A stretch of 46,240 nucleotides of DNA, from positions 1-46,240 of the forward strand of contig JAAELO010000092.1 of NCBI GenBank assembly GCA_024226555.1, in the 5' to 3' direction. Below are positions 1 through 46,240 of the stretch, in pieces. This DNA is from Desulfobacterales bacterium (GTDB lineage Bacteria; Desulfobacterota; Desulfobacteria; Desulfobacterales; JAAELO01). The notes beneath the pieces are model-generated. The model was given only the letters and a program-made list of their open reading frames with translations, was not told the origin of the DNA and made no database searches. How positions within the stretch are numbered: the first letter of the stretch is position 1; each line of letters starts with the position of its first letter. The position numbers and the translations under genes were made by a program.

Positions 1-11
1 TTACGTAGCTC

Positions 12-38
12 TATTAAAAGGCAGTTATTAGAGATTCC
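12..38 (-). mobile_element. fragment of the MITE-like element (L end)
   Basis: The stretch reads ...GGCAGTTATTAGAGATTCC, which is the inner flank and terminal repeat of the L end seen in full copies such as 45106-45234. The final C of the terminal CCC is lost. The rest of the element is either outside the window or decayed. Confidence 0.6.
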
Positions 39-94
39 ATTTATATATATACAGAGTAGTTGTAAAAGCCTGTTAAGCAGATCACATCTGTTGA

Positions 95-664
95 TTAAAA
101 ATCCATGGGAAATGAAAAAGATATCATAAATGTACGGATGCTATAGTCGTTTGTGAGTTGAATATGATCGCTACCATCTTTAGCCTTATCAAAATAGTAT
201 GTTGCATATTCAATATTTACAGAAATCCATTTAATTCCCATATATCCAATTCCGGTAATAAAGGCTTTTCCATCGGAAAGCTCCACATCACTTGTGGTAC
301 TTTCAGGCATAATAAAGGAGTTAATAAATTGATATGAAAACCAAAATCTTAGCCTGTCTATTGGTGTAAAACCAAGAGTAAACCCTCTGGATGTGTTTAA
401 TAAGGAAGTATTATAGTTTGGGTCTCCTGAAGTTGTTGTTAAAAGCGAATAAGTTCTAAAATCTATTCCTGCAAAAACTCCAGAATCAAAGTTATGACAC
501 AGTCTACCTGAAAGATAGAGTCCTTTGAAATCGCCCCCGACATCTGTTCCAAGCTGGTCAAACCGGCCCACCGCAAAACCTACACCAGGCTCAAACAATA
601 CTGTTGAATACGCTGTTTTGCAAATCATTATAAATAGGATAGTTGTAAGAAATATTTTTTTCAT
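95..664 (-). CDS. outer-membrane beta-barrel-like protein
   Basis: This is a 189-residue protein with a clear Sec signal peptide (MKK, then a hydrophobic run to about residue 20 ending in AYS). The mature part alternates polar and aromatic residues (for example LRFWFSYQF and WISVNIEYATYYF) and ends in a C-terminal phenylalanine (FPMDF), as BAM-dependent outer-membrane barrels do. The length suits a small 8-strand barrel. No catalytic motif is visible and I do not recognise a named family. The start is the only good one next to the signal peptide, although the ribosome-binding site (AAAG just upstream) is weak. It stands alone, with a truncated MITE-like element upstream of it. The barrel class is an inference from sequence pattern; function is unknown. 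Confidence 0.7.
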   Translation of the reverse strand: MKKIFLTTILFIMICKTAYSTVLFEPGVGFAVGRFDQLGTDVGGDFKGLYLSGRLCHNFDSGVFAGIDFRTYSLLTTTSGDPNYNTSLLNTSRGFTLGFTPIDRLRFWFSYQFINSFIMPESTTSDVELSDGKAFITGIGYMGIKWISVNIEYATYYFDKAKDGSDHIQLTNDYSIRTFMISFSFPMDF

Positions 665-786
665 CTTTATAAAATATAAATTTTTGAAGAGTTCCGGGAA
701 CCTTTAAAACAACTATATGGTATTTATAGGATTCGTTCAATAGCAACTTATGAAATTTGTAATTGATCTGTTACTTTTTAGATATA

Positions 787-881
787 GGGAACCTCTAATA
801 ATTAAAATTTTGATTGAAATACAACGTTTATAAAAGCTTTTAGTTTTATAAAATCTCTGCATGAAAAAAATAACGAACCAG
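787..881 (-). mobile_element. truncated MITE-like element, hairpin-containing subfamily
   Basis: It starts with the R-end repeat GGGAACCTCTAATAATTA, carries the internal inverted repeat TTTATAAAA...TTTTATAAA (825-860), continues into ATAACGAACC-like core sequence and then stops. The L end is missing. It lies at the 3' end of the hybrid kinase gene, whose stop codon is at 887-889. Confidence 0.75.
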
Positions 882-886
882 TTCGT

Positions 887-3403
887 TTATAAAAAGTTTT
901 TACGATTAAAAACTGTGTTGATTGACTTTACAAGGTCGACTATTTTAACAGGCTTTATCAGTAGTTCATTTATTATTCCTGATTTCTTTGAACTCTCATA
1001 TGTAAAACCTTCACTAAAACCAGTGCACATAATTACAGGTTTATCAGGGGCAATCTCTTTAATTTTTGCAGCTAAAATATCTCCTGTCATTTCAGGCATA
1101 GTCATATCTGTAATAACAAGATCAATTTCATTTTTTCTTTCTTCAAAAATCCCAAGAGCTTCCACTGAGCTGGTTGTTGTGATTACTTTATAACCTAAAT
1201 GACCCAGCATATCCTCACACACTTCAATTATCGATGGTTCATCATCCACAAATAGAATAGTTTCACTTCCGGATTTAATAGTTTCTATAGTTTCTATAGT
1301 TTCTATTTGAGTAGCCCGACCAACTTTTGGAAAAAGTATCTTAAATTCAGTACCATTTTCATTGCTTTCAAGAGTTATTTTACCACCATGGGATTGAACA
1401 ATGCCATGAACAACTGCAAGTCCAAGACCGGTTCCTACACCTTTATCCTTAGTTGTAAAGTAAGGATCAAAAATTCTGGTAACAATCTCTGAAGAGATTC
1501 CATGGCCTGTATCGGAAATAGTTAAAAGTACCCAGTTCTCATCAGTATTATTATCTGTATGGTCTGTTACTTTTAGAGTAAGAACCCCTCCCCTATCCTT
1601 CATTGCATGATGTGCATTGGTACAAAGGTTCATAATAACCTGATGAATCTGATTTATATCTGCATGTATATACAGGGGTTCATTAGTTACCTTGCAAAAA
1701 ATTTTAACAGTTGAAGGCAGAAGGGAACGGAGCATTTTTGTTATCTCTTTTAATATTATTCTCGAATCAACATTTGCTCTTCTGGTTTCAACCTGTCTGC
1801 TAAATTCAAGGATTTGAGATACAAGATCTTTTGCTCTTATAGTTGCAGATAAAATATTGTTAAGTTTTTTATTAAAAAAATCATCTTCCGGTAGTTTTAT
1901 TTTCAACAGTTCTGTATTTCCTAATATTCCTGCAAGAATATTGTTAAAATCATGTGCAATGCCACCTGCCAGCGTCCCGATAGACTCCATTTTTTGAGCC
2001 TGTCTTAATTTTAACTCAAGCTCTTTCTTTTTTGTAATATCTCTTGAAACACCAAGAATACCGACAACATCGCCTTTATCTCTCAGGATAGTAATATGCT
2101 CCTCTACCCAAAATAATGAACCATCCTTGCGCTTTTTTTCAAGCTCAAGTATTGGGTTTTCATCAACACTTTCTTTATTTGCAATTGTTTTAGAGAGAAT
2201 TTTTAAAATAATTGAGTATGATTCTTTTGTCAGGGTTTCACTAATATTTGAACCAATCAGAGCTTCCTGGGTAAAGCCAGACACCTTGTGAATTGAAGGG
2301 CTCACATATGAATATTCCAGATCAAGATCCACAGTCCAGATAACATCATTGGTATTTTCAGCTATAAACCTGTATTTCTTCTCATTCCGCCTGAGAGCAT
2401 CCACAGCTTTAAGAGCCTGTATTTTTTCTCCACAATATGAGGCAAAAACAGTTCCCACATCAAGATCCTGTGGACTAAACGGAGGGGACTTTTTATTATG
2501 AAGAGATATTAAACCCATTATATCATCATCTCTGTCCATAAGCGGGAAAATTAGTACGGATCCATCCTTATACCCATCCCAGCCACTGTTATAAATATTA
2601 TTTTCTTTTGTGATATCTTTAATCAATACAGGTTGTTTTGTTTTCAATGAACGATTAAACAGACTATTTTCCTTTAACTCGGTGGATATCGAGGGTGGAA
2701 CATTCATATTATCCAGAGAACTTTGCAATATAAAAGACTTATTATGCTTTAGAAATATACTACCGCCCTTTGCGTTCATATTTTTGGCAAACTCTTTTAA
2801 AATCATCTCGGATGCCTCGAGCAAATTTTCTGCAGAGTCAAGCTCCCGTGAAGACCTTACAATATCTTTCATTCGTTCATTAATTCTTATCAGTTCACGT
2901 TCAGTTTTCTCACGTATGTAAATTTCAGTTCTAAGATTTCTATTTACTGTCTCATGTTTTCTTGTTCTCTCTTTCACTTCCTGTTCAAGGTGTTTTCTAT
3001 AGCGTCTGTTCTCTTTATAGAGGCGTGATCTATCTAATGATTTTTTAATTGAATGGATTAATACTCCAAGATCTTTTATGGGTTTTAAATGGTAATCCCA
3101 GGCACCAAAATGAAGAGCATCGACAACATCACTAATAATCCCGGCTCCGGAAACTATAATAACAGGTGTATCAGGGGATGCTTTTGTTATATTTTGAAGA
3201 ACTTCAAGACCGTCCATTTCAGGCATTTTGATATCAAGCAGAACTAAATCAGGTTTTTCTACTGGAAAAATTTTTAAACATTCAGCACCATTTGATGCTT
3301 CAATAACCTGGTAATTATAATCTTCCAATAAATTTCTAAAACTGTTTCTTATTGCTGGTTCATCATCAACAACCAATATCCTTAAAGCTTGCTCGACTGA
3401 CAT
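887..3403 (-). CDS. hybrid sensor histidine kinase, REC-GAF-PAS-HisKA-HATPase-REC
   Basis: This is an 838-residue soluble kinase. Domains in order: an N-terminal receiver (RILVVDDEPAIRNS, phosphoacceptor Asp about 54 in LLDIKMPEMDG, Lys in LKPI); a coiled coil; a GAF domain (about 190-330); a PAS domain (about 350-460, FIAENTNDVIWTVDLD); HisKA with the phosphorylatable His near 484 in GGIAHDFNN; HATPase (DTGHGIS, GTGLGLAVVHG); and a C-terminal receiver (LFVDDEPS, Asp near 766 in ITDMTMPEM). No membrane segment is seen, so it should sense cytoplasmic or partner signals. An upstream in-frame ATG at 3430 exists, but ATG 3401-3403 has GGAG five bases before it and starts just before the receiver, so I chose it. 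The gene is monocistronic. Unlike the six kinases at 14.8-34.6 kb it lacks the PPKEE C-terminal module. Its partner is unknown. Confidence 0.93.
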   Translation of the reverse strand: MSVEQALRILVVDDEPAIRNSFRNLLEDYNYQVIEASNGAECLKIFPVEKPDLVLLDIKMPEMDGLEVLQNITKASPDTPVIIVSGAGIISDVVDALHFGAWDYHLKPIKDLGVLIHSIKKSLDRSRLYKENRRYRKHLEQEVKERTRKHETVNRNLRTEIYIREKTERELIRINERMKDIVRSSRELDSAENLLEASEMILKEFAKNMNAKGGSIFLKHNKSFILQSSLDNMNVPPSISTELKENSLFNRSLKTKQPVLIKDITKENNIYNSGWDGYKDGSVLIFPLMDRDDDIMGLISLHNKKSPPFSPQDLDVGTVFASYCGEKIQALKAVDALRRNEKKYRFIAENTNDVIWTVDLDLEYSYVSPSIHKVSGFTQEALIGSNISETLTKESYSIILKILSKTIANKESVDENPILELEKKRKDGSLFWVEEHITILRDKGDVVGILGVSRDITKKKELELKLRQAQKMESIGTLAGGIAHDFNNILAGILGNTELLKIKLPEDDFFNKKLNNILSATIRAKDLVSQILEFSRQVETRRANVDSRIILKEITKMLRSLLPSTVKIFCKVTNEPLYIHADINQIHQVIMNLCTNAHHAMKDRGGVLTLKVTDHTDNNTDENWVLLTISDTGHGISSEIVTRIFDPYFTTKDKGVGTGLGLAVVHGIVQSHGGKITLESNENGTEFKILFPKVGRATQIETIETIETIKSGSETILFVDDEPSIIEVCEDMLGHLGYKVITTTSSVEALGIFEERKNEIDLVITDMTMPEMTGDILAAKIKEIAPDKPVIMCTGFSEGFTYESSKKSGIINELLIKPVKIVDLVKSINTVFNRKNFL
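1282..1308 (-). repeat. 9-bp tandem repeat inside the kinase gene (3 units)
   Basis: Three units of TTTCTATAG or TTTCTATTT (plus-strand reading) encode IET-IET-IET in the linker between HATPase and the second receiver. Unit gain or loss stays in frame and would only change linker length. Confidence 0.7.
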
Positions 3404-3573
3404 GAAAGCTCCATATTTACTATTTTTCACAAATATATTAATATTGGTAGCCTCTGATAAAAGGTTACCTCATATTTTCATTATAATATATAATCCTAAA
3501 ATAATATTCAGTGCAAGTTTAAATATTTAAAGAGTTATTAATTCAATAGTGAACAGATTTTTATAAAAGATAT

Positions 3574-3599
3574 AAGGGTAGGTTTTTGGCCTACCCCTT
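3574..3599 (-). terminator. stem-loop terminator of the SCP2-flavoprotein operon
   Basis: An inverted repeat AAGGGTAGG / CCTACCCCTT with a short loop lies 17 bases past the stop of the 3617-5380 gene. Read on the minus strand it is followed by a moderately T-rich stretch, so it is a plausible intrinsic terminator. It may act in both directions. Confidence 0.6.
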
Positions 3600-3616
3600 T
3601 ATATTTAATCATTTTT

Positions 3617-5380
3617 CTACAATGGGTTTACCCCTTTATAATATGCTTTTTTTCCATCAAGAGATTCCCAGAAAAGATCAGCCTGGGACTGGAATGTATC
3701 CTGGGAAATTTCAGGATTCTGAATCTCTTTCATAAGACTTCTGTCTATTCTTCCGTCTTCAAATATCTGCTTGCCAGCCTGATAACATATTCTTTCAACT
3801 TTTTTACGTCTATCAATGTATACCGGTTGTGAGAGAAGTTCAGCAGCAGGTAGATAGAACTCTCCTGCAAGAGTATAATTTTCAGAATGATTGCTGAGAC
3901 ATCTGAAAATACCTTTAACTCCATCAAAATTTCCTTCAACTTCTGGAAAACCACCTGCTGAAAATATAATAAACCCTTTTCTTTTCTCTTCAGGATACCT
4001 TGATGGATGCAATGTTAAACCATCTCTTTTAAGCATATATGGTTTCACGTTTGGAATGGAGCGATCAAGGAAGGTTTTCAAACGCGAAGTTATCGAAAAG
4101 ATGAAAAGTGGTGATACAAATATAATCAGATCGGCTTCCCTTGTTTTTAATAAAAGATCCGGCATATCGTCTTTAGAACGACAAACTCCAGGAGTTTTTG
4201 TCCAGCAGTTGTAACACCCGCAGCAATTATTTATCTGCTTTTTCTTTAGATCTATATATTCAACCTCTCCCCCGGATGCTTCAATCCCTTCACAGAATTT
4301 TTTTGCCATCAAAGTGCTTTTGCTATATTTCTCCACTCGTCCTCCACCATTAATAACAAGAACTTTCTTTAATGATTTAGGTTCAAAGCTTCCATATTCA
4401 AATTCCTCTTTTTTGCTAATATGATTTTCAGATTCCTGTGGAAGTTTTTTAACAGGAGGATAGAACAGGTCTTCAAATTTTAAAAGTAGCGATGCATCAC
4501 CTTCAACCTCAAACATGTTATTTAGAAATGCTTTATCACCAGCTATATCCTGATTAGCAATGTCTAACCAAACCTGACTTGAAGCCTTTATTACCATTGT
4601 CGGCTTTTCATACTCTCCGGAAGTATAGAAACAAGCTTGGTTCCGAATTGTGAGATAACCTGTCTCATTTTCATCCCCATGCAGATAAAACTGAACAATT
4701 GCATCAATCCCATGTGCTTTTTTTTTATTTATCCCAAATGGCATAGCTGTAAACATATCTTTTACAGTTTCGAAATGAACAGGGGTTAATGTTAAACGTT
4801 GCTGGAGGTATTGTGGCAGATATTTTGTTAAAGGGTAACCAACTCCAAGTAGCAATACCATAGGAAGAATATTTTGTATAAGTTGATGAATAAGCACACT
4901 ATTGGAATAAATTATTAAAGAGAGAAAAAAACAGACAATAAAGATCGCTGCCCAAATGTAATTTAAAATTAGATTTATAATTAGAAATTGCCGTGACGAC
5001 GATATTACAGGAGGATAATCCTTTTTCGAATACTCAAAAGTGAAGGGAGATATTTTGAATAGAGGAGGAAAAAAAGCAACAGTAAACAGTGCTATATATA
5101 AACCAGGTATAGCATTTTTTAAAAAGATTGATCCTAATTCAGGAATAAAAAAGACTGATCCAGTTCCAAGGAAAACAATCCCCGTAATACCTATCATAAA
5201 ATAGGTGATTTCTTTTCTACGCTCAGCTATTAGCAAGTTTATAGCAAGAATAGCACATGTTACAAAAATAATTGGTTTTAGAGGTTCAACTGCATAACCA
5301 TACGCATTAGCAAAGATATTAATTATAATAATACCTGCAAATGGAAGGTTTTTAACTAATATACTTATTGTATATTTCAT
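3617..5380 (-). CDS. membrane protein fused to SCP2-like and iron-sulfur flavoprotein (FMN reductase-like) domains
   Basis: This 587-residue protein has three parts. Residues 1 to about 200 hold five or six hydrophobic helices. Residues about 205-305 resemble an SCP2 sterol-carrier domain (DAIVQFYLHGDENETGYLTI, then MVIKASSQVWLDIANQ and the GD..LL pattern). From about 340 there is a flavodoxin-like NADPH-dependent FMN reductase fold (KVLVINGGGRVEKYSKS for FMN phosphate binding, ADLIIFVSPLFIFSITS). A cysteine cluster NCCGCYNCWTKTPGVC fits CX2CX2CX7C, the compact [4Fe-4S] motif of Isf-type iron-sulfur flavoproteins. I infer a membrane-tethered flavin redox enzyme with a hydrophobic-ligand pocket; the substrate is unknown. 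It follows the DUF2141-like gene after 12 bases, so the two are probably co-transcribed. An AGGA lies about ten bases before the ATG. The three-part fusion is unusual to me. Confidence 0.8.
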   Translation of the reverse strand: MKYTISILVKNLPFAGIIIINIFANAYGYAVEPLKPIIFVTCAILAINLLIAERRKEITYFMIGITGIVFLGTGSVFFIPELGSIFLKNAIPGLYIALFTVAFFPPLFKISPFTFEYSKKDYPPVISSSRQFLIINLILNYIWAAIFIVCFFLSLIIYSNSVLIHQLIQNILPMVLLLGVGYPLTKYLPQYLQQRLTLTPVHFETVKDMFTAMPFGINKKKAHGIDAIVQFYLHGDENETGYLTIRNQACFYTSGEYEKPTMVIKASSQVWLDIANQDIAGDKAFLNNMFEVEGDASLLLKFEDLFYPPVKKLPQESENHISKKEEFEYGSFEPKSLKKVLVINGGGRVEKYSKSTLMAKKFCEGIEASGGEVEYIDLKKKQINNCCGCYNCWTKTPGVCRSKDDMPDLLLKTREADLIIFVSPLFIFSITSRLKTFLDRSIPNVKPYMLKRDGLTLHPSRYPEEKRKGFIIFSAGGFPEVEGNFDGVKGIFRCLSNHSENYTLAGEFYLPAAELLSQPVYIDRRKKVERICYQAGKQIFEDGRIDRSLMKEIQNPEISQDTFQSQADLFWESLDGKKAYYKGVNPL

Positions 5381-5392
5381 ACTTTGGTAATC

Positions 5393-5836
5393 CTATTTTA
5401 TATTTATAATCACATCCAAAGAGGACCCGTTTTTCAGATTTAATTTCGCTTCTTTGAAAGATGGCGGCCCCAATGTTCCTCTTACATTATTTGAAAAACC
5501 ATATGCTTCCTGTGGAACACCCATAAAGTTTTTTTCTAAAACCATATCTGAATTTTTGTCATGATAAGCAGCAATAGCATATTCTCCTAATGGAAGACCT
5601 AAAAAAATAACCTGAACTTCTTTTCCAATCGCTTTAACAGCTTGACCTTTGAGATGTTTACCTGTTTTTGGAAACAATAGTGCCTTATTATAAAGGCCAA
5701 TCATAATTGTACCTTCAGAGCTTTGAAATCCCCTCACTGTAACTTTTATTATTCCTGTTTGTTCAGATGAAAATGCACTTTTTGAAAAAGTTAAACAGAG
5801 TATCAATAGCATTAAGGTTGTTAAATATTTATTCAT
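5393..5836 (-). CDS. DUF2141-like periplasmic protein
   Basis: This is a 147-residue protein with a Sec signal peptide (about 1-23, ending SAFSS). The body matches the DUF2141 pattern: KVTVRGFQSSEGTIMIGLY, then LGEYAIAAYHDKNSDMVLEKNFMGVPQEAYGFSNN, the hallmark AYHD.N.D...N..G.P.E.YGFSNN signature. The family is exported and has no established reaction. The ATG is preceded by GAGGAAAT, a good ribosome-binding site. It is the first gene of a two-gene operon with the SCP2-flavoprotein fusion, 12 bases apart. This suggests a shared envelope role, perhaps with lipids or carotenoids, but that is an inference. Confidence 0.85.
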   Translation of the reverse strand: MNKYLTTLMLLILCLTFSKSAFSSEQTGIIKVTVRGFQSSEGTIMIGLYNKALLFPKTGKHLKGQAVKAIGKEVQVIFLGLPLGEYAIAAYHDKNSDMVLEKNFMGVPQEAYGFSNNVRGTLGPPSFKEAKLNLKNGSSLDVIINIK

Positions 5837-6011
5837 TTAATTTCCTCTTTAATAAAATTATAAAACAAAATGTTACCCGGGTTCTATATTAAGTACAAAA
5901 TATCAAATTGTGAAGTAATATGTGATGTTTGGGAGCTTTATGTGACTATTGGGAATATCTGGGATAAAATGGAACATTGGGTCAAGACCTAACCCATAGA
6001 TTTTTAAATCA

Positions 6012-6068
6012 CGATGTTTTTTGTTATGCCTTGTTTTTCATCAAAAATTCTAATTATTAGAAATTCCC
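6012..6068 (+). mobile_element. MITE-like element fragment (R end only)
   Basis: The sequence GCCTTGTTTTTCATC, followed by AAAATTCTAATTATTAG and AAATTCCC, is the inner half and R terminal repeat of the element. No L end is found in the 150 bases to the left. The fragment sits downstream of the LytTR gene. Confidence 0.7.
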
Positions 6069-6123
6069 ATAACTAAATTAAAAATTTTATATATGACAAT
6101 CATCGCAAGCTGGAATACATTCT

Positions 6124-7017
6124 TCAGATCTCTGGCAACTCAATTTTAAGCTGCTCAATAATCGTTTTTGGAAAACTGCGGGAAACAGGAATAGAAACAT
6201 CAAGTTTTCTCATATGCAGTTTAAAGGATCTTGCATTTCCACTAACACTTTCGATTAGTTGTAAATTAACAATGTGGGATCGATGGCAACGAACAATTTT
6301 ATCAAAATCAGTTAAATGCTCTTCCGCTGCTTTTAAGGGCATTCTCATAAGTTTTTCAGAAACCTTTTCCTGATCAAGATAATATACTTTCGAATAATTG
6401 CCTTCAGAGCTAATACAAATAAGACTGTTTTGAGAAAGTTCTAAACTTCCATTCTTGTTTTCTGTGAAAAGGGATATTAACTGTTCATTTTCATACTCAA
6501 ACTTTTGATTTTCAATTTTTTCAGAAACATCCTGTGCAATTAAGCTATGTTTCTTCCAAAAACTTCTTTCCAGAAACATTGTGACCAATATTGTAGGAAT
6601 TATACCAACACCTAATGTATATACAAGAAAACTTAGCAACCCGTGATTTTTTGAAACATAGTGCTCAACCTGATTATCATAGATCCAGTTCAAAAAAACT
6701 ATTAACAGGATATTTCCTAAACAAAATATTATGTGGTTTTTTACACACCACTTATCAAGGTCAAAAAATGAAGGAAAAAAAACAGGTAGAACATAAAAGT
6801 TTATCATCATACCAACAAACGTGATAACTCCAAAACCAGATAAATAAAGAGTCTTGTTCCGGGCTATGGACTCAATTCCAAATGGTTGAAAAAAAGCCAG
6901 AAACAGAAAAATAAAGATCCCAAAAAGAATTGACACTCCAACCTTAGCAAGCTCGGAATCTGTATGTGGAAAAGGCCTGTTAAACCAGGCGCTGATAGTT
7001 GAAATTATTTCGAGCAT
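6124..7017 (-). CDS. membrane-bound LytTR-family DNA-binding regulator
   Basis: This is a 297-residue protein. The N-terminal half has four hydrophobic segments (about 27-50, 60-80, 90-112 and 130-152), then a short coiled coil. The C-terminal ~100 residues form a LytTR domain: SLICISSEGNYSKVYYLDQ, then PLKAAEEHL, FDKIVRCHRSHIVNLQLIESV, and a final VSIPVSRSFPKTIIEQL. The conserved R.HRS.IVN motif is intact. No receiver domain is present, so it resembles the membrane-LytTR type in which the sensor and DNA-binding parts are one chain. It is separated from neighbours on both sides by more than 100 bases; a target promoter is not visible. The start ATG has GGATAAAAA just upstream. Confidence 0.88.
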   Translation of the reverse strand: MLEIISTISAWFNRPFPHTDSELAKVGVSILFGIFIFLFLAFFQPFGIESIARNKTLYLSGFGVITFVGMMINFYVLPVFFPSFFDLDKWCVKNHIIFCLGNILLIVFLNWIYDNQVEHYVSKNHGLLSFLVYTLGVGIIPTILVTMFLERSFWKKHSLIAQDVSEKIENQKFEYENEQLISLFTENKNGSLELSQNSLICISSEGNYSKVYYLDQEKVSEKLMRMPLKAAEEHLTDFDKIVRCHRSHIVNLQLIESVSGNARSFKLHMRKLDVSIPVSRSFPKTIIEQLKIELPEI

Positions 7018-7155
7018 TTTTTATCCAGTATCAAAAATGATTTTTAAATTGAGAAAATACAATAATATATCTGTAAAATCAAGCAGATACTGCATTATCA
7101 GATTACCAGATTCGTTATAAGGGACTTTAACGCTATCTGGTATAATTCTTAAATT

Positions 7156-8232
7156 TTAAAAAGACCAACCTATAGTAGTTCCTACAGAATAAGTAAAACT
7201 ATCTGAGTTTTCATAAATACTATCAGACTCTTTCAAATCTGAATAAAAAGCACCTAAATTTATTCCTAATTGAAAATTACTATTAAAATTAAAGATTGTA
7301 TTAATTCTTGCAGTTGAAATTATTCCAATATCATCACGATCTGAAGTACCAGCCAACAATTCAAGAGATAGCCTCGTCTTTTTTATATCACCATAATAAA
7401 GAACCGGTCCTGTCATGAAGTAATAACCATCATAACTATTCTCATCACCATTGCTGTATTCTTCATTTATATTGTGATATCCAAATTCCGTGTTAAGTCC
7501 CAAACCTTTATCCTCACCAGCTCCAAGACATATTTTTATACCATTCAATGTTCCCCAGCGTTTATATTCCAATCCCTCTTTATTTCTTTTATTATAGAAA
7601 AAAGAGTTCTGCATCTTTACATCTACCCACAAATGGCTGTCTCTCAGGTATTTATATAGAAATCCAACTCCATATCCAATAAGAAAAATAGTTACAAAAA
7701 CACCAATTACTATAAAAATAATCAATAACCCTTCAGGGCCGCCTTTGCTAATATCAATATTTGGTAAGTTTAAATTTGGTAGCGATTTCGCAGTTTCTTT
7801 CTTTTCTAAGCTCTCATCCTCAGTCTTTTCTTTATCTATTTTTTCAGATCCATCCTTTTCTTTATCTATTTTTTCTGATTCATCCTTTTCTTTATCTATT
7901 TTTTCTGATTCATCCTTTTCTTTATCTATTTTTTCTGATTCATCCTTTTCTTTATCTATTTTTTCAGATTCATCCTTTTTTTTATCTATTTCTGATATTT
8001 TAATTCTTTCTTTTTTGTATTTATTAATCATATCCGGATTACTTTGGATTTTATTGATCATCTCCGGGGTTCCCTCTATCACAGTTACACCAGGGTATTT
8101 TGCCTTTAATGTTTCATAAATATTCTGATTGTTTTTAAGGTTAATTATTTTTATAGGTGTTTGATGTGAAGACGCATAAACTGTGGAATAGAAAAAGAAT
8201 GTGATAGTAATAAGAATTATATTTTTTTTCAT
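7156..8232 (-). CDS. envelope protein with charged tandem repeats, a membrane helix and a barrel-like C-terminus
   Basis: This is a 358-residue protein. Starting from ATG 8230-8232 gives a clean signal peptide (MKKNIILITITFFFYSTVYAS) with GAGGG five bases upstream, so this start is preferred over the ATG 12 bases earlier. After about 75 residues come five copies of a 10-residue unit (DKEKDESEKI), then a hydrophobic helix (GLLIIFIVIGVFVTIFLIGY, about 165-190). The C-terminal ~160 residues have alternating beta-strand patterns and end in WSF, like an outer-membrane barrel. The charged repeat is probably a rigid helical spacer. An internal helix combined with a barrel-like end is odd; one reading is an inner-to-outer membrane bridge. 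No named family is recognised. Confidence 0.72.
   Translation of the reverse strand: MKKNIILITITFFFYSTVYASSHQTPIKIINLKNNQNIYETLKAKYPGVTVIEGTPEMINKIQSNPDMINKYKKERIKISEIDKKKDESEKIDKEKDESEKIDKEKDESEKIDKEKDESEKIDKEKDGSEKIDKEKTEDESLEKKETAKSLPNLNLPNIDISKGGPEGLLIIFIVIGVFVTIFLIGYGVGFLYKYLRDSHLWVDVKMQNSFFYNKRNKEGLEYKRWGTLNGIKICLGAGEDKGLGLNTEFGYHNINEEYSNGDENSYDGYYFMTGPVLYYGDIKKTRLSLELLAGTSDRDDIGIISTARINTIFNFNSNFQLGINLGAFYSDLKESDSIYENSDSFTYSVGTTIGWSF
7831..7992 (-). repeat. 30-bp tandem repeat (about 5.3 copies) in coding sequence
   Basis: Units at 7831, 7861, 7891, 7921 and 7951 begin TTTATCTATTTTTTCWGAT and are nearly identical; a partial unit follows at 7981. Each encodes ten residues (DKEKDESEKI with minor changes). 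High DNA identity means copy number could change readily by slippage or recombination while keeping the frame. Confidence 0.95.
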
Positions 8233-8510
8233 TTTGTCCCTCATTTGTTTAGTTTTGTCATTAGCTTTTTCAATTTATATGCCAAAGTTTTATAAGTACA
8301 TATACACCTGTATTTATTGATATTAACGACATTGTAATTTGTTGGAATTCAAATCGAGACTTACAAGTGTGTCTCAAAAGTGCATTGTGTCAACATTTGG
8401 TATAATATTTATTCATATGAAAATAGGCTATAGCAATCAGCTAATAATTGAAAAAAACTTTAAGCTTAGAGGAAAATGTGGTGGATAATTTTATAGAAGA
8501 ATGAAAGTCA

Positions 8511-8544
8511 GATCCTTCTCCCCAAAAACTTAAGGAGAAGGATT
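8511..8544 (-). terminator. strong stem-loop downstream of the chemotaxis receptor gene
   Basis: GATCCTTCTCC (8511-8521) pairs with GGAGAAGGATTC (8533-8544) around a 10-12 base loop. It lies about 30 bases past the receptor gene's stop. There is no clear T run, so it may act as a 3' end stabiliser or a weak terminator. The rest of 8233-8573 shows nothing I can assign. Confidence 0.45.
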
Positions 8545-8573
8545 CCTGAAAAGCATGTATATAGTACTATTGA

Positions 8574-10595
8574 TCAGATCTTAAATTTCCCGACCAACTC
8601 TGATAATACCCTTCCCATTTCTGCAAGTTTGTCTGCGCTGGAATGGACCTCTTCGCTGCTTTGAGACATCTCGTGTGAAGAAGTATTTACATCTGCAACA
8701 TCAATGGAGATCTCTCCAGTAACAGCTGCAACATCAGTCATACTTTTATTCACTTCCGAAAGACCATTTGAAGCATGGGATACATTTCCGGATATTTCAG
8801 ATGTTGCGGCTGTCTGTTCCTCAATTGCTGTTGCAATCGTTAGAGTTATTTCGTTAACATCATTGATAATATTGGAAACATCCTTTATCTCGCTTACTGA
8901 TTCTTCTGTAACTGTCTGAATTCCTGATATTTTCTCGCGTATTTCATTAGTAGCTTCCGCAGTAAGTTTAGCAAGTTCCTTAATTTCGCCAGCTACAACA
9001 GCAAAACCTTTTCCGGCTTCCCCGGCTCTTGCAGCCTCAATTGTTGCATTCAAAGCAAGAAGGTTGGTTTGTTCAGAAATATCTGAAATAGTTTCGGTAA
9101 CATCCCCAATATCTCTCGCAGCAAGGCCAAGATTGCCTATTTTTTCAGAAGCATCACTCGCACTGAGAACTGCTTTTTGAGATATTGATCTTGATTTTTC
9201 TGAATTAATAGAGATTTCATTGATCGTACTGGACATCTCTTCTGTTGCAGTCGCAACAACAGAAATGTTGGAGGAAACTTCTTCTATTGAGGATGCAGTA
9301 TTACTAATATTATGACTTGCTTTATCCATGGAAGAAGCTACAGCATCTGTTTTTGAGGAAGTTAATCCAGCAACAGATGACATCTTCTGTGAAATAGTCC
9401 GAAGTTCTTCTGATGCACCGTTTACAACAAGAGCATTGGAAGCCACGTCCTTAATAATACCATGAATTTTATCCATAAACTGATTGAACCAGTTAGACAA
9501 TTCACCAATTTCATCCTTGCTGCTGATTTCAAGACGCATTGTCAGATTTCCTTCACCCATTGCAATATCTTTCAAACCGGATATTACTTTATTCACCGGT
9601 TTAATTATGGAATTGGAAAAGAAAAGAGCTATAAAGATTGAAGCTGCAAAAAGGACACACCCAAAAATAAATAGTATTTTTATCATATGGTAGGAGTTTT
9701 CCATAATCTCTCCATGCTCAATTATCCCTATAAATTTCCAACCTAGTTTTGGAGATATGAAAAGATTCAGGTTATGACCTACATCGTTGATGTCAACTTC
9801 CATATGGTGCATTTTGTTTCGTGCATTAATTGATGCTAATTTTTTGTAAAATGGTTGACTATCAACATTTTCCATCTTTTTTAAATTTAATCGAGGAAAT
9901 TTCGGATTCGCAATAATAACATTCTGACGATCTGTTAAAACAAGATATCCTGTATTTCCTAATTTCATTTTTGATATCTTATCCACAAGACCTTTTAAAT
10001 TGATATCTATGGATACAACACCAAGTATTTCATTGTTCTGTCCCTTAACTGCTTTCAGAATACTCAGGTATGTTAGTCCGTCACTTCCCTTGTATGTATC
10101 CTTAACATGAACCTTATCAGGGTCACTCAAAGCAGTTTTATACCAACTCCGGACAGTGGGATTATATCCTGCTTTTCTGGCTGAAACAGGGGATTGAAGG
10201 TAAGCACCATAACGTGTACCAAAAGAAACGGAAGCATAAGATTTGTGGGTATCATTAATAAGATTAAAATACTTGAATATCTGAGCCTCAAGTCCACCTT
10301 TCTCAAGTGGAACCATTGGGGTTTTCTCCGTAGTATTTTTGTATACAGTAATACTATTATCATCCTTCAGCATAAAAGGGTGTTTCGAGAGCAAACTCAC
10401 ATCATCTTTAATACTGTCAATAAATGTGTTGACCGTATTATCCACCTGCCTCAGCTGATATCCTGAGTTTTGAAAAAACCCCTTGAGGGAATATTCACTT
10501 AGTCTTCTTCCTGTTGCAAATGAAATAATTAAAATTGTAATAGTCACAAGTGAAATTAATACTATAACCATCTTCTTTTTTATGGTCAGTTTCAT
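8574..10595 (-). CDS. methyl-accepting chemotaxis protein with dCache sensor
   Basis: This 673-residue receptor is anchored by two membrane helices (about 10-30 and 308-330). The periplasmic part between them has dCache_1 features: [28 protein letters not shown], then [11 protein letters not shown], and [21 protein letters not shown] domain follows ([20 protein letters not shown]), then the signalling domain with the highly conserved hairpin tip ([20 protein letters not shown], then [14 protein letters not shown]). It should control CheA and flagellar or surface motility; no che gene is in the window. No C-terminal CheR/CheB tether pentapeptide is visible. An upstream in-frame ATG at 10664 would add 23 residues, but ATG 10593-10595 has GGAG eight bases before it and starts directly at the basic/hydrophobic leader, so I prefer it. 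Confidence 0.95.
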
Positions 10596-11244
10596 AATCT
10601 TTTCTCCGGTTCTTCTAAAATTGTGATTTATCGCAGTGAAGATTTTTTTCTTACCTAACTTCATAAAGAAAAGCGTATTATCTGCTCTTTTTTATTATTT
10701 TTTTTTATTTGGGTGTCGGTTAAAATCTCAGAATGCATAAGCTATTATTATAATAATATAAAAGAAAAAAAAAGAAAAATATGAAACTGAACGGTTAATA
10801 AAGACTTGTTCAGGTCTATTTAGCCCTTAACTTTACTCTAAAGACTTCATATAAAACACTGCGTTTCATGAGGTATAAAGGAAAACTACTTGTTTTTTGA
10901 TTTAGTTAATAACTAAAATGAAAAAAGTCTGGATCTTTTTCGAATATGAATCTTAAATTAATAAAAATTTTCGAAAAGAAATACTATCTCAACGATCCTC
11001 AATTAAGAATATTGGCTGGCATTTTTACAGAAAAATAAATCTTTAAATAATTGGGTTTAACAACGTGCATACTCCTGATAACACCATCTACTTTTAAAGG
11101 GATGCATCGATACTCTCTTTACTTGCTGAGCTGCTATTAAAACAAGATAATGAGAGAAGGAAATTATTAAAACAACTTTTAAGAGAATACACGTTTTTTC
11201 ATGATTTTATGACTCCATTATAGCTTTATTATAATAAAATCATA
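10596..11244. other. 650-base AT-rich gap with a possible decayed coding fragment
   Basis: No intact gene, RNA or element copy is seen. On the plus strand, 11104-11223 stays open for 39 codons and reads like a helical, charged protein tail (ASILSLLAELLLKQ, then DNERRKLLKQLLREYTF, ending in TAG). It has no start codon or ribosome-binding site in frame. It may be the remnant of a lost gene; this is weak evidence. Confidence 0.3.
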
Positions 11245-12383
11245 TTATATTTTACACAAAATATCTGCCGCTTCTTCCAGTGTGTCATCCTTTTTTGCAA
11301 AACAAAACCGCAAAACTTTATTGTCATCCCTTCCATCATAAAAAACAGAAGGAGGAATTGCAGCAACACCATGCTTTTTTGTTAATAATTCAGCAAATGC
11401 CATATCCTTTTCATCTGAAATACTGGAATAATCAAGCATCTGGAAATATGTACCCGAACATTTAACAGCTTTAAACCTTGATTTCTCTATCAGTTTTAAG
11501 AACAGGTCCCTTTTCTGCTGATAAAATCCAGACAGGTTAAGATACAGATCCCTCTTATCAAGAATATCTGCGATGGCATACTGCATTGGAGTATTTGTGG
11601 TGAAGGTAACAAACTGTCTGATCTTTTGAAACTCTGCCATCAAAGGCCGGGGCGCCACACAATATCCAATTTTCCAACCAGTGGCATGGTACGTTTTACC
11701 AAAGGAACTCACAACGAAAGATCTTTTTGCAAGCTCTTCAAAGCTGGAAATACTCTCATGTTTCTGCCCGTCAAAAACAATATGCTCATAAACCTCATCG
11801 CTTAAAATAAATATTTCACGATCCTTTACAACATCACTAAGCTCTTTAAGGTCATCGATTGTTAGAATTGTTCCCGTTGGATTATGGGGTGAATTTATTA
11901 TTATAAGACGGGTTTTATCTGTAATAGTATCCCTAACCAGATCCCAGTCAACGGAATATTCCGGGAATTTAAGTTGTATAAATTTTGTAATACCGCCGTT
12001 TAACTCAATAGCAGGCAGATAAGAATCATAGGCAGGCTCAAATACGATAACCTCATCTCCCGGATTAACAACAGTTGATATTGCAGCATATAGAGCTTCC
12101 GTCGCTCCCGATGTAACTGTAATCTCACTATCAGGATCATACTTCTTACCGTAGAGCTCCGATATTTTTTGGGAGATTTTCTCCCTTAAAACAGGCACCC
12201 CCGACATGGGTGCATACTGGTTGAATCCTTCATGTAATGATTAACCCTTTCAATGAGTTCACCATTTACATCAAAGTCAGGAAAACCCTGGGATAAATTT
12301 ATTGCATAATACTCTGCCGCCATCTGCGACATTATAGAAAATATAGTTGTACCGATATTTGGAAGTTTTGATTTTATTTTCAT
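11245..12383 (-). pseudogene. class I/II PLP aminotransferase (methionine/kynurenine type), split by a frameshift
   Basis: The gene starts at 12383 with a good ribosome-binding site (GGGAG) and reads MKIKSKLPNIGTTIFSIMSQ, then INLSQGFPDFDV, the N-terminus typical of YbdL-like aminotransferases. At about 12227-12230 the frame is lost and a stop follows. In another frame the protein resumes as GFNQYAPMSGVPVLREKI and runs to 11245 with all expected motifs: TSGATEALYAA, PAYDSY, INSPHNPTG, LSDEVYEHIVFD, the PLP-lysine motif SSFGKTYHATGWKIGY, and a C-terminal RFCFAKKDDTLEEA. One added base restores a full-length enzyme of about 379 residues. Transamination of Met, Phe or kynurenine is the family role. 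Everything else is well preserved, so the lesion is either very recent or a sequencing indel. E3, a MITE-like element, lies 22 bases upstream, in the promoter zone. Confidence 0.88.
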
Positions 12384-12405
12384 ATGATCTCCCTATCTAT
12401 ATTAA

Positions 12406-12535
12406 GGGAATCTCTAATAACTGTTCTTTTGGCAAAATGCTTTGTTATTTCCAAAAAAAAACTGTAATAAAATCGGCTCGTTATTTTTTGAAATTCCTTG
12501 TATTTTATCCAAAATTCTAATTATTAGAGGTTCCC
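12406..12535 (+). mobile_element. complete MITE-like element with TTAA flanks
   Basis: A 130-bp copy. L end GGGAATCTCTAATAACT and R end AATTATTAGAGGTTCCC form imperfect terminal inverted repeats. The interior also folds on itself (GTTATTTCC...GAAAT). TTAA occurs directly on both sides (12402-12405 and 12536-12539), consistent with a 4-bp target duplication. It has no coding capacity and must be moved, if at all, by a transposase encoded elsewhere. Confidence 0.9.
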
Positions 12536-12770
12536 TTAAGATGAGGTTAATTTAAATATCTGCTTTTTAAGTTACACCTTTAATATCATAAACATGAGTA
12601 TCAAAGAACATATTTAAAATTGAATAAAATAATGTCAAAACCCTTAATAAATCTAACTGCTTAATTTATTTACATTAATAATTTATGGTGATAAAATATT
12701 TTAATAAAAGAAAAACTAATAAAACTTATTAACAAAGAGAACTTCTGATAATTAAGCTCAGCGGAGAAAT

Positions 12771-13499
12771 ATGAAAAGATTCGCCATTACATGCTTAATA
12801 CTAATTTGTTTAAACAGTATAAATGCCAATGAAATCAGAATAGATATTGGTGATTGGGAGCCTTTTACTTCAAGCCGAGAAAAGAATGCAAATATAACTG
12901 AGAAGTTAGTTATAGAAGCTTTCAAGCTGGAAAATATCAAAGTAAAATTGTCATATTATCCATGGAAAAGAAGTTTTGTAAATGTAAGAAATGGAGAATC
13001 TGTTGCAACATTTCCATGGATGAAAACCAAAGATGGAAATAAAGACTTCTTCTATAGCAAAGAACCAGTTCTTAAGGAAAGTATTGTGTTTTTCCACTTA
13101 AAAAATAACTGGTTTAAATGGAATAACTATAAAAGTTTAAAAAAATACAGTATTGGTGGAACAATTGGATATTTATACTCTGATGATCTTCAAAAAAGAG
13201 GCATAAAGTTGCAAATGGTTGGGAAGGAAGATCTGAATTATAAGAAAATTCTCGCTGGAAGAATTGATGCTTATCCAGCATCTTATTTTGTCGGGTATTA
13301 TCAAATCAATATGCTTTTTGAAAAAAAGCAAGCATCCCTATTTACTCATCATTCTAAACCACTAATGACAACTGATTACTATATTTTGTTCTCAAAAAAA
13401 ATCCCAAATATTAAAGGTATTATAAAAAAATTCAACAGTGGCCTGAAAAAGTTAAAAAAAAGTGGAAGATATGATGAACTCGTTAAGAAGCAACGATAG
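12771..13499 (+). CDS. periplasmic solute-binding protein, SBP family 3-like (copy 1)
   Basis: This is a 242-residue protein with a Sec signal peptide (about 1-19, ending NANE). The body matches short SBP_bac_3 proteins: IDIGDWEPFTSS at the ligand-binding N-lobe, YPWKRSFVNVRNGESVATFPW, GGTIGYLYSDDL in the second lobe, GRIDAYPASYFVGYYQI, and a C-terminal helix FNSGLKKLKKSGRYDEL. These proteins bind amino acids or similar small ligands, but the residues that would fix specificity cannot be read off. No ABC permease or ATPase is adjacent, so it may be an orphan receptor or serve a distant transporter or sensor. GGAG lies just before the ATG. It has a tandem paralogue 79 bases downstream. Confidence 0.87.
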   Translation: MKRFAITCLILICLNSINANEIRIDIGDWEPFTSSREKNANITEKLVIEAFKLENIKVKLSYYPWKRSFVNVRNGESVATFPWMKTKDGNKDFFYSKEPVLKESIVFFHLKNNWFKWNNYKSLKKYSIGGTIGYLYSDDLQKRGIKLQMVGKEDLNYKKILAGRIDAYPASYFVGYYQINMLFEKKQASLFTHHSKPLMTTDYYILFSKKIPNIKGIIKKFNSGLKKLKKSGRYDELVKKQR

Positions 13500-13578
13500 C
13501 TTATGTAGAGAAGATAGACTCAGATAGTTACTAAAAGTTCAAAGAAGAGTTTTCAGAATCTTTAATTAGAGGGGAATT

Positions 13579-14307
13579 ATGAAAAGATTCGCAATTTCAT
13601 GCTTAATACTAATGTGTTTAAATAGTATAAAAGCCAATGACATCACAATCGATATTGGCGATTGGGAACCTTTTACCTCCAGTCGGGTAAAGAATGCAAA
13701 TATAACTGAAAAGTTAGTCATTGAAGCTTTTAAACTGGTAAAGATCAAAGTAAATTTTAAATATTATCCATGGAAAAGAAGTCTTGTAAATGTAAAAAAA
13801 GGAGAATCTGTTGCAACATTTCCATGGATGAAATCAAAAGAAAGAGATAAACAATTTTATTATAGTGAACAGCCAGTTCTTAAGGAAAAAACTGTGTTTT
13901 TCCACTTAAAATATAGTGGGTTTAAGTGGAACAACTACAATGATTTAAAAAAATACAGAATTGGTGGAACCATTGGGTATCTACAAGCTGAAGACCTTCA
14001 AAAAAGAGGTATAAAAGTGCAAATGGTTGGGATAGAAGATCTGAATTATAAGAAAATTCTCGCTGGAAGAATAGATGCTTATCCAACCTCCTATTTTGTT
14101 GGGTATTACCAGATCAATATGCTCTATGGAAAACAGAAAGCGTCTTTATTTACTCATCATCCTAAACCTGTAATGACAAGTGATTACTATATGCTCTTCT
14201 CAAAGAAAATACCAAATATTAAAGGCATTATTGAAAAATTCAACGATGGCTTAAAAAAGTTAAAAAAAAGCGGAAGATATGATGAGTTAATTAAGATAAA
14301 GCGATAG
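13579..14307 (+). CDS. periplasmic solute-binding protein, SBP family 3-like (copy 2)
   Basis: This protein is the same length as the preceding gene's product (242 residues) and aligns with it without gaps. I count about 49 differences, so identity is near 80 percent. The signal peptide and all core motifs are kept (IDIGDWEPFTSS, NGE/KGESVATFPWMK, GGTIGYL, GRIDAYP, SGRYDEL). Changes cluster around residues 87-96 and 110-134, which could alter ligand choice. The ribosome-binding site AGAGGGG is strong. The pair is a tandem duplication, probably one transcript, with the copies held in frame by selection since both are intact. Confidence 0.87.
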   Translation: MKRFAISCLILMCLNSIKANDITIDIGDWEPFTSSRVKNANITEKLVIEAFKLVKIKVNFKYYPWKRSLVNVKKGESVATFPWMKSKERDKQFYYSEQPVLKEKTVFFHLKYSGFKWNNYNDLKKYRIGGTIGYLQAEDLQKRGIKVQMVGIEDLNYKKILAGRIDAYPTSYFVGYYQINMLYGKQKASLFTHHPKPVMTSDYYMLFSKKIPNIKGIIEKFNDGLKKLKKSGRYDELIKIKR

Positions 14308-14390
14308 TACGACTAAATTCCAACTATTTAAAACGTCAGCCCTCTCCATAAAGAAAAATAGCCTTACTTTTTATGCAAATAATTGTATGT

Positions 14391-14415
14391 TGGGAAGAGC
14401 GCAGCGAAACCCAAA
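14391..14415. repeat. REP-like palindrome
   Basis: TTGGGAAGAGCGCAGCGAAACCCAA is an imperfect palindrome (TTGGG ... CCCAA, with a GCGC-rich loop) in otherwise AT-rich DNA. Its base composition differs from the surroundings. It resembles the TTGGGTTTCGCTNCGCTC-type palindromes scattered in many bacterial genomes. It lies 80 bases past the second solute-binding gene and could act as a 3' hairpin. The rest of 14308-14638 holds no gene. Confidence 0.5.
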
Positions 14416-14638
14416 GTCACGTGTCATCTCCTGAATTAAGCAAATATACAAATATAAAATATATTCAAAAGAAAAAGTCCTCTGCCGAGAGCTAAACTTT
14501 TGCTTCAAAAAGCATTACATAAGAATAAAAACCATTTTTTATTCGACTTCCTTGAAATTCAATACATTAAAGAGGCACATAAAAATGCCAAACTACAATA
14601 TTTTTATTTAAGATTTAACAAACACATTTTGGTTAAAA

Positions 14639-14758
14639 GGGAACCTCTAATAATTAGAATTTTCGATGAAAAACAAGGCATAACAAAAAATAACGAGTTG
14701 ATTTTACTACATTTTTATTTTTTGTGCTTCACAAAAAGATCAGTTATTAGAGATTCCC
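14639..14758 (-). mobile_element. MITE-like element abutting the kinase stop codon
   Basis: A 120-bp copy with R end GGGAACCTCTAATAATTAG on the left and L end (GTTATTAGAGATTCCC) on the right. Its last base is immediately followed by the stop codon (14759-14761) of the 719-residue kinase. Flanks (AAAA / TTAT) do not show a target duplication. A further GGGAACCTCT remnant lies inside the kinase's last codons. Confidence 0.88.
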
Positions 14759-16918
14759 TTATGAAGAAGAGGTTCCCTCAAGATATTGTTTAACAAATTC
14801 CTGTAATTTTTTTATTTTAAAACTCTGGGCCAACTCCCGTAACTCAGTTGAAAATGGTATAAACTTTTTATCCATCCTTTCAAACCGGTTTGCCTGTTCA
14901 AGAACTCCATTAATGTTGCCTCGCATAGCCAAATCAAACAAAGCAGTAATCTCTTCTTTGGGTGGGACAATTAAATCCTCTGTGGAAGGAATCTCTTTTA
15001 CAGATTCCTCTCTATTATTTTCAACTTCATCATAGGTCCATTCCAATGATAAGTGAGTCTGTATTAAACCTAATAGTTCTTCAAGAACAAAAGGTTTGCC
15101 GATAAAATCGTTACTCCCGGCCTTTAAACTTTTTTTTCGGTTCTGATCAAATACACTGGCTGAAATGCTGATAATTTTCACCTTTTGACCAATGGGTAAC
15201 GTCCGGATTTGACGTATCGCTTCATAGCCGTCCATAACCGGCATTCGAAGGTCAATAAAAACAAGATTAGGTTCAAGCTGGTTGGTTTTATCCACACCAT
15301 CCTGTCCATTAACAGCCTCTAACATTTTAAACCCCAGAGGTTCCAGCATGCTTATCAACACCGATCTGTTATGTTCAATGTCATCAACCACCAGTATTTT
15401 TCGCCTCTCTCCCCTATATCCGACTACTCTTTTTTTAGTGATATTGTTTGTTTTTACAAAATCGGTGATCTCTGGTAATTCTAATTCAAAGCGGAAAACA
15501 CTACCTATTCCAACCTTGCTTTCTACTTTTATTTCGCTGTTCATTATCCGTGCCAGTTTACTACCGATAGCAAGCCCCAAGCCCGTCCCTTCAGTAATCT
15601 GATCTTTTTGATGTATCTGATAGAACGGAAGAAAGATTTCCGTTAATACTTCGGATGCAATGCCAATGCCCGTATCCTCTACCTGGAAGCATATTTTATC
15701 TTCGTGTAAATCTACTTCAAATACTATCTTTCCTTCTTCTGTAAATTTAACAGCATTATTAAGTAAATTCATCAGAATCTGACGAAGCTTCTGATCGTCG
15801 CCTCTAACTATGTCTGGTACATCGGGAGCTATTTGGCTGAAAAATGAGAGTTTTTTTTGCTTAGCCTGCATATGTAAGATATCAGAAATATTCGTAAGTA
15901 TGCCGGGCAGATTAAAATCGTTTAGGATCAGTTCCTCTTTTTGAGCCTCAATTCTGGTGAGATCCAGAATGTCAGTAATCATATTCAAAAGGTGGAAGCT
16001 GCTTTGTTTAATAACATTCAGGTTATTTTTTTTATTTTCGGGTACCTCTTTATCATGTATCAGGATTTGAGTATATCCCATAATCGCATTTAGAGGGGTT
16101 CTTAGTTCATGGCTCATATTGGCCATAAATTTACTTTTGGCAAGATTTGCAGTTTCTGCTTCCTCTTTGGCAATCTTTAGCTCGGAGGTCCTTTCATCAA
16201 CTTTTTGTTCCTGTTTTTCCAGTAAATCTGCAATTTCCATATTTTTTTCTTCAGCTTTTTCCTTTGCCTTTACAAGTTGAAGATTTAGAAGGAAATTTTT
16301 ACGTACAGAACTCTCCATGGCATAACAGGCGATGGCACCAAGAAGGATTGAAGATAACAAAAAGAAATTGTTTGAAATAATCGCCTCTTTAGGAGTATTG
16401 ACAAGAATTGCAACACATTCGTATGTGACTGTAATTGCAAGGACAGTCATCGATGAGTGATAAAACTTCATTCTTATGAAATTATATCCCCATATGACAA
16501 CAAGAAGCAGGCCAGCATAATATATTTTGGAGATTAAAGGGGGAGAAAATAAGACAAGTCCAATAATACCAAGACCGCAGATATAAACTGTAACAGGAAG
16601 AAAGATTTCATAATATAATTTTAAACTGGTTCTGTAAGATAGAAAAATAGCGTACAAAAACCAGCAACATACAGCAACTCTGATAATCCACATAATGGAT
16701 TTCCTGTCAGCCATTAATAGTACCTGAGAGGTATCCAAAAAAAATAGTAGAAGGAGGTCCAGAGTACCAAACGAAAGATATAAAGTTATTGCAACAAGCA
16801 ATCCTATTCGAATACGGATTATGGAGTTTTTATAATAATCTTTTAAAAACTGCTGTTCAAGAGATTTATCATCAAAAGTTATTATCAGAAATGATCGAAT
16901 TTTATTCAATTGGAACAT
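14759..16918 (-). CDS. membrane hybrid histidine kinase (kinase 6 of the array)
   Basis: This is a 719-residue protein. The N-terminal ~205 residues hold about six membrane helices with no known sensor domain. A coiled coil follows (EIADLLEKQEQKVDERTSEL), then HisKA (His about 270 in MSHELRTPLNAIMGY), HATPase (NNAVKFT, DTGIGIA, GTGLGLAIGS), a receiver (ILVVDDIEHNRS, Asp about 556 in FIDLRMPVMDGYEAI, KPF lysine) and the array's C-terminal helical module (about 650-714, PPKEEITALFDLAMRGNI to FVKQYLE). A TTG-initiated frame starts at 17017 inside the upstream gene's end; ATG 16916-16918, with GAGGG ten bases ahead, is a better start. Its tail GTSSS differs from the YLD end of its paralogues and comes from element sequence. 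It is the last gene of the array. Confidence 0.92.
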   Translation of the reverse strand: MFQLNKIRSFLIITFDDKSLEQQFLKDYYKNSIIRIRIGLLVAITLYLSFGTLDLLLLFFLDTSQVLLMADRKSIMWIIRVAVCCWFLYAIFLSYRTSLKLYYEIFLPVTVYICGLGIIGLVLFSPPLISKIYYAGLLLVVIWGYNFIRMKFYHSSMTVLAITVTYECVAILVNTPKEAIISNNFFLLSSILLGAIACYAMESSVRKNFLLNLQLVKAKEKAEEKNMEIADLLEKQEQKVDERTSELKIAKEEAETANLAKSKFMANMSHELRTPLNAIMGYTQILIHDKEVPENKKNNLNVIKQSSFHLLNMITDILDLTRIEAQKEELILNDFNLPGILTNISDILHMQAKQKKLSFFSQIAPDVPDIVRGDDQKLRQILMNLLNNAVKFTEEGKIVFEVDLHEDKICFQVEDTGIGIASEVLTEIFLPFYQIHQKDQITEGTGLGLAIGSKLARIMNSEIKVESKVGIGSVFRFELELPEITDFVKTNNITKKRVVGYRGERRKILVVDDIEHNRSVLISMLEPLGFKMLEAVNGQDGVDKTNQLEPNLVFIDLRMPVMDGYEAIRQIRTLPIGQKVKIISISASVFDQNRKKSLKAGSNDFIGKPFVLEELLGLIQTHLSLEWTYDEVENNREESVKEIPSTEDLIVPPKEEITALFDLAMRGNINGVLEQANRFERMDKKFIPFSTELRELAQSFKIKKLQEFVKQYLEGTSSS

Positions 16919-16994
16919 AAAGATGGTTCCCTCTGTTTTTAATATTGGTTCATCATTATGAAGCTTACTATGTACCCTATAAAATAATCCCGGA

Positions 16995-19070
16995 TTAATC
17001 CAGATATTGTCTAACAAAATCCTGTATTTTTTTTATTTTAAAACTTTGGGCCAGTTCCCGTAATTCTGAAGCAAAAGGAGTATACCGTGTATCCATCTCT
17101 TCAAATATATCGGCTTGTTCAAGTACCCCCTTGATGTTGCCCTGCATTGCCATATCAAACAAACCAGCAATATCTTCTTTGGGTGGGACAATAATGTCTG
17201 ATGTAGCAGAGGTAGCTTCGCTATTGATATTCTCAACAATTTCTTCTTCATCATCATAATTCCAGTTCAATGATAAGTGGGTTTGTATCAAACCCAAAAT
17301 TTCTTCTAAAATAAAGGGTTTGCCTATAAAATCGTTACTCCCTGCTTTTAAACTTTTTTTTCGGTTTGAATCAAACACACTGGCAGAAATTCCGATTATT
17401 ATCACTTTTTGACCAATGGGTAACTTTCGTATTTGACATATCGCTTCATAACCATCCATTACTGGCATTCTAAGGTCAATAAAAACAAGATCCGGTTCAA
17501 ATTCAATGGTTTTAGAAACGCCATCTTGTCCATCAACGGCCTCTAAAACTTTGAATCCTAAAGGTTCCAGTGCACTCATCAGCACCAACCTGTTTTGTTC
17601 AATATCATCCACCACCAGTATCTTTCGGATCTCTCCTCTATATCCAACCACCCTCCTTTTAATCACATCGTTTGTTTGTATATGCTCCGTGATATGGGGC
17701 AGTTCCAGTTCAAACCGAAAAACACTACCTATTCCAACCTTACTTTCTACTTTAAGCTCACTGTTCATTACCTTTGTAAGTTTACTACTGATAGTTAACC
17801 CCAAACCAGTCCCTTCAGTGACCTGATCTTTTTTATGGACCTGCTGGAATGGCAGAAAGATTTCTTTTAAAACTTCAGGAGCAATACCAATGCCTGTATC
17901 TTCAATCTGAAAAAATATTTTATCATCATGGTAATCCACCTTAAAGATGATCTTTCCTGTTTCTGTATATTTTACAGCATTATTAAGTAAGTTCATTAAA
18001 ACCTGGCGAAGTTTCTGGTCATCTCCTCTGACTATGGAAGGTAAATTAGATGCGATTTGGTTGTGAAAAGAGAGTTTTTTTTGCCTGGCCTGCATCTGGA
18101 ATATGTCTGAAATATTAGTAAGCATGGTGGACAGGTTAAAATCATTCAAGGTCAGTTCTACTCTTTGGGCCTCAATCTTGGCTAAATCCAGAATGTCATT
18201 GATCATGTTTAAAAGGTGCAGGCTGCTTTGTTTAATGATATCAAGGCTTCGTTTTTTATTTTCCGGAACCTCTTTATCCTGTGTCAGGATTTGTGCGTAC
18301 CCCATAATGGCATTTAAAGGTGTTCTGAGTTCATGACTCATATTGGCCAGAAATTTACTTTTGGCCAGATTTGCAGTTTCAGCTTCCTCTTTGGCAATTT
18401 TTAGCTCAGAGGTCCTTTCTTCAACTTTTTGTTCCTGTTTTTCCAGTAAATCAGCAATTTCCGTATTTTTTTCTTCATAGGCCCGGACAGCCTGGTCTCT
18501 TTTAAATAAAAGATAAATTGTTAACCCGAATACAATAGCAGAAATAATAGTTATATTAATCACAAAGAAAAAGGTAGTAATGTTAGGAGATACTTCAATC
18601 CTATGTCCCTGAATAAAACTATCCAACAAACCTGTTACAATGGTAAATACCAGGTATAAGAGTAACCAGCGGATATTCGATTTTGCATTGGCAAATGTTA
18701 ATGAACCTACAATGGCCACCATGGCCCAGAGCATAACTGCTCCGGAGGGTATAAATCCTCCAAGAGTCCATTGGAAAAAAAATGGAAGCAGTAAACTCAT
18801 TAGTACCTGATAAAATCGAACCCTTATAAAATCCCTGGAGAATCGAAAATAAGTGAAATTGACAATGGTTAAAAACGTGTAGCCAAATGGAATGACAGAC
18901 GATAAATAGAGTTCGAAATAAAGTGTTATGAATCCCCAAAGCAATCCACCACAACTCATTAATGATCCCATATAAATAAGGAAACGGTGCCTGACTTTAT
19001 ACTCCTGGCTATCTGATTCCCGATCCCCAAACCCTGCGAATATCATAATGTACTTTTTATAATTGATCAT
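16995..19070 (-). CDS. membrane hybrid histidine kinase (kinase 5 of the array)
   Basis: This is a 691-residue protein. About six helices between residues 28 and 190 form an uncharacterised membrane sensor. The rest follows the array pattern: coiled coil EIADLLEKQEQKVEERTSEL, HisKA with His 246 (NMSHELRTPLNAIMGYAQIL), HATPase (NNAVKYT, DTGIGIA, GTGLGLTIS), a receiver (ILVVDDIEQNRL, FIDLRMPVMDGYEAI) and the C-terminal PPKEDIAGLFDMAMQGNI...FVRQYLD module. The kinase core is nearly the same as in kinases 4 and 6, while the membrane part is different. It lies 76 bases upstream of kinase 6 and 77 bases downstream of kinase 4, same strand, so co-transcription is likely. The signal is unknown. ATG 19068-19070 has a purine stretch (AAGAAG) directly before it. 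Confidence 0.92.
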   Translation of the reverse strand: MINYKKYIMIFAGFGDRESDSQEYKVRHRFLIYMGSLMSCGGLLWGFITLYFELYLSSVIPFGYTFLTIVNFTYFRFSRDFIRVRFYQVLMSLLLPFFFQWTLGGFIPSGAVMLWAMVAIVGSLTFANAKSNIRWLLLYLVFTIVTGLLDSFIQGHRIEVSPNITTFFFVINITIISAIVFGLTIYLLFKRDQAVRAYEEKNTEIADLLEKQEQKVEERTSELKIAKEEAETANLAKSKFLANMSHELRTPLNAIMGYAQILTQDKEVPENKKRSLDIIKQSSLHLLNMINDILDLAKIEAQRVELTLNDFNLSTMLTNISDIFQMQARQKKLSFHNQIASNLPSIVRGDDQKLRQVLMNLLNNAVKYTETGKIIFKVDYHDDKIFFQIEDTGIGIAPEVLKEIFLPFQQVHKKDQVTEGTGLGLTISSKLTKVMNSELKVESKVGIGSVFRFELELPHITEHIQTNDVIKRRVVGYRGEIRKILVVDDIEQNRLVLMSALEPLGFKVLEAVDGQDGVSKTIEFEPDLVFIDLRMPVMDGYEAICQIRKLPIGQKVIIIGISASVFDSNRKKSLKAGSNDFIGKPFILEEILGLIQTHLSLNWNYDDEEEIVENINSEATSATSDIIVPPKEDIAGLFDMAMQGNIKGVLEQADIFEEMDTRYTPFASELRELAQSFKIKKIQDFVRQYLD

Positions 19071-19147
19071 CTTCTTAATCTTTCATTATGATTTTGAATT
19101 TCCTATATCCTGAATTGTTAACACCTGAAAGACATCTATTTTCAAGC

Positions 19148-21874
19148 TCAATCCAGGTACAGCTTAACAAACTCCTGTATTTTTTTGACTTTAAAATTTT
19201 GTGCCAGCTCCCGTAACTCGGAAGCAAATGGGGTAAACCTTACATCCATATCTTCAAATTTATCTGTCTGTTCAAGAACTCCGGCAATGTTACCCCGCAT
19301 TGCCAAATCGAACAGAATTGCAATCTCTTCTTTGGGAGGAACAATTAAATCTGTCTTATCTTCACCCTCAATCTCTTCTATCATTTCGATCTCTTTTTCA
19401 TCATAGATCCAGTCTAATGATAAGTGAGTCTGTATCAACCCTAATAATTCTTCCAGAATGAAGGGTTTACCAATAAAATTATCACTTCCTGATTCTATAC
19501 TCTTTTTACGGTTCATATTAAAAACACTGGCTGAAATGCTGATGATGACAGCCTTTTGACCAATGGGCAACTTTCTGATTTGGCGTATCGCTTCATAACC
19601 GTCCATAACCGGCATTCGAAGGTCAATAAAAACAAGATCAGGTTCAAACTGGTTGGTTTTATCCACTCCATCTCGCCCATCAACAGCCTCTAACATTTTA
19701 AATCCCAGAGGTTCCAGCATGCTTATCAACACCGATCTGTTATGTTCAATATCATCCACCACCAGTATCTTTCGCCTTTCACCTGTGTATCCAATCACCT
19801 TGCCTTTATCCATATCGTTTGTTTCAACAAAACCAGTAATCTCAGGTAACTCAAGTTCAAAACTAAAAATACTACCAAGTCCAACTTTGCTTTCCACTTT
19901 TAGTTCACCGTTCATCAACTGTGTTAAACTGCGACTAATAGCCAGCCCCAAACCGGTCCCTTCAATAACTTGTTTTTTTTGTTGCACTTGTTGAAATGGC
20001 AGAAAGATTTCCTTTAATACTTCTGCTGCAATACCCATACCTGTATCTTCCACCAGAAAACAAATTTTATCTTCATGGATAGTAACTTTAAAAATAACTT
20101 TTCCTGTATCAGTAAATTTGATAGCGTTATTAAGTATGTTTATCAAAATCTGGCGAAGCTTTTGTTCATCCCCTCTAACTATAGCTGGCACATCAGGAGC
20201 TATTTCACTAATAAAAGAGAGTTTTTTTTGCATGGCCTGCATTTCGAAGATATCTGAAATATTCGTAAGCATGCTCGACATATCAAAATCGCACAGGTTC
20301 AATTCTACTCTCTGGGCCTCAATTTTGGAGAGATCAAGAATGTCATTGATCATATTTAAAAGGTGGAGACTGCTTTGTTTAATGATGTTCAAACTTCTTT
20401 TTTTATCTTTGGGTACCCCTTTATCCAGTGTTAGAATTTGGGCATATCCCATAATAGCATTTAAAGGAGTTCTTAGTTCATGACTCATATTTGCCAAAAA
20501 TCCACTTTTAGCCCGGTTGGCTGTCTCTGCTTCCTCTTTGGCAATTTTTAGCTCAAAGGTTCTTTCTTCAACGATTTGTTCCTGCTTTTCCAGTAAATCA
20601 GCAATTTCGGTGTTTTTTTCCTCTTTTAATCTGAGTTCCATCTCTTTAAGTTCTCTTCTCTTATGTCTTAGAACTCTCATCCTGTCTGTAATAGCAGTTG
20701 CTAACAGAATAATTTCAAATACTGCCCCGATTATCACAGAATTAATGGTAAAAAAATTCTTGGGTAACAAACCTAATCCAATAAGAGAAAGAAAGAGTGT
20801 CCCTATTGAAAGGACAATATATGCTATAAGGAAGTAACGGGCAGGAATGTAACCCTGTTTTAATCTTATAGCCCCGGCAATAGTTGCTATTAACGGCATT
20901 GCAAGTCCAATTATATGAATTAGATAATTAGCAAACTTCTGATACCCGATATAAAGAGTAATTATAACCAAAAAGCTTAAACCGATAGAGCTCCATAGCA
21001 TTTTATCAATAACCGGGCAATATCTCCTGGTGGACAGAAAATACTGGGAAAAAGAAACTCCAAATACTGAACTTATGGCAACTGCATAAATAATAAAGTG
21101 AGTAAGTTCAGGGAAACCTAAAAGTATATTAAAACCACTAAACAGGAAGAAATAAAGAGAAACAAAGGTCACATAAAGAATGTAATGTATATACACTTTG
21201 TCTTTAAGGAACAGATATAAAAACATATTGTAGATTAACATTGATGCAAGGATACCAAATACCACACCATAGAAAGAAATTTCCAGCCATGATCTTAGCC
21301 TGAAATTATCTTTGTCCGAAAGAAGAACAGTAAAATTTGATGATGCATGTGTTTTTGAAGTATGAGGAACAATCCTGAGATAGAAATAGGTTTTCTCAGG
21401 AATTTTTTGTGGCAGATTAAAAACAGGATGCCTGTATCTCCAGGTGTATGCTTTAGTACGGTTCAAAAAGCTTGAACGTATCAGCATATATGATTTTCGA
21501 AACTCGCTTTCCTGAGGCAAATAAAGGTCAACATAAGGAAAGTTTGGTTTATCAACAGTAAGTACATACTGCTTTATAATATTATTTTTTTTGGGAACAC
21601 AGATCTTAAACCTTAACCAGATGACATCGTCAGCCAAACCGAAGTTAAAACTCCTGCTTTTATAAGGTTTGAATGAGGCATTATTTTCAGGAGAAAGAAT
21701 GTCTACTATGGTTAACTCACCTAAAGGATCAATAAGAACATCAGCATGCAGACCAATATAAGTATATTTAAACTCTTTTCCGATTTTAATCATCTCAGAG
21801 GATTCTGAAATAATGGGCAAGCAAATTGCTATAATCCAAATGATGATTTCAAATATATTTTTTTTGATTCTCAT
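19148..21874 (-). CDS. 7TM-DISM hybrid histidine kinase (kinase 4 of the array)
   Basis: This is a 908-residue protein. It has a signal peptide (about 1-24), a periplasmic 7TMR-DISMED2-type beta domain (about 40-185: FNFGLADDVIWLRFKI, YLPQESEFRKSY, KTYFYLRIVPHTS), then the seven-helix DISM region (about 197-395: FYGVVFGILASMLIYNMFLY, LKDKVYIHYILY). After a coiled coil come HisKA (His 465), HATPase (DTGMGIA, GTGLGLAIS), a receiver (ILVVDDIEHNRS, FIDLRMPVMDGYEAI) and the PPKEEIAILFDLAMRGNI...FVKLYLD module. The DISMED2 fold is carbohydrate-binding-like in known family members, so an extracellular sugar or polymer cue is a reasonable inference. It lies 77 bases upstream of kinase 5. Confidence 0.94.
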   Translation of the reverse strand: MRIKKNIFEIIIWIIAICLPIISESSEMIKIGKEFKYTYIGLHADVLIDPLGELTIVDILSPENNASFKPYKSRSFNFGLADDVIWLRFKICVPKKNNIIKQYVLTVDKPNFPYVDLYLPQESEFRKSYMLIRSSFLNRTKAYTWRYRHPVFNLPQKIPEKTYFYLRIVPHTSKTHASSNFTVLLSDKDNFRLRSWLEISFYGVVFGILASMLIYNMFLYLFLKDKVYIHYILYVTFVSLYFFLFSGFNILLGFPELTHFIIYAVAISSVFGVSFSQYFLSTRRYCPVIDKMLWSSIGLSFLVIITLYIGYQKFANYLIHIIGLAMPLIATIAGAIRLKQGYIPARYFLIAYIVLSIGTLFLSLIGLGLLPKNFFTINSVIIGAVFEIILLATAITDRMRVLRHKRRELKEMELRLKEEKNTEIADLLEKQEQIVEERTFELKIAKEEAETANRAKSGFLANMSHELRTPLNAIMGYAQILTLDKGVPKDKKRSLNIIKQSSLHLLNMINDILDLSKIEAQRVELNLCDFDMSSMLTNISDIFEMQAMQKKLSFISEIAPDVPAIVRGDEQKLRQILINILNNAIKFTDTGKVIFKVTIHEDKICFLVEDTGMGIAAEVLKEIFLPFQQVQQKKQVIEGTGLGLAISRSLTQLMNGELKVESKVGLGSIFSFELELPEITGFVETNDMDKGKVIGYTGERRKILVVDDIEHNRSVLISMLEPLGFKMLEAVDGRDGVDKTNQFEPDLVFIDLRMPVMDGYEAIRQIRKLPIGQKAVIISISASVFNMNRKKSIESGSDNFIGKPFILEELLGLIQTHLSLDWIYDEKEIEMIEEIEGEDKTDLIVPPKEEIAILFDLAMRGNIAGVLEQTDKFEDMDVRFTPFASELRELAQNFKVKKIQEFVKLYLD

Positions 21875-21959
21875 ATTTTTGCCTGCATTAATTTTTTACA
21901 ACTTATTTCGTCAAATTATCCTGACCACTTTTAGGCCTCATATAAAAGAATCTACTGAC

Positions 21960-24900
21960 CTAATCCAAATACTGTTTAACAAATTCTTTTAATTTATTTA
22001 TTTTGAAAGTTTTGCCTAAATTTTGTAGTTCGGTAGTAAACGGAGTAAATCTCACATCCATTTTTTCTAATCTTTCAGCCTCTTTAAGGATATCACCAAC
22101 GTTACCCTTCATAACCAAATCAAATAACCTGGCAAGCTCTTCTTTGGGTGGAGCAATAATAGGTGTTATTGGAGATATTTCCCCATGCCGTTTCCCAATA
22201 GTTTCAGAATCCTGTTTATCATAAATCCAATCCAATTCTAAATGAGTTTGTAACAAACTTAACAGATTTTCAATGATGAAGGGTTTATTAATAAAACTAT
22301 CACTTCCTGCATCTATACTTTTCATCCTGTCTAAATCAAAAACACTGGCTGAAATGCTGATAATGATAATATTCTGGCCAATAGGTAACTTGCGGATTTG
22401 ACGTATGGCTTCATAGCCATCCATTATCGGCATTCTAAGATCCATTAAAACAAGGTCCGGTATTATTTCAACTGTTTTATTAACACCATCTTCTCCATTA
22501 ACAGCCTCAAAAACTTCAAATCCAAGAGGAGCGAGTGTATTTATCAGTACAGACCTGTTTTCCTTTTTATCATCCACCACCAGTATTTTTCGTCTCGAAC
22601 CTTCATACCCTGTCACAATTTCAAAATTATTCTCTTTGATTTCAACAGAACCTGTGAAGCATGAAACAGGCAATATCAACTCAAAGGAAAATATACTTCC
22701 TTGCCCCATCTCACTTTCAACTTTTAACTCACCACCCATAAGCTGAGTAAGACTGCTGCTGATAGTCAACCCCAAACCTGTACCCTCAATTATTTGATTT
22801 TGCTGTACCTCCTGCTGGAAAGGCATGAAAATCCTTTTTAGTGATTCAGGCGCAATACCTGATCCTGTGTCTTCCACCTGGAATCGTAATTTATTTTCAC
22901 AACACACAACTTTTAAAACGATCTTTCCACTATCTGTGAATTTTACAGCATTATTAAGCAGATTAATCAAAATCTGACGTAGCTTTTGCTCATCACCGGT
23001 AACAACAGTTGGCACATCAGAGGAAACTTCACTATGAAAAGAGAGTCCTTTTTGACTGGCCTGCATACGAAAGATATTTGATACATTTTTTAACATACTA
23101 TACAGATTAAAACCGGTAAGTATCAACTCCTCTTTCCGGGCTTCAATTTTGGAAAGATCCAGAATATCATTAATCATATTTAAAAGGTGATTACTACTTT
23201 GTTGAACAATATTCAGAAACTCTTTTTTATCATCTGGAATCTTTTTATCCTTTGACAGAATTTGGGTATAGCCCATAATGGCATTAAGAGGTGTCCTGAG
23301 TTCATGACTCATATTGGCCAGAAACTCACTTTTTGCTTTATTGGCTGTTTCAGCCTGCAATGCCATTTCGTTAGCTTTTGCTGTTGCTGACTCAAGCTGA
23401 ATATTAACTTCAGTTAATTCCTGGTTTGCTTCTTCCATTCCTGTTGTACGTTCTTTTACAAGATCGTCTAAATGGCTGTAAACTAATGCATTTTCAAGTG
23501 ATATAACAGCCTGGGAAAGTAGGATATTAAGTGTTTCCACTCTCTCTTTTGTGAAAGCATTCTTTGTTATATTGTTTTCCAGATATAATACTCCGGTTAT
23601 TTTATCCATGTAACGCATGGGAATACATAGAACTGATTTGGGCTGTTTAATTTTTATGTATAAATCATTTATAAACAGGTCGTTGTCCTTTTCAGATGGC
23701 AATACAATAATTTTACCGGTTTTCCTGACATAATTAATAATCCCCTGGGAAATGTCTTTGTTTTTACTCACTTTTATGGATTTTAATATCTGAACTTTAT
23801 TTGTGCCAGTATCTACTGCGGCCTCTATTAAGAGTTCTTCATTTTTAATAAGTAAAACATATCCTTTTTGTGCCCCAGCATTTTCCATGATGATGTTTAT
23901 CATTTTTTCAAGAAGTATTTTTAGATTGATTTCCCGTGATATTGCGTGCGATGCTTTTATTACAGTGGATAGGTCAATAAATTCTGATGAACCTGTGCCA
24001 CCTGTTAATGTTATTAATGATGAGTCTGTCCACTTATTTTCAGATTTAAGCAGGTCCTGATATTTTTTTTCAATTTGCTTTACTTTAGCAACTGCACCCC
24101 ACATGCTATACATATGATGCGCCTTTGTCATATATAGTGATGCAAATTCTTTCTCGTTTAGTTCAAGCCAGAATTTTGCAGTCAGTTCCAGAGCCAGGGC
24201 TTCCTCCTGAAGAAACCTGTTTTCACAGGCTAATTTCACGGCAATTTTATAGAAATTCATGGCTTTTAGTTTTTGCCCCTGAACTCGGGCGAGTTCTGCT
24301 TCCACAAGATGATATTTGTGTATGTGATTCATGGGGGAATGGAAAGCCCATTCTTTCATTTTTTTTTGATTTTTTATTACTTTTTTAAGATGATCCTTCC
24401 GTACAGCTTTTTTTTCTGTATGATAGAGTGCAAGTCTGGTCAGAGAATCATAGAAATTAAGAATTGGAAGGGCAGGATGTGAAATTTGTTCTTTACTGTA
24501 TGGTTTTACTATTTGAGCATATTCAAGAGCTTTTTTATTCCTTCCAAAAAGATAATTTAGTTTTAACAGGAACAGGTTTAGTAAATACAGTGCGTTAACG
24601 TCGTTTGCTTTTTTATGTAATGGGAGCATTTTATTCACATCATAGGAAGATCCTGTTAATTCACATGGATCTCCAGACATTCCCCGAAGATTTGAAACAA
24701 CCTGACAAATTAGCATATGGTATTTCATAACAGTATGCTGATTGAGTTTCATAATGTTTTCTGAATATTTATTCATCTCTTTTTCAACTGTCAAAAGGTC
24801 TATTCCTGAATAATAAAGAGTGGCAGTATAACCATTTGCTGATAAAGCAGCAAATTCCAGGTCTCCTGTTTCAACTCCAGTCTTATATGCCTTAATTAAT

Positions 24901-27863
24901 GCTTCTAAAGAATCCCGCATCGGTTTTTTATAGTGATTTATCAAATGCCAGAAAATAAACCTGACCTTTGCTCTGGATTCATTGATATTGTACTTTTCAA
25001 CCACTCTTATAGCGAGCTTCCCCCATTTATACCCTGCTTTAATATCTCCCAAAACACCATTATGAACCATTCCAAAACCAGCATAGGAAAAAGGTGAATA
25101 AATACTGTTGCCATATTTTACTGATAATCTGACTATTTTAAAGACGATAATAGGAACTATATCAGGAGCGGCATAATAAGCAGATGAACCTATTCCCGAT
25201 GCAATTTGTATTACAGCGAGGTTATGAGGATCTTTCATTTTCGGAAGATTAATAAGATTCTCAATCTTTTTACCCATTAAAGATAGCTTCACTTTCAAAA
25301 GTTCATATATAATCCGTAATTTAGACGGTTTCTCAGGAATCTTAATCCCAAGTTTATTGAGAACACTCAAACCAATCCTTACTCCATTAAGAGGTTGATT
25401 TTGAGCCTGACAGGCATAAATTTTAGCCTCATATGTTTTAATTTTTTCCAGAATTGTCCTGGCATTTTGAAATACTTTTTCAGCCATATCATCCATTTCA
25501 TCATAATCAGCACTGAGTTGAGCTGCTACAGTTGCTTGCTGGTACAAAGCCAGAGTTAAATCATAGTTTTTAGTCCAACAATTTTCCGAAAGAAGCCCGA
25601 TTCCTGCTTTCAGATAATTCAATGCTAAAGTATATGCACTTGAACCCAGAGCCTTTTCCCCTGCCTTAAGGTTAAGTTCAGCAAGATTTTCTTTTTCAGA
25701 TTCATCTGTAACTAAAGCAATACCGGCATTCAATTGATTAACAATATAAAAAATTCTTTCCGAAAGATCCCTTTTTGAATATTTTAAAATATAATTTCCA
25801 ATACGATAATGCAGATGTGTTTTTTCTTCATTGGAAATCAGTGAATAAGCAGCCTCCATTATCCGGTTATGGCTAAATCTGTATATGTGATCACTCTTAT
25901 TAAGCATCCCCTCTTTTAAAATAACATTCAATGCCGGTAAAATATCTTTTTCCGGTTCTTCACATGCTATTATCAGGGCTTTATGACTAAAATAACTACC
26001 AACACAGGCTCCAATTTTCAAAATCTTCTGTGATTTCTCAGGCAGGAGAGTAATTTTTTCTGCCATAAGATCCACAACATTATCTGTTGCCTGTATCTTT
26101 TTAATTTCTGACATATGCCAGAACCAGCCTTCCCCATGTGAAAATTCAATCAGACTTTTCCTGTAAAGAGATTTCAAAAACTCATTGATAAAAAATGGAT
26201 TTCCAAAAGTCTTATCAATCAGAAGTTCCGCAAGTGATATTGTTTCCTCTTCCGGGCGATTTAAGGTGTCACCCAGTATTCTGTTAATCTGTTTTACGTT
26301 CAGGGGCTTTAAAATTATATCATTTACAACTGTATCTGATTTTTTAATATCACCCAAAGTCCGGATCAACGGGTGTGAATCAATAGTCTCACTGTGATGG
26401 TAAGAGCCAATGATCAACATGTTTTTTATAGCAGAATCGGTTGTAAAGAGTTTTAAAAGATATAAACTTGCTGAATCAGCCCATTGCAGGTCGTCCAGAA
26501 AAAGAACCAATGAGTGTTTACTACTCGCTAAATTTTTGATAAATCCCTGAAATACCAGATCGAACCTGTTTTTAGATTCAACTGATCCCAGTGTTGGAAT
26601 TTCCGGTTGTTTGCCAATTATCAGCTTAAACAAGGGAATCAAATCAGTTACGATTTTACCATTAGGTTCCAGTACTGATAAAATTCTCTCTTTCCATAAT
26701 GCAATTCCTTCTTCATCTTCAGCAAGTATTTGCCTGCCAAACATAGTTAATGCTTTAATAATAGCATTATAGGGTGTTTCTTTTTTTCGTTTATCAAACC
26801 TTCCTGAGATAAAATATCCTTTTTGTTTAACAACGGTTCTTTGTATCTCATTGATTAAAGCAGATTTCCCGATTCCGGATGGTCCTGAAACAAGAATTAA
26901 TTCCGTGTTATTCTGCCTTACCCGTTCAAAAGCAGACAAAAGAGTTCCAATCTCTTTTTCCCGGCCATACAGTGTCTGGGGTATCTTAAATTTATCTGAT
27001 AAATCATTTAATCCCAATTCAAATGATTTTATGGACTCTTGTTCCTTCATATTTTTCTGGCATTTTTCAAGGTCAACTTTCAAACCAAATGCATTCTGAT
27101 AGCGATCCTCCGCATTCTTGGCCATAAGTTTCATTACAATTTCTGAAATGATCTCTGGTATGTTTTCGTTAACCTTACCTGGAGGATCTGGTTGCATGGC
27201 AATATGACTATGCATAAGCTTTAGCAAATCTTTTGATTCAAAAGGAAGATGCCCTGTTAACATCCAATAGAAGGTTACTCCAAGTGAGTAAAAGTCAGTT
27301 CGATAATCAAGGGAACGATTCATACGACCTGTCTGTTCAGGAGATATATATGCTAATGAACCTTCCAGAACATTTGGATTTTTCACAGATGTGATTTCCC
27401 GTGGAAGTTCTGTTGCAATTCCAAAATCAATAATTCTAACACTATTATTTCGGGTATTCAAAATGATATTTGATGGGTTTATATCTTTATGAATAATATT
27501 ATGCTTGTGTATATTTGCGATTATTTCAACAATATGTATAGCAAGACTTAAAAAGTCATCTAACGGAAGAATCTGAGATGTTAGACTGTTTTCAAGAGAT
27601 TGTCCTCCAATATCCTCCATAATAATCATGGGAGAACCTGCTTGCGATTTTCCATATATCTGTGCGATGCCCTCTTTTTTAAACCTGCTGGCCAGTTCAT
27701 ATTCCCGATTAAATTCAGAAATGTCTTCCTGGGTTGGGAATTTTTTATTGAATATTTTCAGAATGACAGGCCGTTTGTTTTTTTCTTCAAACGCACGGTA
27801 TATCAGAGAACTATTGCTCTCATAGATTTTCTCAGGATTTTGATAACCTTCAAGCTTTTGCAT
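21960..27863 (-). CDS. Ser/Thr kinase-AAA ATPase-GAF-hybrid histidine kinase (kinase 3 of the array)
   Basis: This is a 1967-residue soluble protein. Residues 1-270 form an Hanks-type kinase with intact motifs (VILKIF lysine, HKDINPSNIIL catalytic loop, DFGIAT, SPEQTGRMN). Next is an AAA/ORC-like ATPase (Walker A GPSGIGKSALINE near 330, Walker B LVLFLDDLQWAD), a long alpha-helical TPR-like region (about 650-1250), a GAF domain (about 1290-1460), a coiled coil, HisKA (His near 1520, MSHELRTPLNAIMGY), HATPase, a receiver (ILVVDDKKENRS, Asp near 1807 in LMDLRMPIMDGYEAI) and the C-terminal PPKEELARLFDLVMKGNV...FVKQYLD module. The front part matches the large tri-functional kinases known from cyanobacteria and deltaproteobacteria. 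AAGGA precedes the ATG. It lies 85 bases upstream of kinase 4. Both phosphotransfer chemistries look active. Confidence 0.95.
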   Translation of the reverse strand: MQKLEGYQNPEKIYESNSSLIYRAFEEKNKRPVILKIFNKKFPTQEDISEFNREYELASRFKKEGIAQIYGKSQAGSPMIIMEDIGGQSLENSLTSQILPLDDFLSLAIHIVEIIANIHKHNIIHKDINPSNIILNTRNNSVRIIDFGIATELPREITSVKNPNVLEGSLAYISPEQTGRMNRSLDYRTDFYSLGVTFYWMLTGHLPFESKDLLKLMHSHIAMQPDPPGKVNENIPEIISEIVMKLMAKNAEDRYQNAFGLKVDLEKCQKNMKEQESIKSFELGLNDLSDKFKIPQTLYGREKEIGTLLSAFERVRQNNTELILVSGPSGIGKSALINEIQRTVVKQKGYFISGRFDKRKKETPYNAIIKALTMFGRQILAEDEEGIALWKERILSVLEPNGKIVTDLIPLFKLIIGKQPEIPTLGSVESKNRFDLVFQGFIKNLASSKHSLVLFLDDLQWADSASLYLLKLFTTDSAIKNMLIIGSYHHSETIDSHPLIRTLGDIKKSDTVVNDIILKPLNVKQINRILGDTLNRPEEETISLAELLIDKTFGNPFFINEFLKSLYRKSLIEFSHGEGWFWHMSEIKKIQATDNVVDLMAEKITLLPEKSQKILKIGACVGSYFSHKALIIACEEPEKDILPALNVILKEGMLNKSDHIYRFSHNRIMEAAYSLISNEEKTHLHYRIGNYILKYSKRDLSERIFYIVNQLNAGIALVTDESEKENLAELNLKAGEKALGSSAYTLALNYLKAGIGLLSENCWTKNYDLTLALYQQATVAAQLSADYDEMDDMAEKVFQNARTILEKIKTYEAKIYACQAQNQPLNGVRIGLSVLNKLGIKIPEKPSKLRIIYELLKVKLSLMGKKIENLINLPKMKDPHNLAVIQIASGIGSSAYYAAPDIVPIIVFKIVRLSVKYGNSIYSPFSYAGFGMVHNGVLGDIKAGYKWGKLAIRVVEKYNINESRAKVRFIFWHLINHYKKPMRDSLEALIKAYKTGVETGDLEFAALSANGYTATLYYSGIDLLTVEKEMNKYSENIMKLNQHTVMKYHMLICQVVSNLRGMSGDPCELTGSSYDVNKMLPLHKKANDVNALYLLNLFLLKLNYLFGRNKKALEYAQIVKPYSKEQISHPALPILNFYDSLTRLALYHTEKKAVRKDHLKKVIKNQKKMKEWAFHSPMNHIHKYHLVEAELARVQGQKLKAMNFYKIAVKLACENRFLQEEALALELTAKFWLELNEKEFASLYMTKAHHMYSMWGAVAKVKQIEKKYQDLLKSENKWTDSSLITLTGGTGSSEFIDLSTVIKASHAISREINLKILLEKMINIIMENAGAQKGYVLLIKNEELLIEAAVDTGTNKVQILKSIKVSKNKDISQGIINYVRKTGKIIVLPSEKDNDLFINDLYIKIKQPKSVLCIPMRYMDKITGVLYLENNITKNAFTKERVETLNILLSQAVISLENALVYSHLDDLVKERTTGMEEANQELTEVNIQLESATAKANEMALQAETANKAKSEFLANMSHELRTPLNAIMGYTQILSKDKKIPDDKKEFLNIVQQSSNHLLNMINDILDLSKIEARKEELILTGFNLYSMLKNVSNIFRMQASQKGLSFHSEVSSDVPTVVTGDEQKLRQILINLLNNAVKFTDSGKIVLKVVCCENKLRFQVEDTGSGIAPESLKRIFMPFQQEVQQNQIIEGTGLGLTISSSLTQLMGGELKVESEMGQGSIFSFELILPVSCFTGSVEIKENNFEIVTGYEGSRRKILVVDDKKENRSVLINTLAPLGFEVFEAVNGEDGVNKTVEIIPDLVLMDLRMPIMDGYEAIRQIRKLPIGQNIIIISISASVFDLDRMKSIDAGSDSFINKPFIIENLLSLLQTHLELDWIYDKQDSETIGKRHGEISPITPIIAPPKEELARLFDLVMKGNVGDILKEAERLEKMDVRFTPFTTELQNLGKTFKINKLKEFVKQYLD

Positions 27864-27950
27864 TTGATTCCTTAATTTTATTTCTAAGCTACAAAAACTA
27901 CTTCCTGTTTGCTATGGCAGGAAGTAAACAACAGATGTCATTTGCAAGCC

Positions 27951-30491
27951 TTAATCTAAATACTGCTTTATAAACTTCTTTATTTTTTTTATTTTGAAAG
28001 TCCTTCCCAAATTGTGTAACTCGGTAGTAAACGGGGTAAATTTGCTATCCATTCTTTCTAATTTATCAGCCTTTTCAAGGATACCGGTAATGTTACCCTG
28101 CATTGCCAAATCAAATAAAATAATAAGATCTTCCTTTGGGGGGGCAGTAATGACAGCAAATAAATTTGTAGATACTGTAGTTGCTTCCTCTTTCCTTACA
28201 TCCTCTTCTTCATAAATCCACTTCAACTCTAAGTACTTCTCTATCAAATCAAATAAATCTTCTAAAATAAAGGGTTTACCGAGAAAATCATCCCCCCCTG
28301 CATCCAGGCTCTTCTTACGGGTTAAATCAGAAATACTTGCTGAAATGCTTATGATAGCCACTTTTTGACCAATGGGTAACTTTCTGATTTGCCGTATGGC
28401 CTCATCGCCTTGCATAACAGGCATTATCATATCCATTAGAATAAGATCGGGTGAATGGACAATTGTTTTATCCACACCATCCTTTCCATTTACAGCTTCA
28501 ACCATCTCAAATCCCAGAGGTTCGAGAGCATTAATCAATAATGACCTGTTTTCATCTACTTCATCAACAACCAGTATTTTTATTCTTTCTCCTGCATAAC
28601 CAATTACACATTTTTTATGATCTTCCTTTGTTTCGATCAAACCTGAGGTGTTCGGTAATTCTAATTCAAACAAAAAAATTGTTCCAACTCCCACCTTGCT
28701 TAGAACTTTCAGTTCACCACCCATAAGTTGAGTTAAAGTACGGGAAATTGCCAAACCCAAACCAGTTCCTTCAATGACCAAATCCTGATGATCCGCCTGC
28801 TGGAAGGGAACGAATATCTCTTCCAAAGCTTCAGGCGCAATACCAATACCAGTATCTTCTACCTGAAACACAAATATATTCTTATACCGATCAACATTTA
28901 AAATCACTTTTCCTCTATCTGTGAATTTAACAGCATTATTCAGCAGATTAATCAAAACCTGACGTAGCTTTTGTTCATCGCAGGTAACAGCCGCTGTTGC
29001 AACTGAAGATATTTCACTAAGAAATGAGATACCTTTTTCTTTAGCCTGAACCCTAAATATATCTGATACACTCTTCAGCATATCGGATAAATTAAAGTCT
29101 GTAAGAAACAGATCCATTTTCTGAGCTTCGATTTTGGAGAGGTCGAGGATATCATTGATCATGGTCAAAAGGTGAATACTACTTTGTTGAATGATTGCAA
29201 GACTTCGCTTTTTGCTTTCGGGTACCTCTTTATCCTTTGTCAGTATTTGGGCGTATCCCATAATTGCATTGAGGGGAGTTCTGAGTTCATGACTCATGTT
29301 AGCCAGAAAATCACTCTTGGCCTGACTGGCCAATTCGGCTTTTTCCCGTTCTCTTTGGGCACGTTCTTTTGCTTTACGTTCGGTTATATCAATCAGTGTA
29401 CCTTCAAAATAAAGAAGTTTACTTTCTTCATTACGAACTGCTCTTATGGATTCAGAGCCCCAGAATAAAGTGCCGTCTTTACGTTTAAATTGTCTCTCAA
29501 TATCTGATATCTGATTTTTTTCATTTATAATTTTATCAGATTCCGCTTTCTCGTTAGGTTTAGCGTAACATTGCTGCGCTATGTCTGTAACGGTCTTCTG
29601 CATTTCCAGGGGTGATTCATATCCAAAAAATTTTGCCATTGAATTATTAACATTGATATAAAAACCATCCAATGAAGTTTGGAAAATGCCTTCGACTGAA
29701 TGTTCAAAAATGTTACGGTATTTTTTTTCAGATTCCTGTATGATTTTTTTAGAAGAAGAGAGTTTTTGTACCATATTATTAAAAGCTTCTTCCAGTATTT
29801 TCAACTCATCGCGCTTCTTTGATCTGATATCTATTTTGATATCATCCAGCTTATCCATACTGAGTTGTTCAGTAGCGGCTGTGAGTTTTGTGAGGGGACG
29901 GTTTAATTTCATTCGACTAAACCATAATACTAATATCCATATTGCAAAAGTGACAATTATGGAATTGATTATAATAAATAGAAAACTAAGCCTGACTCTG
30001 TTGATTACCACTTTATTGCTTGAATATATGGAAGCTTCACCAACCTTGAATTCTTCACCACGGCGTTTATGTTTAATTGAAAAAGAATAAGAAAATAAAC
30101 CTTTATATCTATTAAGCAAAAGGCTATTTCCATCGGAGTTTATTTTCATTACTTTACCGTTCTGGTCTATGATCATTCCTGAAGCTCCAATATATTCGCC
30201 CCTTTCATTTTGCAATTTAATCCCTACCACAGAAGGAAATTTTTTCATCCCTAAAAATGTTGGTTGCAACTGTTCCATATTCATGTCCCAAATTGCTTTA
30301 CCAAGAGAAGGAGCAAATGTGTTTCCAATGGCTTTAAGTTCCATATTGACACGTTCTTTAGTATAGAAATATTCAATTGATAAGTGAATAGAAGTTACTA
30401 TAGAAGTAATTATTAAATAAGATAAAATTACCCACTTCAAAAGTTGTGTGCCAATTGAATCTTTAGTTTTTACCATAAAAGGGCGTGGCAT
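27951..30491 (-). CDS. periplasmic-sensor HAMP-PAS hybrid histidine kinase (kinase 2 of the array)
   Basis: This is an 846-residue protein. Two membrane helices (about 18-40 and 165-190) flank a periplasmic domain of about 125 residues (MELKAIGNTFAPSLGKAIWD, then VVGIKLQNERGEYIGASG). HAMP (RPLTKLTAATEQLSMDKLDD), PAS (about 265-375, NIFEHSVEGIFQTSLDGFYI), HisKA (His near 400), HATPase (DTGIGIA, GTGLGLAIS), a receiver (ILVVDEVDENRS, Asp near 685 in LMDMIMPVMQGDEAI) and the PPKEDLIILFDLAMQGNI...FIKQYLD module follow. An ATG at 30506 lacks a ribosome-binding site, while the ATG at 30489-30491 has AGAAGG six bases before it, so that start is chosen. It lies 87 bases upstream of kinase 3. Two MITE-like fragments separate it from kinase 1. 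Confidence 0.93.
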   Translation of the reverse strand: MPRPFMVKTKDSIGTQLLKWVILSYLIITSIVTSIHLSIEYFYTKERVNMELKAIGNTFAPSLGKAIWDMNMEQLQPTFLGMKKFPSVVGIKLQNERGEYIGASGMIIDQNGKVMKINSDGNSLLLNRYKGLFSYSFSIKHKRRGEEFKVGEASIYSSNKVVINRVRLSFLFIIINSIIVTFAIWILVLWFSRMKLNRPLTKLTAATEQLSMDKLDDIKIDIRSKKRDELKILEEAFNNMVQKLSSSKKIIQESEKKYRNIFEHSVEGIFQTSLDGFYINVNNSMAKFFGYESPLEMQKTVTDIAQQCYAKPNEKAESDKIINEKNQISDIERQFKRKDGTLFWGSESIRAVRNEESKLLYFEGTLIDITERKAKERAQREREKAELASQAKSDFLANMSHELRTPLNAIMGYAQILTKDKEVPESKKRSLAIIQQSSIHLLTMINDILDLSKIEAQKMDLFLTDFNLSDMLKSVSDIFRVQAKEKGISFLSEISSVATAAVTCDEQKLRQVLINLLNNAVKFTDRGKVILNVDRYKNIFVFQVEDTGIGIAPEALEEIFVPFQQADHQDLVIEGTGLGLAISRTLTQLMGGELKVLSKVGVGTIFLFELELPNTSGLIETKEDHKKCVIGYAGERIKILVVDEVDENRSLLINALEPLGFEMVEAVNGKDGVDKTIVHSPDLILMDMIMPVMQGDEAIRQIRKLPIGQKVAIISISASISDLTRKKSLDAGGDDFLGKPFILEDLFDLIEKYLELKWIYEEEDVRKEEATTVSTNLFAVITAPPKEDLIILFDLAMQGNITGILEKADKLERMDSKFTPFTTELHNLGRTFKIKKIKKFIKQYLD

Positions 30492-30535
30492 ATAGAACCT
30501 TCTCATTTACTGATTATATGAACCTTTTCGTGAAT

Positions 30536-30564
30536 CTTCAAAATACTAATTATTAGTGTTTCCC
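30536..30564 (+). mobile_element. MITE-like element fragment (R end)
   Basis: The sequence CAAAATACTAATTATTAG, then TGTTTCCC, is a degenerate R end. TATA separates it from the next, internally deleted copy. Confidence 0.55.
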
Positions 30565-30568
30565 TATA

Positions 30569-30621
30569 GGGAATATCTAATAACTGTTCTTTTGGCAGAA
30601 TTCTAATAATTAGAAATTCCC
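30569..30621 (+). mobile_element. 53-bp internally deleted MITE-like element
   Basis: It begins with GGGAATATCTAATAACTG and TTCTTTTGGCAGAATT (L end and flank), then jumps directly to CTAATAATTAGAAATTCCC (R end). Both terminal repeats are present but the ~75-bp interior is gone. It lies between kinase 1 and kinase 2. Confidence 0.8.
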
Positions 30622-30646
30622 TGTACTTTTTGTTATCTTTTAAAAA

Positions 30647-33600
30647 TTAATCAAGATACTTTTTAACAAATTCCCTTAATTCTTTTATTTTGAAGCCTCC
30701 AGCTAATTTTTTTAACTCATTCACAAATGGGATAAATCTTTTATCCATCTCTTCAAAACTATCGCCCAGTTCATGAATCTCACGAATACTACCCTTCATT
30801 GCCAAATCAAACAAAGTAGTAAGTTCTTCCCGACCCGGCGCAATGATATCTTTTGTGTCAGCTACTTCTTCATATCCATCATCCAATGCGAAAGTTTCTT
30901 CATCATCATAAATCCAGTTCAATGCTAAATGCTTATCTATTAAATCCAGTAATTCTTCAATAATAAGGGGTTTGGCTAAAAAATCATCACTTCCGGCATC
31001 ACTGCTTCTTTTACGATCTGATTCAAATACACTGGCTGAAATAGTTATTATAATGACTTTATGGCTGATGGATAACTCCCGGATTCGGCTAATTGCTTCA
31101 TAACCATCCATCACTGGCATTTTAAGATCCATTAAAATAAGGTCTGGAGAGATTTCAACTGTTTTATCTACACCATCCTTTCCATTAACAGCCTCAAACA
31201 TATCAAATCCCAGGGGGGAGAGAGTATTTTTTAACAAAAATCTGTTTTCTTTCTTGTCATCCACCACCAATACTTTTAGTCTTTCACCTCTATAGCCATT
31301 TACTTTTGCTGTACTCAACAGGTGCTTTTGTTCAACAAAACCAGAGAGACCCGGCAGTTCAATTTCAAATAAAAATGTACTTCCCTGACCTACTTTACTT
31401 TGAGCAATAAGCTCCCCACCCATAACCAGGGCAAGACTGCTACTAATAGCAAGCCCCAAACCAGTTCCCTCATCCGCCTTATCCTTATGATACTGCTGGA
31501 AAGGTAAAAAGATCTGCTTCAATAGTTCTGGTTCAATTCCAGGGCCCGTGTCCTCAACTTTAAAACAAATTTTATTCCCACATTGTTTTACATTAAAAGC
31601 TACTCTACCTTTTTCTGTAAATTTCACTGCATTACTAAGAAGATTTATTAAAATCTGACGAACTTTTTGTTCATCTCCCTGAACACCATCTGACACATCA
31701 GATGCTATATCACTAATAAAAGAGATGCCTTTTTGTTTCGCCTGCAATAAAAAAATATCTGAAATATCTTTCAACATACTCGATAGATTAAAGTCAGATA
31801 TTACAAGTTCCACTTTCCGAGCCTCAATTTTAGCAAGATCCAAAACATCATTAATCATTGTCAAAAGCTGGGTACTGCTTTGCCTGATAATTTCCAAACC
31901 TTTTTTTTTATCATCATCCAGTTCTTTATCTTTTGACAGGATTTGTGCATAACCCATAATTGCGTTAAGAGGTGTTCTTAATTCATGACTCATATTAGCC
32001 AGAAAATTACTTTTAGCTTTGCTGCCTTCTTTAACCTGTAATAATAACATGTTGGATTTTGCAGTTGCGAGTTCTACTTCTTTTTGTAATTGTGTGCTTC
32101 TCAGTTTAAGAGATTGTACTCTCCAAACGTAGAATCCTAATATAATACTACCTGTGAATATCAGAAAAAGTATTTGGAACAAAAAGGTTTTCCACCATGG
32201 CGGAGCAATTTTAACTACTAATTTGGCACCTTTATTGTTCCAGATGCCTGAACTACTAACTCCTTTCACCCGGAACACATAGTTACCGGAGTCCAGGTTT
32301 GTATAACTGATATAATTTCTTGAGCCAATATTGATCCAGTTATTGTCAAAACCCTCCAGCATGTATGCAAATCTGTTTTTTGCTGGTTTTGCATAATCCA
32401 AAGCAGCAAATTCAAGAGAAAAAAAGTGTTCTCTATGGGACAGTTCGATTTGTTTGAGTTCTGAAATATTCTTACTGGAAGTAATTGATTTTTCATGAAT
32501 TTTAAAATCAGTAATAACAATTTGTGGAATTGAATCACTCTTTTTTATCTGATCAGGAAAAAAACTGGTTATACCTTTTGTGCCACCAAAAAACATCTCT
32601 CCCTTTTTACTTTTATAAAACATATGATAGACAAAGGTATTGCCTTGCAAGCCATCACTGCGATCAAAATTCTTAAAGGTCTTTTCCGGGGGATTAAAAC
32701 ATGAAAGACCAATCTCTGTACTTAACCAGAGATTTCCTTTCTCATCATTCAAAATTCCGTATATCAGGTTATTTGGTAGACCATCTTTGACAGTATACGT
32801 TTCTGTTATTTCATTCACTTCAGGATTTTTTTTATAACCTATAAATTTATAATGTAATCCCTTTCTTGAACCAAACCATAAACCACCCTTTTGGTCTGCA
32901 AAAACTGAGTAAACAAAACCATCATGGAATTTTGTGAATTTCCCGGTTTTATTATCAAAAAGGTTTAATCCATTACCAGTTCCAACCCAAAGTCGCTTCC
33001 TGATATCCTCAAAAATCACCCATACTTCACTGTGACTTATACTATTAGGGTCATCTGGTTTGTTGGTATAAACTTTTTTAACTTTACCGCTATCAGGATC
33101 AAATTCAATAAGTCCATTTCCATATGTACCTATCCAGAATCTGCCATTTGAATCCTGAAACATTATCTTTATATGTTCTTCTACAGTATGGAATTTTTCT
33201 AAAGATAATTTGTAGCGAATAAATTGTAATTTATCTTTGTTATATTTATAAAGGGCTCCATTTCTACCTCCTAACCAGATAGTTCCGGAATTGTCTTCAT
33301 AAATGCAGAGTATATTTTTTATTGGCTTTTTATCTTTATCATAAAGAAAAGGAATAACATCACCAGATAACCGATTATAAAGAAACAGATCTTCTTTACT
33401 AAGCCACAAAAAACCGTAGGAATCCTCAAAAACCGCTTCATATCCTGTTGATGAAGGAAGATCAAATGAGCCTATTCTATTACCCAAATATGAAAATACA
33501 ACTCTGGGATTAAACTTATTGATTCCACCTCCACGAGTACCTATCCATAGAAGCCCTGATTTGTCTTCGTAAAAACAACGAATATCACTACTGCTTAAGC

Positions 33601-34603
33601 TTGTCGGATTATCAGGGTCATGTACAAATCTGTTTACAAAGGTGCCGTATTTTTTGTCAAATTCATAAAGGCCTCTTTTTGTTCCCACCCAGATGTTCCC
33701 ATTTTTTACTTCATATATAGCGTTCACAGTAAAAGTGTTTTTTAAAGGATCTTTCTGATAGGGAAAATATTTTGTAAACGTTTTTGATCTAGAATCAAAA
33801 CAGTTTAATCCATCTTCTGTACCAATCCATATTGTTCCATCCAATCCTTTATATATGGTTCGAACTATTGAATTGGATAGACTACTCCTCTTGTGAGTGT
33901 CAGTATTAGGATAAAATCTATTGAATTGCTCTGTTTGGGGATTAAAAATGTTCAAACCATGACTTGTTCCAATCAGAAGTTTACCCATATCATCTTCACC
34001 AATACTCCATATCCGGTCATGGCTTAAACTATTTGGATTATTCGGATCATGACGATAATGAGAAAACTTACCTGTTCTACTATTGAGCTTGTTCAATCCC
34101 CCTTTGTATGTTCCTACCCAGAGTATTCCTCTGGAGTCCCTGTAAATTGACTGAATACGATTATCACTTAAAGATGAAGGTTCATCTGGTTTTTTATTAT
34201 AATGGACAAATTCATCTGTCCCAACAATGTGCTTTTCAAGTCCGCCACCCCAGGTCCCTATCCATAACACTCCTGAGTCTTCAAAATAGATGTTGCTTGC
34301 AGAATTTGTAGATATCGATTTTGGTTCAACCGGATTGTGTGCGAAGTGGGTGAATTTTAAGGAGTTGTATCTGTTCAATTTGTCATTAGTTCCACACCAG
34401 ATATAACCCTGATTATCCTGGATTATTGAATAAACAACACTATTGGAAAGTCCGTTTTCAACTGAGAGGTGGTCAAATATTATATTTGCATTCTGGCCAA
34501 AAATTATTTTTGGTATAACAAATATTAAGAGTATATTGAAAAAGATTATTGAGAATTTGAAAGATTTTATATTTAAATGTCTACATAATTCAAAATGATT
34601 CAT
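30647..34603 (-). CDS. reg_prop/Y_Y_Y beta-propeller hybrid histidine kinase (kinase 1 of the array)
   Basis: This is a 1318-residue protein. A signal-anchor (about 16-36) leads to a periplasmic propeller of about a dozen 'two-component regulator propeller' repeats (for example VYSIIQDNQGYIWCGT, SIYRDSRGILWVGTYKGGLN, IYEDNSGTIWLGG), running to about residue 690. A Y_Y_Y domain follows (FAYMLEGFDNNWINIGSRNY, YVFRVKGVSSSG), then a membrane helix near 800. The cytoplasmic part is coiled coil, HisKA (His near 872), HATPase (DTGPGIE, GTGLGLAIS), a receiver (VLVVDDKKENRF, Asp near 1157 in LMDLKMPVMDGYEAI) and the C-terminal PGREELTTLFDLAMKGSI...FVKKYLD module. In Bacteroidetes this sensor type detects polysaccharide fragments; no AraC output domain is present here. 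ATG 34601-34603 has AAAGGA seven bases upstream; the longer frame from 34645 has no such site. Confidence 0.95.
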   Translation of the reverse strand: MNHFELCRHLNIKSFKFSIIFFNILLIFVIPKIIFGQNANIIFDHLSVENGLSNSVVYSIIQDNQGYIWCGTNDKLNRYNSLKFTHFAHNPVEPKSISTNSASNIYFEDSGVLWIGTWGGGLEKHIVGTDEFVHYNKKPDEPSSLSDNRIQSIYRDSRGILWVGTYKGGLNKLNSRTGKFSHYRHDPNNPNSLSHDRIWSIGEDDMGKLLIGTSHGLNIFNPQTEQFNRFYPNTDTHKRSSLSNSIVRTIYKGLDGTIWIGTEDGLNCFDSRSKTFTKYFPYQKDPLKNTFTVNAIYEVKNGNIWVGTKRGLYEFDKKYGTFVNRFVHDPDNPTSLSSSDIRCFYEDKSGLLWIGTRGGGINKFNPRVVFSYLGNRIGSFDLPSSTGYEAVFEDSYGFLWLSKEDLFLYNRLSGDVIPFLYDKDKKPIKNILCIYEDNSGTIWLGGRNGALYKYNKDKLQFIRYKLSLEKFHTVEEHIKIMFQDSNGRFWIGTYGNGLIEFDPDSGKVKKVYTNKPDDPNSISHSEVWVIFEDIRKRLWVGTGNGLNLFDNKTGKFTKFHDGFVYSVFADQKGGLWFGSRKGLHYKFIGYKKNPEVNEITETYTVKDGLPNNLIYGILNDEKGNLWLSTEIGLSCFNPPEKTFKNFDRSDGLQGNTFVYHMFYKSKKGEMFFGGTKGITSFFPDQIKKSDSIPQIVITDFKIHEKSITSSKNISELKQIELSHREHFFSLEFAALDYAKPAKNRFAYMLEGFDNNWINIGSRNYISYTNLDSGNYVFRVKGVSSSGIWNNKGAKLVVKIAPPWWKTFLFQILFLIFTGSIILGFYVWRVQSLKLRSTQLQKEVELATAKSNMLLLQVKEGSKAKSNFLANMSHELRTPLNAIMGYAQILSKDKELDDDKKKGLEIIRQSSTQLLTMINDVLDLAKIEARKVELVISDFNLSSMLKDISDIFLLQAKQKGISFISDIASDVSDGVQGDEQKVRQILINLLSNAVKFTEKGRVAFNVKQCGNKICFKVEDTGPGIEPELLKQIFLPFQQYHKDKADEGTGLGLAISSSLALVMGGELIAQSKVGQGSTFLFEIELPGLSGFVEQKHLLSTAKVNGYRGERLKVLVVDDKKENRFLLKNTLSPLGFDMFEAVNGKDGVDKTVEISPDLILMDLKMPVMDGYEAISRIRELSISHKVIIITISASVFESDRKRSSDAGSDDFLAKPLIIEELLDLIDKHLALNWIYDDEETFALDDGYEEVADTKDIIAPGREELTTLFDLAMKGSIREIHELGDSFEEMDKRFIPFVNELKKLAGGFKIKELREFVKKYLD

Positions 34604-34683
34604 TATGTTTCCTTTAAACAATACCATATCTCCATTGTCACGCAATTACTAATGCCTGAAGATAACCAATGAAAATGATTTTA

Positions 34684-34703
34684 GGGAATCTATAATTATT
34701 GAT
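34684..34703 (+). mobile_element. possible MITE-like end remnant
   Basis: GGGAATCTATAATTATTGAT resembles the terminal repeat with several changes. It stands alone between the diguanylate cyclase and kinase 1 genes. Low confidence. Confidence 0.3.
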
Positions 34704-34727
34704 TTTTACTTTGATCTTTAACGATCA

Positions 34728-35765
34728 TTATTTATTTGCTGAAGATTCAAAAATCTTCATAATGAAACGATTTCGCCCCTGATCCTTGGCCTCATAAAGG
34801 GCCTGATCTACTATAGAGATTATATCTTCATGCAAAGATTCCCGATCTGGAACTGTACTGGATACACCCAGACTCAAAGTAACATATTCACTTACAGAAG
34901 ATTTATTGTGGGGAATTTTGAGTTCTTCAATAGTAAGTCTGATAGATTCAGCAACCTGAGTGGCCTCTTCCATATCTGTATCCGGGAGTACTACAACAAA
35001 TTCTTCCCCTCCATAACGAGCAACTAAATCTCCAGCTCGTTTGGTACGATTGTGAATAGCCTGGGCTATCTGTTTCAGGCAGTCATCTCCAGCCTGGTGA
35101 CCGTATGTATCATTGTAATTCTTGAAAAAATCAATATCTATTAAAATCAGAGCCAGTGAAGTTTGCTGCCGTATTTTCTGTCGCCAGACCTCGTCAAGAT
35201 AAGTATCAAATCTACGGCGGTTGGCAATCTGAGTTAAACCATCCATATTAGCCAGATTCAGTAATTTTTCATTCGCTTTCTGGAGTTCTGTTTCTGCCCG
35301 TTTTCTCTCGACAACTTCCTGTTGTAGTTGCAGGTTTTGCTCTTCAAGTTTCTTTTGCAAAATACGAACAGTCAGGTGGGCAGTAACTCTTGCTAAAACT
35401 TCCTCGTATTGAATTGGTTTGGTGATATAGTCCACAGCACCTGCTTTGAAACCTTTAACCTTATCTGCCGTATCAGCTAAAGCAGTCATAAAGATAATTG
35501 GAATATCTCTGGTTTCTTTATTATTTTTTAAACGGGATGAAGTTTCAAAACCATCGATACCCGGCATCATAACATCCAGAATAATAATGTCTGGGGGCGC
35601 ATACTCAACCTGTTCAATCGCACTTTCACCATCTTCTGCGACCAGTATGTTAAATCCAATTTTACTCAAAAAATCAAATAATATCCCCAGGTTTGCATGA
35701 TTATCATCGACAATCAGGATAGAGTGATTTTGGGGGGTCAGGGGAGTCTCTTCACTGTTTTTCAA
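34728..35765 (-). CDS. REC-GGDEF diguanylate cyclase
   Basis: This 345-residue response regulator makes cyclic di-GMP. The receiver occupies about 14-130 (ILIVDDNHANLG, phosphoacceptor Asp in IIILDVMMPGIDGFE, KPI lysine). A coiled coil (VRILQKKLEEQNLQLQQEVV) joins it to the GGDEF domain (about 172-340). The active-site loop is RYGGEEF, a catalytically competent form, and RAGD five residues ahead is the RxxD product-inhibition site. Start: GGAGG eight bases upstream of a TTG codon (35763-35765); no ATG is better placed. It is the gene directly upstream of the six-kinase array on the same strand, 124 bases from kinase 1. It is the only stand-alone response regulator in this window and thus a candidate output for the kinases; that link is inferred from position. 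Confidence 0.95.
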   Translation of the reverse strand: MKNSEETPLTPQNHSILIVDDNHANLGILFDFLSKIGFNILVAEDGESAIEQVEYAPPDIIILDVMMPGIDGFETSSRLKNNKETRDIPIIFMTALADTADKVKGFKAGAVDYITKPIQYEEVLARVTAHLTVRILQKKLEEQNLQLQQEVVERKRAETELQKANEKLLNLANMDGLTQIANRRRFDTYLDEVWRQKIRQQTSLALILIDIDFFKNYNDTYGHQAGDDCLKQIAQAIHNRTKRAGDLVARYGGEEFVVVLPDTDMEEATQVAESIRLTIEELKIPHNKSSVSEYVTLSLGVSSTVPDRESLHEDIISIVDQALYEAKDQGRNRFIMKIFESSANK

Positions 35766-36022
35766 TTGTTTATCCTCCAGTTATCTTCCTGAGGTGAGTC
35801 AGGGTTAAATCTTTAAAAGGTGGGACAGCCAATCTCAAATATATTCAGTATCTCATAATACTGGAAATTCGTCAAAATTGGAAATGAGAACAAAGAATTC
35901 AATTTTGCTATATTTCATAATTGGATGAACAAAATCATTATTTTACAACCAATACAGAAGCCTTTTCAAGAGTTCGAACTAATTTTATACTGTCACCCAA
36001 GACAAACTCTTCTGCTTTTGAC

Positions 36023-36150
36023 ATTCTCTAATAACTCCTCTTTTGGCGTAATACTTTGTTATTTCCAAAAAAAAACTGTAATAAAATCGGCTCGTTACTT
36101 TTGGAAAATGCCTTGCATTTCATCCAAAATATTAATTATTAGAGGTTCCC
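36023..36150 (+). mobile_element. MITE-like element with TTGA flanks
   Basis: The L end is eroded (CATTCTCTAATAACT instead of GGGAATCTCTAATAACT) but the body is typical, including GTTATTTCC, an A run and ACTGTAATAAAATCGGCTCG. The R end is AATTATTAGAGGTTCCC. TTGA lies on both sides (36018-36021 and 36151-36154), consistent with a 4-bp target duplication. The remaining 35766-36022 shows no intact gene. Confidence 0.85.
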
Positions 36151-36295
36151 TTGAGGTATTTGGGTATACAATTTTCGCAAGTCAATCAGTCTCCTATTTT
36201 CAAGAAGAGAAAAGTCTGAAATATTAAGCCTGTTGATTACCACCATAATCGATCTGAAAAAATTCTGTGGTATCAGTAAAAATCTTCTTTTTCAT
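36151..36295 (-). pseudogene. truncated second cistron behind the GAF gene, ended by a MITE-like element
   Basis: One base after the GAF gene's stop, an ATG (36293-36295) with AGGA six bases upstream opens MKKKIFTDTTEFFQIDYGG and stops after 23 codons. In a shifted frame the sequence continues coding-like (NRLNISDFSLLENRRLIDL and LRKLYTQIP) until the MITE-like element, whose end adds QGNL and a stop. So this looks like a gene that has been both frameshifted and cut. The N-terminus recalls a TDTT.FF.IDYGD start I associate with kinase-like proteins of sulfate reducers, but this is from memory and uncertain. Confidence 0.45.
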
Positions 36296-36296
36296 A

Positions 36297-36860
36297 TTAA
36301 ATCCTGTTCAGTAATCTTAAAGGTAGATTATCCATTGATGAACTGACCTCTGTTAGAAAATTTTTTAATCCCTGATTTTCAATAATAAGACCAAGAAATT
36401 GTCCAAGAAGACAAAATGAATTCATATCATCTGTTCCAATTTCTATAGATTCATCGTTATATATTCTTATTTCGCCAACTATTGATTTTCTTGATTTTAC
36501 AGGAATGAATAGTATTGCATGAATATTCTCTTTCAATGCTTCCTCAAGATACTGAATTCTTGAATCACTTGTGATATCATTTATTAATATAGGTTCTTCT
36601 CTGGCTTTAGTTTCATAATCGGTGTTCACATTTACAGGTCCTTTTTTCAAATATTCATCACTCAAACCGTAACTGCCAACCTGAAAAAGCTGATTTTCTC
36701 TGTCATCAAAAAGCATAATACAGCAACCCTTAAAATTGAACTCCATACAAATCTCTTCGGTAATATGATTTACAAGAAGATCAATTTCATCATATTTAGA
36801 CATGGTTTTGATAAACAGATGAAATTTTTCATATTGAAATTCTGTAGGATTCTGGGACAT
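36297..36860 (-). CDS. GAF domain protein
   Basis: This is a 187-residue protein consisting mostly of one GAF domain (about 25-165): LVNHITEEICMEFNFKGCCIMLFDD, VGSYGLSDEYLKKGPV, PILINDITSDSRIQYLEEAL and HAILFIPVKSRKSIVGEIRIY. A short helical tail follows. No kinase, cyclase or DNA-binding part is attached, so it likely binds a small ligand or a partner protein. GGAGG lies seven bases before the ATG. A remnant cistron begins one base after its stop, suggesting it once headed a translationally coupled pair. It lies upstream of the diguanylate cyclase on the same strand, but the 530-base gap with an element makes co-transcription uncertain. Confidence 0.87.
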   Translation of the reverse strand: MSQNPTEFQYEKFHLFIKTMSKYDEIDLLVNHITEEICMEFNFKGCCIMLFDDRENQLFQVGSYGLSDEYLKKGPVNVNTDYETKAREEPILINDITSDSRIQYLEEALKENIHAILFIPVKSRKSIVGEIRIYNDESIEIGTDDMNSFCLLGQFLGLIIENQGLKNFLTEVSSSMDNLPLRLLNRI

Positions 36861-36877
36861 GAAACATCCTCCTTATT

Positions 36878-36893
36878 GGGAACCTCTAATTAA
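36878..36893 (-). mobile_element. short MITE-like end remnant
   Basis: GGGAACCTCTAATTAA matches the terminal repeat and then diverges. It lies 17 bases upstream of the GAF gene start. The rest of 36861-37202 is AT-rich and should hold the divergent promoters of the GAF and agmatine deiminase genes; no clear site can be named. Confidence 0.5.
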
Positions 36894-37202
36894 AAGCTGC
36901 TTGAAAGTGATGAGGTAGAATATTAGTTTAAGAGAACTTCTAAACAGTCCACTTGTAAATTGAATATTAACGACAGCTTACTTAAAAGGGTTTGCCAGAT
37001 TGCCAAGTTATCCATGTGAAACCCTAATCAAAATAACAAAAGATATTAACCTGAATTTCTTGTCATTATAGCATGTTAACCTTATAAAAAAAATGAAGAA
37101 AGAGAATTATTACAATAATTTTGTTTTATCCGGATTATAAGGTATTATGAATTTAACAACACTTCAATAGGCTTCAACAAATTTACTAAAGGGTCATAAC
37201 AA

Positions 37203-38318
37203 ATGATATCAAGACGCGATTTTTTTAAATTGTCAATTCTATCCTGTGGATATTTTCTTCTGCCAGCTTTCAATGCAAAAGCTTCGAATTATGAGTGGTA
37301 TATGCCCGATGAGGGAGAATCTCACAAACGGACCTGGATGGCATTTATAGCCAGTTACGATATATGGGAAGAGAAACAGGTTCCTGTGGTTCAATATAAT
37401 CTGGCCACAATTGCTAAAACAATCGCAAAGTATGAACCAGTATCCATGCTTATAAGAAAGAAGGATTATGATATTGCATATAAACTTCTTGGCGGCTTAA
37501 ACTCACATAATTACCCAATTAAACTTATTGAATTTAATATGAATGATCTATGGATGCGGGATACAGGCCCATCATTTATAGTTAACAAAAAAAGGAATAA
37601 AGCAGCTGTAAACTTTAACTTTAATGGTTGGGGAAGAGATCAGGTATATAAACTGGATGCTAAAGTTGCTGACTTTGTAGCAAAAAAAGCAGGTGTTAAA
37701 ACAATAAAATCAAATCTGGTTTTGGAGGGTGGCTGTTTTGAGTTGGATGGTCATGGCACTGGCATTATGACTGAGAGTTGCATTTTAAATGACAATCGAA
37801 ATCCAGGTAAAAATAAAATTGATGTTGAAAATGAATTAAAATTACTTCTGGGTTTGAATAAAATAATCTGGTTAAAAGGAGTTAAGGGCAAAGATATTAC
37901 AGATGGACATACCGATTTCTATGCTCGTTTCGCAAGACCTGGGGTCATCATTGTCAGCCGTGAAACTGACCATGAATCCTATGATTACAAAATAACCCGG
38001 CAGAATATTGAAATACTTAAATCATCAACCGATGCTAAAGGTAATCCATTACAGATTATTATTCTTGATACTCCGATGCATATTAATTCGGCTTTCGAAA
38101 TAGATAGTTTTGCTGCAGGATATGTTGGATATTATATCTGTAATGGTGCAATTATAATGCAGAAATTTGGTGATGTAGCTGCTGATTCCGCTGCCAGAAA
38201 AAAATTAGCAAAAGTGTTTCCCAAACATCATATTGAACAAATTTCTATTGATGGAATAGCAAGTGGAGGCGGTAGTATTCATTGCGCGACACAGCAGGAA
38301 CCTATTGGAAATCTCTAA
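37203..38318 (+). CDS. aguA: agmatine deiminase / peptidylarginine-deiminase family, Tat-exported
   Basis: This 371-residue enzyme of the PF04371 family hydrolyses agmatine to N-carbamoylputrescine and ammonia in polyamine synthesis. Core motifs are present: DEGESHKRTWMAF, NDLWMRDTGPSF, NFNFNGWGRD, LEGGCFELDGHGT, the His motif DGHTDFYARF (near 235) and the catalytic Cys 361 in GGGSIHCATQQ. The N-terminus MISRRDFFKLSILSCGYFLL carries a twin-arginine SRRDFFK motif and hydrophobic core, so the folded enzyme should go to the periplasm; most characterised homologues are cytoplasmic. AAAGGG lies upstream of the ATG. Its last residues (IGNL) and stop codon overlap the left end of a MITE-like element (38307 on). 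Citrullinating activity on other guanidino compounds cannot be excluded. Confidence 0.93.
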   Translation: MISRRDFFKLSILSCGYFLLPAFNAKASNYEWYMPDEGESHKRTWMAFIASYDIWEEKQVPVVQYNLATIAKTIAKYEPVSMLIRKKDYDIAYKLLGGLNSHNYPIKLIEFNMNDLWMRDTGPSFIVNKKRNKAAVNFNFNGWGRDQVYKLDAKVADFVAKKAGVKTIKSNLVLEGGCFELDGHGTGIMTESCILNDNRNPGKNKIDVENELKLLLGLNKIIWLKGVKGKDITDGHTDFYARFARPGVIIVSRETDHESYDYKITRQNIEILKSSTDAKGNPLQIIILDTPMHINSAFEIDSFAAGYVGYYICNGAIIMQKFGDVAADSAARKKLAKVFPKHHIEQISIDGIASGGGSIHCATQQEPIGNL

Positions 38319-38468
38319 TAACTGATCTTTTTGCGAAATCCTTTGTTATTTCCAAAAAAAACTGTAATAAAATCGGCTCGTTATTTTTGGAAATGCAGAG
38401 ATTTTATAAAACTAAAAGCTTTTATAAACGCTGTATTTCATCCAAAATTCTAATTATTAGAGGTTCCC
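38307..38468 (+). mobile_element. MITE-like element (hairpin subfamily) overlapping the aguA stop
   Basis: A 162-bp copy. The L end (GGAAATCTCTAATAACT) contains the aguA stop codon TAA at 38316-38318. The interior carries the extra inverted repeat TTTATAAAA...TTTTATAAA (38395-38433). The R end is AATTATTAGAGGTTCCC. A TATT repeat at 38303-38306 and 38470-38473 is a possible but not exact target duplication. Confidence 0.88.
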
Positions 38469-38470
38469 TT

Positions 38471-38509
38471 ATTGGTTTTAACTTACTCTTCTTTTAATTC
38501 AAAATTGTT
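38471..38509 (+). repeat. dispersed ~40-bp repeat, copy 1
   Basis: The stretch ATTGGTTTTAACTTACTC, then TTCTTTTAATTCAAAATTG, recurs with few changes at 40749-40790. Both copies are close to a GTGCGTT-type palindrome. It is not part of the MITE-like element. Confidence 0.6.
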
Positions 38510-38515
38510 GTTTCC

Positions 38516-38547
38516 GGTGCGTTTTGAAAAGCAAAAACGACCCTACG
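38516..38547. repeat. REP-like palindrome
   Basis: GGTGCGTTTTGAAAAGC and AAAAACGACCCTACG form an imperfect hairpin (GCGTTTT / AAAACG). It is related in sequence to the GTAGGGTGCGTT palindrome at 40658-40688. Confidence 0.4.
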
Positions 38548-38695
38548 AAAATTCTGTCTACCTTTGACTATTGGGAACCCTCTAATAAGGGTTGAAGCTA
38601 AGGCAATCGGAAGTGTAATTATAATATCTGAAAGTGCTTATGAAAAACTTAATGAAAAAAATCACAATAGAGAATCTCTATTAACCGCCTTTTAA
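38543..38695 (+). pseudogene. short coding remnant, possibly antitoxin-like
   Basis: A frame with no start codon reads IRVEAKAIGSVIIISESAY then EKLNEKNHN before ending in a stop supplied by the adjoining element copy (38670 on). A GGGAACCCTCTAATAA end-remnant lies at 38573. The ISESAYEKLNE pattern weakly recalls the Phd/YefM antitoxin end (LSxxEYEKL), but the piece is too short to assign. It appears to be a gene fragment stranded between element copies. Confidence 0.25.
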
Positions 38696-38834
38696 CTGAA
38701 CTATTTCGTTAGCACGCAAATATAACTGTTGTAAAAACACCTTGTTATGTTCTTCTTATGTAGAGATTTTATAAAACTAAAAAGCTTTTATAAACGCTGT
38801 CTTTCAATCAAAATTCTAATTATTAGAGATTCCC
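38670..38834 (+). mobile_element. diverged MITE-like element (hairpin subfamily)
   Basis: A 165-bp degenerate copy: L end GAGAATCTCTATTAACCG, internal inverted repeat at 38762-38800, R end AATTATTAGAGATTCCC. AATA flanks it on both sides (38666-38669 and 38835-38838). Confidence 0.75.
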
Positions 38835-39111
38835 AATAATTAAAAAAACCAAATTTGTTCCAAAAGGTAAAAAAAAATCGATACAGTTTTATAAGTGCTA
38901 CTGGATAAAACATGAAGACCTAAATAAAAAACAGAGTTTTAAGGAAAATCCTCTACAAGTGGCTAAAATATAATTTTCTTATAATTATTCGTAAAAAGAT
39001 TTGTGTCCCCTGTCTCTATGTTAAAGTTCAGTTGAAAATTTTCAATCCTAAATAATTTACTGGTTGACCATAATGAATTATTTATGTTACTCAACCTTCT
39101 TTTTAAATCAA

Positions 39112-39265
39112 GGGAACTAATAATTAACACTTTGATGAAATATAGCGTTTATAAAAGCTTTAGTTTTATAAAATCTCTATTTCTGAAAATAACGAGCCGA
39201 TTTTATTACAGTTATTTTTAGAAATAACACAGTATTTTGCAAAAGAGGAGTTATTAGAGATTCCC
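39112..39265 (-). mobile_element. MITE-like element (hairpin subfamily) with TCAA duplication
   Basis: A 154-bp copy running from GGGAACTAATAATTAA to GTTATTAGAGATTCCC, with the internal inverted repeat at 39145-39179. Exact TCAA lies at 39108-39111 and 39266-39269. It ends 21 bases before the metalloprotease start codon, so that gene's promoter must lie within or beyond it. Confidence 0.92.
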
Positions 39266-39286
39266 TCAAATTTAAGTTGGAAAACT

Positions 39287-40636
39287 ATGTTTAAGAAATT
39301 ACTATTAATAATATGTATCCTTTTCACTTCAGAAGTTTTTGGAGCATCATTCACAACAGTTGAAGTATTTCAGAATCAGGTGAATTCTCATATTTCAGAA
39401 AGAATGGGAGATCTCATAAATAAACCTAAAAATTCTAATGTAAGATTTTTTAAACTTAATTTTGATCTTTTACTTGGTAATGAACCATTTGAAATTGAAC
39501 TTATTAGAGGATCGAAACTTCAGTTTGAGAAAGATGACTTAACAATCAGAACCTTTGACTCATACTCCTGGAGAGGTAAGATAAAAGGTAATATAAATAG
39601 CAGAGCTATATTTGCCGTTGAGGGACAAGATCTTTCAGGGAACATAACTATTGATTCAATGCTTTTTGAAATAAGACCAATGGGTGATGGAATACATAGT
39701 ATTTCAGAAATTGAAAAAACCTTTTTGAAAAATGAGGCTGAGTCGTTAATACTTCCTAAACCATTATCTTCAATAGAGAAAGATTTTCAGACTTTTAAAG
39801 ATGATGGTTCAACAATTGATGTAATGATTGCATATACACAAGATGTTAAGAATCGGTATTCAAATATTACAACTTTAATGCAATTAGCAGTGGATAATAC
39901 AAACCAATACTATATAAATAGTGGTATTGTTCAAAGGGTTAGGCTTGTTAAAACAATGCTTGTTAGCTATGTTGAAAGTGGAGATCCTTCAACAGATCTA
40001 ACCAGACTTCAAAGTTCAAGTGATAATTATTTGAATGAAATTCATCCAGTCAGAGATACCTATGGTGCTGATATTGTAACTTTATGTGTTTCGAGAATGG
40101 ATGGAGCATGTGGGATTGGATATATGATGACACCTGAACTTCAAAGTATTTTTGCTGCTGGAGCTTTTAATGTTGTTGACGTAGATTGTGGTTCATTGAC
40201 TTATGCACATGAGCTGGGACATAACATGGGAGCCCATCATGATGCTGCCCAACCAGGAACAGGATGGGGTTCATACAGTAAAGGTTTTGTAGATTCAGAT
40301 AATAATTTTAAAACAATAATGGCATATGGCAATGAAACCAGAGTTGGTTATTTCTCAGATGATACCATAAAGTATGGTAACAATCCTGTTGGTTCAGATA
40401 TTGCTGATAATGTACGCACATTAAACGAAACAAGAAATATTGTTGCTAATTTCAGATCTTCAACAGCTGCTGGTAGTAGTAGTAGTAGTAGTGGCTCAGG
40501 TGGTTCAGGTTCCTCAGGAAGCTGCTTCATTGGTTTAATTAAAGATCAAAATAACTTAAAAGGTGTTTTTTCTTTATTCTTATCAATTCTTTTTCTACCT
40601 TTTTTAATATATGTAATATCAGGTAGAAAAAACTAA
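39287..40636 (+). CDS. secreted metzincin (reprolysin-like) metalloprotease with C-terminal anchor
   Basis: This is a 449-residue protein. It has a signal peptide (about 1-20, ending VFGAS), then a propeptide-like region (about 25-175). The catalytic domain begins around DGSTIDVMIAYTQDVK. The zinc site is AHELGHNMGAHHD (first His near 308), the HExxHxxGxxHD form, with the Met-turn in FKTIMAYGNE, so it is an M12-type metzincin. The C-terminus has a Ser/Gly linker (SSSSSSGSGGSGSSG), a cysteine (SCFIGL), a hydrophobic helix (GVFSLFLSILFLPFLIYVI) and a short basic tail (SGRKN). This tripartite end resembles CTERM sorting signals processed at the surface. The ribosome-binding site is weak. It likely degrades extracellular proteins. 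Confidence 0.93.
   Translation: MFKKLLLIICILFTSEVFGASFTTVEVFQNQVNSHISERMGDLINKPKNSNVRFFKLNFDLLLGNEPFEIELIRGSKLQFEKDDLTIRTFDSYSWRGKIKGNINSRAIFAVEGQDLSGNITIDSMLFEIRPMGDGIHSISEIEKTFLKNEAESLILPKPLSSIEKDFQTFKDDGSTIDVMIAYTQDVKNRYSNITTLMQLAVDNTNQYYINSGIVQRVRLVKTMLVSYVESGDPSTDLTRLQSSSDNYLNEIHPVRDTYGADIVTLCVSRMDGACGIGYMMTPELQSIFAAGAFNVVDVDCGSLTYAHELGHNMGAHHDAAQPGTGWGSYSKGFVDSDNNFKTIMAYGNETRVGYFSDDTIKYGNNPVGSDIADNVRTLNETRNIVANFRSSTAAGSSSSSSGSGGSGSSGSCFIGLIKDQNNLKGVFSLFLSILFLPFLIYVISGRKN
40475..40492 (+). repeat. (AGT)6 trinucleotide repeat
   Basis: Six AGT codons encode the serine run in the linker before the C-terminal anchor of the protease. Length change keeps the frame. Confidence 0.8.
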
Positions 40637-40657
40637 TTTTTAAACTCTACCAGTTAG

Positions 40658-40688
40658 CGTAGGGTGCGTTTTCGCCTTATCAACGCAC
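40658..40688. repeat. REP-like palindrome downstream of the protease
   Basis: CGTAGGGTGCGTT, a 10-base spacer and AACGCAC form a hairpin with a 7-bp perfect stem (40664-40670 / 40682-40688). GTAGGGTGCG-type palindromes are common dispersed repeats. It could serve as a 3' hairpin for the protease transcript. Confidence 0.5.
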
Positions 40689-40748
40689 ATTCACAGGTTT
40701 TTATCAATTCCTAAAAAATATCAAAACCTCGGTGCTGATTCTTAAATT

Positions 40749-40790
40749 ATTGGTTTTAATTTACTTCTTCTTTCAATTCAAAATTGTTGT
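40749..40790 (+). repeat. dispersed ~40-bp repeat, copy 2
   Basis: Matches 38471-38509 (ATTGGTTTTAATTTACTTC, then TTCTTTCAATTCAAAATTG). It lies between the protease and the convergent gene at 40876-42210. Confidence 0.6.
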
Positions 40791-40875
40791 AATTTAAGGA
40801 CAAAAAACGAAGACTGGACTCCCAATTTAATTTCTAATTATTCCACAAAAATTTGACTTCCGGCAGGCGGTTTTC

Positions 40876-42210
40876 TCATAATATTTTAGATATAGCTTTT
40901 AGTTTTGATAACCTAAATTTACCATTTCCTTCCAGAGTAAGAAATATTTTTGATTTTCTATTATATACAGCAGGGAAAATCTGATCATCTTTTAATATTA
41001 GTGCTCCACTTTCAATATCCCATACGCTGAAGCTTTCCATGCCCTTGTCTATTCTCTCCTGGTAATAGCTTCCATTGTCCATCTTACTTTTTTCCCACAT
41101 TGATTTATGGTTCCAGCTGAACAAGTATTCATCAATGATATAGTTATTACCGGGTCCGTAAAACCAGTACTTCACTTCACATGTATTGATATCGTAAATC
41201 ACTGCTGAAGCCAGCATGTAATCATCGTCATTTCCGTATCCCCAAACCAACAGATTGTCATCATCGATCCAGGAAACAGGATTACCCCAGGAATATTCTG
41301 CATCTCTCAAAATTTCTATACTTTTCCCATCGTCTGCTTCCCATTTATTATTTTCAATCCATTGATTCAGGTCCCATCTGATAATTCTACCAATTGGGTG
41401 CCAGAGCCATCCATCTTCCACAATCCAATTGCCATTTGGAGAAATGTAAACAGAAGATCGAAACTCTGCTCCGTGCATCTCTTCGCTCCTGTCTTCAGGT
41501 AGTTCTTCCCATTTTCTTTTAGTAAGGATCTGTTTCGACTCTGGGTCGATTACATCAATCATATCCCAATCAGTTGATGTGATTATTAGGGTTTTACACT
41601 TGTACTGATGAAATGCAAAAGTGAAGGGAGTGACGTCAACATGATAATCCCCACGGTCCAGTTCGATAAGTTCAGTCATGCTTTCAAGGTCATAGACCAT
41701 CCCGTACTGACCAAACAGATTATAAACTGCCAGAAGTTTACAGTCTTTCGACAATTTCATTTCTACATTTTTAGTAAAATCTATTTTAGAATCAGCAAGA
41801 ATATGGGGAAGTTCATGAATTTTTAATGTTTCAAAATCAATTTTAATCAGTTGATTCTGTGCTGTTAAAAAAAGATATTCTTCTTTTTTATTATTCTCCA
41901 TGGCGATTGAAAACAGAATCTCTGTATCCGTCAATTTATCAATGGATATGACCCTGTGTTTAAAGAACAGGTTGTTATTGATATCAATTTTAATTCCCGG
42001 TTTTCCTTCAATAGATTCTAAATATAAATCCGACAGTTCAGTTTCTTCTATAGATGAAAAATCAGAACTATCTATATCTTTTTTTTTAAAACATTCCGGA
42101 CAGACACAATTGTAGATCTGTTCTTTTCCAGTGAAATATTGAATATATTCATCTGCTGTTTTATCTTTCAGATGTTTACAGACTTTGACCATTAATTTAC
42201 CATTAGTCAT
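40876..42210 (-). CDS. hypothetical propeller-like protein with N-terminal cysteine pair
   Basis: This 444-residue protein has no signal peptide. Near the N-terminus CKHLKDK and CVCPECFKKKD suggest a small metal site. From about 65 on it consists of repeating beta-strand blocks such as EYLFLTAQNQLIKIDFETLKIHELP, LLAVYNLFGQYGMVYDLESM, LIITSTDWDMIDVIDPESKQ and NWIVEDGWLWHPIGRIIRWDL, typical of a WD40/YVTN-like propeller. No catalytic residues are evident. ATG 42208-42210, with GAGGG about ten bases upstream, is preferred to the TTG one codon earlier. It follows the small frameshifted gene at 42302-42605 on the same strand, so the two may have formed an operon. Function unknown. Confidence 0.75.
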   Translation of the reverse strand: MTNGKLMVKVCKHLKDKTADEYIQYFTGKEQIYNCVCPECFKKKDIDSSDFSSIEETELSDLYLESIEGKPGIKIDINNNLFFKHRVISIDKLTDTEILFSIAMENNKKEEYLFLTAQNQLIKIDFETLKIHELPHILADSKIDFTKNVEMKLSKDCKLLAVYNLFGQYGMVYDLESMTELIELDRGDYHVDVTPFTFAFHQYKCKTLIITSTDWDMIDVIDPESKQILTKRKWEELPEDRSEEMHGAEFRSSVYISPNGNWIVEDGWLWHPIGRIIRWDLNQWIENNKWEADDGKSIEILRDAEYSWGNPVSWIDDDNLLVWGYGNDDDYMLASAVIYDINTCEVKYWFYGPGNNYIIDEYLFSWNHKSMWEKSKMDNGSYYQERIDKGMESFSVWDIESGALILKDDQIFPAVYNRKSKIFLTLEGNGKFRLSKLKAISKIL

Positions 42211-42301
42211 CAATTTAATCCCTCACAATCGGTTGTTTAGTAAGATGTTCAATTTCTATTACTGAGAATATCATAGTTTTACCAATATGAAGTCATTATT
42301 A

Positions 42302-42605
42302 TCAGGTATGAAGTTTAAAATATTCCTCAAGAATTCTTTTGGTTTCCAGAATATCTGCTTCAAGCCATTTATAAAATTCAGCAGGATTTTTATTACACAT
42401 CAAAACCGGATTTCCGGCATAACGTGGAAATTGATTAATTTGATTAAAATTCCTCTTCCTCCTCTTCCAGCCCCTCTTTGATGCTATCAAGAAAAGGTTC
42501 AATTAATATCCCATATCTTGCATAAACATCGTCATCCATAAAACCTACAATAGCAGCGATTCTTTCCACATTAGTATATAGTTCATTAAATGTCTTCTCT
42601 TCCAT
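42302..42605 (-). pseudogene. small acidic protein gene, frameshifted at a T run
   Basis: From ATG 42603-42605 (AGGAG eight bases upstream) the frame reads MEEKTFNELYTNVERIAAI, then DDDVYARYGILIEPFLDSI and a run of Glu, and stops at 42444. In the next frame a sensible protein continues: FNQINQFPRYAGNPVLMCN, NPAEFYKWLEADILETKRIL and EEYFKLHT to 42302. Removing one base from the four-base run at 42446-42449 joins them into a ~101-residue acidic protein. It could be a true mutation, a programmed slip or a sequencing indel. The family is not recognised. Its position directly upstream of the propeller-like gene suggests a functional pair. Confidence 0.6.
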
Positions 42606-42973
42606 TTTCTGCTCCTTTAAAATGATTAAATCTTGAAATAGGTTTAGCCTTATATCGATATATACACACTTGTTAATTTATCTTTTTTAAGATTTGAAAA
42701 AAGGAGATTTATTGAATCTTTTTTAAAAATTATTATTAGGATTTTGCAATTGAAGACAACTCTAATATAAAGGTGCGAAATGATTTTAAGATTCAATATT
42801 TTGAACTGATTCTGCTAATCTCTTCTACCACATATTTGAAACCAACATTTGCAGATGGAAAAATAACATCAAAGTTGTTTTAAGATTTATGAAGAGTTTT
42901 TCTTTTCTGCCCTCTGAGACCTGTACTATTTCGGCAAGTGTATATATATTCACCTGAGCCTTTTACAATATCA

Positions 42974-43075
42974 GGGAGCCTCTAATAACTGATCTTTTTG
43001 CGAAATACTACTTTTTCAAAAAAAACAACTGTAATAAAATCAACCCATTGTTTTTTTCTCAGCCTTGTACAGAAA
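42974..43075 (+). mobile_element. truncated MITE-like element (R end lost)
   Basis: Begins GGGAGCCTCTAATAACTGAT and keeps the core ACTGTAATAAAATC and GCCTTGTA, but the R end has decayed into A/T-rich sequence. The rest of 42606-43203 holds no recognised gene. Confidence 0.75.
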
Positions 43076-43203
43076 AAATAAATCAGTTTTTAATGTTTGA
43101 TTTCAGGTAAAAAGCTAATGATGATTATTGATTGATAATTTTATTAATGATATATTTAAGGTATTGATATTACAATATTAATCCAAACCGGAGGTATTGA
43201 AAA

Positions 43204-43545
43204 ATGAATAATAGACAATGGTTTAACGTTATTTGGTTTTTTCTGTTAATCTCTTTTTTGTCATGTTTGCAAAACACATTTTATGAAAAAAATTTTATAG
43301 TAAATGTGAATAACTTTGTAATGTTTTTTATAACACCGGCAATTTTCGTTGGTATTGTTCGAACTATATCAAGGGAACCTCTAAAAACTAAAATTATGGT
43401 TGAAGTACAAGGCTTGAGAAAAATGTAACGAGCCGATTTTACAACAGTTATTTTTTTCTTGTAACGCAGTAATTCAGACTAAAGATAGTTTTTAGAGATT
43501 CCCTCAAATAATACTATTATGGAAATAGATGATGAAGATTTGTAA
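43204..43545 (+). pseudogene. small membrane protein gene interrupted by a MITE-like element
   Basis: GGAGG precedes the ATG at 43204. The product starts MNNRQWFNVIWFFLLISFLS with two membrane helices (about 8-24 and 38-54). After residue 56 (GIVRTIS) the frame enters the element and adds 18 foreign residues before a stop at 43428. Deleting the element with one TCAA copy (43373-43507) joins codon 56 to NNTIMEIDDEDL and a stop at 43543-43545, giving an intact 68-residue protein. This shows the gene existed before the insertion. The fused 74-residue form could still be made. No family is recognised. Confidence 0.8.
43373..43503 (-). mobile_element. MITE-like element inserted in a gene, TCAA duplication
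   Basis: A 131-bp copy running from GGGAACCTCTAAAAACTAAA to GTTTTTAGAGATTCCC. Exact TCAA repeats at 43369-43372 and 43504-43507. Its removal restores a reading frame, which is the clearest proof in the window that this family transposes with a 4-bp duplication. Confidence 0.95.
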
Positions 43546-43710
43546 TATACAAACCAATGTTTAGCAATAATCCATACCATGCAGAGATGTTAGAAATTAC
43601 AGATCAAATTAAATCTTCCTTATTTCCAGAACTAACGTCTCAGAATTAAAAAAAAAGCCTGATAAAAAACTTCCGTTTTTTTATGTGGATTTTTATGTGC
43701 TTTTTTTTAT

Positions 43711-43728
43711 AAACTATTAGAGTTTCCC
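43711..43728. mobile_element. MITE-like end remnant
   Basis: AACTATTAGAGTTTCCC matches a terminal repeat with small changes; no partner end is evident within 150 bases. Positions 43546-43878 otherwise show only AT-rich leader sequence before trpB. Confidence 0.45.
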
Positions 43729-43878
43729 TTTAGATAATTTTATTCAGGTCTGATTAAGAAATAATACAAAATATTTGGTAAAACAAATTAAAAAAGTTGT
43801 TTTTTGATCATCTATTTTGTAAAAGTTTCTTTTAATAGAAACAGTAAATTAAAAATTTAAAAAAAAGGGTTATATACA

Positions 43879-45096
43879 GTGACAGACTTATTAAAAGACA
43901 TGCAGTTGCCTGATAATAAAGGATATTTTGGTAAATATGGTGGTAGTTTTGTTCCACCCGAACTCCAGACTATACTCAATGAGATAGAAGACAGTTATCT
44001 GAAAATCAAAGAAGATGAGTCGTTTATTGAGGAGTTGGCGTCACTTAACAAACACTTTACAGGTCGCCCATCTCCTGTATTTTATGCAAAGAGATTATCT
44101 GAAAAAATAGGTGGGGCAGATATATTTTTAAAACGTGAAGATCTTAACCATACAGGTGCCCACAAGATAAATCACTGCCTAGGTGAAGCCCTGCTTGCAA
44201 AAAAAATGGGTAAGAAAAAACTTATTGCAGAAACAGGAGCAGGACAGCATGGTGTTGCACTTGCAACAGCAGCAACCTTGGTTGGCCTTGAGTGCGATAT
44301 ATATATGGGCGAAGTTGATATTAAAAAAGAACATCCAAATGTTATCAGGATGAAAATTTTAGGAGCAACTGTAATCCCTGTTGACCGTGGGACCAAAACT
44401 CTAAAAGATGCTGTTGACGCAGCTTTTGAAGCTTATCTTGGTGATCCGATAACACAGTTTTATGCCATTGGTTCAGTTGTTGGACCACATCCATTTCCAA
44501 TGATGGTAAGAGATTTCCAGAAAATAGTTGGGATTGAAGCTGAAAAACAGTTCAAGGAAATGACTGGAAAAGATCCTGACAATATTGTTGCATGTGTTGG
44601 TGGTGGCTCCAATGCAATGGGACTTTTTACAGCTTTTCTCAACAAAGAAAATGTAAAGATATACGGTGTTGAACCCGGCGGAATTAGTTTTAAAGACGGG
44701 GAGCATGCAGCAACATTAAAACTTGGATCACCCGGAACGCTACATGGTTTTCATTCCTACCTTCTACAGGATGATGATGGGGAACCGCTTCCTGTATATT
44801 CTGTTGCAAGTGGATTGGATTATCCTGGTGTTGGACCACAACACAGTTTACTAAAGGATCTTGAACGTGTAAATTATGTAACTGCTGACGATAAAGAAGC
44901 CATTGATGCTTTTTTTGAATTGTCACGTACAGATGGAATAATTCCAGCCATTGAAAGTGCTCATGCTGTTGCTTTTGCTATGAAATTAGCCCTTGAGGAG
45001 GGTAAAGGAAAAACTATCCTTATTAACCTTTCAGGACGCGGAGATAAAGATATCGATTTTGTAATTGAGAAATATGGTAAAAATTACGGCTTGTAA
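43879..45096 (+). CDS. trpB: tryptophan synthase beta chain
   Basis: This 405-residue PLP enzyme condenses indole with serine to make tryptophan. Family landmarks are complete: [16 protein letters not shown] at the start, [32 protein letters not shown] with the PLP lysine 96, Glu 118 in [21 protein letters not shown] for PLP phosphate binding, and [12 protein letters not shown] at the end. Length and motifs are those of TrpB1, the form that pairs with TrpA. It starts at GTG 43879-43881 with AGGG upstream. No trpA or other trp gene is adjacent; the neighbours are repeats and unrelated genes, so the partner must be elsewhere. A MITE-like element begins 10 bases after the stop and may serve as the 3' hairpin. 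Confidence 0.97.
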
Positions 45097-45105
45097 TTTA
45101 ATACT

Positions 45106-45234
45106 GGGAACCTCTAATAATTAGAATTTTGGATAAAATACAAGGCATTTCAAAAAATAACGAGCCGATTTTATTACAGTTTTTTTTGGAAATAACAAAG
45201 TATTTTGCCAAAAGAACAGTTATTAGAGATTCCC
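45106..45234 (-). mobile_element. complete MITE-like element downstream of trpB
   Basis: A 129-bp, well-preserved copy (GGGAACCTCTAATAATTAG to CAGTTATTAGAGATTCCC) that can serve as the reference sequence. Flanks TACT / TATA do not match exactly. It starts 10 bases after the trpB stop. Confidence 0.93.
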
Positions 45235-45468
45235 TATAATATATGTTAAAAAAGTTGGATCTCTGATTTCAATTTAAACTCCAGAACATAGGTGCTTGCT
45301 TCATTCTCAAACGTAATAAAGAATCAGATCTTTTTAGTTTATCATCATTATTTGTATTTTCTAATATTTCCAGACAACTTCATAGTCTTTAACCTCTTAT
45401 ATAAAACTTTAGGGAATCGTTAAATTTATCCCTATGGTTTTAATGAGTTTTACTATAGAATATACATA

Positions 45469-45594
45469 GGGAACCTCTAATAATTAGAATTTTTGATATA
45501 AAACAAGGCATAACATAACAACGGGTTGATTTTACTACAGTTTTATTTTTGTTATATCTGTGTTTCGCAAAAAGATCAGTTATTAGAGGTTCCC
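45469..45594 (-). mobile_element. MITE-like element upstream of the hypothetical gene
   Basis: A 126-bp copy with both ends intact (GGGAACCTCTAATAATTAG / CAGTTATTAGAGGTTCCC) and a diverged middle. Flanks CATA / TATA differ at one base. It ends 34 bases before the next start codon. The stretch 45235-45468 between the two elements holds no gene. Confidence 0.92.
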
Positions 45595-45628
45595 TATAAA
45601 AACTCCTTTATTTAATTTTGGAGACAAT

Positions 45629-46042
45629 ATGGAAATTTTCAATGGTATATACTCCTGGGATGGTAAAAAATACTCAGATGAAGAAAATATTAGCTGGTGG
45701 CCCTGCTCATATTATCTTCGCATCGTTGATGTGTCAAAAATCATATCTGGTACCCATATTATTAAACCAATTCTTTCTGTATTCTCAAATACAGGAGAGG
45801 GTGGTTCCATTACAAATTGTACACAAAACTTTCTCATGAGAATTTGTAGTGACTTTGATTTACAATATAACAAAGTTATGTGGGTTGAACACTTTCCCCA
45901 TTACAACAACAGCTTTGATATAATTACGCTTAATAAAAGAGATATTGGTCTTAGAACTATATTTGCTGCAAACAGAAGAGATGCTATGAAAAATGAGATA
46001 TGCTTCATTGGTCAATATTACAAAAACAAATCAATGGTTTGA
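45629..46042 (+). CDS. hypothetical protein
   Basis: This 137-residue soluble protein is preceded by GGAG five bases before the ATG. It is rich in aromatic residues (MEIFNGIYSWDGKKYSD, SWWPCSYYLRIVDVS, KVMWVEHFPHYNNSFDIITL, ICFIGQYYKNKSMV). There is no signal peptide, membrane helix or recognised catalytic motif. The composition, with a clear codon-level reading and a good ribosome-binding site, argues that it is a real gene. An element copy occupies its upstream region. I do not recognise a family. Confidence 0.65.
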   Translation: MEIFNGIYSWDGKKYSDEENISWWPCSYYLRIVDVSKIISGTHIIKPILSVFSNTGEGGSITNCTQNFLMRICSDFDLQYNKVMWVEHFPHYNNSFDIITLNKRDIGLRTIFAANRRDAMKNEICFIGQYYKNKSMV

Positions 46043-46185
46043 TAAGTGGTTAAATTATCTCCTTTTTATTAAAATCATAGTAATTGAGCACTTATTTATA
46101 AAAAGAGAACCATTGTATTTCTGCTAAAATTTAGTTATCTGCAACTCTCTCGGGGCCAGGACCGTATTACTATAAAATAACTTAA

Positions 46186-46240
46186 GGGAATCTCTAATAA
46201 CCTCTCTTTTGGCGAAATACATTGTTATTTCCAAAAAAAA
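46186..46240 (+). mobile_element. MITE-like element cut by the window edge
   Basis: Starts GGGAATCTCTAATAACCTC and runs through TTTTGGCGAAATACATTG and GTTATTTCC into an A run at the last base. TTAA precedes it (46182-46185), as for the copy at 12406. Confidence 0.9.

Follow-up and report, generated by a model that had tools for sequence, protein, structure and literature searches.

The question raised by this locus is whether a short ORF that runs into a 131-bp element was once a gene, interrupted when the element arrived. The window, which is the whole 46,240 bp stretch of DNA that was analysed, is contig C92 of a 904-contig assembly of 7.69 Mb. The sequence-only reading had proposed that the insertion can be reversed on paper, and on re-reading its letters and frame arithmetic were found to be correct. 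Removal of 135 bp (the element and one TCAA, 43373-43507) leaves a frame of 68 codons, 135 being divisible by 3, and the joined flanks encode 68 residues with the C-terminal end NNTIMEIDDEDL. In the present ORF, the last 18 codons read REPLKTKIMVEVQGLRKM and are derived entirely from the element, except for one base of the first codon, which belongs to the flank. The 4-bp target duplication that was read from the site is backed by the flank statistics of 143 distinct copies and by a nested empty site elsewhere in the genome (see below). We consider it very probable that the window element is a MITE that inserted into a short open frame, behind its codon 56, via a 4-bp staggered cut with duplication of the target. 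The features of the site and the other family copies in the window are listed in Table 1.

Table 1. Features of the insertion site and further copies of the family in the window
Feature	Position	Strand
Present ORF, 74 codons: 56 host codons, 18 element-read codons and the element TAA	43204-43428	+
Left TCAA, target-site duplication	43369-43372	+
MITE copy, 131 bp; long hairpin fold, -36.2 kcal/mol, z -4.75	43373-43503	+
Left terminal inverted repeat, GGGAACCTCTAAAAACTA	43373-43390	+
Right terminal inverted repeat, GGGAATCTCTAAAAACTA, 1 mismatch to left end	43486-43503	-
Right TCAA, target-site duplication	43504-43507	+
Rest of restored frame (remainder of 12 codons and TAA)	43508-43545	+
Partial copy	787-890	+
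Partial copy	6006-6068	-
Copy with TTAA on both sides	12406-12535	-
Copy directly after stop codon of ORF 14759-17017 (-); no identical 4-bp flanks	14639-14758	+
Family copy	36025-36150	-
Copy of 162 bp that gives GNL and the stop codon to ORF 37203-38318 (agmatine deiminase-like); no identical 4-bp flanks	38307-38468	-
Copy of 165 bp with AATA on both sides	38670-38834	-
Family copy	39112-39265	+
Degenerate copy, upstream of ORF 43204-43428	42974-43077	-
Copy without identical 4-bp flanks	45106-45234	+
Copy without identical 4-bp flanks	45469-45594	+
Partial copy at contig end	46186-46238	-

The inverted-repeat ends of the 131-bp element are 18 bp each with a single mismatch, and the 19-nt arms that include one flanking base are 95 % complementary. 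The element contains no transposase gene, and the host frame continues into it for 18 codons. A sibling copy on contig C262 of the same genome differs at 2 of 131 positions, lies in flanks that are unrelated to those of the window site and has its own 4-bp duplication, TAAA. Against 82 other sampled copies of standard length, the window copy has a median identity of 76 %, and the two figures together suggest that it is comparatively young. A search of the host's own genome for an empty version of the site returned the two halves of the site itself and otherwise only short, weak matches, none of them an empty site. The adjoining gene is trpB; among the 80 loci kept, its best match is in a Desulfobacterium MAG, at 85 % identity, and the host is therefore Desulfobacterales-like.

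Within the window, the end motif (up to 3 mismatches) was matched 30 times, compared with 1.73 expected, and the inverted ends are therefore not a product of chance. The 162- and 165-bp copies contain an extra AT-rich module of approximately 34 bp near the left third, which looks self-complementary by eye. We make no claim of an RNA function, as the consensus structure of 70 of the 72 listed copies (a tandem pair was left out) consists of the end helix only, in which 1 of 15 pairs shows changes in both partners; no Rfam family reached the gathering score in the window. Two other arrangements in the window are recorded here. The adjacent 242-aa ORFs at 12771-13499 and 13579-14307 are clearly similar and by appearance a tandem duplication, and 14759-34645 (-) holds a series of large same-strand ORFs with similar C-terminal parts, which from their appearance we take to be hybrid histidine kinases.

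Identical 4-bp flanks were found for 73 of the 143 distinct end-bounded copies, compared with 9.7 by random re-pairing. No excess was seen for identical flanks of 3 bp (4 copies; 11.4 by re-pairing) or 5 bp (1 copy; 1.5 by re-pairing). An initial count that included 8 end pairs overlapping another pair gave 74 of 151 versus 10.9, and in this set of 151, with strands pooled, the leading duplications were TTAA (17), TAAA (15), TATA (12), ATAA (8) and TCAA (5). The 70 distinct copies that lack identical 4-bp flanks are presumably decayed old copies. One copy with TTAA on both sides (C456:102339-102467) is nested within another family copy. When its flanks were joined with one TTAA, 25 of the 32 matches spanning the junction were ungapped there; when both TTAA were kept, 6 of 30 were ungapped. 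The ungapped junction thus provides an empty-site demonstration, in a place other than the window site. A 4-bp target duplication with a preference for AT-rich targets is clear for the family, and the element, with its short length, inverted ends, fixed 4-bp duplication, dispersed copies and nested empty site, is a member of a MITE family. A tandem arrangement was also seen on another contig of this genome (G000:C755:41830-41959 and 41964-42093), where two closely similar copies are separated by exactly TATA and have TATA on both outer sides.

The first query of the genome, in which 40 of 1038 first-look candidates were scored, listed at least 41 element matches (including the window copy) and one weak match. 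An nhmmer profile built from the copies was run on 965,101 sampled bases, a figure that includes masked stretches, and gave 239 matches; the reversed sequence gave none. In 943,663 bases (14 contigs of at least 15 kb), the matches merge to 218 loci, which is 2.31 per 10 kb and 2.87 % of bases, a density that is biased upward as the long contigs were mostly picked for matches in the first query. A contig taken by number (C11) contained 29 matches in 100 kb, and a loose first look gave 1,524 candidate places, all unscored. The genome-wide estimate is approximately 1,460 loci, and it treats contigs shorter than 3 kb as almost empty; those sampled read as N and, in 80 contigs sampled by number, make up about 14 % of the bases. 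An apparently low density of elements in short contigs was put down to masking and discarded, 63 of 75 short contigs reading as N. The family end sequence is GGGAAYCTCTAAWAAYT. Lengths fall in classes near 129, 161 and 191 bp, and 81 of the 151 end pairs span 128-135 bp.

A sample of 388 other genomes of the order, in each of which up to two candidates were scored, gave related elements in 3. The first (G001) has two 142-bp copies, one (L217) with TGAA and the other (L031/L221) with TTAA on both sides, as read from the letters. The second (G369) has a 142-bp element (L219) and the third (G374) a one-ended match.

A transposase gene with the family ends was not found in the readable assembly for the families tested; the contigs of <3 kb that were sampled read as N, so that a partner located in such contigs would have escaped the search. 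Six loci matched PF01609 (DDE_Tnp_1) and none has the family ends at up to 3 mismatches. These six match the NCBIfam models for IS4, IS1634 or IS701 (L114 only below the cut-offs), and several are surrounded by inverted repeats of other sequence. PF13586 and PF05598 gave no matches in the assembly, and PF13701 and PF13546 led back to contigs identified before. Among the sampled end pairs that are 700-3000 bp apart, excluding ends of short copies, none had equal 4-bp flanks.

We infer that a transposase acting in trans would have made a staggered cut at a 4-bp site, TCAA in this case, the commonest in the family being TTAA, TAAA and TATA. The element would then have been joined to the cut site, and repair of the gaps would have doubled the 4 bp. 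Entry would have followed codon 56 of the short open frame. The left end can be read in three frames; the host frame falls in the one that is open beyond the first 20 bases, and it now reads 18 further codons and stops at the TAA of the element. Both before and after the insertion, the frame is a putative coding frame.

Ends of this type recur in the genome. In 886,240 bases there are 600 ORFs of 120 codons or more, and nine of them terminate within a copy, 12 to 31 bases from its edge, or ten if a doubtful one is counted (C456:36803-37246, based on the outer, poorer end of an overlapping pair). Four of the element-coded ends are GNL and four have GTSNN or GTSKN near the end. The element-coded end peptides include GNL, (K/Q)GTSNN with extensions and, at the window site, REPLKTKIMVEVQGLRKM. 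KGTSNN is also the end that a related element in a genome of another family of the order (L219, 1386-1527) gives to the 137-codon ORF 1509-1922 (-), presumably QueF from its appearance. In the window, ORF 37203-38318 matches 11 sequences of solved structure (best E 1.9e-61, agmatine deiminase). Because these matches stop at residues 365-369 (the best at 368), and GNL, supplied by the copy, makes up residues 369-371, the family does terminate ORFs for conserved proteins near the point where these normally stop.

Overall, the copies avoid long ORFs. Of the 141 distinct copies on long contigs, 28 touch a long ORF, compared with approximately 127 of 149 by random placement, and 113 are intergenic (remnants shorter than 120 codons being counted as intergenic). 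The figure of 28 is fairer than a count of 2 of 141 inside ORFs, which is biased since the element ends most frames that it enters. Copies at the 3' ends of ORFs number 20 of 141 (13.1 of 149 by random placement), so we make no claim of 3'-end targeting. We also considered targeting of stop codons and found no support for it: of the 74 copies that bear a duplication, 1 overlaps a stop codon, when about 2.4 per 64 intergenic copies would be expected from the 4-mer preference alone.

The sequence-only reading held that the restored frame shows directly the gene present before insertion, and this was not borne out, as the restored 68-residue protein has no credible homologue. Nothing credible was found in sets of 40, 291 or 395 genomes (the host's own included), in plasmids or in viral contigs. 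In 39 other genomes, none closer to the host than the same order, 18 gave some match at E≤10, the best (E 0.027) being 26 % identical with an internal stop. The 290 other genomes of the order gave 2 weak matches at E≤0.01, each with 1-2 internal stops. One of these (L132, 1638-1504) was rejected as it contains a stop and its frame differs from that of the single listed minus-strand ORF that it overlaps, and the other (L133) as it has 1-2 stops inside and was not recovered by plain tblastn at E≤10. There was no match at E≤0.001 in 394 other genomes of the phylum sample or at E≤0.01 in plasmids, no relative in viral contigs, and the best match in 80 trpB-centred loci had an E of 0.85 over 12 residues. 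A Pfam match to SLAC1 (E 0.0098) was rejected, its 15.5 bits being below the cut-off of 27.9. Homologues carrying the element-derived tail, which would have spoken for the present end as the original one, were not found either; the best matches to the tail in the host's own genome are other copies of the element. We regard the insertion as established and the gene as not established; the restored 68-residue protein is a hypothesis that relatives do not support.

We lean towards the view that the insertion is real and neutral, and that the frame was never a gene, being open by chance in the AT-rich intergenic DNA beside trpB. In addition to the homologue searches, the predominantly intergenic placement of the family (113 of 141 distinct copies) agrees with this. 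Scored by plain codon use, the 55 host codons that follow the start give -0.24 per codon; 99.8 % of real 55-codon windows score higher, and 80 % of 266 open frames from intergenic DNA reach at least this value. However, the frame is hydrophobic and its plain score is depressed for that reason, and on the same plain score the 12-codon tail reaches +5.1 bits. The synonymous-only score places the frame at 13.5 % of 2904 real windows and 14.9 % of 181 hydrophobic windows (-0.022 with the tail included), and the frame is central among intergenic open frames, 52 % of which are at or below it. The 12-codon continuation beyond the insertion point is no evidence for a gene, because the run to a stop is at least 12 codons at 41 % of intergenic positions. 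On the other side, GGAGG precedes the ATG, which would lend mild support to a gene; a Shine-Dalgarno-like motif is present ahead of 127 of 279 long ORFs, and ahead of 53 of 253 open frames in intergenic DNA. Gene and non-gene are not told apart by codon use, the signal being weak to absent, and a real gene at this site before the insertion seems to us possible rather than probable.

It is improbable, in our view, that the 74-residue form is functional and that the element was recruited as its C-terminal end, in the manner of the agmatine deiminase-like gene of the window. The nine (or ten) element-coded ends among 600 long ORFs offer a precedent, as does the point at which homology stops in ORF 37203-38318, and MITEs give C-termini to functional genes in Coxiella (PMC5896051, in the parts consulted), but ORF 43204-43428 has neither a homologue nor a clear coding signal. 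Less credible still is the notion that the pair of TCAA and the in-frame rejoining are a coincidence, with the element ancestral at the site. Identity of 4 bp does arise in about 10 of 143 copies when the flanks are re-paired, and a restored open frame is cheap; the C262 sibling, with 2 of 131 differences, has unrelated flanks and a duplication of its own, however, and the 4-bp flank signal is family-wide. Insertion into an open frame that was probably never a gene is the reading that we retain.

The window insertion is ordinary, in that a short open frame would have existed first and then gained an element-coded end. The family is worth recording for its abundance, its 4-bp duplication, its AT-rich targets and the repeated writing of the ends of host ORFs. 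The genome is a convenient place in which to measure the tolerance of element-coded C-termini, and annotators should be aware that short ORFs with these peptide ends stop inside a repeat. It may be that a single MITE family of about 1,500 copies, which takes up nearly 3 % of the sequence, persists in this lineage after the loss of its transposase and is now a recurrent source of stops and of short, standard C-terminal peptides; we put this forward as a doubtful suggestion.

A description of this MITE family was not found in the literature searched. The very abundant family is new, and its kind is ordinary. Geobacter is a fellow member of the former Deltaproteobacteria. The Chunjie MITE of Geobacter uraniireducens, as described in the parts of PMC10969869 consulted, likewise has inverted ends and direct repeats and is mostly intergenic, but at 178-235 bp and with 38 end-bearing copies it is set apart from the window family by description. 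Bacterial MITEs in general (PMC10969869 and PMC2229807, both in part) are likewise short and non-autonomous, with inverted ends and target duplications, and mostly intergenic; for the window family, in contrast, no partner transposase was found. Correia/NEMIS, RUP and ERIC, compared by description from the same portions of PMC2229807 and PMC10969869, are likewise small mobile repeats, with different hosts. The highest copy number found in the portion of PMC10969869 used is 711, for ERIC in Photorhabdus, compared with the approximately 1,460 loci estimated here, and higher numbers may exist. A 107-bp Correia species is reported to be fused in frame to ORFs (from PMC2229807 and PMC10969869, in the same parts). 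A parallel for the ends of ORFs is in Coxiella burnetii, where QMITE1 and QMITE2 likewise lie at the 3' ends of genes and give functional genes their last residues and stop codon (PMC5896051, in part), and element-supplied protein ends as such are therefore already published. The direct repeats of QMITE2 are 7-9 bp (from the same part of PMC5896051) and those of the window family 4 bp, the hosts differ, and the two are set apart by description.
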